DNA of 64,000 bases, taken from Xanthostigma xanthostigma (Eukaryota > Arthropoda > Insecta > Raphidioptera > Raphidiidae). The notes beneath the pieces were generated by a model, which made no database searches, was not told the DNA's origin, and saw only the letters and a program-made list of their open reading frames with translations. Both the position numbers and the translations under genes were made by a program. Every line of letters starts with the position of its first letter. The stretch's first letter is position 1. Positions 1-64,000 of the stretch are shown here, in pieces. The stretch covers positions 46,552,192 to 46,616,191 of the forward strand of contig OY754464.1 in assembly GCA_963575645.1 (NCBI GenBank). The letters are read 5' to 3'.

Positions 1-480
1 TGTTTGAAAAAAATCAGCGCATGCGTAGAAGAAATATATACTATAAGGCTGTTTTTTATATAATAACGGCATACTTTTCATAACGGTTTATTATTCTATC
101 TGTGTTTACAAAAGTTTGGAATTTTTTTGGGAAAAATTGGCGCATGCGCAAAAGAAATATATGCAATAGCGTTGTTTTATTTAATGATAGTAGGTATATA
201 TTTCATAATGGTTTAAAAGAAAGTTTTGTAAAAAGTTTTAGGGGGAAAGGCGGCGCATGCGCAGAAGAGATATGTGCTATAACATTGTTTTTATATAATA
301 ATGGTATATTTTTCATAATGGTTTAATATTCTAAAGTTTTGTATTTTTTTTTTTGGGGAAATCGGCGCATGCGCAACAGAGATATTTGCCATAACGTTGT
401 TATTTGATATGATGGTATATTTATCAAAACTTTATATTATTTTATTCTACAAGAAATTTTTGTAAAAAAAAGTGTTTATA
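1..480 (+). repeat. Array of ~120-bp modules carrying GCGCATGCGC
   Basis: Four imperfect modules run head to tail. Each has a T-rich lead, the palindrome GCGCATGCGC or a close variant, then an ATATGCTATAACGTTG-like stretch and ATAATGGTATAC. The same module recurs at 35.0-35.6, 36.5-38.5, 43.5, 44.0, 44.6, 46.5 and 63.7 kb, so it is the variable core of a dispersed family. The array is cut by the window edge. Open frames across it follow the repeat and are not genes. Confidence 0.8.
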
Positions 481-1148
481 ATATAAAAACGCCGGGGTGT
501 ATTATATAAAATTTCACGCCTTGAAATTCTTGAACTACTTGCATACTCCCACTGGTTACATATTGTTATAGCGCCTCTCTTGTTTCTTTTAAAAAAGTAT
601 TTAAAAAGTACATAGTGTACGGAACCCTTCGTGTGCGAGTCCGACTCACACTTGACCGGTTTTTTTACATAGCGCCGAGGAATTGCATACCCCGAAAAAG
701 GTCGATACAAAATGTCGAATGTTTCAATGTTCCACTTTGGTATCACCAGCCATCTGTGATATTGCCGGAAAAAGTCACAAGGAGCCATCCATAAATTACG
801 TAACGCATGTCATGGGGGAAGGTCTTTTGAATTTGTTTCATTATGTCTAAGGCGGGGGTGGGAGATCTACATTACGGGACAAAACAAAAACTTTAGTTTT
901 GAGTAAAAAAAAAATAATTCCCTATTTCTATACACATTTTTTAAGTTTTTATGTTGCTAAAATTAACTATTTATTTTGTGCAACAAAAAGTATGTTCATG
1001 ATTTTTTTTTCTTGATTCAGAAAAATGTTATTTAACTTTATATCATAAGGAGGAGAAAAATGTTACATAACTTTATCATAAGGAGGGGAGGGGTTTGATA
1101 ATTTGTTACAGGTGTGGCCCCCAACATATATAGTGACCGAACAAAAGA
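481..1148. other. No gene seen; interspersed repeat
   Basis: The stretch near 500-560 (TTCACGCCTTGAAATTCTTG) is closely matched near 38,820-38,875, so it is dispersed repeat. The rest is AT-rich with no convincing coding signal. Any remaining FANCI exon would be expected here or beyond the left edge, but I could not recognise one. Confidence 0.5.
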
Positions 1149-1614
1149 CCGCTGCACATGAGGCTAGAAACGCTACTAGGAGTTCTGTTAGCTGGTAGAC
1201 TGGGTACGAAGCTGGAAATGACGTCACTGCGGGCTGGCCTGCTAGCTCACAAGATAGGTTTTAAAATTAGAACAGGGGCTATTTTCCCTGCTAGATCTAC
1301 TGCTAGGTGTGAGCAAGAACCAATCAGGAAGCAGTATCTTGTCACGTGGGCACTTGAACAAACGCCCACAAACCAACATGGCGTCATTCTGCTCAGAGTC
1401 AGGCAACAGACACGTTTTGTTCTGTGTTTATATTCGAACTGTCAATACGCGCGCACCAGATCTATCCTCAAAACAAGCTTGAAAAGTAGCTTCGTATGAA
1501 GCTAGCACTTAACAGCAATCAAGAAAGCCAGCGCTAGAAAACTAGTAGGCAAATCTAGCAAGGAATCTAGCCTCGTGTCATTGAGGTAGTATCAATTCCT
1601 CGTGTGCAGCGGCC
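1149..1614. mobile_element. Non-autonomous DNA transposon with TTAA at one end
   Basis: The ends are inverted: CCGCTGCACATGAGG on the left and CCTCGTGTGCAGCGG on the right, with TTAA right after the right end (1615-1618). A relative starts at 48,876 after TTAA and shares internal blocks such as GAGCAAGAACCA and CTTGTCACGTGGGC. The left TTAA is not preserved. There is no coding capacity. It lies 11 bp downstream of the splice donor of the last FANCI exon seen here. Confidence 0.6.
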
Positions 1615-1625
1615 TTAATACCAAC

Positions 1626-2020
1626 CTTGCATGTTGAAACACTAAATTCCCCTTTGAGCTTCTTAGTATAAAATACTTTGTCAGACAAGACATCGTATTG
1701 TATAAATGCGTCAAAACTTTCAGTATGTTGTCAGAACTAGTTCCGGTAGGAATTGCTACATTACTCAAAGTTGTAGCGACTTCAACAATTTGACACATGT
1801 GACAACATAAGTCGCTTTCGTTCGACTTCAGTTTTTCTTTGCGACTTTCCAAACCGTCGATATCATTATAAACAATCATACTATGATTAGCTTTCAATGT
1901 CCATATCACCCAATCAATGTCGTCAAGTTGTGATTTTAATACTGCGCACAATGCTTGCACGGTTGGCAACATTGTGCCTTCATTTATGATTTTCAAACGC
2001 ACAGGGCAATCGGTTCGTTC
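1626..2020 (-). CDS. FANCI: FANCI exon 16, last one recognisable
   Basis: It starts after TTTTAG and contains LDDIDWVIWTLK (human LEEVDWLITKLK) and a helix ending SCLTKYFILRSSKG (human TALVRYYLQVCQSSGG). I place the donor at AAG|GTTGGT, phase 2. Without splicing, the frame would run into the adjacent transposon and stop at 1592. The human protein continues about 70-90 residues, so at least one more exon is expected to the left. Confidence 0.75.
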
Positions 2021-5000
2021 CTAAAATGTAGTTAGTTTTTTTTTTATTTATAGGTATTGTCAAACAAATGTATACAAAAAGTGGGGTAGTCATTTACGTG
2101 GTCTATAGTGCCCATTAATTTACAGAGTCTTGCGGCTACATTGTCAAATAATGCGCTGCCTTGAGTACTCTTTATTGTATTTGATCGACAGCGCAACTGT
2201 GTACTGATTATTAGATTTATAACTGCGATGGCAACCACTCGGTTCAGAGCTTCATGCTCTTCTATATATTTCCTTAGCCAGTCCAATATCTACAACAACA
2301 AGATACAGTAATAACATTTTTTAACCGACTTCAACAAAAAGGAGGAGGTTCTATGTTCGTCTGTATACATATATTTTTTTTTATGTATGTTCACCGATTT
2401 CTCCGTCAATTATGAACTGATTTTCAAATTTTTTTTTTATTCGAAAGAGTGCACCTTAGAGGTGGTCCCATCGGAACCAAGTCAGGATCTGATGGTGGAA
2501 TCCGGAAAAATCGAGGGAGACTCTCAAATTTCAAAGGCACGCATAATGTTTTTTATGTATGTTCACCGATTTTTAGTGTTAGATTAACACTAAAAAGAGA
2601 AAAATAAAATATTTTTAACAAAAAATTGAACCGACTTCACACTAAAAAGTAAAAAATAATTGCGTATTGAAATGTTTTGGAGTCGGTGTAGTTCTCGGAA
2701 TAGATTTCATTTTGACTGACACCGACTCCAAAACATTTCAATACGCAATTATTTTTTACTTTTTAGTGTGAAGTCGGTTCAATTTTTTGTTAAAAATATT
2801 TTATTTAACAAAGAGTAGGTGAGCTTTATAAGAGACACCGCCATAATCAGTCCCATTGATGCTCAGCATAAAACACTACAATCACTGGATTGACTCGGCA
2901 CGATTGGCATGTTTTGGTATACATGAAGTTCAATGAATTCCCACCCACTAGTTCGGTACAATCGGCTCCGAACGACTCGGCAACGGCAGATATGTTAGAT
3001 GGTCGAATGTTCCGACACAATTCAGATATGTCTTGCGGTATATAGTTATTTCAATCAATTTTTTCAATTAAAAAATTGCAGAACATTCGCCCTGCCTGAC
3101 GAAATTTTAATAAACCATTTTCATTTACCTCAAAGTATTTTCTTCGTTTTATTATTATTTGACATTTGTAGAATGAATGAAACTAAAATTATATGTGAAA
3201 TGTATTTAATAGTTCAAAAATTTAGACATAAACGTTTGTATACTACACCATACATGTAATAACAAACTGTACTCAGCTGCTGACAGAGGCGGATGGGCTC
3301 AACTATTCCGGCCTGGGAACACAACTGTGTCCATTGTGGACAAAACTGTGTCCACCATGGAAAAAACTGTATCCACAGTGAACACAACTGCGTCCACCAT
3401 GGACAGAACTGTATGCACTGTGGACACAACTGTGTGTGCTGGGGCATGACTGTGTTCACCATGAATATAACTGTTGTGTCCCGGGACAGGAAAAGATTCC
3501 TATCCCGTCATGAATACTATTTTTTTTTTTCATACAAAGGGCCAGCGCTAGTTTTTGCCGTCCTGTACAAAGTGAGCGTTCAACTCTCTTTATTCACTGC
3601 CACAAAAATTATAGCGCTATTACAACAAAGACAAAAAACGCATTATTAATTTTACCTTAGAAGTATATTCAAGTAAACAAAAAAGATATAAACTAATATA
3701 GGCAATCGGCCTACCGGGAAAGCTCCCAAAATCCCCAAGGGCCCATCTGCTCCTGACTGCTGATAATGGAATGCTGCCGATTCAGTGCGCGTATACACTA
3801 CCATGTCAATTATGTTGAGTCAATCCAGTGCGTGCGGTGCTTAAGGAAGTACCCTCGATAAATGAATTAACAAACAGAAAATTACGAAAATTTGCAAATA
3901 TATCAAAACCTTTTCAAAAATGACTCAGTTAAATTTTTGTGATTTTTGGTTGACTTTGAAAAAAGATATTGATAATTTTATTTCGCTGCACTTAACATGG
4001 AATCTTATGGAAATCTGTGATTTTGACGCACTCCATCATTTATTACGTTGGACTTGACAAACAGATTTTGATAAAATTTTCAGGAAATATAAACGAATAT
4101 TCTATGAACATTTTTCTTTTTCCAAAACGTATAAAGCTTGCTTATGTTAATAGAAATAACTAAAACAAAGCCGAGCTTTTTAGCAATTCATAAACATGGC
4201 AACACCGCAATGTTATAGTTTATGGCGCGTCATTCAAAGGTAAGTTACGAAACTGCAGCAGTTTTGATATCGTAAAAACATACGTAAAATGAGTAAATGC
4301 TAAAAGCATAGTATTCCAAAAAAATGATAATATATTATTATTTCCGAAATGACAGGAATAAAGAAAAGCATTTTCATAAATTAATGCGAATTTGACACCG
4401 CGTGCTGACTTATGCAGCTGCGTACATAAGCACTTGTAACTATGGCAAGGCATGCGGTGTTGCCAAATTATATACTACATTACTCAAGTAGAAGACCAAA
4501 ATTCTTTGACTTACTGCGTACCGAGGGTACTTCCTTAAGAATTTTAATGACCTTGAAACGTTCATATTCTTTGTAACGGTGTAGATTTTAAAAATAGTAC
4601 CGTGAAAATATCAAGCAATTTTTGGAGGAAAATATTATTTACATTTTAGAACATTATTTATCTTAAAATGATACTTTAACGTGTCTCATCATTTTGAAGA
4701 ATAAACAGCAGAAAAAAATTGGTACTTACCTGTTCTACGTAAGCATTATCCGAAGCCGGGATTTGTGATATGAGAAGCGATAGACAATTAATTAACATTA
4801 CAGGCATTTTTCTTGTACCTTGTTCGTCATCAGCTTCTTCATCGACATTTTCCAAAATATTTTCAAAACAGTTCACAAACACCACTATTTGTTCCGATAA
4901 TGTCTCGTCCGAAGATAACGATCCTACAATTCATAATCGTGTATAGAAACAAAATAAGTACGATTATGAATAATGTCAATGCAATTTTTACGAATTAAAA

Positions 5001-8000
5001 ATTTATCAATACATTTCTGAAACAATCAGTCCCCGGTTTTATAAAGGCGCCTACTTTCAAACTTTGATAATAACTGACTTACCGACTTCACACAAAAACT
5101 CCAAAAAGTAGTTTTTATAATGTGTGGAAATAAATGTAAGTATGTTATAAAACACTTCAGTGGCTATCGTTGCAGTTTGTCGATCGAAATCAGCAAAATC
5201 GTTCAATCTTTGAATGCATCTTTCGTATAAAACTCGAGCCACTTTGGTACAATCTTTTAAATGTGCTTTGTTGTGTTGTAATTCAGCAGGTTTCATCGAT
5301 TTCAACGTCTGAATTAATTCCAGCGTAACTTGCATCACATAACGATGAAATTCGCGTTTCGATTTTAGCACGGATGTTTGTGCCTTCGTAGTCCACTCTA
5401 CCGATTCTCTATATGAAAAGAAATTTATAACTTATTTAAGACTAAGCTTAAGTTTATATTGCTGACCGCATTCCTAAACACTACAAACTGGATTGACGCC
5501 TTGAGGCGTCGTTGTGGTGAACTGAAAGCTCATTCAGCGCTTTGAAATGGTGCAGAAAGTACCAAATGCCGTGCTAATGGGATTGCGTTGGCACAGTAAC
5601 CTCCACATACCATTATGGTAGTGCAAGTGCATTAACAAGGCATTCGGTACCTTCAACATAATTTCGAGATGCTGGACAAGTTTTCAATTTGGAATACTTT
5701 CACCGTATTTGGCTTATAAGGAGGTTGATCCGTTACAGTCCCAATCAAAAGTAAGTCGAATTCTAAATGGGAACTTTTCCATAATATAAATTTTTACAAA
5801 AGGTTATAAGTCGATTATTGTCATAAAGGCATAAATAAATATTTTTTTAATATTAATCAATTATTTCTAACTTTTAAAATTTTTGTACAAAGTTAGGTTA
5901 AAAAAAATAAATTTATGTAAATATCTGTATTTTACATATTTTTTGCAGTAAATAATTAAAAAAAGAAATTAGAAGTAATGAAAATTAAAATTAAATCATT
6001 AAAAAGTTGAAAATTCAGTTAAAATTGTTAAAATTGTCAAGAATAAAAGTCCATAATCGAAAAGTGCTAATGTTTAATAATTTTTTTATTGATAAAAAGT
6101 CTCCTAATTAAATTGGAAAAAATATTAAAATATGCGTAAGACATTGATGCTTTATATAGTTAGTTTTCGGAACTGCTGACATTATTTGGTTATTTGTAAA
6201 AAATTAAAATGAACAGTTTGCATGCTAGGTTGACATATTTTCCATAAGACTACATGTAAATGTTTTTTTTAATTTTTAGCTTTATAAATCTCCTAATGAT
6301 TTTGGATTTTTTACAGAAAATTTTGTCATAAAAAAATCTATTAAAAAAAGTTTATTTCAGATTTTTTTCATTATCTTTGTAAAACGGCTCAACCTCCTTA
6401 TAAGAACTGTCGATCCAATTAGTTAGAGCAAGGGTCTAGTTGTCAAGAAAATGACATTGAAGACAACGTGACAGGCACCTGCCGAACATACTTCCACCTC
6501 TTAGCAGCTAAGCCCAATCAAAGCAGCTGAATCCAACTGAAGCAAATGTACATAATTCCAAGATGTTGCGACTGTTTTAGTTAAACTTACTTGTGTAATA
6601 AACATAAAAACTTATGAACAGTCCGCATGTTCAAAACAGTTGAGGGACATTTGAACGCTTGCATTTTGATAGAATGCTGTTTTTTCTGGGTAGAGTCGTC
6701 CTTCTTCCGTTTAGTTCCTTCAGCTTTCTTAGGTTTACTTATTGTCTATGAAACATTAATATAATATGTACATAAAGACATTTATAGTGCTTGAATAATT
6801 AACAGAAAAGTACTTTAGATCGCAAAAAGGGTGCTGTGTCAAGATCGCCAGAATTAAACTTCCTTTCTTCGAAACAACGTTGTTACCCTACATTTTTAAT
6901 CGACGAAAAACAAAAACGGAGGAGGTTCTCAAGTCGACGCGTATTTTTTTTTTTTTTTTTTTATTTATGTATGACCACGCATAACTTTTTACAGAGTAGT
7001 CCGATTTTGATAATTATTTTTTTGTTTGAAAGGGTATACCCCGAAGTTGGTCCCATATAAATTTGGTAAAAAAATTCCAACCTTAAGGGTAGGGAAACAG
7101 GGGATGATTGATTGTTCACTCACTGATTGTAATGTATGACCACACATAACTTTTTACAGAGTAGTCCAATTTTGATAATTATTTTTTTATTGGAAAGGGT
7201 ATACCCCGAAGTTGGTCCCATATAAATTTGGAAAAAAAATTCTACCCTAAGGATGGGAAAATAGGGGTGATTTTTTGGTCACTCACAGATTTTCATGCTG
7301 AGTTGTGTATTACAATAATTGTAAATTATACAGCCACAAAAAATTATAAAATAAAAACTTTTTAACAAAAAAATTAAACCGCCGAAAAACATAAAAGCAA
7401 AAAATAATAAATCTTTTTATTTAACTAAGTTCTATCTAAGTAGTTGAACGTATGTGACAGTCTAGTATATCTAAGTAATTTTGAGTCGGCGTCAAACAAT
7501 CAATGAACAAAGATCACTAAAAGAAATAAACAAATCAAATTAACAATGATACGTGAAATCTCCAGCGATAAACATTAACATTCCAAACATGCGCTCTCCA
7601 CACGACCACTCGCAAAGACGTATGCCCTCAGTGTGCCCGTTCGGGTTGCTCTGTCGCTGACATTAACTTCGTAAACGCTCAGAGATTTCCGGCGAAAGAT
7701 TGTTGACGCCGACTCAAAATTACTTAGATATACTAGACTGTCACATACGTTCAACTACTTAGATAGAACTTAGTTAAATAAAAAGATTTATTATTTTTTG
7801 CTTTTCAGTTTTTCGGCGGTTTAATTTTTTTGTTAAAAAGTTTTTTTAAAAATTTATGACAGAACAACATAGTAAGAATGACCCAAAGTTTTCGTTCACT
7901 AATTAGAATAACCAAGAAACCTTTGCTGTTGAACGCCTACAGTTTGCAAATAACCAAGAAACATGTTAGATAAATATTTATAGAAATACTAGCGGTCCGG

Positions 8001-11000
8001 TCCGGCTTCGCCCAGATTTGTGGATTACCTATTAAACATTGACATATTATGATGCATCGGACTTTTTTTATATAGGTAATTTTAGCGGACTCGGTAGGCA
8101 AACGGTATGAATGAAACGCTCATTATTTATTAAGTAATGAATATACAAAAATTATTGAATTAAAAAATATTGAGGTGCTGGTAGGCTACTGGGATTATAT
8201 ATTTTCTATGTGAGAAATCCAAAAAAATATAAAGAATAAATTTGGTCCAAAAATTAAAAAAATTTACATCTCGACAACAGCGCCACCTACCGGGTATAAG
8301 TATAGCTAAGAACCATCCAGGTGACACCATATAAGTACAAAAAAATATTACTTCAAAATCAGTCAACCCGTTTAGGAGGAGGAGAATTATAAACACACGG
8401 ACGCCGGAATTTTATTTATAAAGATAGCGGCCCGTCCCGGTTTCACCCGGGTGTGATAGATATAATTCTGCAAATTGTAAGTCGTTTGCGACCTGGCATC
8501 TGAATTAACAGCTTTGGGCAAATTCTACCAGATTTGCTTCTGAACTAATAGCTTTGAGCGAATTCTGTCAGATGTCGCTACTTGCTAATAAAACAGTTTT
8601 TTTTTGTTTGCTTCTGAACTGATAGCTTTGAGTAAATTTTATCAGATGTCGCTACACGTTACTAAAACAGGTTTTTTGAGAAAATACCGTAATTTTGCAC
8701 AAAATATTTAATAAATACTATCCTATAGCGTAAGTTGCACCAAGCAAGACACATTTACAAAATTTCATTAAAATCTGTTCAGTGGTTTCAAAGATTAGCG
8801 CAGTGAAAATTGTGACACGGGAATTTTATACATATATAGATTACCTTCACAAAGTCGGTTATTCTCGTATAAGCTTTAAATAAATTAACCAACTTCTGAC
8901 CAAAACCTTCCGATCTTTCTGTCCAAGAAAGTATAATAAAACCCATAAGAGCCTCATATACTGTCAAAATTTGTTTCAATTCTAGGTGTCTCTTCTGACA
9001 TTCTGGTAAAATATCTAAAATATCTGTCCCATCATCCTACAAAAAAAAAAATGAACCCTGTAGTTTCCACCACACAATACAAAAATTAAACTTCTGTATA
9101 CGTCTCGCAAACAGCGATTCTAGTTAGTTATTTGTTATGTGTTTGTAAGTGGACTGAATTATACAGTTCAGTCGATGACAAATTCAATTCACTCAAGCGT
9201 GCGTAAAGAAGTTTCACTTCAAAATCATCATCGGTATATGATTTTCCAGCTGTAATATATTGCGACAGTACAAATGCAAACAGTTACTATAATGCAGTTC
9301 TGATATAGTAGAGAGCGGCACATCATTATAGTGCAGTAAAGCATACCCGCTACACGCATAAAAACTGTCACTTATATTGTGAATTATAAGAGTATTAGTT
9401 ACCATCTCGAATTTACAAACTGAACTGTGCGACTAAAAATAAACTCACCAGCTGGAAATTTAATACTTCACATTTTATCATACGTTTAAGGATCGAATTG
9501 AGCATTTCATTTAAACGATTCAGACTCCGAATTGGATTTTCAGTTTGTTCAGACGTTTTGGAAATCACCATTCCAATAGTAAATATTAATTCACCCAATG
9601 GTTCCTAAAAATGTATATAAATACTTACTTTATATACGCCAAATAATTTATTTATTTATTTTTGTAAATCTGACTTGTATCCTAACAAGATTAAACAATA
9701 AATACTATTTCTATTCTACAATACGCAGATGGCACAATCACAGCTTATTCTTAGCCACTCAAAGTGTAAAATCTAACGCGAGAAAAGAATTAGAAGCACT
9801 GATTTAATGAGCAACGATTTAATGATAAAATTGAGTGCTAACTAAAACTTTTGTTATTAGCTTTAAAAAAATTGATGTAGAGAGTCGTTGAGTCACAAAG
9901 TCAAGAAGCGTTTATTTAAAACAAATAACATTATCACCTGCAGGATTACATCAGCATCTTTTAAAACTGTGCATTTATCGAAATTTAAGGGTGGTAATGC
10001 ATCTTCATCTTCTACATAGAACTGTTTAAAATGAGAAAATAATAGATCAATCACTAGAGTGTTTAATTCAGGATTATCACATATCGCCTCATAAAGTCCT
10101 AGAAAACAAAATAAAAATTGACAAGCATAATAATTTTTAGTAGAAGTTTTGTTCCAAAAATTTGTATTGAAGGAGATTTATTTGGTTGAGGAACAATAAT
10201 TTGAAAAATAAGCTTTACCAGAGTATCGCTTGTGGCCAACGTTTCGAAAATTATATTTTCATCCTCAGGGCCTCAATGCAAGTTGAAATAGTAAATTGTG
10301 TAAATTATTGTAATATACATGATCATTTAAATTATGAATTTCAACATCTTTTAAATTTAAAAATATCATAAAACAGTTAAAAGATAAAATTGTTCTGTCC
10401 AGTGTGAAAATAAACAACAATTTTATCTAAAAAACTGTTTTATATTTTTAAATTTAAAAACTGTTGAAATTCATAATTTAAATGATCATGTATATTACAA
10501 TAATTTGCACAATTTACCATCTCAACTTGCATTGAGGCCCTGAAGATGAAAATATAATTTTCGAAACGTTGGCCACAAGCGATACTCTGATAAAGCTTAT
10601 TTTTCAACTGTTCCTCAACCAAATAAATCACGTTCAATAACAATTTTCATAATAATAATCGTTTTTTTCCAATTTCCATTTGATTTTTGAAGTAATTATA
10701 AAATTATCTTTTAAGCTGTCACCGTCATCTAACTCAAATATAGAACTAAATACAATTTATAATCTCTAGATTATGCAAACATCGGCTTTGGGGAAAACAT
10801 TATCTTTAGTAGTTCCTAGCCATATAAAAAGTACACTACACTATAACCAGTAGATTTTGTAACGAGTTTAACCAAAATCAGTCCGATTTTTTTCTAGTGA
10901 TGTTGATACAGACAGACAGTTCCCGTTACAATTTTATATATTAACATTAATGATTCTGACCTTCATAAAGTTGAGATTTGACTTCAGCTTGTAGCATAAA

Positions 11001-14000
11001 ACATCTTCTTAGCACATTAAGGATTTCGAGGCACAACACTTCATTCGTGTGTCGATTAGCTGCAATCGGAATAGCACCGCGACATTCCATGGATATTTGT
11101 GTGAGCACCGAGTGTGCAGAATATGTACTCGAAATTTCGCTCGATTGACTCAACGCAACCAAATTTCGAACTTTTAACGTCTTTATTATTTGCAAAAAAC
11201 CGAAAACTGCCATCTGACGAGTACCTATGTCCCTATAAAACAATATCCCTCTTATATCAATATTATCAAATATTACAGATAAAAGTAGAAAAATGTGCAG
11301 CTTTAGACAGTTTGCATACATTCCTAGAGTAGCAATAGAGTAAGTTCGGTTTTGCTCTCAGATCGATTCGAGTGTTCTAATGGGTTTGAATTTACATCTA
11401 TTTAACATTGTTTTATATGCTCTGAAAGATATCTATTCTTCGCTTAGATCAAACTGAGTAATGGGCCACTTTACACACCTGTATCCATGCATGTAAAGCA
11501 ACTATTTTAAAGGACGTAGTACAAAAAGTTACTTAACCAACTGCTTCTCTTCACCAACCTGCGATGGACCATTTTACGACCGGTATGCATGGATGCAAAG
11601 AAGCTATTTTACAGGGAGGTGAAAAATTTACCTTGCAAATAATGCTTTCTTCAATGCTAAAACCAATATATCTCGGACACTATTTGATATTTTGACCAAA
11701 GGTACAATGACCGCCACTAACAGTTTTGCAACTGTACTCGGCAAATATGCAAACTTGTCTACCATTTGCATTATAATATTTTGATTTTCCACCATCACGA
11801 GCGGCACAGTATAGCATAGCTGGTACAGACATTCTGAAATATATATTTTTTTAACCCTTAAATGCATGATTTTTATTACATTTAAAAAAAAGTATGTATG
11901 TATGTCTCAGGGTATGGGGATTAATGGAAAAATAATTTAAAAAATATTTTAAAGTTTCAGTCCGTTTAATTCTCCATTTTGTCTCTGTAGGATGCAGCCT
12001 ACACTATAGTAATTACTTTTTTAAGGCAAAGCCGCAAGATATTTAGCCATTAGAATATATAAGGCTGCATCCTACAATATGAATTTAAGGGTTAATAACA
12101 TTAATGCGTTTGACGTCAGTTTCTCGGTATTGCAAAATAACACATGCCACTCGCATCATTAATCTCCTACTTACCACTTTCCCCCATTATTTTCTACATT
12201 TTTAAACGTCAACATAGTTAATAGTAATGTGCGAGTGGAGGAATTATAAGAAATTAGGACAACTCATAACTAATCGGTAATGGACTTGTATAAGGAACCA
12301 TCTTGATATTTATTTGTCACTTTTGAGGAAAACCATCAAAAATGTCAACAAGATTGTTGTAAGTAAATAAAGGAAGAGTCCTAGCCACATTTGCCTCCGT
12401 CAGGATTCTAACCCAGTAGCCTCAGAACGTGAGTCAACTGCTTTCGACGAAGGCATACAAAAAAATATTCAGATCGTTAACAACTAAAATCATAAGTGTG
12501 TTAAGAAAACTATACAGTCAAAAGGGATGCTGAGCCATGGCTAACATACCAAACTAATAAACTATAATCCATTAATACTAATTTCTTGAAACAAAATACA
12601 TCCATTCTAATTTTTTAAAGACTTTTATAATTAGTTTGAACTTTGCATCATTTTAATTGAAGAAATTGGCAACAGTAGAGTATAGTTCATTAGTTAGGTA
12701 CGTTAACCAAGGCGCGGCGCCACTATTGTTTAGTTTTCTTGACACACTAGTGATGGCGCCACAACTTGACATAATTCTCTTGATGCATTTACATAATTGG
12801 AATACCTATTTATATATTATCATTCTAATCTTTGATTAACGTCTGAATAGAACTCTTCAAGTAAATAAATATTTACTTGAAGTATTATCATTCTAATTAT
12901 GGATGAACGATTGTAGCGCCATATTAAATAAATTAATGAAATGATACAATAATTACCTGTATACTGCGAAACGACGTGTTCATTGAGCACTTTATCTCTC
13001 AACATTTTGAGAACAGTAGGCGCAATATCATTTCTTCTTTTCACCAGTTTCACCAATATTAACTGACCAAGGTACCACTGTTTAGGAATGTACGACTCTC
13101 GTCCTAGAACTGTACCGGTCCCGAGCAGAATAAAACCCAAATTAACCAAGCCTTGAGCGACTAAATCTCGATCTCGAAGACTTAAAAATAATAAAAAAAT
13201 CATTTATATTTAATTTAATTTATAAAGACGTTAAGTTTGTTTGTCGACGTCAACCCCAGAAATTCTTGCACTGTTTAATAGTCTACCTACCTCTTCCCCA
13301 GGTAAGGTAAGCTATATGTTATTATGCTACGACAAAAGTGGGATGGTCAAGGAGAGAAAATTGTAAAGCAAATCGGAGATCACACACACGATCTCTGAAC
13401 TAAATTGGTGTATGCTGATTAAACTATAAGAAATACAGTAGAGTGGTGTATAAGAGATTTGTTGCTCTTATTTAGAGCTGTAACAAACCGTATGTATTCG
13501 TTACTGAGTAACGGGTACTTGTTTGTCGACGTCAACCCCAGAAATTCTTGCACTGTTTAATAGTCTACCTACCTCTTCCCCAGGTAAGGTAAGCTATATG
13601 TTATTATGCTACGACAAAAGTGGGATGGTCAAGGAGAGAAAATTGTAAAGCAAATCGGAGATCACACACACGATCTCTGAACTAAATTGGTGTATGCTGA
13701 TTAAACTATAAGAAATACAGTAGAGTGGTGTATAAGAGATTTGTTGCTCTTATTTAGAGCTGTAACAAACCGTATGTATTCGTTACTGAGTAACGGGTAC
13801 ATCGTCTGACTCGAAGTAACGAATCGTTATTTACAAATTAATTTCGTTACTCGCATCTTTCGCATCCATGTCAGTTCGACTCGTTTGATGTGGTTGTACG
13901 TTAAACGAACGAAATCATACCGTATCATGAATGCAACGCGCCTTGATGCGATGGTACATGCTTGATGCTGTAAGTGCATGATTGTATGTCATATGAAAAG

Positions 14001-17000
14001 TAACGAGTAACGTAACGATACGAAAGTAACGGGTACTGGTTCTTTAAGTAACAAACACATACGGGTACACAATTTCTCGTTACTTTTACAGCTCTACTCT
14101 TATTATCTCGCTGCCGAACCAAATTTTACCTTGGCGAAGTAGTGTTGGAAATCTAGTGTACTTATATTTTATTAAAGTAGAGAAGACATCAGCGTCATAC
14201 ATGTACCTACACAAACGAATTTAGTGCCGGGCGAGTCTATTTAAAGAGGGCGCGCTTAACACACAACACACTAACCGCGTCTTTCATGTCGGAAGAGCCC
14301 AAATTCAACCACTGATATTTTTCCCCACTACTTTTACCGCGCAGATCGGTTATCTCGCTTGTGTATTCTCTAAAAATATTACTCTACCCATATGCATGAA
14401 GTCGACTCTATCATTTTGCACTGGCTATGTAATATCAGAGCACATAAATTATATGAACTCTGGCCACTGATTGTATACTTACTTGCTATTCAAAATTTTT
14501 CCAAATACCGAGTCCATATCAGTTTTTGACGGAACCATTTCTCTGAACCAAGCTGATTCTAATCTTTTTTGATCTTCATTTACAGACCTCGAAACTGAAT
14601 ATTTGATCAAATCAAATACCTGTTCACTGTACCACGATGTACTTGTACAAGAGATAGACAAAAGAACAATAAGTTGAAATGGCTGAAGAATATATTCGGG
14701 TGATTTCGATAGAATTTTTAAAGAGTTTAAATATTCTTTAATGCCTCCGTTTCCAAGTAAAGTTGCTTGATTTATATAAAATAAAATTGTACTTTCAGCT
14801 TGGATAGTTTCAAGTTCAGACGCGTCATCTAGAAAAAAATATCACTAAAATTGTGTTAAAAACGTAAAAATACCGGCTTAAAACACATGAAAATATTTTA
14901 AATCATTACTAGTTTTGTCTTTCAAAGTACACCATCAGGTGGTTGTTTGAAAACAATATTTTTCAATACAGCCTTAAAGTTGAAAGTCTGTATTGTTTAT
15001 TTGAAGTCCAATTTTATATCCGTATGTCTATGTTTGTGATTTCAGTTTCGTTTTCATGATTGTATAGCCAATTTTTCTGGGAGTACTTTAGGCTACATGT
15101 TATTACGCTAAATCATATAGGGAACGGGTAAAGCCGGGTTTATCTGTTAGTGTTATGCACAAACTGCATACAAGTTACATCGAACAGAATTTGTTATAAG
15201 CGCTTAGTTTAAAAATCAGCCGCTATAACGTTAATTTGACATAGGCCCTTTTAAAACAGAGCCCACCCAAGAAATACTTATTTAAAAAAAATTACCTATC
15301 GATTCAGAGTCCATGTTAGTACTTTCTGAGTCTGTCATCAGCCGATTGTTTAAATATAAACGCGAATTAAAATAGCTCTGTAAACGAAAGAATACAATCT
15401 TCCCATTTTGTTTTCTGCAAAGCAACAGCATCTGATGAACCAATGGCGGAATTTCTTGAGCAGTTAAGCTATCCATACATTGACCAAGTTTATTTATAAC
15501 TTTCAAATGTTCTTCCTTTGTTAAATGTATATCACTGCAAATATATTGAATGTTCACTTTTGTAAGTTTTGATATCTTTTATGTATAGTTATTTTTGATG
15601 GTAGTATTTAAGCGTACATTATATGAGCAATTAATTTATTAGTTTATATAAAACATTTTTAGTTTTGTGAAATTATACAACATATCTATACTAATATATA
15701 AAGCTGCAGAGTTTGTTTGTTTGGTTAAACGCGCTAATCTCAGGAACTAGTGGTTCAAATTAAAAATATTTTTTTGTTGAGGAAGGCTATACGCTATATA
15801 ATATCACGCTACGGCCAATAAGAGCGGAGCATCAATGAAAAATGTCGCAAAATATAACTCAAAATTTGTCCGTCCGACAAAAACTTTTGAACGGTAGCTT
15901 CGATCATCATGAAATTTGGAGACAACATTCATCTCGGTAAACTAAGATGAACGTGCGTACTCATGTCCCTCCCTCCATTCGTTCTTTTGCATCCGGGTGA
16001 AACCGGGCGGGACCGCCAGTAAATTATAAGCATTAAAATTACTCTTATGTACAACAACATTTCACGTTTTGTGAATTATCTATATTACATCCCGGCAAAT
16101 CGATGGATGCATACAATATTAATAAAGCAACAAGCAATATTTATAAATGTATCATGTTTGTTATTTTTTTTTTCGAAAAAACTCTATAACTCTCTCTGGA
16201 AGAAAATCCAACAATTTAAAACTATAAAAAGACCAATTCAAGTAGTTAAATGCGCACACGTAAAAAACTGATAATAAAGGGACGATGTACTTAAGAATAC
16301 TTACATAAACATTGATGCTAATGTAATAATGATATTTGAAGACCATTTCATAACACATAAAGATTTTATTACTTGTGTTTTATATTCAGCTCCTGACATT
16401 TCAGTATCGCAATGTTCGACTTGGTCTCTCAAATTCAAGATATTCAAAACTTCAGGTAATAAATCTTTCCAACTACAAAAATATCTTTTCATTAAAGCCA
16501 CATTAATTATATTTTATTTAAATATCAAATATTTACCATTTTTGACTAACATTTCCGTGTTGAATACATTCGATACAAAATTCTACGATTTTAATCAAAT
16601 GCGACGATTTAAATTTCGGTAATTCTGTGGTCAATCGGTTGATTATTGAATTAGTTTGCTGATTTGAAATTTCGGTTTCCTGGAGTTGTTTGAGTGTATG
16701 CTTAACTATTCTATACCGCTGTTTATGCATGTTTACATTATCCGTAAAACTTTGAAGAAGATAACCCCATAGTTTAATGAAACTTGACTGATGTATTTTA
16801 ATTGTGACAAATTTACACAACTATATAAAGAAAATCAATTTAATTTTAAAATGTTTGTAACAACTTATAAGAGGCAGTAAAACACATTATATCATATTAA
16901 ATACCATATAAAAAACATACCTCTTCAGTGTCAACATTGCTAACGAAATCTTGAAGTTCGTCGTATTCTCGTTTCTGACCATGGTTTGTCAATTTTGATT

Positions 17001-17013
17001 CTATGTCGTCCAT
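1626..17013 (-). CDS. FANCI: Fanconi anaemia group I protein (FANCI), 16 exons, C-terminus missing
   Basis: FANCI pairs with FANCD2 to form the clamp that is monoubiquitinated at DNA interstrand cross-links in the nucleus. Coding exons on the minus strand: 16921-17013, 16537-16820, 16305-16472, 15296-15534, 14483-14828, 12957-13180, 11632-11833, 10961-11232, 9938-10098, 9449-9604, 8845-9036, 6591-6745, 5083-5408, 4730-4923, 2098-2289, 1626-2020. All introns are GT-AG and all junction phases agree, giving 3599 nt (about 1199 codons); human FANCI is about 1328 residues. Blocks matching the human protein in order include SGAEYK..VIKSLC, LTAQEIPPLVHQMLLL, AQGLVNLGFIL, KISNSVRDILVLALKKALFA, NEVLCLEILNVLRRC, LPPLNFDKC, LNSILKRMIKCE and LDDIDWVIWTLK. 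The start is the first Met after an in-frame TAG. Introns are loaded with transposons. The last 70 or so residues lie off the window or are lost. Confidence 0.93.
2335..2600 (+). repeat. Lepidopteran ACCGACTTC/GGAGGAGGTT repeat
   Basis: It begins with ACCGACTTCAACAAAAAGGA followed by GGAGGTTCT and a T-rich run, then two TATGTTCACCGATTT blocks. Related copies lie at 6.9-7.3 and 33.9-34.4 kb. It is in a FANCI intron and has no coding potential. Confidence 0.65.
2605..2808. repeat. Hairpin element (inverted repeat, ~85-bp arms)
   Basis: The arms from about 2607 to 2688 and 2719 to 2806 are near-perfect inverted copies (TTTTTAACAAAAAATTGAAC... against ...GTTCAATTTTTTGTTAAAAA), each containing CCGACTTC. 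It looks like a foldback derivative of the neighbouring family. Confidence 0.8.
3294..3480. repeat. 21-bp minisatellite, about 8 units
   Basis: The unit is roughly AACTGTGTCCACCATGGACAC, itself partly palindromic (GTCCACCATGGAC). The period is a multiple of three, so both strands stay open and show a false Cys/His heptad. It is intronic in FANCI. Confidence 0.8.
3845..4534. mobile_element. Non-autonomous TTAA transposon (piggyBac-type target), 690 bp
   Basis: Perfect TTAA duplications (3841-3844 and 4535-4538) flank 13-bp inverted ends GGAAGTACCCTCG and CGAGGGTACTTCC. No transposase frame is present. It lies in the large FANCI intron between exons 14 and 15. Confidence 0.82.
6880..7850. repeat. 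Composite repeat: 150-bp direct repeats plus 145-bp inverted arms
   Basis: Two direct copies of a unit with ACTTTTTACAGAGTAGTCC and GGGTATACCCCGAAGTTGGT lie at about 6975-7125 and 7135-7290. They are followed by inverted arms at about 7347-7492 and 7705-7850 (TTTAACAAAAAAATTAAACC against its complement). The same parts recur at 33,880-34,650 with three unit copies. It sits in the FANCI intron between exons 11 and 12. Confidence 0.75.
7985..8842. repeat. Cluster of LINE/SINE tail-like remnants
   Basis: ACTAGCGGTCCGGTCCGGCT at 7989 and GCGGCCCGTCCCGGTTTCAC near 8426 are ends seen again at 41.2 and 16.0 kb. The stretch near 8760-8842 (AAATTTCATTAAAATCTGTT...) has the wording of lepidopteran non-LTR tails. 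It abuts the donor of FANCI exon 11 at 8844. Confidence 0.55.
10166..10625. repeat. Foldback element, ~220-bp arms
   Basis: The arms at about 10,166-10,385 and 10,410-10,625 are inverted copies of each other. They contain GTATCGCTTGTGGCCAACG and a TCATCCTCAGGGCCTCAATG-like block. A short AT-rich spacer separates them. It has no gene and is in the FANCI intron between exons 8 and 9. Confidence 0.85.
10961..11232 (-). CDS. FANCI: FANCI exon 8, SQ/TQ region
   Basis: It continues from exon 7 (split Arg codon) with GTRQMAVFGFLQIIKTLKV, matching human SAVAGFLLLLKNFKV. It then has an SQ site in VALSQSSEISS and a TQ in SVLTQ, where the vertebrate protein has its ATM/ATR-phosphorylated SQ cluster. 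The block ends LEILNVLRRCFMLQAEV, as in human. The donor is GTCAGA. Confidence 0.87.
11632..11833 (-). CDS. FANCI: FANCI exon 7, monoubiquitination lysine
   Basis: It encodes the helical region that carries the FANCI ubiquitin-acceptor site. The segment RDILVLALKKALFA aligns with human RDCLILVLRKAMFA, where the acceptor is K523. The matching lysine here is about residue 514. Acceptor TTTCAG and donor GTAAAT flank it. A piggyBac-like MITE ends 21 bp upstream of the exon. Confidence 0.88.
11855..12091. mobile_element. piggyBac-like MITE, 237 bp
   Basis: TTAA duplications (11851-11854 and 12092-12095) flank inverted ends starting CCCTTAAATGCAT and, on the other strand, CCCTTAAATTCAT. The inner inverted repeat GTAGGATGCAGCC/GGCTGCATCCTAC spans 11,990-12,076. 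The element ends 21 bp before FANCI exon 7, so the branch point of that intron probably lies inside it. Confidence 0.82.
13237..13800. repeat. Exact 282-bp tandem duplication
   Basis: 13,237-13,518 and 13,519-13,800 read identically from TTTGTCGACGTCAACCCC to AGTAACGGGTAC. The unit includes the left end and left flank of the hAT MITE that follows. Both copies are in the FANCI intron between exons 5 and 6. The identity implies a very recent event or an assembly artefact. Confidence 0.88.
13755..14096. mobile_element. Non-autonomous hAT element, 342 bp
   Basis: 8-bp target duplications CTCTTATT (13,747-13,754 and 14,097-14,104) flank inverted ends TAGAGCTGTAA/TTACAGCTCTA. The interior is rich in GTTACT/AGTAAC-type motifs and encodes nothing. 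A second truncated left end (13,473-13,518) comes from the 282-bp duplication. Confidence 0.85.
15686..16021 (+). repeat. Common lepidopteran interspersed repeat (TATACTAATATATAAAGCTG...)
   Basis: It opens with CTATACTAATATATAAAGCT, holds GGCTATACGCTATATAATAT and ends GGTGAAACCGGGCGGGACCG. This layout is familiar from lepidopteran genomes as a non-LTR/SINE-like tail. It is intronic between FANCI exons 3 and 4. Confidence 0.6.
16921..17013 (-). CDS. FANCI: FANCI exon 1, start codon
   Basis: It encodes 31 residues beginning MDDIESKL and containing ELQDFVSNV, comparable to the human N-terminus (MDQK...KLQEFL). An in-frame TAG lies just upstream, so this is the first possible Met. It ends in phase 0 at donor GTATGT and joins the exon starting LCKFVTIKIHQ at 16820. 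Confidence 0.88.
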
Positions 17014-17305
17014 TTTCAGCTATTTGGAAATATGAACTGTTGTCACTTTTCTCACGAAAGATATGTTTTCAAACAATTTTGACAAACGTCAAAAATCAAA
17101 ATTCATAAACTACTAAGCGCGCCAAAAGAATCTATCAAATTACAAGTAAATACATTTCGCTGCTGGCACTGCTGGTAAGTTAGATTCCAATAACAGTACA
17201 GATTTGAAAAATACATAGATGGCGCATGCCACTGAAGTGAACGACTTCACAATAGTTATGGACGGTAGAGGTAGGAGAACCATCTCTGTGTATGAAAAAG
17301 TGTCC
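17014..17305 (-). promoter_or_regulatory. Upstream region of FANCI (5' UTR and promoter expected)
   Basis: This 292-bp stretch is all that separates the FANCI ATG from the large Foldback element. It contains GCGCGCC at 17,117 and AGATGGCGCATGCC at 17,217, but no clear TATA box in the gene's direction. The outer part (17,225-17,314) has a diverged inverted copy at 33,263-33,345. Promoter function is inferred only from position. Confidence 0.45.
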
Positions 17306-17314
17306 ATCAAAATG
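17306..17314. repeat. Left 9-bp target site duplication (ATCAAAATG)
   Basis: It is identical to 32,629-32,637, immediately outside the GGGAG/CTCCC termini. Nine bp is the usual MULE duplication length. Confidence 0.88.
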
Positions 17315-18653
17315 GGGAGAACCTAAATTGCATACCCACGTACCAGTACGCAGTCTGCGTACCAATCAGCAGTAGCAAAAATGTTTCAATGGACTACCCC
17401 ATGGCTTTAAAATATCTGCGTACCGGTGATTTTCATCACTTTAAGGTGTATTTTGTTGCGTACCGACTGAAATATTGGATACTGATAATTTATTTATGTC
17501 TACAGAGTGATTTCACATCTAGTTCCCACTGAAAATGTCTGCGTACTGGCGATTTTCATCGCTGTAGGGTGTTATACTGTTGCGTACCGACTGAAATCTT
17601 AAAAAATGTTCATTTATTTACTTCTACAGGGTGTTTTCACACCTAGTACCCACTGAAAATGTCTGCGTACTGGCGATTTTCATCGCTCTAGGGTGCTATA
17701 CTGTTGCGTACCGACTGAAATCTTGAAAAATGTTCATTTATTTACTTCTACAGGGTGTTTTCACACCTAGTTCCCACTGAAAATGTCTGCGTTCTGGCGA
17801 TTTTCATCGCTGTAGGGTGTTATACTGTTGCGTACTGACAGAAATCTTAAAAAATGAACAATTATTTATGTCTACAGGGTGTTTTCACATCTAGTTCCTA
17901 CTGAAAATGTCTGCGTACTGGCGATTTTCATCGCTCTAGGGTGCTATACTGTTGCGTACCGACTGAAATCTTGAAAAATGTTCATTTATTTACTTCTACA
18001 GGGTGTTTTCACATCTAGTTCCCACTGAAAATGTCTGCGTACTGGCGATTTTCATCGCTCTAGGGTGCTATACTGTTGCGTACCGACTGAAATCTTGAAA
18101 AATGTTCATTTATTTACTTCTACAGGGTGTTTTCACATCTAGTTCCCACTGAAAATGTCTGCGTACTGGCGATTTTCATCGCTCTAGGGTGCTATACTGT
18201 TGCGTACCGACTGAAAGCTTGAAAAATGTTCATTTATTTACTTCTACAGGGTGTTTTCACATCTAGTTCCCACTGAAAATGTCTGCGTACTGGCGATTTT
18301 CATCGCTCTAGGGTGCTATACTGTTGCGTACTGACTGAAATCTTGAAAAATGTTCATTTATTTACTTCTACAGGGTGTTTTCACATCTAGTTCCCACTGA
18401 AAATGTCTGCGTTCTGGCGATTTTCATCGCTCTAGGGTGCTATACTGTTGCGTACTGACTGAAATCTTAAAAAATGAACAATTATTTATGTCTACAGGGT
18501 GTTTTCACATTTAGTTCCCACTGAAAATGTCTGCGTACTGGCGATTTTCATCGCTCTAGGGTGCTATACTGTTGCGTACCGACTGAAATCTTGAAAAATG
18601 TTCATTTATTTACTTCTACAGGGTGTTTTCACATCTAGTTCCCACTGAAAATG
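17315..18653 (+). repeat. Left arm: terminal segment plus ~10 units of 124 bp
   Basis: About 98 bp of unique terminus, with the palindrome GTACGCAGTCTGCGTAC, precede the array. Unit starts (GTCTGCG) fall at 17,537, 17,661, 17,785, 17,909, 18,033, 18,157, 18,281, 18,405 and 18,529, a strict 124-bp step. Each unit holds GCGTACTGGCGATTTTCATC, a second GCGTACCGACTGAAAT and CTACAGGGTGTTTTCACA. The outermost unit is the most diverged. Confidence 0.92.
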
Positions 18654-19087
18654 TGAAACAAGTCTTATACCTCAATTCTATGTTCACGGTGAGCAAAATA
18701 AGTGAGATAAATCTTGTTTTGTTTGTCAGTGAAAATTCAAAATAATTTTATATTTTTTGATTTTTCAAATATTCTAAAGTAACAATTCAAAATATGGGTG
18801 ACAGAAGCCTGAATTACAAAGCTAAGTCATTGCTGTCCCACTTTTTATTGCACAGCACTGTACCTATAAAAGTACGTCTTATTATTTATTATTATTATAG
18901 TAATCAACAGGTATAAACCTAATAACAGACTACACTATAACAAATATAAAGAAATATAAAGAAAGCCTTAAATAAGCGTATACAAAAAAGAGATAAAAAA
19001 TAAAGACAATTTGAGAATATGCAAAATTTAATAATAGTACATAATATTATATAAAAATGATACAGTATTATTATCGAGCCTATTAAT

Positions 19088-19665
19088 TCAGAGTGCCCGT
19101 CGAAAAAAATTTTATTGATACATACTCTCCCCAAACTTTGTATATGGCTACATTAGGCCTAGTCTGACATCTATTTCCTCTATGACTTTTCTTGATTTTG
19201 GGGCGTTTTCCCTCTAATCTTTCCGAAAGATGTCGTTTTGACGACATGTAAAAAATTATAGATACTGTTTGTTTTTTTAATTGGATAGCTCAAAAACTTC
19301 AACCAAAACACTAAAATAATGTTCTCTGACAAATAATATGAACCATTTAAAATGTCTGACACCTCGAATATGGTCGACAAATTCGAAGTGTCAGACATTT
19401 TAAATGGTTCATGTTATTTGTCAGAGAACATTATTTTAGATTTTGGTTGAAGCTTTTAAGCTATCCAATTAAAAAAACAAACAGTATCTATAAATTTTTA
19501 CATGTCGTCAAAACGACATGTTTCGTAAAATTTAGAGGGAAAACGCCCCAAAATCAAGAAAAGTCATAGAGGAAATGGGTGTCAGACTAGGCCTAATGAA
19601 GCCATAATATACAAAGTTTGGGGAGAGTATGCATCAATAAAATTTTTGCCGACAGGCACTCTGGC
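19088..19665. mobile_element. Foldback MITE downstream of the transposase gene
   Basis: A near-perfect palindrome of ~280-bp arms is centred near 19,375, with ends CAGAGTGCCCGTCG and CGACAGGCACTCTG. I could not find a convincing target duplication. Its right edge is about 30 bp from the stop codon, so it may fall in the transcript's 3' UTR as a long hairpin. Confidence 0.75.
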
Positions 19666-19693
19666 TATAAAGAATTGTTAATAAAAATAATTT

Positions 19694-22600
19694 TTAAGTC
19701 GAAGCTTTTTTTGCGGCACATGATACACAAACATATCGTTTTGGCAACGTTGCAGTAAGGGATAATTGTTCGCAAACTAAATGCATCCAGTGATTACAAA
19801 CTTCACATAAAAGTAACGGACCCCGTTTGCATGTGCTAGTTTGTAAATAGCACACCGATGAATCTTCATCCCAGTAGTTACTGATGATATCTGACAAATA
19901 TTTTATAGTATTTCCGTCCATAGATTTGTCCGATGAAGTCAAATATTTTGGTACGGGAGGAATATTTACAACTTGTTTCCGTAAGGTAACGTAGTCCTGG
20001 TTGGGGCCTGAAATAACTTTATATCAGTCTCATGTGGTTCGGGGTAGTTAAAATTTTGAAACAATTTCCTACGCTTCATAATTTTTGAATTCCGATTAAG
20101 TATGAGAGAATCAATTATTTACTTAAGAGCTGTTAACAATTTTTCAAACATTTATAAGGTCCGGTATTCGGCAATGAGTAGGTATCGAATTTACATTCAA
20201 ACAGAACGGTCAACCCCAATTGTAAGAAAAGATAGTAAAGTTCAAAATTTGAAAAAAATAGTTCATTAATTTGTATTAAATATAGCCTTTAATTGACTTA
20301 AGTATTTATAGTAGAACTAGTGGTGACAACATGGCATCGATAATTATCGGACAAAAGAAAAGAAAATTAACAACGGACCAGTAGGAGCAGATAAAACACA
20401 ACTTAAGGTGGTCGCTTTAAATTCCGTAATTTTGTTGTTCTACTCTATACGGATGCCAAAGGAGCTCCCTGTTTGAAGTATTATAATGTAATATTATTCG
20501 CCTGTGACCAAAAAAAGCGGGATTCCTCAAGTAAATGTGAAACACATTTTGTTTATTTACTTTTGGCTTCCGATGAAATCATTGATCTATAAGTTTAATG
20601 TAACTGATGTTCAGTAATTATTTATGTACAAACCTGGAAATGGGTTTTTCATGTAATATTCAATTTTTTCTTTGATGAGAGCTCTATACGTATGCATGTT
20701 TTTGAAATATTTTGCGTAATCTAAATTTCTTCGTATCATTAATTCTGCATACAATAGGACGAATGCTCCGCAGTCATAGTCATTGTTCTGTCGTGGAATA
20801 TCTTCAGGAGAGTACAGCATGAAAGTACTTTCTTCTAAACCATTAAATAGCTCGTAGCCCCGATATAGTTTTAATATAAATTCCAGATGACCAGTTAAAA
20901 CATTTGAAGACAAACTATCCAAATATAAAATAATATTTTGCTTTCTGAAGACTATAAATAATCTGCAATGTGACTGATATGCTATGGGGAAAATAACAAT
21001 GTCATATCTGGGAATGGAAAATTGAATAAAATTTTGCAATGCATACTTAAACCCTTCTTCTTCAAACATTATGTTTTGAAGAACTATGGTATCGACAGAA
21101 AAAATGGTTACATTATTACAGTTACCTTCCTCTTCGTGAATTAATATTGGAATATATATATCGAATATTGCATCGCCCAGATAAAGGTCAGAAGATTTAT
21201 AAACAGCTTCTGGTATAAGTGCATTTAAAGCGCTGCTATAAAAAGTTCTATCAAATATTTTGTATAACTGATGGCCAGTGTCGGATTTTTTTTTTGGTGT
21301 AGATGTAACAATACTAATTTCGCCTTCACTTATTGCTGTTTCGGTGAACGGTGGTATAAATCTCTTTTTCACAGCTTCGATTTGTCCGAACTTTGTCGGC
21401 AATAACAAAGTATTTTTTTGAATAGTTGCGGTGTCTATCATTGCGTCATCAGCTGCTTCCACAATTGTTATGTCCTTTGGACCACGCTTTCGGCCAGAAC
21501 GGTAGCCTCTCCCTTTGCGCATAATGTTCGATAACTTTGCGTGTTTTTGCTTCTGCTCTTCCATACCAATTGACATTTTCGCAGCTCTTATATGAACACA
21601 GTGGTGTTTGGCGTTGCATGAACATATTTGAGTTGGATATAGAGTGACGACAAATTTTTTCTTTAAATCAATAGAGGTAACAATAAAAGCTTGCTGTTCC
21701 GGTACCAGCCGAACATGTCCTTCCATCAACAGTGTTTTTGCAATGGAGTAGTTTGTGTAGGGCCTTTCTTCATCTACATTTCTATAAATGTCTTTGTTGT
21801 AGAAGACGTATGGGAGATCTTCTAAAGGTAAAACGCCGCTCGGGTATTGTACGTCTGCGGGATCTCGTAGTAGCTTTACGTACTCATTTTTTAATCGATA
21901 GTTTCCTAAAATGAAATAATTGTCACTAACCGCGGTAACCGCGCAGAGTAAAATACATTAAATAACTTAGACTTTTGTAACCAAGTAAAAGTGTATTCTA
22001 AATGTACACAGGAATCGCAGACTACTGGTTTCGTCCTTATTGGGACTCATCAGTGCGACGCGCCTGTGCACAGATAGAATACATCGAACTCCTTTCATAT
22101 ACTTATTCTTTCGAACAAGATATAAGCAGGAGGTAACTTTTGTGATAATTGTTTCAAAGAGAGGAATGAATCTGGATTGCTCGAACACCTACCCTTCGAG
22201 CTAATACCCCGACAGGCGTTGGGACTCATCAGTACGATGCGCCTGTGCTCAGATAGAATATATCGAACTCCTACATATACTTATGTATTCTTCGCACAGG
22301 CGCATCGCACCGATGAGTCCCAATACAGAACGAAACCAGTGGTCTGCGATTCCTGTGTACATTTAGTATACACGTTTACTTGGTTTGGCTTAGCGAAGTT
22401 AGTTCGCTTTTGTACGTAGAAATGACACACCGATGTCCAATCCCAGCATGGCTTGGGTGACATTATGTGTTGTCTCATAGTACATTTCAGGATTATTTGG
22501 ATTTAGTTCTATAATTAAACGCCTGTCAGGGTATTAGTCCGAGGAGTAGTTGTTCGAGCTATTCAGATTCATTCCTCTCTTCTAAACAATTTTCTAAAGA

Positions 22601-24449
22601 AATTTCAACTATTTTTAGGCAATCGTTAGAAAGTTAATAGGTACTAATAGATTATCTTGTAAACATAATATAATACATAGAAACACGTACCCATGTTGCA
22701 GAATCCTCTAAGTATTTCTTTTTCATAATACAAATCCAATTTGTATAGCGTAAGGGTTAAAACCTGCAAATTGACCTCCTTGTGTCCTAAACAGTTCTTT
22801 AGAACATTATTTAATGATTCTGCAGAGTTATTTGTAATTCCACTGCGCTCTTGATATTTTTTGTACTAAAACATAAATCATACTTCATCCTCCCATCCCA
22901 ATTCCATCATATTTATAGCAACTTATTTTTGATTTGTATTTATTTTGTGGACTTTTTACAAACCTTATTATTAAGGTTCGTCAGGTTTTACTATTAAAGT
23001 CTTTAATATTATCGATCTTGGCTTAAAGTTTTTGGAATATTACTTTTACAATGTTGATGCAAATTGAAGACTACGCTTTTTATTTCAGAATGAAGTCATA
23101 GGTCGTAGGTATTCGAAATTCAAAATTTGTTACTTATGGGCTGCGTAATACACGACAGGCTAAGAAAATGAAATAATTCTTAAGGAAATTACCTCTAGCA
23201 ATATCCATTTTCCACTGGCAACTACAGCATCATAAATATTTTTCTCAAAATAGTTTTTAAACCTTTGGCTCCACTGTTCTGACATGTTGTCGTACTTCTC
23301 TTGGAATTCAACAAAACTGTTGCTATCTAACAAGTCCCAAGTGTGATTTACATAAACTGAACTGTCTGAAATTTCTACATTTCTTTGCTTTTTCAGCCAA
23401 TATCTCACATCTTGTTGAATGTGATTCCAGCAGTAAAAATTTTTAGATTTGGGCAATTCTAGTTTTATTGCGTTGTTTATAGCTTTTTCTCTATCCGTAA
23501 CAATAGGAATTCCGTTAATTGATGGACAAAATTTACCCATGTAATTAAAAAAACTTTGATGCACCTCTGTAGTTTTTTTATCGTGAATAAGGTATGCTAA
23601 GGGAATGACTGGTTCGTTAAGTAGCAAAGGATGCTTGTAATTTAGTGGTGATACATAAAAGTCTCCCAAATTAAATGTTGTGTCGTACGACAACATGGTT
23701 TCGTTGTATTTACTCATATCTTCAAAATGAATTTTCGTTGTATTATTACACAATATTATGTGAAAATCTTTCACTAATACCATATGTTGAACAAAAGATT
23801 CGATTTCCTGGTGCAAAAAATATACGCCAATAATATCATCATTGGATATTAACTTTTTGCTCCGTTCAAAATACACGGTGTTGGAAACCTGCTTTCTATC
23901 TCTCGGAATTAAAACAGGTACTAATGCTGGAGGAACGTCTTGTTGCATCTGTGATTTGTAAACATAATGAGGTGGAGAAGCCAATTTACTCTTCTGATCA
24001 ATCAATACCGAAGGTGCCGTTCGTACATGCGATTTATCTAAATTATATTTTCTGTTTCCATGCGGTAAACGTGATATGCCTGTTAAAGATCCTCCGTAAT
24101 GGATTAACGTTTTGGTACCATATCTTTTGTTATTGAAAATATGCAACGCACGTCTATAAAAAATTTTTTCTGATCCAATGCCACTATAATAATGGCACGA
24201 AATAAGCGGGTTAATTTTAGGCAGGTGTTTAATGCTATAATCTCGCCACGAAAAACCGTCCGCTTTCCAATCTAATTTCTTGTTTTCGTTTTCGTTGGAG
24301 TAAATATACAACTGTCCAGGTTTAGGATTTACTGCAGGATGAGTTATGCATTGAGAAATATCAGATTCTTTTAAAATTTTGTAATATTCTTCAGGACTAA
24401 GCCAATTGTAGGATATCTGGTACGGTTCGTCCATAGTGAGAATCCACAT
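19694..24449 (-). CDS. MULE transposase fused to SWIM, ULP1-type protease and PHD finger (4 exons, ~1005 aa)
   Basis: Exons: 23193-24449, 22691-22865, 20634-21905 and 19694-20007. All are GT-AG with agreeing phases (0, 1, 1). Residues ~43-120 look like a CG-1 DNA-binding domain (PGQLYIYS, ADGFSWRD, SCHYYSG, FYRRALHIF, TLIHYGG). The DDE core has D256 (SYDTTF), D319 (IVTDRE), CWNH at 340-343 and E435 in GITNNSAESLN, typical of MULEs. A SWIM finger follows (CSC...CVH, 572-582), then a basic GRKRGPK stretch. The C48 protease domain has H790, D807 (YLDSL), Q850 and C856 (DYDCGAF), so the full catalytic set is present. The C-terminus is a PHD finger (CEVCNHWMHLVC, CVSC). An in-frame TAA precedes the first Met; M6 is an alternative start. 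It should catalyse movement of the surrounding element; the protease and PHD roles are unknown. Confidence 0.87.
22007..22068 (-). ncRNA. Type I hammerhead ribozyme
   Basis: On the minus strand, helix I pairs CACAGG and TCGCA with TGCGA and CCTGTG around an internal loop. The core CTGATGA is followed by helix II (GTCC...GGAC with an AATA-type loop). GAAA comes next, with a minimal helix III (AC/GT, five-base loop) and the cleavage triplet GTC. Every catalytic-core position I know is present. The short helix III fits minimal hammerheads of Penelope-like elements and retrozymes. It lies in an intron on the same strand as the transposase gene, so it would be transcribed with it. Confidence 0.82.
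22295..22357 (+). ncRNA. Degenerate inverted hammerhead copy
   Basis: It has the same helix I sequences (CACAGG, TCGCA, TGCGA, CCTGTG), GAAAC and GTC, but the core reads CCGATGA instead of CTGATGA and helix II has a mismatch (GTCC...GAAC). It is probably inactive. Its orientation is opposite to the intact copy. Confidence 0.7.
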
Positions 24450-26149
24450 TCCAAATTACTAAACAATAATAATTATCACCATGATTTTGGGTTGATTAAT
24501 ACAGGGAGCGAGTTTGAAATACGTGCATTAAATACAATTCTAAATGGAACATGAAATTTTAAGCTGATGAAGTTTTCTAGCTCTTCTATATTTTAAATAT
24601 TGTGATATGTCATAATAGTCCAAGAACGATCTTCGTGAAATACCTAAAATCTCAAACGGCTAAAAATTTCAGTGATCGTTCTTGGGGTTACAAGAAACTA
24701 TTCTGACTATGAAAAAGTGTGCTCCGATTTGCAGTTAGGGTAGAAACCGCGCCTTTAAATTTTGTTTTCTAATAGGGAATATGCATGTGGTTTAAATTTA
24801 CATGATTTTTTTTCCAAGAATCTTTATTGTCCGGACATTATGCCTAAACAATTATTTTACTATTTAGTTCGCTTTTAATTGTAAAAAATATTAATTAAAA
24901 AGTGCAAAATAAGCGAGGGAAATTCAATTTTGCGAAACGCATCACTATTGGTCGAAACAAAACGTGACGTCACATGGCACGTCACGTCATCTGATTAATA
25001 TTTTAATTTAATTTTCGGTAGATGGTATAACTGGAGTATGTTCTCGCGTATGGTTTATCGTTCATTTGTTAATAATATTTTAATTTGACGTTACAAGCTA
25101 CTCCTGTCAAATTAATAATCAAAAAACTGTCATTTAGACTTCACGTTTCTCGAGTTGTTGATGTTGCCATGGTAACTTTTTTTGATACAGTCTAAATTAT
25201 TTATAATCAAAAAATAATAATATAACGATAGGTATATGTTTCATAGTTTGAATAAAAATAATAATATTGATTACAAATATCTTTTATTTAAATTTTGTAA
25301 TTCCCGCCAGTGCCATTTTAACCCATAATAAACCCTCGTCTTTATTATTGGTAGAATAAGTTGCAGCGTAGCCAAATTTGTTAATGTAAATTGTAGTTGC
25401 GTCCAAATTATACAGTTATTTAGTCCAAAAAATGTTAAATATAAATTATTTACCTAAATGGTCAATAAATTTAATTTTTTTTATATGTAAATAAAAAGGT
25501 TTTTTTAATCTATTACAGTTATTTTTATAAAAAAATCTTTATTTAAACATAAGCAAAAATAGGTTTAAAGACAAATCGTGTACTGATTCTCTATATCTAC
25601 CATGTTAAATTTCTATTTTTCAAGTATTAATATTTCAAAAACTAAGCGGTCAAAAATTTTCAAAAAATTAATTTAGTTTACATACACTATTATGATTGTA
25701 TGGAAAAAAATTTATTGAAAAATCTTTATTTTTTTTCATGCGCTAACCTCCTTAAAACTGAAAATTGTTATAAAATAACTGTAAAACTATAGTAACAAAC
25801 ACTGAACTGACAGAACGTGCCATGTGACGTAACACAAGACCCGCGAAAAATGGCGGCGTTCAAACAAGTCGAATTTTATCGATGTTTTAAAATTTATTTT
25901 AATAATTAATTTGAACATTTCCAAGAGTGTTTATATTTTTTATGGTGTTATAATGATGTAAAAAGTGAATTAAAAATATAAAAAAAATGAATGCATATAC
26001 CCTATTATCTCACAAACTATAAGATATATGAAAAAAGGTTTCAACAAAAAATTGTAGATTTTTTTTTTAATTCTGGTTCAGTCAAAACCTTAATTAGTGC
26101 CATAAATTATGTTATACGTGCATTTTAATAAGGATAAATTGTTGAATAA

Positions 26150-26275
26150 AATGGGAAAAAAAGATATCATATCGCAAGTGCTGTGTTGTTGATTGTAAAA
26201 ATACATCAACTAAAAATCCAGAATTACAATTCCACCGTTTTTCTGGATTTTCTTATGAATTAGAGAGGAAATAAT
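26150..26275 (+). pseudogene. THAP zinc-finger fragment, frameshifted
   Basis: The frame reading KCCVVDCKNTSTKN then LQFHRFSG matches the first half of a THAP domain (C-x-x-x-C ... FHRFP). The likely ATG at about 26,151 is out of frame with it across a run of seven A. The frame stops soon after (ELERK, stop), so the C-H half of the finger is missing. It is best read as a relic of a THAP gene or THAP-bearing transposon. Confidence 0.55.
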
Positions 26276-27701
26276 ATGTTTATCATTTATGTAGTTTTTT
26301 TACTGACATATTGTGTATAAATATTTTTTTATAAGTAAGAATAAAGTTGATTTCCGTGGGTTTGTAAGTTTTTGACTGAACCAGATTTTAAAAAATCAAA
26401 CACGAGATGGCGCAAAAGTCGCGTGTCAGAGACACTTTCCTAGCGTATAACTGCAAAATACTAATTCGAAGATGCTTGCAGATGTGTACCTGATTTTATT
26501 CCAGGAATTAAAATGTCGACCAAACTTTGGCATATTTTATATAGGTACATTCATCCAAACAATTAAAGAAACAGATTTTTTTTAATATTTTCGGTTTTTT
26601 TTGTAGAGCTGTAACTATCTTTGTGAAAAATGGTCGTATCGAGATGAACAAAAAACCATTTTAAACAAAAACTATATCCGAGAAAACATTTAGCAATAGA
26701 ACAAAAATATTATCAATACATACCTGTTTCCAAAATTAGTACGTTGGTTAAACAAAGTTCATACACTGTGTAAACACTAAAAAAATCAACTTCGATAGTT
26801 TTTTAAAACAATAACACAAAAATTGAAACACAACAATTTTCAATGTCTATATAGCTTAATTTCAGCTGGAAAATTCACTGCAGGTCACCTAGCTAATTAT
26901 TACTCGCACCGCATTTAGAGATCTGGAAAGCATATGTAACTTGTTGTAGCTTCAAACAAACTGATGATGCTCAAATATTTATTCCAGATCGAATTTTCTA
27001 GAAAAATTCAAATTCATGGTAGGGGGTGGATTTTAATAAGTATAGGTGAAAATATATAATCGTAAATATATTTAGTGACAATAGAGACAATAGGAGTGCT
27101 GCATATTTATTTGTCTTGAATTTGTAATCATGAATGGATATATTGTAGTGTTGGTGGTTAATCAGGTTCTTTTAAATTAGTAAAACTATTGAATTTGATA
27201 TAATGCTTTATTTACTTTACCAACGTCGACCTATGCCAGCTCGCGCTGGCATAGCCACGTGCGTCCACCACCTGACTTCTTCCTTCCTTCCAAATACACA
27301 TTTATTTATATCATTCAAAATGAAAACGTCGCGTTATTAACAAGAACGATTATTACTAACCGTTTTAAATTAACATATTTTGCAGTTCTACATTTCAAAT
27401 GATATACGTAACTATAGCCTACTTACTGATGTATCCACTACACCTCCCCCGAAATTTTAAAAATAAAACATATTCGAAGGATGTGTTTTGTTTTTACATA
27501 CTTATAATACAATATCTTAATTTAAATATACAAAAAAATATAATTACATTACTATTACAATAAAATTTGTTTCATTATTGATATTAACACATATTTTTTT
27601 TTTCAATAATCATTAAATTCGTCTTAATCATTTTAATATATATTTCTTCAATAACAAATGTGAATTTTCATACGGTATAGTGCGTACTACTATTTTAATA
27701 A

Positions 27702-28000
27702 CTTTAAAGAATAGCTTCTGTTGCTACATTGTTGAAACACCCATTGTTACATGTCTATATTAGAAAAATTTATTTCTCAAACAATGTCACCATCGGGATA
27801 CGAAAGATTCGGGGTTCGTATCCCGATGGTGACATTGTTTGAGAAATAATTTTTTTTTTTTTTTTTATTTAACACACAAATACAACAAAAAAGGTGCATC
27901 GACCATGTGATCATTAGCACTGTAAATAAATTTTTCTAATATAGACATGTAACAATGGGTGTTTCAACAATGTAGCAACAGAAGCTATTCTTTAAAGATA
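27702..28000. repeat. Hairpin element with an insertion in one arm
   Basis: The left arm 27,702-27,806 (AAGAATAGCTTCTGTTGCTA...) is matched inverted by 27,817-27,850 and 27,928-28,000. Between the two right-arm pieces is a poly-T run and about 60 bp that the left arm lacks. The loop is only about 10 bp. Confidence 0.78.
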
Positions 28001-29449
28001 TTTCTTCAATATTCATTTTCTTTTATATATAATTGTTACAATTCATTAATATTCGTCTCTTTATTATTTCTTCATTATTCAATTCTTTCTCAATATTTAT
28101 TTTAATACATATTCCTTCAATTATTCATTTTCTTACATAATTTTTCCAATTATCTCGGCAAAACGACTCGCGTGGTGCCGATCGAGTAAAAGGATTTATT
28201 AATTAATCATACAAATTTCCTATTCCTTTCTCATAACAATAATATAACATATATATCTTCCTTTATTCTTGTCAATATAATTTTTCTATGTACTTTTAAT
28301 AGGTATATGTTCTCAGAAGTATTAATCTTTTCTAAATATATCTTAATAATTATTACTAATTATAATATCCAAAGTATCTATTCAATAACTAACTATTCAA
28401 AATTAAAATTTCACTTATCTACAAAATAGAAAATAATAACAATTTAGTCGATTATTTCTTTGAAAATGCAATTATTATATCTTTGAAAAAAATTTGCTGA
28501 TTGTGAATTTATCTATTGTTATAAACACTAAACTGCCTACGATTGTTTTTGTTAAAATTTCTGTTTGCACTTGTGTATTCTTTATTGCTGAATTGTGCAG
28601 AGTTGCCATTTTAAAATACACTCTATGTTACAGTATATCAGGTTTATTTTAAATTACATAATTTAGATTATCTGCAATAAATATTATGTTCATTTTTTCC
28701 GCAAAAATTGAAGCAACATTGATTCTAACATAGACGACAGTATTGTTTACATTAAATGAATACACGGAATGTCACACATTAGATGCAAAATATAATATAT
28801 TTTATGTATCTAATATTAGTTACATATTGTCGTCATGAGTAGTATCAAAGTTGCTGCAATCAAAACCAACAATGTTGATGTATTCAACTTAGTTCATGCG
28901 AATGTCACATTATGTTTACAAAAACTATGCATCTAATGCATTCCAAGTTGGGCAGGATATCCTCTATTTGTATATTTAATATATTTTGTATATTTTTATT
29001 GAGGAAATAAAATAAATAAAAATAAAAATACAATTAGCTGCATTTTTCCATCATCAAATGTACCTATCATAAATGCTTCAAATTCAATTATGAATGTTGT
29101 CTCAATTAAATGACCCAAAAAATTGTTACATTGTTGATACACTATTCATTCAATACTTTTCTACATTTTCGGTGCTTACATTACACTTTTCTGATGATGT
29201 CAATTTGATTTAAATCTCTCATATACTAATTTCGTCAAATAAAATACGTTCAATATTCTGTAAAATTTGGATAATTCATTTTCATCATACCCATGAGTCT
29301 CATACTTGTCTATCTGGGAAAGTATTAACTATTAAATATTTATAACACAGACATACACCGAGATTTATTTATGTTTCTGTTAACCTTGCCAATATGAACG
29401 AGCTATATTTATGTTATCGCTAGCTTACGCGCAGAGTGCACTGTACTAA

Positions 29450-32400
29450 CTGTTGACACCCTGTAGATATAAACAAATGTTCATTTTTGAAGATTTCAGT
29501 CAGTACGCAACAGTATAACACCCTAGAGCGATGAAAATCGCCAGTACGCAGACATTTTCAATGGGAACTAGATGTGAAAACACCCTGTAGAAGTAAATAA
29601 ATGAACATTTTTCAAGATTTCAGTCGGTACGCAACTGTATAGCACCCTAGAGCGATGAAAATCGCCAGTACGCAGACATTTTCAGTGGGAACTAGATGTG
29701 AAAACACCCTGTAGACATAAGTAAATGTTCATTTTTTAAGATTTCAGTCAGTACGCAACAGTATAACACCCTACAGCGATGAAAATCGCCAGTACGCAGA
29801 CATTTTCAGTGGGAACTAGATGTGAAAACACCCTTTAGACATAAATAAATGTTCATTTTTTAAGATTTCAGTCAGTACGCAACAGTATAACACCCTACAG
29901 CGATGAATATCGCCAGTACGCAGACATTTTCAGTGGGAACTAGATGTGAAAACACCCTGTAGACATAAATAAATGTTCATTTTTTTAAGATTACAGTCGG
30001 TACGCAACTGTATAGCACCCTAGAGCGATGAAAATCGCCAGTACGCAGACATTTTCAGTGGGAACTAGATGTGAAAACACCCTTTAGACATAAATAAATG
30101 TTCATTTTTTAAGATTTCAGTCAGTACGCAACAGTATAACACCCTACAGCGATGAAAATCGCCAGTACGCAGACATTTTCAGTGGGAACTAGATGTGAAA
30201 ACATCCTGTAGACATAAGTAAATGTTCATTTTTTAAGATTTCAGTCAGTACGCAACAGTATAACACCCTACAGCGATGAAAATCGCCAGTACGCAGACAT
30301 TTTCAGTGGGAACTAGATGTGAAAACACCCTGTAGACATAAATAAATGTTCATTTTTTAAGATTTCAGTCAGTACGCAACAGTATAACACCCTACAGCGA
30401 TGAATATCGCCAGTACGCAGACATTTTCAGTGGGAACTAGATGTGAAAACACCCTGTAGAAGTAAATAAATTAACATTTTTCAAGATTTCAGTCGGTACG
30501 CAACTGTATAGCACCCTAGAGCGATGAAAATCGCCAGTACGCAGATATTTTCAGTGGGAACTAGATGTGAAAACACCCTGTAGACATAAATAAATGTTCA
30601 TTTTTTAAGATTTCAGTCAGTACGCAACAGTATAATACCCTACAGCGATGAAAATCGCCAGTACGCAGACATTTTCAGTGGGAACTAGATGTGAAAACAC
30701 CCTTTAGACATAAATAAATGTTCATTTTTTAAGATTTCAGTCAGTACGCAACAGTATAACACCCTACAGCGATGAAAATCGCCAGTACGCAGACATTTTC
30801 AGTGGGAACTAGATGTGAAAACACCCTGTAGACATAAGTAAATGTTCATTTTTTAAGATTTCAGTCAGTACGCAACAGTATAACACCCTACAGCGATGAA
30901 AATCGCCAGTACGCAGACATTTTCAGTGGGAACTAGATGTGAAAACACCCTGTAGACATAAGTAAATGTTCATTTTTTAAGATTTCAGTCAGTACGCAAC
31001 AGTATAACACCCTACAGCGATGAAAATCGCCAGTACGCAGACATTTTCAGTGGGAACTAGATGTGAAAACACCCTTTAGACATAAATAAATGTTCATTTT
31101 TTAAGATTTCAGTCAGTACGCAACAGTATAACACCCTACAGCGATGAAAATAGCCAGTACGCAGACATTTTCAGTGGGAACTAGATGTGAAAACACCCTG
31201 TAGACATAAATAAATGTTCATTTTTTAAGATTTCAGTCAGTACGCAACAGTATAACACCCTACAGCGATGAAAATCGCCAGTACGCAGACATTTTCAGTG
31301 GGAACTAGATGTGAAAACACCCTGTAGACATAAGTAAATGTTCATTTTTTAAGATTTCAGTCAGTACGCAACAGTATAACACCCTACAGCGATGAAAATC
31401 GCCAGTACGCAGATATTTTCAGTGGGAACTAGATGTGAAAACACCCTGTAGACATAAATAAATGTTCATTTTTTAAGATTTCAGTCAGTACGCAACAGTA
31501 TAATACCCTACAGCGATGAAAATCGCCAGTACGCAGACATTTTCAGTGGGAACTAGATGTGAAAACACCCTGTAGAAGTAAATAAATTAACATTTTTCAA
31601 GATTTCAGTCGGTACGCAACTGTATAGCACCCTAGAGCGATGAAAATCGCCAGTACGCAGACATTTTCAGTGGGAACTAGATGTGAAAACACCCTTTAGA
31701 CATAAATAAATGTTCATTTTTTAAGATTTCAGTCAGTACGCAACAGTATAACACCCTACAGCGATGAAAATCGCCAGTACGCAGACATTTTCAGTGGGAA
31801 CTAGATGTGAAAACACCCTGTAGACATAAGTAAATGTTCATTTTTTAAGATTTCAGTCAGTACGCAACAGTATAACACCCTACAGCGATGAAAATCGCCA
31901 GTACGCAGACATTTTCAGTGGGAACTAGATGTGAAAACACCCTGTAGACATAAGTAAATGTTCATTTTTTAAGATTTCAGTCAGTACGCAACAGTATAAC
32001 ACCCTACAGCGATGAAAATCGCCAGTACGCAGACATTTTCAGTGGGAACTAGATGTGAAAACACCCTGTAGAAGTAGATAAATGAACATTTTTCAAGATT
32101 TCAGTCGGTACGCAACTGTATAGCACCCTAGAGCGATGAAAATCGCCGGTACGCAGACATTTTCAGTGGGAACTAGATGTGAAAACACCCTGTAGACATA
32201 AATAAATGTTCATTTTTTAAGATTTCAGTCGGTACGCAACAGTATAACACCCTACAGCGATGAAAATCGCCAGTACGCAGACATTTTCAGTGGGAACTAG
32301 ATGTGAAAACACCCTATAGACATAAATAAATGTTCATTTTTTAAGATTTCAGTCAGTACGCAACAGTATAACACCCTAGAGCGATGAAAATCGCCAGTAC

Positions 32401-32628
32401 GCAGACATTTTCAGTGGGAACTAGTTGTGAAAACACCCTGTAAACATAAATAAATTATCAGTATCAAATATTTCAGTCGGTACGCAACAATATACACCTT
32501 AAAGTGATGAAAATCACCGGTACGCAGATATTTTAAAGCCACGGGGTAGTCCATTGAAACATTTTTGCTACTGCTGATTGGTACGCAGACTGCGTACTGG
32601 TACGTGGGTATGCAATTTAGGTACTCCC
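29450..32628 (-). repeat. Right arm: ~25 units of 124 bp in inverted orientation
   Basis: It is the reverse complement of the left-arm unit (AACACCCTGTAGACATAAAT..., GCGATGAAAATCGCCAGTAC). Marker spacing from 29,551 to 32,404 is 23 steps of 124 bp. The diverged terminal unit and unique terminus mirror the left end. Two unit subtypes mix: AGAAGTAAATAAAT with CTGTATAGCACC, and AGACATAAATAAAT with CAGTATAACACC. The array is 2.5 times longer than the left one. Confidence 0.92.
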
Positions 32629-32637
32629 ATCAAAATG
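32629..32637. repeat. Right 9-bp target site duplication (ATCAAAATG)
   Basis: It is identical to 17,306-17,314. The same 9-mer occurs a third time, inverted, at about 33,263 in a repeat resembling the left flank. Confidence 0.88.
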
Positions 32638-33345
32638 CCATAAATTAGGGGACCGCCACTGTTGCAAAAGGGTAAATTTTAAAGTATAGAGGATATTTTA
32701 AAGCAAGCGTATGGAGCATAGAATGGAGGGCAAAAATGATTAGAGTAAGATAGATAAGTAAACGAAGAAAGAAGAATTTTCGCTTTTTCATGGCGCACTT
32801 TTCGAAAGTAAAACAAAAATAAGAAAACAATAATATGATATAAAATTAATTTTTGAAATGAAAACTTCTTTAGCGGCGTTGTACACTTTTTTTGTAATGG
32901 GTAAAAAATGTTAAAGTTAAACTCGCGTCAGGCCTGACGTGTCAGTTGTAGTGAAAACTTCTTTAGCGGCGTTGTATACTTTTTTTGTAATGGGTAAAAA
33001 ATGTTAAACTCGCGTCAGGCCTAACGCGTCAGAAAGTGTTGCCAATAAATAAACAATGCTTCTAAATGCAAAGAATTAAGACGTTAATATTCAAGTTTTC
33101 AAGTTTTAAGAGTATAAAATGACTAAAAAATTCTCACAGCATTATATACGATTCTAATCACTACAAATACTGTATTGTCTCTGACCAGAGAACATGTCTC
33201 TGACAAATACCCCCGTGCCGCACTAGCGCCATTCCGGACGATTTTTGAACTGTTATTTAGTACATTTTGATGGACACTTTTTCAACTTATCTCCCATATA
33301 AGATTGTGCTCCTTACCTCCACCCTCCATAACAATAGTTATAAAC
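32638..33345. repeat. Right flank of the Foldback element: 93-bp direct repeat and inverted flank copy
   Basis: Two tandem copies with AACTTCTTTAGCGGCGTTGT and AATGGGTAAAAAATGTTAAA lie at about 32,860-33,040. An inverted third copy is at 49,370-49,445. At 33,263-33,345, CATTTTGATGGACACTTTTT begins a diverged reverse complement of 17,225-17,314. No gene is seen. Confidence 0.7.
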
Positions 33346-33369
33346 TTATAAATTTGACGTATTAGGCCA

Positions 33370-33557
33370 AGCTCCCATGACAGAAAAAGTTACCCCTACG
33401 AACACCTCAAAATTATAAAGTGAAAATGGCTGAAAAACATGTAAGAAACATGTTACGCCCGCCAGACTAATACAAATTTGTTAATTGTTATTTTTTATGA
33501 ATTTTTGAATTTAAAAAAAACATGATTTTTTTTCAAAACACCTGCTTGAAATTTATA
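33370..33557 (+). repeat. Dispersed repeat, copy 1
   Basis: It contains GCTCCCATGACAGAAAAAGT and AAATGGCTGAAAAACATGT. It is matched closely by 61,797-61,985 (copy 2). The two diverge where the hairpin element at 33,558 begins, which dates that insertion as later. Confidence 0.75.
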
Positions 33558-33798
33558 AAGGGATCTACCGTATTAATTTAGAATAAAATTTTTTTTTTTC
33601 TAGTTAGCAACGATTATACCATATTTTTTCATTAAAAAATGTGGTCTCATTTAATGAAAAAATATGGTATAATCGTTGCTAACTAGAAAAATTTTTTTTT
33701 TTCATTAAATGCGACCACATTTTTTAATGAAAAAATATGGTATAATCGTTTCTAACTAGAATTTTTTTTATTCTAAATCAATACGGTAGATCCCTTTT
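33558..33798. mobile_element. Hairpin element nested in a repeat
   Basis: Outer ends AAGGGATCTACCGTATT and AATACGGTAGATCCCTT are inverted. Inside, CTAGTTAGCAACGATTATAC occurs in alternating orientation three times. It interrupts the repeat shared with 61.8 kb. A TA or longer AT-rich duplication cannot be resolved by eye. Confidence 0.65.
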
Positions 33799-33879
33799 AT
33801 ATACTTTAATACATCTTTCATCAAAATATTGTTTTTTACCATGTCAGATTCAATTTTTAAGCACCGTGACAACGTTTTT

Positions 33880-34650
33880 TAACCGACGAAAAACAAAAAC
33901 GGAGGAGGTTCTCAAGTCGACGCGTATATTTTTTTTTTATTTTATTTATTTTTTTTTTTTATTTATGTATGACATAACTTTTTACAGAGTAGTCCGATTT
34001 TGATAATTTTTTTTTGTTTGAAAGGGTATACCCCGAAGCTGGTCCCATATAAATTTGGTAAAAAAATTCCAACCCTAAGGGTAGGAAAACAGGGGATAAT
34101 TGATTGTTCACTCACTGATTGTAAACACATAACTTTTTACCGAGTAGTCCAATTTTGATAATTCTTTTTTTATTGGAAAGGGTATACCCCGAAGTTAGTC
34201 CCATACAAATTTGGAAAAAAAATTTCAACCCTAAGGGTAGGAAAACGGGATTATTGATTGTTCACTCACAGATTGTAATGTATGACTACGCATAACTTTT
34301 TACAGAGTTGTCCGATTTTGATAATTATTTTTTTATTGGATAGGGTATACCTCGAGGTTGGTCTCATATAAATTTGGAAAAAAATCCTACCCTAAGGATG
34401 GGAAAATAGGGGTGATTTATTGTTCACTCACAGATTTTCATGCTGAGTTGTGTTCGTGAACGCTCGGAGATTTTCGGCGAAGGATTGTTGACGCCGACTC
34501 AAAATTACTTAGATATACTAGACTGTCACATACGTTCAACAACTTAGATAGAACTTAGTTAAATAAAAAGATTTATTATTTTTTGCTTTTCAGTTTTTCG
34601 GCGGTTTAATTTTTTTGTTAAAAAGTTTTTATTCATAAACAAATCAGCTT
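33880..34650. repeat. Second copy of the 6.9-kb composite repeat
   Basis: It starts AACCGACGAAAAACAAAAAC then GGAGGAGGTTCTCAAGTCGA. It has three ~150-bp units with GGGTATACCCCGAAG-type sequence and ends in the arm with TAGATATACTAGACTGTCAC. Compared with 6880-7850, one inverted arm is missing. Confidence 0.72.
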
Positions 34651-34734
34651 TTACAAGGGCCGTGTCAAAACACCACCTTAATTCTTTTCTGAAATTGGAC
34701 TACGGAGCCTTTCCAACTAATAAATTATAATATT

Positions 34735-35650
34735 GACATATAATAACAAAAAAAAATAAAATTTCCGTTAACGCGGGCAGTAACGCGGGTAACGGTTACC
34801 ACTAAACATTATAAAATTTGCTATTCGTTTTCATGGTTTTCTATATGTTATCACGTTATGTTAAAATTAAACAAAGCATGCTTGTCAAATACCTAACTAA
34901 CATCTACAGAACAATAATAGATTTTTTATTTCCAAAATATTTCTGAATCTACAAATTTAGAAAAACACATTTTTTCATAACTATCCTGTAAAAATATACA
35001 CACTAATTAACCATTATAATATAAAAACAACATTAAATGGTAGGTATATATTTTCTCCGCATGCGCTGATTTTCCCCAAAAATTGTTTTTACAAAACTTG
35101 TAAAATAGAATAATAAACCGTTTTGATAAGTGCCTATACCATCATTACATAAAAAAACTACGTTGTAACATATATCTCTGATGCGCATGCGTCGATTTTC
35201 CCCAAAAATAAATCATAAAACTTTCTTTAAAACATAGAATAATAAACCGGTATGAAAAGTATACGATTATTATATAAAAAACAATATTATAATATATATC
35301 TCCTGCGCATGCGCCGACTTTCCACAAAAAATGTACAAAACTTTCATGTAAAAATAGATAAAATAATAATCCGTTATGAAATGTAAACCATTATAATATA
35401 AGAAACGTCATAGCCTATATCTCTTTTGCGCATGCGCCGATTTTCCCCAAAAAATTTACAAAAATTTCCAGTAAAAATAGATAGAATATTATACCGTTTT
35501 AAAAACTATATTATTATTATATAAAACAACATTATAAGAGATATATTCTTTTACGCATGCGCCGATGTTACCCAAAAACAATTGGCCACTTCATATTTGC
35601 ATATCAAACATCCTCCCAAAATTTGGTTTCAATTCGCTCATCCGTTGTGT
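34735..35650 (-). repeat. GCGCATGCGC-module family copy, minus strand, 5 modules
   Basis: The family's 3' part (AACGCGGGTAACGG..., TGCTATTCGTTTTCATGG) precedes five modules with TGCGCATGCGCCGATTTTCC-like cores near 35,060, 35,180, 35,300, 35,430 and 35,555. The 5' part (CCAAAATTTGGTTTCAATTC, GCTCATCCG) follows. It faces the plus-strand copy at 36.4 kb. Confidence 0.72.
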
Positions 35651-36419
35651 CGGAATGTAAAGAAATGTCAAAAGTGACGTTGGCATTTGTCAAAGTAGGT
35701 ATGTTCTAATAATAATTAGTTATTCAAATTGTTAACTTAGAAGGCGTTGCATTTCACAAATATTTGAAATTGCATCCGTTTTTGAACAAATGCTATCTTT
35801 TTAGCTAAAGCGCCTATATGTACTCGCTTTGTCTGTACGTCTGTGAATCTGTACGTCCCACTTTTTTGTGTCACGCGTACAGCCCAAACACCTTATCCGA
35901 TTTAAAACAAACTTTTTTTTGATCGATTCGTCTCCGGGTAACTTAGATCCTAACGTCGCCCGATTTTTGAATTTTAGCCCCAGAGGGGAGAAATTTAAGA
36001 AAAACGAAGTATTTTGCTTATAGCTCGCTCATTTTAAATCAGATCGGCTCGAAACCTGTCTTAAACGAAAGAGGAGAAAATTTTACATAAATTTCGTACA
36101 ACAGAATTTGCCCAGTCAGTTTTTTTATATAGATTTATATAGAAATAAATTCAATTTGATATAACCGATGGCAAACATCTTTCGGTTATCTCTCTCTGTT
36201 GCACGGTTTAACATGGCAATTTAAAAATTGCGTATGTTCTGTCTTAAAATAAAATTGGTCGATAATTTTATTTATTACAATAATAAAACTAAAAGATAGC
36301 ATTTGTTCAAAAACGGATGCCATTTGAAATATTTGTGAAATGCAACGCCTTCTAAGTTAACAATTTGAATAACTAATTATTAGAACTTAATACTTTGACA
36401 GATGCAAACGTCATTTTTG

Positions 36420-38700
<2,281 letters not shown>

Positions 38701-38879
38701 ATTTTCAACTGTTATTTTTTCCTGAGATTAATTAAGTAAATTAAGTTATATTATTAAGCTCCAAGTGTTGTTAAATATATAAACCGATTTTCAAACATAA
38801 CACCGAGGTAGTATATGATATAAAATTTCGCGCCTTGTAATTCTTGAATTACTTGAGCATATACTCCCACTGGTTTTGT

Positions 38880-39365
38880 TTTATTATTGTAATAAATAAA
38901 ATTATCGACCAATTTTATTTTAAGACAGAACATACGCAATTTTTAAATTGCCATGTTAAACCGTGCAACAGAGAGAGATATCCGAAAGATGTTTGCCATC
39001 GGTTATATCAAATTGAATTTATTTCTATATAAATCTATATAAAAAACTGATTGGGCAAATTCTGTCGTACGAAATTTATGTAAAATTTTCTCCTCTTTCG
39101 TTTAAGACAGGTTTCGAGCCGATCCGATTTAAAATGAGCGAGCTATAAGCAAAAAACTTCGTTTTTCCTAAATTTCTCCCCTCTGCGGCCAAAATTCAAA
39201 AATCGGACGACGTTAGGATCTAAGTTACCCGAAGACGAATCGATCAAAAAAAAGTTTTTTAAAATCGATTAAGGCGTTTGGGCTGTACGCGTGACACAAA
39301 AAAGTGGGACGTACAGATTCACAGACGTACAGACAAAGCGAGTACATATAGGCGCTTTAGCTTAC
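38880..39365 (-). repeat. Inverted copy of the 35.8-kb core
   Basis: From AATTATCGACCAATTTTATT to GTACATATAGGCGCTTTAGC it is the reverse complement of 35,810-36,290 with a few substitutions. It ends where unrelated AT-rich DNA begins. Confidence 0.8.
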
Positions 39366-42142
39366 GCTATTCGCGCCTAAAAATGATAGCGATAACTTAA
39401 TTAATTTTTCAAAAAAACTTACTTATCTTTTACTTTTAAAAATATTCTTGTAGGTAAAAAAATCTTTATTAAACATGACAGCTGATAGGCATTTCATATA
39501 ATTATAATTTATTATTTTTAAAATACAGAAGTGAATGCTTAAGTATAAATATCTAGTTTTCAATTAATTTAAAATCTGCAGAACTAATTAATGTTTAATT
39601 TTGCCATATTATATATTTTTTATTTTATAAATATTAATTAAGATAGGTTGATAACTTTAAATAACTCAAAGAGTAATTATGTATATCGAAATAATACAGA
39701 CACAGCCATTATATTAATATTTCTTTTAAAAGTTTAAAATAAAATCAACATTTCTATCATGAAGGATAAAGATAGTCGATACTAATATCGTCAGGCTACA
39801 TTGAGACGTGCATATCCCAAAAATAGATGACGTTAAGGGTTTGCAAAATCTTTACCCATGGCATTTTAGCTCTAAGGCCCCGAGGCTCTATTAACGAAAC
39901 CACTGCAACGTGGCATTATTTACTGTCAGTTTTTAGGTATGTGAACAATTTATGGATTTATTCGATTATTAGTTCAGTTTATGAATTATTATATTTTCTA
40001 CTTTAAATAAGTGATTTTCAAATCGTCCGGTTACCCACTCTACTTGGGGGTCTAATGGCGTTTTCGGCATTGGTTAAAGAAATTTGTTAATTGTTTACAT
40101 ATAATTATTTAGTCAATAGTTACCCATTCGGCCTGCCCTGCCCCGGGATAATTCTGCCGAAAATACCATAATATAGTTTCTGCGTCTCTGTCGTCCTCTT
40201 ATTTTCATGTTATGGACAACGGCGAATGCATGAAGATTAGTCTCCTTTCTCTCTATCCTCTATGATTATATAATACATACATATAATACATTTAAATCCA
40301 TGCTTATACATATTCTTAATAATAGTATTGATAAATAGTGTTATGGTCCCTAATATCATTTGAACTGGACGGATAATAATAGATATAAATCACAATATTT
40401 TAATAACTAAAAAACTTCGTACCTATTTCTTGTAATCTTTCCACATTTTCCCGAAATGTTGATGTTTAGTCTTAATTTAAAATACTTAATAATTTATTAA
40501 CTGAAAATTGGAAAAAAATAACTTCAAACACAATTTTCTTATACAGTAGAGCCTTGATTATACGAGTGGACCGACCGTAAAAAAGTCTACTACATACCTA
40601 TTTCTGCAACAAAATCAATATTTATTGCCATCAAACAAAAACACTTGCTATGCTAGAATAACTCAGATTCAAATACGCGCGACGCTAAAATTAGATTAGA
40701 TGAACCTAAATCTCGGTAAATCGCCAACTCGGTTTAAATCAGGTTCCACTAGAATTATATTATGCTGATACCTTGTAAACTGTTACTTGAAACGTAATAA
40801 ATATTAAATCTGATATTTTGCTTGCAAAGAGTAGCCAATCATAATATACTGGGTGAGCAATTCACACGAAAAAGAAGTTTTTTATAAACAAATGGTGGCA
40901 GTTTTACTAAAAATAAATTTGATAAAACTGGTTTAGAATGAAATTTTTGGATTTTAACTACAGTGTTATAAATGAGTTTTGACTGATTTCGGATTTTCAT
41001 TCAAGTTAAATTTATAGTCAATCCTGAAATAGTATAGATTAATAAATTATTTTGATTTGATGTTATTGACAGATTCCTGCGCCACCATAGAATAGGTACC
41101 GAGCTTTCTTTTAAATCATTCCCAAATTCCGGTGAAAACTTCAGTCTTTAAACTTTAATACTGCTCCGAACGTTGTCTACCTATTTATTACAATATTTGT
41201 AATAATAGGTAGGTACTAGCGACCTGGTCCGGCTTCCCCCGGATTTGCTAATTACCTATTGAAGATAGACATTTTGCTGCAGCGGATTTTCTTAAAGAAT
41301 AATATTATTAAAAGCAGTATTTGTCCAGTGGTGTCTTTCTTATTATTACTAATTAATTAATTTTTTTATTATCAAATAAATTAATAAATAATTTATTAAT
41401 AGATAGATATAGGTATATAATCAAAATTAAATAATTTTGTAAATTCTCATTAAAAAAATCGCATTTATAGAATGCCCGTTCGTGAGTTTATATTCGCAGA
41501 CCGTGCGATCACGTCAGTATTACAGAATACAGACGTAAGCTCAGTTTTTCCCACTTATTACCATACCCCCCTCCGACCAATTACCTTGAACCCTCTACAA
41601 GCGATCGGAATATGCATAAATGATGGCGCAATGGGTCTAGTGAGTAGTGACGCGGCTCAAACAAGAGGAATCCCATATAAATGTGATAATTAATTTATGA
41701 ACTCAAAAATTAATTTAAATACTACAAGAAAACATAGTTTATAGCACTTCTGAAATCATAAGAAAAATTTCGAAAAACGTTTTACTAAAGGTCGTCAAAC
41801 AGATTTTAAGTTAAATCTGTTCAAACAAACATACAACGAATTTTATATAATAGTATTATAATATAAAAATACAATCTTTACCTATTTTTGAGGATGGCTT
41901 AAAAGAAGGCTAGGTACCTACTTTATGGTACCATTGGAATCTGTCAAAAACTTCAAACCAAACTAATGTATTACTCTGCAAAATTTCAGAATAGACCATT
42001 GCATATTGTATATTCTTTTCTGCGAAATTTGTCCGTACTTTGAACCTATATATGCAAATTCTGCTTACAAGCGAAGCAAAATTGATCGACCGCAACCAGC
42101 ATTGTTATTTGTTAATGTTATGTAATGCCTAATTCAACTTAA
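39366..42142. other. No gene seen
   Basis: AT-rich DNA. The only recognisable pieces are a pogo/Tigger-like end at about 40,545 (CAGTAGAGCCTTGATTATAC) without a visible partner, and a CTAGCGACCTGGTCCGGCTT end at 41,217. A 73-codon frame at 41,472 lacks any support. Confidence 0.5.
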
Positions 42143-45100
42143 TTAAGGTTGTCTGCACATTTGCAAATCCGTTGTGCTTTGCTCTGTTGTTTTCTTGAGA
42201 AGAAGCATTTGTCGCAGCGACGACGCCTCTTCTCTTAGGGTCAGTATTTGTGCTCGAAGAATTGCATTCTCGTGTTCTAGCATAGTCGCTCGTAAGGCAA
42301 TCTGTAAATACAAATTTTCTATAATTTTTAATTCTCAACTGATTCTGTTGTTGGTTTTACAGAACTCCTCGAACGGTCGTTTTTTGTTCGAATTCTCGGA
42401 CTCTTCGGACTGTGTGAACTTGGTTCTAGCAGTTTTATGTCTTAAGTTAGTACTCTTGCAGGGCTGATTATCCCCACAAGTCCCAAGAAGTAAAAATTAA
42501 TGTGTTATTTTTAAACATAATCTTTTGACAACACCCGCAGCACTGGTTTTAGCAATAAATTCGTTATAATTGTAGGAAAACATACTTCTAACTACTGTTT
42601 GAACAATTTATTTATCTGATAAATTTTTATTTTTGTTAAATAGACATTGTTTACTGAACAAATACATTTAGAATATTTAGTTTTTCTCAAAATAATAATA
42701 ATAAGACATCAAAATGTTCTCACATCTGTAAAAAAATATATATTTTACTGATTACATATGCCACATACTTGATCTTCCCGAATTTTTCTAGCATCGCGTG
42801 ACTTTTTTGCTGCTTGGTTGTTTCTTTTCCGTCGTTCAAAATATTTTTCATCTTTTTGATCTTCTGGTATAGGTTTTTTCTCGCCCCTCTGTCTTTTCGA
42901 ATTTCCTCCTGTGCAGCCGGAACCGCTCGCGCAACTATTAGCCGACAAAGATCGATGAAGAATCGGACCTTCAAATTTATTTACAAATTAGGTTTATTTT
43001 ACATCAACTTAGAATCTAGAGTCAGGTCTTTTAGAACTCATTATACATAATAAGTCGGCTATAGATCTTCGATTTTAAATACACTGTGGATTTAGTGTCG
43101 TCAATGATGGATGGTATCTTTTCAGTGTCTGCAGGTAAGTAGTATTATATTTAAAATAAATCAAAACTGCTAAATACTCTGTATATATCTACCTACATCC
43201 CTTACCAATTGCCATACGGTGGTTTACTCAAAGACATCGTGTGTCAAAATTCGAAATTTAAACTATTATTTCTCAAATGGGGTATGTGAATTATTGTTGT
43301 TTTACCATTCCAATCCACAAGTGTGGAATGGTACTAGTTTAGGTCAAAAATCACTTTTCAAAAATTTTACAACATCTTTCCGTTTTGAGGTCCCCCGAAT
43401 CCAAAAAACATATTTTTGGAAAAACTCTGTCCGTCTGTTAGTCTGATTGTCTGTGAACACGATACAGGTCAAACGGATGAGCGGATTGAAGCCAAATTTT
43501 GGGAGGATGTTTGGTATGCAAATATGAAGAGCCCTATTGTTTTTAGGGAAAATCGGCGCATGCGCAGAAGATATATATGCTATAACGGTGTTTTTTATAT
43601 GATAATGGTATACTTTGCATAACGGCTTATTATTCTATTTATTTTTTCAAGAAAGTTTTGTTAAAAAAAATTTATCTAAACTTTATAGTTTCGAAAATAT
43701 TTTGAATATAAAAAAATAAGCCGCTCTTTTGTTTTATGGACCTGTCAGAAATAAACTAGTTAGTCATGCTTTGATTAATTACCATTCCAACCCACAAGTG
43801 GGGAATGATACTAGTTTAGGTCAATAATCACTTTTCAAAAATTTTACAATATCTTTCCGTTTTGAGGTCCCTCGAATCCAAAAAACATATTTTTGGAAAA
43901 ACTCTGTGCGTCTGTTTGTCTGTTAATCTGTTTGTCTAACACGATACGGGTCAAACGGATGAGCGGCTTGAAACCAAATTTTGGGAGGATATTTGGTATG
44001 CAAATATGAAGAGCCCTATTGTTTTTGGGGGAAATCGGCGCATGCGCAGAAGAGATATATGTTATAACGGTGTTTTTTTATATAATAATGGTATACTTTT
44101 CATAACGGCTTATTATTCTATTTATTTTTTCAAGAAAGTTTCGTTAAGAAATTTTTTTCTAAACTTTATAGTTTCGGAAATATTTGAAAATAAAAAAGAA
44201 CAGCCGCTCTTTTGTTTTATGGATCTGTCAGAAATAAACTAGTTCGGCATGCTTTGATTAATTTTACATGACGTGGAACATATTTTGTAGGTAACCATGG
44301 CAACGAATAGCAAATAGCATATTGAATACTAGCCATTACCCGCGTCACCTCACGCGATATTAGAAATTTTATTTTCATTATTATAATCAAACGTCAACAA
44401 TGGTAGTAGTTTAGGTCAAAAATCACTTTTCAAAAATTTTACAATATCTTCGTTTTGAGGTTCCCCGAATTCAAAAAACATATTTTTGGAAAAACTCTGT
44501 GCGTCTGTTAGTTGGTTAGTCTGTGAACACGATACAGGTCAAACGGATGAGCGGATTGAAACCAAATTTTGGGAGGATGTTTGATATGAAAATGTGAAGA
44601 GCCCTATTGTTTTTGAGGAAAATCGGCGCATGCGCGAAGGATATATCTGCTATAACGTTGTTTTTTCTCATATTTTTAAATGACGTGGAACATATTAAGT
44701 AGTAGGTAACAATGGTAACGAATAGCAAATATCATATTGAATACTAGCCATTACCCGCGTCACCTCACGCGATATCAGAAATTTTATTTTCTTTATTATA
44801 ATCAAATGTCAACATTTTTGAAGTTAGAATGATCCCGTCGCCCAATTGGCTGGGATTTATTTTTTGTAAAAAATTATTTTAAAAATAATAAACAGGAAAA
44901 GCATATTAAAACTGTGCTAATATTTGAACGGTTCAGAACCAGTATCTGTCATTATTATTAGGCATATAAAAATTCAGTAGACGTAGACTGCAGACAAATG
45001 ACGTTCCGCTTTGTTCAATAAGTGGTCAATTTTTAATTAGCTGTACCTACTTAACTTTCTTATTTGTTGATACTTACTTTAAAAAATTAATAAATACGTA

Positions 45101-48100
45101 TAAATTATTTTTCCCAGTTAATCTATTTCAATAATCAGTGAAAAAAAAACAAAATTAAAAATTTTGAATTAACCCACGACGAAATTAAATGTTGTAATAA
45201 AAAAAAGAATTAAATAAAATTCTAAAATCCCCCGACTTAAAACAGGCAAGTAAGCAAGGAAAATCCGTCGGTGGCTGCCATTCGTTACCTTGAAATGATT
45301 TAAAATCCTGCAATTTTAGAGCATGTGGCTGATTGAAATCACGTTTGATACGTAATTAACTATAGTCTAATTTAAATTCTTCTATGCTTAATTCAGGGCA
45401 GCGAATGGCAGCCCCCGACGGATTTTCCTTGCTTAAGTACTTACCTGTTTTAAGTCGGGGGATTTTGGAATTTTATTTAATTCTTTTTCTATTACAACAT
45501 TTAATTTCGTCGTGGGTTCTTTCAAAATTTTTAATTTAATCTTTATTTATTTTAAACTTTTTAGAGATTTCATAAAAGTGCGTTTGGGTGGTCTAGCCGA
45601 AATAGCGTAAGTAGTGTAGCTATATCTGATACTCTAGCTGTCGAATCGCGTTATGTGCGAGAGTGCTCATAATTGTGTTTTTAATAAATGTTTAAGTGTA
45701 TTGCTGTAAAAAGCACTACTAACGGACGCTTATTAGATCTGTTCATGCGTAGCACTTTTGTTATGGTTTTTGCAACTAATTTTTTGTGCAATGCAGCGCC
45801 CCCTGGAACGTTACCATCGTAATATCTATCTATGAACCATCGGAGATGAATTACAAACCGTTTACAGAAAACCGCATCTGAATTAATCAAACCGTTTTCC
45901 AGATAAATGGCGACATTTGAGTGCACAAACACACAAACAACCTCTCAGGCTAAACGCATATACCTGCTCCGTTCCGTCGTGGGTAAAAAATGGAACAATG
46001 CCCAAATATAAAAGTTCAGTGGCATTGTAACGAATGTGCATAGTGAATATAGTTTAACTATTATCAATTATTCAATTAGGAACCTTATTACTTATCAACC
46101 GCTACATTAATTTAACTTAAAAATTCCAGCCAATTGGGCGACGGGACCATTCCAACTTCAAAAATGTTGACATTTGATTATAATAAAGAAAATACAATAA
46201 ATTATATCGCGTGAGGTGACGCGGGTAATGTCTAGTATTCAATATGATATTTGCTATTCTTTGCCATGGTTACCTACATAATATATTCACGTCATGTAAA
46301 GATTAATCAAAGCATGCCGAACTAGTCTATTTCTGACAGATCCATAAAACAAAAGAGCGACTGATTTTTTTTATTTTCAAAATATTTCCGAAACTATAAA
46401 GTTTAGAAAAAAAATGTTTTAACAAAACTTTCTTGAAAAAATAAATATAATAATAAGCCGTTATGAAAAGTATACCATTATTATATTAAAAACACCGTTT
46501 TAGCATATATCTCTTCTGCGCATGCGTCGATTTTCCCCAAAAACAATAGGGCTTTTCATATTTGTATACCAAACATCCCCCCAAAATTTAGTTTCAATCC
46601 GCTCATCCGTTTGACCTGTATCGTGTTCACAGATTAACAAACTAACAGACACACAGAGTTTCTTCAAAAATATGTTTTTCGGATTCGGGGGACCTCAAAA
46701 CGGAAAGATATTGTAAAATTTTTGAAAAGTGATTTTTGACCTAAACTAGTAGTACCATTTCCCACTTGTGGCTTGGAATGGTAAAATTAAAATAGTGATA
46801 AGATCAAAGCATTGTTGATTAGCAAGTGATTTTTGTCGCGCACCACGCATATACAAGAAAAATTGAATGACTAACTTGTCTTCGCCTCTGATGAAGCGTA
46901 GAGGTTCGGATGATATCCTGCGGCAAGAAGCCCATGCGAAGCAATGAAAGCGGCCGACGGCAGCGATCCAAACGGTGCCATTGTAGCGCCTACGTCCACT
47001 GCCACTGGAGACGCAGTTGTCACGCCACCAGACGACACAGCGCGTCCCAAAAGGAAGTCGTTCGAGTTAACCAACTGCTGGTAGCGATGATTGTCTAGAT
47101 GAAAAGCAAATACTTTATAATATGCTATAGTGGTCAGAGATATACAAGATACCTTATAAAAAGTATCTGAAATTTCAAGTACAAGATACTTCTAAGAATT
47201 AGTATTTGAGATATCAGATACTTTTGGAAATTATATTTGAAATACTAGATACAAAATACGTATCTTCTAAATGCTTTTTTTAAATAAGATACTTTTTGAA
47301 AACATATTTTTATTATTCTTAAGTAAAACTTCCGGTTTATTTAGCTTATTAATTACATACATTTTTTATCTAACGTTTCGGCCTCCTTTCGGCGATCGCC
47401 TTCAAGAATGAAAATTCTTAACTAATCCGCGACAATTAATAGCCGTAAAAAGTAGCTTTGTGATTAAATATAATCCAAAATCCATAAACCAAAAAACACT
47501 TCGTGATCTTAAGCTCTCTTAAACAAAAATTATTGTACATGACACCTAAAAAATTAAACATGTAGGTACCAAATAAAGAAATATAACCGATTTTATTATA
47601 AATATAAGAAAATATTATATTACTTTTATTATATTATAGTAGACTTTAGATACAATATTTTGATAAATTGATAAATTCAAACTTTAGGGTGCGTTCAGTT
47701 TTGTCTTTATGATGCCGCAACGTAAAAAATGTATAGGTAAATAGTAAAAGTATCTTAGTATTTACAAAATACTAAGATACCAAAATAATGTATCTAAATA
47801 GAAGATACAAAATACTAGATTAAAAAAGTATTTCAGATTCAAGATGAAAATACGTATTTTGTATCTTGTACCCGTATTTCAAATACTTGTATCTAAGATA
47901 AGTCACATCTCTGATAGTGGTGTCATTAATTTGGTTGAGTTGAGAATAGTGCCAAGTGAGGAATTTTTAGAGACGGCATGAATATCTATTTTTAGTTTTA
48001 ATCCACTCTGTAGTTTTTGCAAAACATGACCACATGACTTACACCAAACTTGGTAAAATGTTTGGGGTAAATCCGTCCTTGCTCCAGATTTGTGGTTTTT

Positions 48101-49920
48101 ATACTTCAAGTTTTTTTTTTTAATTTTATTTTATCAGATCGAACAACATTAACTAGAAGAACCTAAATGGTTTAAGAGTTAGTAATAGGAAATTGACCTG
48201 TTGCACATCCTCCTATTAAATAGTTGATTTTCATGTCTGTATAATACACAGACATTTAACACTTGTGCGTTAAGAAAAACAAAAGTACACGATCTTATCA
48301 ATTCAACAGTAATTTTCAGAAACCACCTAAGCCTATCATTAGAAGGTAGGTAAACTAACAGCCGACGCGACAACCTAATAGACCTGAAGTTTTTCAATGG
48401 AACCGTCAAAAATGTTTCAATTATACTGAAAATGAAGTGAAAACCATATAAGGGGTACGTGTAAAAAATGTAGTATAATATATCTCAAACGTAAAAATAT
48501 TTTAGCTTGTGTGATTGTTAAAACTCGCTAAACTTGTTTTAACATATCACATACTCGCAGAAAATAACCTATATTTACATCCTAGATACATAAACTGCTG
48601 TTTAATTACGTGTGGGGGGAGGGTGATTTGGAGTCTTAGAATGGAAGATCCCGACCTTTGGAAACCGATGCCGATTATTCTAGATTATAATACCTAGAGG
48701 TCAACTATGATAGTGAAATTCCGGATGACGGATGCTGTGTAAACAAAACGTGTTGAAACATTTTACAATAACGTTGTTTGTAGACAATATCACAACATAT
48801 TAAGGCAGCTGTTGAATCGTTTCATTTCTGACCACAGTTCACTTTCTCTTTCCTTATGTAGTTCTGTGGTATTAAGGCCGCTGCAGACGAGGCTGGTTTT
48901 GTCGCTGAATTGGCTGCTTGAACTTGTGCTAGCTGTCGTGCTGGCTGAGAGGATAGAAATGATGTCATTGCAAGCTCCGATGGGTGGTTACAAGCTGGAT
49001 TTCAAAACTATAGCCAGGGTTATTTTTCGTGTTTGACTCTCTGCCGGCTTGGAGCAAGAACCAGTCAGAAAACAATATCTTGTCTTGTCACGTGGGCGAC
49101 ATGAGCAAACGTCATATAAATAAACACGGCGTCATAGTATGTGTTCAATTTAAGTTAAAGCTAAACATTTCAATTTGATACAGACGATATCTAAGTATAA
49201 AGGCTTGTTATTCTTTGATGACAATGGGGAATCTAATTCTATATTTAAAATTACATAGCAAAAAAAGTCACTTTTGGGAATTCTTATATCGTAAAAAAAG
49301 ACGGGTTGCCCTCCGGGATTGCCGCAGAAGTGAAAACTTGAATATTAACGTCTTACGAATTTTCGATCAGGTCACATGTCCTGACGCGAGTTTAACATTT
49401 TTTACCCATTACAAAAAAAGTGTACAACGCCGCTAAAGAAGTTTTTACTTCAAAAATTTCAAAAACATTATTTTGTAATAAATTTTTTGTTTTTGAGAAT
49501 TTTTCGGAAGTATTTTTTACGATATAAAAGTTCCCAAAAGTTACATTTTTCTATGTAATTTTAAACATAGATAGAATTATGCCGCTACATACATTTAAAT
49601 TCTAATCATCCCTATAACTCGAGCTTTAGACGGTCGGTTTTCTGGAATTTTAACTAACAATTAGACAGCGCTATTTATTTTGTGCATTAGAAATTTAAAA
49701 AAATTCTGTTGACAACAACTACCTTAATAATTGTTATATGTCTACTCTGAAGAAATAAAACCTATTTTATTCTATTTCTGCATAGCGGATACATAATCCT
49801 TTCCTTACCAGAAGGTAGTAACAAATTGTTGTAACTTCTCAGAAGATGCAGAGCTGAAAATGTTGACATCGTATCCGCAGAAGGCATCGAGTTACACTGA
49901 TAATGTCCATGGGCGTTCAT
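42143..49920 (-). CDS. bZIP transcription factor of the PAR/CES-2 type (4 exons, 229 aa)
   Basis: Exons: 49809-49920, 46876-47094, 42769-42968 and 42143-42301. Donors are GTAAGG, GTTAGT and GTATGT; phases 1, 1, 0 agree. The total is 690 nt including TAA. The start is the first Met after an in-frame TAA. Exon 1 begins [12 protein letters not shown]. Exon 2 is Ala/Ser/Gly-rich and ends LYASSEAKT. Exon 3 holds the basic region ([20 protein letters not shown] then DARKIRED). Exon 4 gives the zipper ([19 protein letters not shown], then [18 protein letters not shown]). KDEKY, NN.AAK.SRDAR and the intron splitting basic region from zipper fit the HLF/CES-2/Giant group of nuclear DNA-binding dimers. 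I do not assign the exact orthologue. Confidence 0.87.
43290..44400 (+). repeat. Two tandem GCGCATGCGC-family copies in a bZIP intron
   Basis: Copies at ~43,300-43,760 and 43,786-44,400 each run ACCATTCCAA, CAAAAAACATATTTTTGGAA, CGGATGAGCGG, one module with GGCGCATGCGCAGAAG, then AAACTTTATAGTTTCG. The second ends with TTACCCGCGTCACCTCACGC. They lie between bZIP exons 2 and 3. Confidence 0.78.
44401..44860 (+). repeat. GCGCATGCGC-family copy with internal deletion
   Basis: It has the same order of blocks with one module (44,620) and skips the TTTATAGTTTCG part. It ends GATCCCGTCGCCCAATTGGC, the family's 3' terminus. Confidence 0.72.
45150..45545. repeat. Hairpin element, ~130-bp arms
   Basis: CCCACGACGAAATTAAATGT at 45,174 and its complement near 45,500 bound arms that share CCCCCGACTTAAAACAGG and GGAAAATCCGTCGG. 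The ~130-bp loop is unique. It is intronic in the bZIP gene. Confidence 0.75.
46121..46790 (-). repeat. GCGCATGCGC-family copy, complete, minus strand
   Basis: It runs from CCAGCCAATTGGGCGACGGG through one module (46,517) to CACTTGTGGCTTGGAATGGT. It faces the copy ending at 44,860 tail to tail and gives the fullest view of a one-module member. Confidence 0.78.
47135..47913. mobile_element. Non-autonomous hAT element, 779 bp
   Basis: 8-bp duplications ATAGTGGT (47,127-47,134 and 47,914-47,921) flank ends CAGAGATA and ATCTCTG. Subterminal regions repeat AGATACTTTT/AAATACTTGTATCT motifs. It has no transposase. It sits 40 bp upstream of the acceptor of bZIP exon 2. Confidence 0.85.
48876..49140 (+). 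mobile_element. Relative of the 1.1-kb TTAA element (right end unclear)
   Basis: It follows TTAA at 48,872-48,875 and begins GGCCGCTGCAGACGAGGCTG. Internal blocks GGAGCAAGAACCAGTCAG and CTTGTCACGTGGGC match 1,311-1,350. Its other end is not visible, probably overrun by the hairpin at 49.2 kb. Confidence 0.55.
49225..49585. repeat. Hairpin element enclosing a dispersed 80-bp block
   Basis: Arms at 49,228-49,298 and 49,515-49,580 are inverted (TTAAAATTACATAG...CTATGTAATTTTAA). Between them, 49,370-49,445 is the inverted third copy of the block tandemly repeated at 32.9 kb. It is in bZIP intron 1. Confidence 0.68.
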
Positions 49921-50571
49921 GTTTCCTTAACATGTTCTTTTTGCATTGTTTATATCATCCGTAAAAAAATCACTTGTTTTTCAGAGCAAAATAATAGTAT
50001 CAGGTTTATGTTGATTATAATATGAAAGCTATCATTATTAGTGTTTATTTTCGACAAACTAATTGGACGGAATGAGACAGATGAGTTTAAGATAAAACAT
50101 CGGACGTTCTGTTATTAAATAGTGTAGACCCCAAACTTTTTTGATCGCGGCCCGGTACGAGGTTATTAAAATTTCGCGACTCAGCTTTTGAAAAAAAGAT
50201 TTATTTACAAAATTTATTTTATTTTTTAATATAAATCAAGTTATTTGTTTACTTATTTCATACACAAAAATTGCAAAATAATTATATAAGAAAAATATAA
50301 TATGTAATTAAAAAATTAACAATTATATTCAATTTTTTCGCAGCCCGGCAAAATTTTTCTACGACCCGGTGCCGGGTTGCGACCCACACTTTGGGAAACG
50401 AATATATCGCTTTGGTTTGTAGGCTTTGACAGATTTCTGCGGTAACATAGAATACGTACCTATAACCCTCCTTTTAAATCATTCGCAAATTCAAGTAAAT
50501 ACTTAATAAACTTTAAGACTGTTCTGATTAGGTATATTACACTAGCTTTTACCCATGACTTCGTTTACGTG
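49921..50571. other. Upstream of bZIP start; hAT-like remnant
   Basis: The bZIP 5' UTR and promoter are expected here, but no clear core motif is seen. At ~50,130-50,400, GACCCCAAACTTTTTTGATC... and CCCGGTGCCGGGTTGCGACC then CACACTTTGGGAAACG resemble the two ends of a common animal hAT MITE. Confidence 0.45.
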
Positions 50572-50755
50572 GAATCAGTGTATATGTCGCCGGGATATTG
50601 TCAAATCCGTGATTTAGTAATTTCACTAGTGAAATTACAATATCACGATTGACAAAGATTCGTGATATTATAATTTCACTAAGTGAAATTATAATATCAC
50701 TAAGTGAAATTATAATATCACGGGTTTGACAATATCCCGGCGACATATACAATTG
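50572..50755. repeat. Palindromic element with inner 37-bp palindromes
   Basis: TATATGTCGCCGGGATATTG and CAATATCCCGGCGACATATA are exact inverted ends. Inside, TATAATTTCACTAAGTGAAA-type self-complementary units repeat. A transcript would fold into a cruciform-like stack. Confidence 0.78.
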
Positions 50756-50979
50756 ATATAATTGATTAAAAAATGCATCATTTCAAGCAAGACTAATTTA
50801 AAACGGCCCTATAAACAATGTTTTATTTTTTACCATCTTCTGCAAAAACTTAAAGATTTTGTAGATTCGATACAGGTGAGTAAACCACATACAGCTGGCC
50901 GCACGAAAAACATGGTTTATCTCAAGTATATATGGTTTTTCTAAATGAACACCAGCTACCTTAAATGTTTGCCCCTGAC

Positions 50980-51640
50980 CTATGTTTATAGTTATTCCCT
51001 GGGGTTCAAACTATCCCCATATTAAATTTCATCATAACATCCAAATTGGTTTAGCAGTTTAGCTGTGAGTGTAACAAATAGACATACAAATCTATACTTG
51101 GTATGTAACCTTTATATAATACACCTACCGTATTTCGTGCCTCTAAGTTCAAGAAAGTTCTCAAGCGAAAAAAAATGAACTTCTACTTGACAGATTTCGA
51201 TAAAAAAAAAATGTATGGGATTTGTGAGGTATACTCACTTTCATTGATAAAAAATTATACAAATCGATCTACAAACGGCGAAGATATCGCAAACATATAC
51301 ACACACAAAAATACGATTGAATTGAGAGCCTCCACCTTTTTAAGTCGGTTGAGAGTTGAAATAAATTATACCTCTTTCACACAATATTACAACCCCCAGT
51401 TAACCGCCCGGGGGGTTAATTAAAAAAAAAGTTGTTTATGCCCTTCCCCAGAGTTTAAACTATCTCCATTTTAAATTTCATTACAATCGGTCCAGCGGTC
51501 TGGCCGTGAAAGCATCACTTCATACAATATTACAACCACCACTTCAACCCCATAGAGGTTGAATTTAAAAAAAGCTAGCCTATACGTTCTTTCACAGGCT
51601 TCAAACTATACCTATATTAAATTTCATATCGTGATTAAGT
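50980..51640 (+). repeat. LINE 3'-tail-like repeats
   Basis: CCATATTAAATTTCATCATA..., CCATTTTAAATTTCATTACA then ATCGGTCCAGCGGTCTGGCC, and a third copy near 51,610 are the wording of lepidopteran non-LTR 3' ends. No reverse transcriptase frame remains. Confidence 0.6.
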
Positions 51641-51899
51641 CTTTATTATCTAATGTATTTGGGAAAAGAAAGCACAGTACTTAGTGTATGTTAGTCTATG
51701 GTATCACTGAAATCTGTCGAATATTTCAAACTAAAATGAATTATTACTCTACATTACTGTCTAGTTCACAAGTTCAAAAAAGGTGTTAATTCTTGAAATA
51801 GCTCATTGGATTCAGAATGACGTCTAGAAAAATGTATTAAATTGTTTTATTAACACATAAAAAATGCAAGAGTTATAAAACAAATTAAGATAAAAGAAA

Positions 51900-53530
51900 A
51901 AAGCATTTAGTTTTTCGCTAATATCTCAAAAACTATAAGCGATAGCAAAAATCAGAAAAATAGTTTCTTAAAGAGGTGGAAATTTCCAATAAAAAAGTCC
52001 CAGCTCCCGAAACTCTATCTCCGTTGTATATAACTTCAAATTAACACTGAAAATAGGTCTCCGCGTGGCCGTTACGGGGTGCGCGCGTTGCCTGGAAGAG
52101 TATGTCACGTAAAATATTTTTTTAAGTATTAAATATTGATTTAAAAATTTCAATAAATTATGGTGAATTCTTAACACTTAAAAGAATAAGGTCTCGTTGG
52201 AAAAAAATGTTAATTTTTCAATTTAGTTAGGCAATTGCAGACAAAAAATGTTTAAATAATTGGTCTTAAAACTTTTACTTTTTGGAGCTCCTTTTATATA
52301 TAGGTATATTTGACAATATCACGTTATAAAAGTTTTCAAAAATTGTTTATTTTGTTTATTATAATTTTTTAAAGTTAACAAAAAATTATATTTTTTAAAT
52401 TTTGTTGTTAACTTAAAAAAAATTACCTGTATTAAGCTAAATGTATATATTTTAATATTTTTATATCTTTGATGATAACACTTCTTTAAGTTTACTGTTT
52501 AAAAAAATATCGGTTCCTGGAGACCGGAGGAATGTTACGAAATGTTCTCAAAAAGGATTTGTATTTAGGTATTTAATTTTTTAATACATATTTTTTTACA
52601 CTTCTTGATCACTGTTTCACAATATACTGTACTATATTAATTTAAATTTTCGAACTTGACAAATTATTTGATTATGAAAAAAAAGTGTAATATCCTGTTT
52701 GATAACTCTGAATTATTGGAGCTAAGTTTTGAATGGTTTAATTATTGCGAAACTACAAGAAATACAATAATTTTCCATAATTTTTAATATTTTTAAACAG
52801 TTAAATACCGATAAAAAGAAATTTCAAAGACATACTATAATAATATTTTAACACTAATATAATATGTATGGACAAAAATGTAGGTAAATATGAAATCGGC
52901 GCGAAGCAAACATTGAAACTAACAAAAGAAAAGCTAATTTTCCAGTGAACATGTAATATTATATTATGATTCCCTCCCTTCGTTCCGCGCGTCCCGTTCA
53001 ACCCCAGGGCACAACAGTTTGGTGTTACACAAATAACAAACACGCATTCATCCCCGTTTAAAGGGGATGGTTAAATGTAGCAATAATACTAGAATAGTGA
53101 ATACACCTCGCATCGTACAGCTCGCTTTCGACAAGTGAAAACAATTTTGAAACGTACTTCCACCATAATCGCTACGTACTTCCACCATAATCGCTATGTA
53201 CTTCCACCACATTTACTTTAACGGCCGCGCGGAACTCTATTTTCAATGTTAAATTAAAACTATAAATAATAGACAAATCTTTGATTAACGTCTCACTAGA
53301 ACTCTGCAATAAAAAAAATTATCAACCAATTTTTTCAGACAAATGACAAAAATAAAATTATAAATCAATATTATAAAAAATGATGTTTCGATCTGGGTTT
53401 AGATCTTCTTCAGAAATATCTAAAAATTTTTAGATATTTCTGAAGATCTAAAAAAATAAAAAAAATTAAATTATAATATCGATTTATAATTTTATTTTTG
53501 TCAATATATTATAGTTTGAAAAAAATTGGT
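51900..53530. other. No gene seen
   Basis: AT-rich repeats. The block 51,905-52,020 (AAACTATAAGCGATAGC..., TTTCCAATAAAAAAGTCCCA) is matched inverted at 54,245-54,350. A 24-bp unit (CGTACTTCCACCATAATCGC) repeats about 2.5 times at 53,151-53,212. Confidence 0.5.
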
Positions 53531-53533
53531 CGA

Positions 53534-54236
53534 CAATTTTATTTATTTGAAGAGTTGTATTCAGACGTTAATCAAATATTTGAATTTTTCAGACAATTAT
53601 ATTAACAAAAATATATAATTATAATTCAGTACATTAACGTTTCGGTCCGGGTTGGGATTTTCTTCAGAATATATTTAAAAAATATAAAAACTAATTAATA
53701 ATTTGATTTAATAAGTTTTAATTTTTTATTATATAATATCGAAATTTTATTAGAAACTAATTATTAATTAATTTTTATATTTTTTAGATCAATTCTGAAG
53801 AAACTCCAAATCCGGACCGAAACGTTAATGTACTGAATTATCATTATAAATTTTTGTTATATAATTGTATGAAAAATTGGTCGATAATTTTATTTATTTG
53901 AAGAGTTGTATTCAGACGTTAATCAAATATTTGAATTTTTCAGACAATTATATTAACAAAAATATATAATTATAATTCAGTACATTAACGTTTCGGTCCG
54001 GGTTGGGATTTTCTTCAGAATATATTTAAAAAATATAAAAACTAATTAATAATTTGATTTAATAAGTTTTAATTTTTTATTATATAATATCGAAATTTTA
54101 TTAGAAACTAATTATTAATTAATTTTTATATTTTTTAGATCAATTCTGAAGAAACTCCAAATCCGGACCGAAACGTTAATGTACTGAATTATCATTATAA
54201 ATTTTTGTTATATAATTGTATGAAAAATTGGTCGAT
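53534..54236. repeat. Exact-looking 351-bp tandem duplication of a foldback unit
   Basis: TTATTTGAAGAGTTGTATTC...TGTATGAAAAATTGGTCGA occurs twice, 351 bp apart, with no difference I can see. Each unit holds inverted TTAACGTTTCGGTCCGG / CCGGACCGAAACGTTAA. The first ~30 bp also match, inverted, 12,833-12,865 in FANCI intron 6. Confidence 0.82.
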
Positions 54237-54639
54237 AATTTTATTTATTAGAGATAGAGCTCCGGCAGTGGGACTTTATTATTGGAAATTTTCTCCTCTT
54301 TAAGAATCTTTTTTTTCAATTTCTGCTATCGCTTATAGTTTTTGAGTAATTGCCAAAAATCTGAGGGGCGTTTTTTGTCCGTAGTTTTTTTTAATAACAA
54401 GAGCAATTTTTGTCGGCGAAAAAAATAAAAAAACGTCTGTATTGGAATATTTTTCCGTATCGAATAAGCTATTGATCAAATTTTTTGGAGACTTGGATCT
54501 ATTTTTCTCATAAACTCACTTCTTGACTAGGCTAAAGATGCATTCGAAGTATCTAAGCTACTTTTGAAGTATATAAAATACTTTTAAAAGTAATTAAGAT
54601 ATTTAAAAAAAATATCAAAAAAATATGTTCCTTAAAAAT

Positions 54640-54885
54640 AATAGTGCTCTTCATATATACATGTCAAACATTTTACCAAAATTTGGTTTTGATCCGCTCA
54701 ACCGTTTGACATACATCGCGTTCAATGACAAAGTGAAAAGCAGATAAACGGACGAACAGACTTTTTCCAAAAATATGTTTTTTGGACTCAGGCTCTCAAA
54801 ACGAAAAAAAAATTATAAAATTTTGAAAAGTAAATTTTGACCTAAATAGTACCATCTCTCTTGTGAAGTTGGAATGGTAAAATTG
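54640..54885 (-). repeat. Partial GCGCATGCGC-family copy without module
   Basis: AAAATTTGGTTTTGATCCGC, TCAACCGTTTGACATACATC and ATATGTTTTTTGGACTCAGG keep the family's 5' part, in reverse orientation. The module and 3' part are absent. Confidence 0.6.
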
Positions 54886-55559
54886 AAAAAATACCTATAT
54901 AAATAAAAATTGGAAAATCACCTGTCCACTTCCCTGTGATTTTCCAATTCTTATATAAATAAATATAAGTAAGAATATGAAATAATTGTAAAAAAAAAAC
55001 AAACAAAAATGTAGGCGTAGACCCTATCGTTCCAAAAAAAAAAAATTTTACTTCAAAAAGTCGTTTATAGGCACACTGTAGCTGCTACCTGCGGGTCCGC
55101 ATGCGATTGACAACAGTAGTGGAGCCTTCGATTCCACCGTATTGCAGTACCACTTTAAACACAATGTTTATACCTTTAGTACTTTGATTTTTTTCTAGAA
55201 GCCTTATACTTACATGTTAATTTAAAAACCATCCCCTATTTTACCCCCTTGAGGGAAACGCTTAAACACGTAATTCTTTGTTTCTTACCAAAAGCTTAAA
55301 TATGACTTTTGATATCTCTAGCCTGAGAAAAGATGGGCTCTCCACACAAACTTTCATCCCCTATTTCATCCCTTTCAGGGTTTTTTAAAGACATAATGTA
55401 GCCTATGTCCTTCCTCGGGGTACAATTTATCTCTTCGCCAATTTTTTCGTAATCTGTTCAGCGGTTTAGGCGTGAAAAGGTAACAGGCAGACAGAGTTGC
55501 TTCCTCATTTATAATACATATTAGTATGGATTACCTTTCATTTAAACGTAAACGTGCTG

Positions 55560-55870
55560 TAGATATATTTATAAGGGTGAAATGACTGGTAAAACAACCC
55601 ACAAACACCTACACAAAGGCAACTCAGGTTATGTGAGAGCAGCACATAAGTGTGTTACAAGCGACGTTGTGGGCCGGCAGTTGTCGTTTGCGATAATCGT
55701 TAAACGGTCTGATCTCATAGGTCAGTCCGATAGCCGTGCGGCCGCCTCTAGCGTCGCGACGCACGATTACAGACGTCCTCATTGGACGTTGGCAGCGAAT
55801 AATAACCACTACGTAACACCGTTGCGATCGTCAAAACGGCGTTTCGTAACAAATTTAATGTTATAATGAG
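55560..55870. other. CpG-rich island, unassigned
   Basis: About 250 bp unusually rich in CpG for this window (GTGCGGCCGCCTCTAGCGTC, GCGACGCACG, GCGATCGTCAAAACGGCG) sits in AT-rich DNA just after ATTTATAAGG. A 94-codon frame spans it without any recognisable domain. It could be a promoter/5' exon or part of an element. Confidence 0.35.
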
Positions 55871-56174
55871 CTCATTCTTATCCAATATATCTATTGAATA
55901 TTATGCATCTATGCATATTAGTACATAAAAAGGAAGTGCTAAGTGTCTGTTTGTCTGTACTGGCTAATCTCGCGACTGCTGAACGAATTTGAATGCTGTT
56001 TATAACATTCAATAGCTTATTTCTTTAGGAAGGTTTAAGACTCTACTAACTGTTCGACTTATTGTGAAATAATTATTGTACTTTGTAGATTTGTATCTTG
56101 TATTGAGCAATGCAAGACGTGTAATGCTGGGTAACACAAAAAATTGATATGACCTTCGATTGTGATCCATATAT

Positions 56175-56612
56175 CTATATTAAGAGTATTCGTCCCTGCA
56201 AACACCCTCTGCACCCTTCATCTCAAATCTTTTCCCCTCGCCTAAAAACGGTTCGCGCTCTCCCGACGCTATTTTTGAAGCTAGAGGGTTCTGGTAAACG
56301 CCAAATGAAAGACAAAGAATCAGACTACAGATCCTTCAGGCGAATTTTTTGAAAAAAAGTTTCGTCTACGTGTGAAATATTACTTAACTTATTATTTTTT
56401 TCAAAAGGTTGTAAGTTTTTTCAGGAATTTTTTTTCAAAAAATTCGCCTGAAGGATCTGTAGTCTGATTCTTTGTCTTTCATTTGGCGTTTACCAAAACC
56501 CTCTAGCTTCAAAAATAGCGTCGGGAGAGTGCGAACCGTTTTTAGGCGAGGGGAAAAGATTTGAGTTGAAGGGTGCAGGGGGTATTTGCAGGGACGAATA
56601 CTCTTAAGTAAC
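56175..56612. mobile_element. Foldback element at TTAA, ~175-bp arms
   Basis: Ends TTAAGAGTATTCGTCCCTGC and GCAGGGACGAATACTCTTAA bound long inverted arms (56,179-56,355 and 56,425-56,607) with CGCCTAAAAACGGTTCGC and GGATCTGTAGTCTGATTC. The loop is ~70 bp. It has no gene. Confidence 0.82.
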
Positions 56613-57712
56613 TATATGAATCATTGCCTATCTACTCAATGTGCGGTAAGTGAACGCAACAAAGCTTATCGAAAATATATCTGCGTCTCTTTCTTCGATG
56701 TAATTCCCCGATTTCTTCGATAATAGGATTGGTTGATGTACTTGCATTCAATATGAATAAAGTATCTCTGTTTCAAAAACTTTATCTTTTTTTATGACGT
56801 TAACATGGGCGTACCCAGCTTTTAGCCCAGGAGGGGCAAATTAGAAATTTCTTAAGCCGGGTCTCCCGTGCTTGTTTTGCCCTCCTGGATACGCTAGTGC
56901 TTACGGCGTAAAAAAAAGACAGAAGTATATGTTTGCATCCTAATGATTCATTTGCGATTATATTCCTATGCTCAGTAAAGAATAAAAGTATATGCTGTGA
57001 TCAAATAATTACAGTTTTCATACATACAGGAGCAATCTAATGTCGTATTCAAACTCCCTGTCATGTACATTAGATTGTTCTCACATTAAAACAAATGCTT
57101 GATCTATATAGAAAACGATCGCTAACTAAATTTTAATCAAAAATTGTAGTAAAATGTCATTTCAAAGTGAAAATTATACAAAAAAAAAAACAAAAAACCA
57201 TGTTCAATACATGTATACATATATACAGTTTAAAAAAATACCGTTTCAATCGATCAATTATTATTTTTCGAGCAGAATCTGTTTAAAATTCTACAATGTT
57301 TATTATTATTTCTATTCCGTTTGATAAAAAACAATGAACCTATTTACTTAACCATTAGGCTGTTAAAGCGTTTAAATCCTTATCAGATTAGGTCTACTAC
57401 TTTTGAAATTCCACCACGTATCACATCTAATTTAAAAAAATCATTTTCATATTTAGCCCAATTATTAAATGACCTTTATTTAATAATTCCTTGTCATGAA
57501 AGAAATATTAATGTGTTTCGCAAATTCACAACTTTTTATTTAATGAGCAAGTAAATCATCAGCAATTTCTTTAACTGCCATAATATTAATTACTATTGCC
57601 TGATTTGTTACTTCTATGTAAGTAGGTATATATTTTTGATTTTAGACAGATGGGAGATCATTCCTAGGATTGAATCTGGTCCTATAGCTTTGACAATAAT
57701 TAATATCTATTA

Positions 57713-57715
<3 letters not shown>
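56613..57715. other. No gene seen
   Basis: It contains a short remnant with GGGCGTACCCAGCTTTTAGC and CCTCCTGGATACGCTAG ends (56,812-56,900). A 77-codon frame at 57,321 has no domain I recognise and no splice context. Confidence 0.45.

Positions 57716-57716
<1 letters not shown>

Positions 57717-57803
<87 letters not shown>
57717..57803. repeat. (ATT)n microsatellite, ~29 units
   Basis: A pure run abutting the 3' end of the Dong-type element. It is the target sequence for this clade. Confidence 0.95.
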
Positions 57804-60800
57804 GTGAAGGATAAATTCCTTAAAGAATTTTGCATCCACAAGCCCCCTAAACTTCGGGTTCGTCACCGTCACACAAGGGATACTTGCGGAGCAAGTTGAA
57901 ACCATAACCGCGTCTCAAACCATGAAATGAGTTTGGGTCGTGCGCACGGAGTACACGGAGCGACCCAATAAGCACAGCCTTCTGCATGCGGCAGACTAGT
58001 GATTCAGCATTGCGCTGACATGCCGGAATAGCTTTCATACTTGCCAACAGTGACGGTTTGGCTCCTCCAAGAACACCAATTATAAGGACAATTAATTTGA
58101 CAGAATACTCTGGGTACTGCTTCCTGAGCTCAAAAAGTAGGTCTTGATATTTTGTCCGTTTGTCAGTCTCCTTCGCGGCTATGTTCGTTTCAGCAGGAGC
58201 TGAGAACTCGATGACATACATAGATCGCGCAGATTTATCAAGGAGAACTATATCAGGCTTTGTAGCTGAAAGTTGCCTGGTAGTACTGAATGAATAGTTC
58301 CAGAAAATTTTACATGATTCATTCTCTACAACGGACTCAATATCTCCAGGAACATAAGGCAGAACGGGAGTTTTATCAATACCGTAATGATGCCTTAGGT
58401 GATAGTATAAGACTCTTAGAGCAGCATTGTGGCGATGGATGTAGGCACAGCTTGCGTAATAACTGCATGCCGATAAGAGATGCATGAGCGTCTCTGGATG
58501 CGATCGACATGCTCTGCAAGAAGTATCTATTACTTCCGCATCCATAATTAAACGGCGGTACACAAGAGTGTTTATAACGCCGTCTTGACACGCCAAAACA
58601 AATCCCTCAGTTTCAGACTTCAGCCCAGCTGACCGCAAGAAGGCAAACGTCAGATCCTTTGATAAACCACATGTATCGATGTTCTTATAATAAATTCCAT
58701 GCATCGGTTTATCGGTATGTTGTTTGAGCAGGAATTTTTGCTCTGCCTTCTTTATTGTATGCCTTGCCTGATCTGGCGTTAGAGATGCAAACGATGCATC
58801 TTGACGTTTTCTAGCGGAACTGAAGTCAAAATCAAGGCTGAGTTCATTTGCTGCTCTGTTTGCTGCCTGAAACAGAAACGCCCCAACACCCGCATATTCG
58901 TGATCACGCACGAGCTGTAAAAGCGGGTCTGAACTGTTACAAACCGCAATAGCAGTACCCAGTACAATTCTATTATGAAGACACTCCAAGCTGAGTAATC
59001 CTCTCCCTTCGAGATGACGCGGGAGGTACAAACGAGGAACGGACGATTTGGGGTGAAGACTCCTATAGATGGTCATCATTTTTCTGGTGCCCCTATCAAG
59101 CTGTTGCAACTCGTTAACCGTCCATTTGAATGCCCCAAAAGTGTAGAGCAGGACTGGAACAGCAAGCATGTTCGTAGCAGCGACTTTGTTCTTCCCCGAC
59201 AACTCTGAACTCCAGATTTGCCGCAGGATCCGTCGATACTTGCTGCGGAGAGCCTCTTTGACGACTTTTACGTCCTGAACGTGACTCTCACTCACACCCA
59301 GATACGTGTAGGACTCTCCGGCGTCAAGATGGTGAACGACGCTTCCATCAACAAGTTGCACGTCTTCCCCGTAGTCCCCATTTCGTCCTTTTTTAATATG
59401 CAGAACCGCACACTTATCTAATCCGAATGTCATGCCGATATCCTCACTGTATACTTGTACGATGTTGAGCGCGAGCGTTAGATCTGTGGCGCTCGAGGCG
59501 TAAAGTTTTAAGTCATCCATATAAAATAAATGGGTGACTTTATGCCTACGATTGGATGGGACACCGCACATATACCCACGGCCACGCCTCAACGAGATGG
59601 AGATAGGCAATAGTGAGATGCAGAAAAGGAGGGGACTCAAGCTGTCACCTTGAAACACCCCCCGGTGGTATGATACCAAATCTGTTGTCACAACGCGCTT
59701 ACCGGGTGTTATGATAAAACGCGTCCTCCAGAGTGGAAGTAGGTGTTCTATACATCTCACTATATCAGGGTGGACCTTCAGACACTTAAGTAAAATGATC
59801 AAAAGATCATGCGATGTAGTGTCAAACGCTTTTCTATAGTCCACCCAAGCCATTGACAGGTTGCGTTTGTATTGGACAGCATCTTGACAGATGCATCTGT
59901 CAATCAGCAAATTGTCCCTACAACCTGCAACGCCGCGTTTAGAGCCTCTTTGCTCATAAACGTCTCTCCAAATCGGCTCGATATGTCGCAGGATGCGTTC
60001 ATTGAGGATGGAAGTGAACGCTTTGTATACAGTGTTAAGACAGGTTATCGGACGATAATTTTTCGGATCAGATAAGTTTCCCTTCTTGGGGATGAGAACA
60101 GTGCGGCCTTCTGTCAGCCAAGTTGGTATAGGCTCCATATTTGTTACCAAAGATGTGAAGATGCGAGCTAGATGCTTGTGTGTGGATGGGAACTTTTTCC
60201 ACCAAAAGTTGTTAACAGCATCTATCCCAGGAGCTGAAAAACTCTTTTTGCCTGAAAAGGCATTCTTCACATCTGCCTCGCTGACTGACAATGGCGCTTC
60301 ATCATCCACCAGGTGTCGGTTGCAGTACTGACTAAATAAATGGATAGCTGGAGTATCTTCATTAAATGGAGGTTTGGTCTCATAGAGTCCCTTCCAGAAA
60401 CTCTCAACCTCTCTAGCAGTTGGCGGTGTATAAGCAAGTGGCGGACTTGTCTTAAAGACACGGGAAGGGCATGAATTAAAGGTGGCGTTCTCCTTTATGG
60501 CCCTGTTACGCCTTACTAACTTCTTCTTGGCAGAAGTTAGCGCCCGTATCTTGTCCAGGCCATGCTGCTTGATGGTCTGCAACGTGATTTTATTCAGTGT
60601 GTGATACTGTGCCCTAAGAGAGCGCGCAATGCGTCGGACTTTGGCTGTAAACTTACGGCCCGATAATAAATACTCTGTCACACACTGAATCCTGGACACC
60701 AACTGCCTTGCTGACTTTATCTTTGCGTCCAGCTGTTTTATACGCTGCCCAGACTTATCTCCTGCATGTCTGGAAAGTGCAGGGGTGGCTAAAACATTAG

Positions 60801-61468
60801 CTGCAGCGTAAACGGCGCAATCTACAGTCCAGAGGTCAGAATCATCTGCAAGGAACTCATCCAAAACTCCATCCATTTCGGCCAGATGGGCGGGCCGCAG
60901 CGATAATTTGTGGTGGACTGATCGCTGTCTGTCCTTCAAGTCAACATTGGTGCTCATAATGGTTAGGAACCGCGTCTTAAAATCATTATCAACAATGACA
61001 GCTGGAGACCATGGTGCGACACTGTTGGCCGCTTGTGGACTCGGCGGCGTAGCTGCCACTGGATTAGGCGGTTCCGGGTCAAATCCTGTTCTTCGCAAAT
61101 GGTTGACATGGTCTCGAAGATTTTGGGCCGAGAAATTTGCAAGTTCTGGATGCATCTCGCACCAAACAGAATGCATCCGTGCCATGTACCCTCTTTGCGA
61201 AGGGTCACTGTTGGCGTGACATGCCAAAAGGTCACGCTTTAGGTCGTCCGTCCACACCATGCGGACGGCCGCGTTTTGTGTGCCACTCCCAACTCTACTA
61301 GGGCCTCCATCCGAGACAGGCCGGTTGTGGGTGGCTTTATTAAATTTCCGTTTAGGAACCAATGTTTCTGCACAGGGGTGGTTGGCCCCTTGTGCAGACG
61401 GCAGCATTTGTCAGATTAAATCTGTCCAGGGCACGCCACGAGGAGGCTGCTGATCCGATTTGTGCCCC
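57804..61468 (-). mobile_element. R4/Dong-clade non-LTR retrotransposon
   Basis: About 3.66 kb between two (ATT)n runs, with one long minus-strand ORF, a ~43-bp 3' UTR and a ~60-bp leader. Dong of Bombyx mori is known to insert in TAA repeats using a restriction-like endonuclease, and the protein here has that domain plan. No poly(A) tail is visible; the element ends in the repeat. Confidence 0.88.
57847..61407 (-). CDS. Reverse transcriptase with restriction-like endonuclease (R4/Dong), 1186 aa
   Basis: It copies its RNA at a nicked target (target-primed reverse transcription). Residues ~50-106 resemble a Myb-like DNA-binding helix set (RMVWTDDLKRDLL...LRDHVNHLRR). RT motifs run from SAPGIDAVNNFWWK (391) and PKNYRPITCLN (448), to motif A VDYRKAFD with D523, motif B GVFQGDSLSP (583) and motif C FYMDD (628-632). 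A CCHC knuckle (C964, C967, H976, C981) precedes the REL endonuclease PD at 1051-1052 with E1067 (KPDIVLLD, YVIEFSAP). There is no frameshift or internal stop, so it may be active. The start is the first Met of the frame; no upstream zinc finger is seen. Confidence 0.9.
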   Translation of the reverse strand: MLPSAQGANHPCAETLVPKRKFNKATHNRPVSDGGPSRVGSGTQNAAVRMVWTDDLKRDLLACHANSDPSQRGYMARMHSVWCEMHPELANFSAQNLRDHVNHLRRTGFDPEPPNPVAATPPSPQAANSVAPWSPAVIVDNDFKTRFLTIMSTNVDLKDRQRSVHHKLSLRPAHLAEMDGVLDEFLADDSDLWTVDCAVYAAANVLATPALSRHAGDKSGQRIKQLDAKIKSARQLVSRIQCVTEYLLSGRKFTAKVRRIARSLRAQYHTLNKITLQTIKQHGLDKIRALTSAKKKLVRRNRAIKENATFNSCPSRVFKTSPPLAYTPPTAREVESFWKGLYETKPPFNEDTPAIHLFSQYCNRHLVDDEAPLSVSEADVKNAFSGKKSFSAPGIDAVNNFWWKKFPSTHKHLARIFTSLVTNMEPIPTWLTEGRTVLIPKKGNLSDPKNYRPITCLNTVYKAFTSILNERILRHIEPIWRDVYEQRGSKRGVAGCRDNLLIDRCICQDAVQYKRNLSMAWVDYRKAFDTTSHDLLIILLKCLKVHPDIVRCIEHLLPLWRTRFIITPGKRVVTTDLVSYHRGVFQGDSLSPLLFCISLLPISISLRRGRGYMCGVPSNRRHKVTHLFYMDDLKLYASSATDLTLALNIVQVYSEDIGMTFGLDKCAVLHIKKGRNGDYGEDVQLVDGSVVHHLDAGESYTYLGVSESHVQDVKVVKEALRSKYRRILRQIWSSELSGKNKVAATNMLAVPVLLYTFGAFKWTVNELQQLDRGTRKMMTIYRSLHPKSSVPRLYLPRHLEGRGLLSLECLHNRIVLGTAIAVCNSSDPLLQLVRDHEYAGVGAFLFQAANRAANELSLDFDFSSARKRQDASFASLTPDQARHTIKKAEQKFLLKQHTDKPMHGIYYKNIDTCGLSKDLTFAFLRSAGLKSETEGFVLACQDGVINTLVYRRLIMDAEVIDTSCRACRSHPETLMHLLSACSYYASCAYIHRHNAALRVLYYHLRHHYGIDKTPVLPYVPGDIESVVENESCKIFWNYSFSTTRQLSATKPDIVLLDKSARSMYVIEFSAPAETNIAAKETDKRTKYQDLLFELRKQYPEYSVKLIVLIIGVLGGAKPSLLASMKAIPACQRNAESLVCRMQKAVLIGSLRVLRAHDPNSFHGLRRGYGFNLLRKYPLCDGDEPEV

Positions 61469-61648
<180 letters not shown>

Positions 61649-61789
61649 TGTATCCATAGTTGTTTGAAAATACATCTCTTTAAATCAGAATAGGGGTGTC
61701 CCGTATTTTTTTAGGCGCATAGACTACAATCTCTCTCCCCTTCTTTTTTAAGCGCGTATTGTATTTTCACGGTAAAGTCAGACCGTTAT

Positions 61790-62290
61790 AGTTTAAGCTC
61801 CCATGACACAAAAAGTTACCCCAAAGAACACCTCAAAATTATAAAGTGAAAATGGCTGAAAAACATGTCAGAAACATGTTGCGCCCGCCAGACAAGTAAA
61901 AATTTGTTAATTGTTATTTTTTATGAATTTTTGAAATTTAAAAAAAAACATGATTTTACTTTCCAAAACACCTGCTTGAAATTTATACAATTTGTAGTAA
62001 ATAATGTACCATTTTTGAAAAAATCGGTCTGGCTGACAATTTTTGTTAATAAGCTAGCCAGACTTCATTTGTTATAAACTATTTTTTTTATGAAAATACA
62101 TTTCATAACACCTCCTTGAATTTTTTTTTTAATAAAGTTTAAGATCTCTTCTATCTAATACAACTGGTCTGGCTGACAATTTTTGTTAATAAATTGGTCA
62201 GACTTCATTTGTTATAAAATTTTTTGTTTATGAAGTCTGTCATAGTAAAAAACATTTTTTCGCTGACAGACCAATTCTTTATAAGTTTCA
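61790..62290 (+). repeat. Dispersed repeat, copy 2, plus short direct repeats
   Basis: 61,797-61,985 matches 33,370-33,557. It is followed by two copies of a block with CGGTCTGGCTGACAATTTTT / CTGGTCTGGCTGACAATTTT and CAGACTTCATTTGTTATAAA about 135 bp apart. No gene. Confidence 0.65.
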
Positions 62291-63254
62291 CTTCAACCGC
62301 GCGTATATAAAAATTTAGAGTAGGTAGGTACTTAATTATCCTTTGACATATTATAAAAATAAATAAACCCTTGAAACAAAAGCAGATATCATCTAATTAT
62401 AAAAAAGTAAATTATAATGGTAATTAGTAATTTCTTTGATAAATATTTCATACATTTTTATGCATAACCTCAATTGATGTTAATAAACGATTCGTTAATT
62501 GTAATGATCACGAATTCAGTAAACAATACATTAGTTAATATATATCATACAGAATATCCACAAAATATTCACATGTTTATAAAACTTAAACAATTGATTA
62601 TTTTAGGAACTATCCACAAATTATACGTACCTATGTACCTATTTTGAAAATATTTTATTGGAATGTGGATTCCTATAAGGTAGAAAAAAAATTTGAAATA
62701 AAGTTTGACCCTGCAGGCCATCCCTGCAACTTCCCGCTATTTTCGAGTTCAAAACGCTCAAAAATATATAAAATATAGGGAGAAGTTTATTTTTTACCTC
62801 TACGAGCTCAAAAAAATAAACACTTTCTTACGAATTTTTCGTTCACCAATCTCTTGAACAACTAAACCGATTTTTTTATGCGGTTTGCGGTAAACGACGC
62901 AGTTTTTTGAGGAGAAGATCTGATTAAATTTTGAAATTAATCGGTTTAGTAGTTTAGAAAATATTCCAAAAAAACAAAATTCTAAAAATTTAAGAAACTT
63001 GTATTTTTGAGATTTCTCAAAATCTAATGGGACGAACCATCCCAAATTATCAGGAAATCTAAGTTCAGCAAAGTCATGTCAGATGCCGCAAACTGCGTTT
63101 CAATCGGACACTCCGTTCAAAAGTAATAAGACATTTACATACACACACACGCACACACACAAAACGAGATCTGACGAAAACTCGATTTTCGAAAATCGGA
63201 GTGAAAACAATAACTTCCCGATTTTTTTGAAGATCACTAATTTTTATGGCGGGT
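62291..63254. other. No gene seen; LINE-tail-like stretch with (CA)n
   Basis: From about 62,700 the wording (AACAACTAAACCGATTTTTT, CAATCGGACACTCCGTTCAA) resembles a non-LTR tail. A short (CA)n run is at 63,143-63,168. Confidence 0.45.
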
Positions 63255-63890
63255 TAAGTTAAAAATCCAGCCAATTGGGTGACAGGACCTTTTTAACTTC
63301 AAAAATAATGCCATTTAACGTATTATAATAAAGAAAAAAATATCTGTTAACGCGTGCGGTGACGCCGATAACAGCTAGTATTAATATTATGATATTTTTT
63401 ATTCGTTTGCATGGTTACATCATATTGTATCACGTGTAAAAATTAACCAATGGATATAATATAATTATGTCAGCTACATAAATAATTTTATTTGACAGAT
63501 TTTCAGAACAAAAGATAGTTGATTTTTTTTAATTTCAAAATATTTCCAAAACTAGAATATTTCGAAAAACATTTTTTACTAAACTTTCTTGGAAAAATAA
63601 TTAGAATAATAAACCATTATGAAAAGTATACCCTTATAAAAGAAAAAAAACAACGTTGTAGCTGCGCCCATGTCTTCAACGCATGCGTTGATTTTCCCTA
63701 AAAAAATAATCCGCCATTTCATACTTACATGTCAAACATCTTACCAAAATACGGTTCGCTTAGCCGTTTGACCTGTATTGTGCTCACAGACAAAAAAAAC
63801 AATTTTTTTCAAAACATTTTTTTTTTTGGATTCGAGGCACCTTAAAACGAAAAAATATTGTAAAATTTTAGGAAGTCATCAACTGCCAGA
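63255..63890 (-). repeat. GCGCATGCGC-family copy, minus strand
   Basis: CCAGCCAATTGGGTGACAGG starts the 3' terminus. A decayed module (AACGCATGCGTTGATTTTCC) is near 63,678, and the 5' part (TTAGCCGTTTGACCTGTATT) follows. It is more diverged than the 46.1-kb copy. Confidence 0.68.
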
Positions 63891-64000
63891 GTTATTTGGA
63901 CCTAATATTAATTTGATTTTTAGTTTTTTAATAATAAATTGAATAGCTAATTGACACCAGTCCTACACAATAAAATGCTTAATAAAAATTTGGACTGCAT

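Follow-up and report, generated by a model that had tools for sequence, protein, structure and literature searches.

The locus considered here raises the question of whether two long inverted arrays of a 124-bp unit and the gene between them form a single transposable element, and what the arrays would do for it. An earlier note on the same stretch of DNA (the window, 64,000 nt in length) had read the locus as a complete Foldback MULE whose inverted arms are built of repeat arrays. The ends of the element, its target-site duplication, its arrays and its open gene all support that description.

Ends, arms and dispersed copies

The element spans 15,314 bp, from GGGAG at position 17315 to CTCCC at position 32628, and is flanked by a perfect 9-bp duplication, ATCAAAATG (17306–17314 and 32629–32637), confirming both boundaries as they had been proposed. 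Elsewhere in the window, the + strand has one further ATCAAAATG, at 42708, and the − strand has two. The two unique termini (17315–17408 on the + strand and 32535–32628 on the − strand) are 97.9% identical over their 94 nt, the alignment of the two ends is gap-free over its first 300 nt, and 1,340 nt of terminal inverted repeat (TIR) are aligned between the ends at 93.5%. The left terminus contains a palindrome, GTACGCA-GTC-TGCGTAC (17346–17362; element positions 32 and 42), which is a candidate paired transposase site.

Inside the termini lie the arrays, in opposite orientation as the earlier note had read them: ten units on the left (17409–18654, + strand; 10.1 copies with a period of 124) and 25 units on the right (29456–32534, − strand; 24.8 copies with a period of 124), enclosing an interior at 18655–29455. 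Within the window copy, unit similarity is ~93–95%. The outermost unit is 84.3% (left) and 84.9% (right) similar to the other units, while the left and right outermost units are 94.8% identical to one another, so that both arms indeed finish in the same diverged unit and the same unique terminus.

Matches were also counted in the host genome, where all counts are lower bounds. At least 14 of at least 109 matches extend to the unique terminus; by position, 12 of these form the paired ends of six elements and the other two are unpaired, yielding the further copies that the earlier note had suggested looking for. Terminal duplications were found at three further copies, measuring 9 bp in two (CAAAAATAC and GGTATATTG) and 8 bp in a derivative (GTCTAAGG); across four copies, including that of the window, the lengths are 9, 9, 9 and 8 bp.

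The second full copy is located on the same contig as the window (C1:5.4 Mb) and has its own 9-bp duplication. In a direct comparison with the window copy, the first 12,142 nt and the last 2,978 nt (15.1 kb) are free of mismatches; the interior has no substitution and all four transposase exons are identical. The length difference of 372 bp corresponds to three extra units, which sit between right-arm units 23 and 24 and are 99.5% like units 16–18. A MAFFT alignment of the two copies spreads the gaps over several spots and contains one mismatch, which we read as a misplaced gap because the direct comparison shows none. Two coding-less derivatives of 2,899 bp, on contigs C3 and C5, have the same ends, consist of the arms and a middle of about 0.5 kb, and differ from each other by one base.

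A predicted transposase with a CG-1 domain

The interior was said to carry an intact Mutator-type gene. Its reading is open, though not as one frame: it is spliced from four predicted exons, with a coding sequence of 3,018 nt including the stop codon. The predicted protein of 1,005 aa has, in order, a CG-1 domain, a MULE transposase domain, a SWIM-like motif, a Ulp1/C48 domain and a PHD finger, all encoded on the − strand. Exon 1 (23193–24449, predicted splice sites) contains the CG-1 domain (PF03859, 24096–24413, profile positions 3–113 of 116) and the MULE transposase domain (PF10551, 23412–23693, positions 2–98 of 99). Exon 2 (22691–22865, predicted splice sites) carries ITNNSAESLN, whose E we take to be the likely catalytic residue, assigned by eye against the MULE motif. 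Exon 3 (20634–21905) has the SWIM-like CSCNAKHHCVH, also recognized by eye, and the C-terminal domain of the Ulp1/C48 peptidase (PF02902, 20716–21018), and exon 4 (19694–20007, predicted splicing) the PHD finger (PF00628, 19718–19834) and the stop codon.

On the full protein, E-values are 2e-5 for CG-1, 1.9e-7 for MULE, 2.2e-10 for C48 and 7.8e-5 for PHD. The MULE domain scores 31.8 bits against a cut-off of 27.6, and the CG-1 domain is barely over its cut-off of 23.5 (24.8 bits on the full protein and 27.8 bits on exon 1). The PHD finger scores 28.3 bits on its exon alone and 23.1 bits on the full protein, just under the Pfam cut-off of 24. Searches with exon 1 gave no relatives in phages, none in viral contigs (one stretch matched the pattern and was not confirmed) and no match to solved structures at E up to 1. 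Weak MULE relatives in the host genome (C10:11.33 Mb and C10:9.86 Mb, 31% and 29% identity) were too distant to be accepted as copies of the element.

The CAMTA family of calmodulin-binding transcription factors binds DNA through CG-1, and the presence of this domain on a MULE is new within the literature that we searched. The domain is a concrete candidate for the part of the protein that would bind the arms, and ties the transposase to a transcription-factor family. Other CG-1 matches in the host genome lie on C2 and C9. The two on C2 probably belong to the host CAMTA gene; the one on C9 (26.1 bits, one stop) was dropped, as the 3.2 kb fetched there showed no similarity to the transposase. 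Compared with solved structures, the host CAMTA exon gave only three matches (E between 0.54 and 0.77), which were disregarded.

Other families were also profiled in the host genome. The chorion family (PF01723) gave no match in a search where no control genome gave a signal either, and the 30K-lipoprotein family (PF03260) gave one match (28.5 bits, cut-off 25), whose protein weakly resembles solved 30K proteins (E between 2e-4 and 7e-4). The odorant-binding family gave ten matches; for one of them, the best solved structures were those of the carrier protein THP12 and of an odorant-binding protein. The earlier note had called the element lepidopteran. The 30K match, which barely exceeds its cut-off, speaks at most mildly for such a host, and the presence of odorant-binding proteins indicates an insect.

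Transposition and the possible role of the arrays

With defined ends, terminal duplications and an open gene, the element is very probably an autonomous cut-and-paste DNA transposon of the Mutator superfamily, Rehavkus/foldback type. Taken over all copies, an origin by assembly duplication or segmental duplication instead of transposition is highly improbable. The exception is the C10 pair, whose flanks match over 531 and 947 bp as if a single insertion had been copied in inverted orientation; for this pair duplication stands as the explanation, and the C10 insertion is also exceptional in its flanking duplication of 124/129 bp. Duplication is contradicted for four other copies, since flanks differ within both the C1 pair and the C3/C5 pair and these copies each have a terminal duplication of their own. 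Moreover, the C1:5.4-Mb copy lies in a dispersed repeat whose insertion site is found intact elsewhere. In a joint search with the insertion flanks, 40 of 2,252 candidates were scored; all 40 belong to the flanks of this copy and span the junction. All six paralogous sites fetched are uninterrupted, five carrying the entire 9-bp target and the sixth differing from it at one base. Empty sites, which the earlier note had suggested looking for, are thereby shown for one of the four insertions. Because a copy with its own duplication carries no substitution, empty sites exist and the derivatives are near-identical, we conclude that the element is real and apparently recently mobile.

The locus had also been said to link a satellite to a transposon, a claim that our search does not support. 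All 146 matches returned by a host-genome search with the 124-bp unit fall inside the six element copies, and no independent 124-bp array was seen among them; the first look scored all 14 of its 14 candidates, and very common words were skipped, so the result is not proof of absence. Within this scope, we rejected an independent satellite. The array structure and the similarity among units are satellite-like, as would be expected if a host satellite had existed first and the MULE had captured it as arms, yet the confinement of the returned matches to the element makes such a capture very unlikely, as does the sharing of core words between the unique terminus and the unit on both strands. The 94-nt terminus, read on both strands, has 13 7-mer occurrences in common with unit type A (ten overlapping TGCGTAC and three A+T-rich), compared to a mean of 1.5 in 2,000 simple letter shuffles, none of which reached 13. 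These common words fit an amplification of the arrays from the transposon's own end. Termini included, the left arm has 19 copies of TGCGTAC on its + strand and the right arm has 51 on its − strand; in the other sense the word occurs once at each end, and it is found once in the interior and three times in the other 48.7 kb of the window. Abundance in the arms is no evidence by itself, because any word inside a repeat unit recurs with the unit. The arms nevertheless have the appearance of arrays in which a word likely to be bound by the transposase is repeated in one direction. Alternatively, they could act through folding, of which long inverted arms are capable, or through silencing by the host, without serving as binding sites; small-RNA effects of long MULE TIRs are discussed by Dupeyron et al. 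2019. We consider this unlikely, since a directional core word is common to the terminus and the units.

Under the binding-site reading, the predicted protein would bind the repeated TGCGTAC of termini and arms through its CG-1 domain, a multimer would bring the two ends together, and the MULE DDE core would cut, with insertion by 9-bp staggered cuts. As multivalent platforms for binding, the arrays would make recognition of the element's ends more specific. Units may be added or lost through unequal exchange or slippage, and arm length could therefore change before single bases do. A possible, still tentative, extension is that of an autonomous foldback transposon that recognizes its own ends via CG-1, with satellite-like arrays as multivalent platforms, and whose CG-1 domain shares its origin with that of CAMTA, so that a transposon may have yielded the regulator's DNA-binding domain, or the reverse.

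For many foldback elements, only copies without a transposase are known. Tetris is an example (PMC4079207). Here, one genome holds the complete element together with a sister copy that is three units longer and free of substitutions, coding-less derivatives and an empty site. Consequently, it can be tested directly whether foldback arms are arrays because they form a binding platform, as a by-product or for protection.

Comparison with known elements

In Drosophila, FB/NOF elements have array-built inverted arms and a 9-bp duplication, and some copies carry a MULE-superfamily protein. The window element has the same arms and duplication, but unlike FB/NOF it holds its gene inside the same complete element. 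A literature search joining NOF with MULE, WRKY and PHD found nothing. As in MULEs generally, we found a transposase domain, TIRs and target-site duplications within about 8–11 bp, with the C10 insertion as the exception; as in Rehavkus, minisatellites lie at the TIRs (the 124-bp arrays of both arms) and a PHD finger is detected on its exon.

The element type, a rare one, is already known and matches the published Rehavkus, with its 9-bp duplication, PHD finger and tandem-repeat (minisatellite) termini (PMC6446971, PMC10218199). By published description, the PHD finger and tandem-repeat termini make Rehavkus a closer match than NOF. Rehavkus-1_TC of Tribolium, a Repbase element, is 9.5 kb long with 164-bp satellite units (TCsat23) in its inverted termini, whereas the window element is 15.3 kb long with 10 + 25 units of 124 bp; the available parts of the Rehavkus descriptions make no mention of CG-1 and C48 (PMC6446971, PMC10218199). 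With Rehavkus-1_TC/TCsat23, Tm1 and Tetris, array-armed elements had already been described.

Tm1 of root-knot nematodes shares composite TIRs with variable numbers of tandem repeats, 9-bp duplications, an intron-bearing MULE transposase and coding-less derivatives, and differs in its 13–15 bp repeats, 2.5-kb length and Phantom-type FLYWCH-MULE protein of 496 aa (PMC3169594). Tetris of Drosophila virilis is likewise a foldback element with tandem repeats in its TIRs and 8–10 bp duplications, and its unit number also changes between near-identical copies, there alleles (PMC4079207). It differs in being non-autonomous and in its 220-bp unit, which also forms long satellite arrays, unseen for the 124-bp unit. 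Galileo, of the P superfamily, has a P-type transposase with a THAP domain, and resembles the window element in its foldback-like long TIRs with tandem repeats. The Galileo THAP domain binds sites in these repeats, a precedent for the putative TGCGTAC platform (PMC3688188).

Element structure and transposase gene

The foldback MULE spans positions 17315–32628 (15,314 bp; window at G000:C1:46552192-46616191, in a host assembly of 623 Mb and 28 contigs). As the earlier note had claimed, it ends in GGGAG...CTCCC and is bounded by a perfect 9-bp target-site duplication, ATCAAAATG, at 17306–17314 and 32629–32637. Each end starts with 94 nt of unique terminus, followed inward by the 124-bp array: 10 units in the left arm and 25, in opposite orientation, in the right arm. 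The outermost unit is diverged from the remaining units (84.3% identity on the left and 84.9% on the right), and the outermost units of the two ends are 94.8% identical to each other, so that the shared diverged unit and unique terminus described for the inverted arms are present at both ends.

Four minus-strand exons were predicted (24449–23193, 22865–22691, 21905–20634 and 20007–19694), all frame-consistent with GT-AG splicing, yielding a coding sequence of 3,018 nt including the stop and a protein of 1,005 aa (predicted splicing). Pfam searches with the full protein identified a CG-1 domain, the DNA-binding domain of CAMTA transcription factors (residues 13–118, profile 3–113 of 116; 24.8 bits, cut-off 23.5), a MULE transposase domain (31.8 bits, cut-off 27.6) and Peptidase_C48 (41.2 bits, cut-off 20.7); PHD scored 23.1 bits on the full protein, against a cut-off of 24, and 28.3 bits on the exon alone. 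By eye, we take CSCNAKHHCVH to be SWIM-like, and on the same footing we assign the D/D/E motifs of a MULE and the H-D-C residues of a C48 peptidase. A CG-1 profile search of the host genome returned six places: three element copies, two on contig C2 that we take for exons of the host CAMTA gene, and a weak match on C9 that contains a stop. The final predicted exon is closely followed, on its downstream side, by nested inverted repeats (19068–19684; arms of 78–166 nt, 83–94% complementary), which may form a small element of inverted-repeat type lying within the transposon.

Elsewhere in the window, an open frame of 1,187 aa (57847–61410, minus strand) resembles by eye a non-LTR retrotransposon reverse transcriptase, and separate tandem arrays of 163–165 bp units, alike by eye, lie at 6967–7291 and 33972–34436. 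The host genome yielded 10 matches to the odorant-binding protein family, which place it among the insects, one above the cut-off to the 30K family and none to the chorion family, for which no control genome was positive.

Copies, empty sites and recent movement

We searched the host genome with the first 186 nt of the element, which gives counts that are lower bounds. Among at least 109 matches, 14 extend into the unique terminus and the other 95 are array units; 12 of the 14 pair by position into six elements, and the remaining two are single ends. Besides the window copy, the elements lie at C1:5406344-5422029, C5:47276277-47279175, C3:28588874-28591772, C10:12655441-12670718 and C10:11476982-11498184, the last with one end missing its outer 18 nt. 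Duplications of 9 bp flank the window copy (ATCAAAATG) and two further copies (CAAAAATAC and GGTATATTG), and one of 8 bp, GTCTAAGG, flanks the C5 copy. The search for other copies by their terminus, proposed in the earlier note, produced six paired elements, four with their own 8–9-bp duplication. The same note's link between a satellite and a transposon found no support: all of the at least 146 host-genome matches to the 124-bp unit (very common words skipped) sit inside the six elements, and therefore no independent 124-bp satellite was seen in the assembly.

Between the window copy and its counterpart at C1:5.4 Mb there is no mismatch across the first 12,142 nt and the last 2,978 nt, and all four transposase exons are identical. 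The two copies differ in length by exactly 372 bp, or three 124-bp units, placed between right-arm units 23 and 24 counting from the outer end; this block is 99.5% like units 16–18 of its own arm. A MAFFT alignment of both full copies scattered the gaps and contained one mismatch; unit by unit, the units flanking the three-unit insertion are the same in both copies. Therefore, the array length changed without a substitution at any compared base. The coding-less derivatives on C3 and C5, both 2,899 bp long, are identical except at a single position. Their arms comprise 6 and 12 units, and of their middle (about 0.5 kb) the opening 57 nt alone match the right-array/interior junction, other matches being short and weak.

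The C1:5.4-Mb copy lies inside a dispersed repeat, its joined flanks being spanned by 40 of 40 scored matches (of 2,252 candidates). Looking for empty sites, as had been suggested, we found the junction uninterrupted in all six fetched paralogous sites; the 9-bp target is complete in five and differs by one base in the sixth (L045). This result covers one of the four insertions, that at C1:5.4 Mb. The repeat itself (paralogues L042–L047) is high-copy, with at least 40 copies at 98–99% identity.

The two C10 copies share inverted flanking sequence over 531 bp (98.9% identity) and 947 bp (95.4%), and are therefore best read as a single older insertion that was later duplicated. They are inverted and 1.2 Mb apart (11.477–11.498 and 12.655–12.671 Mb). 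At C10:12655441-12670718, directly repeated flanking stretches of 129 and 124 nt, which match in 123 of 129 aligned columns, are flush with both termini and take the place of the 9-bp duplication. Either this insertion was aberrant, with a wide stagger, or the element entered between tandem copies that were already present. The transposase gene in the C10 copies has stops, gaps or missing parts, and all degraded coding copies found are on this contig. Additional transposase fragments occur there at 9.04, 12.11 and 12.68–12.69 Mb.

Array turnover

Units were compared within and between arms, omitting the outermost unit and units outside 121–127 nt. In the window copy, mean identity is 95.5% (36 pairs) and 94.9% (276 pairs) within the arms and 93.2% (216 pairs) between them; identical pairs number 3/36 and 20/276 within arms and 0/216 between arms. 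The closer within-arm similarity therefore fits local exchange within each arm. The pattern is less clean in the C5 derivative (88.9% within the left arm and 93.2% within the right, against 91.7% between arms, where 2 of 55 pairs are identical) and in the C10 12.66-Mb copy (left 92.9%, right 86.1%, between arms 90.0%), from which exchange between arms also seems to occur.

A candidate binding word and known elements

When the 94-nt terminus is read on both strands, it has 13 7-mer occurrences in common with unit type A, 10 overlapping TGCGTAC and three A+T-rich; 2,000 simple letter shuffles of the terminus gave a mean of 1.5, and none reached 13. Within the terminus, TGCGTAC is paired with its complement as a palindrome (element positions 32–48), and unit type A carries the word twice. 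Counted with their termini, the arms contain the word 19 and 51 times pointing inward and once per arm in the opposite sense; the interior has one copy and the rest of the window three. CAMTA sites are of the ACGCG type and resemble TGCGTAC only partially. We infer that TGCGTAC may be a binding site of the predicted transposase, which would bind it through its CG-1 domain, because an analogous arrangement is described for Galileo, where sites within tandem repeats of long TIRs are bound by a THAP domain (PMC3688188).

A CG-1 domain joined with a MULE was not found in the literature searched, and may stand unremarked in Repbase. Tm1, like the window element, is a foldback MULE carrying its own transposase; the 'Cg-1' named there is a gene and was rejected as a CG-1 domain (PMC3169594). 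A survey of arthropod MULEs gives sizes of 1.4 to 10.0 kb and takes Rehavkus as outgroup (PMC13359780). Rehavkus elements, few of which are known and for which Repbase is given as the sole place of description, have 9-bp duplications, a PHD finger and a minisatellite, and occur in arthropods and annelids (Dupeyron et al. 2019, PMC6446971). Based on these published features, the window element is probably of the Rehavkus type.
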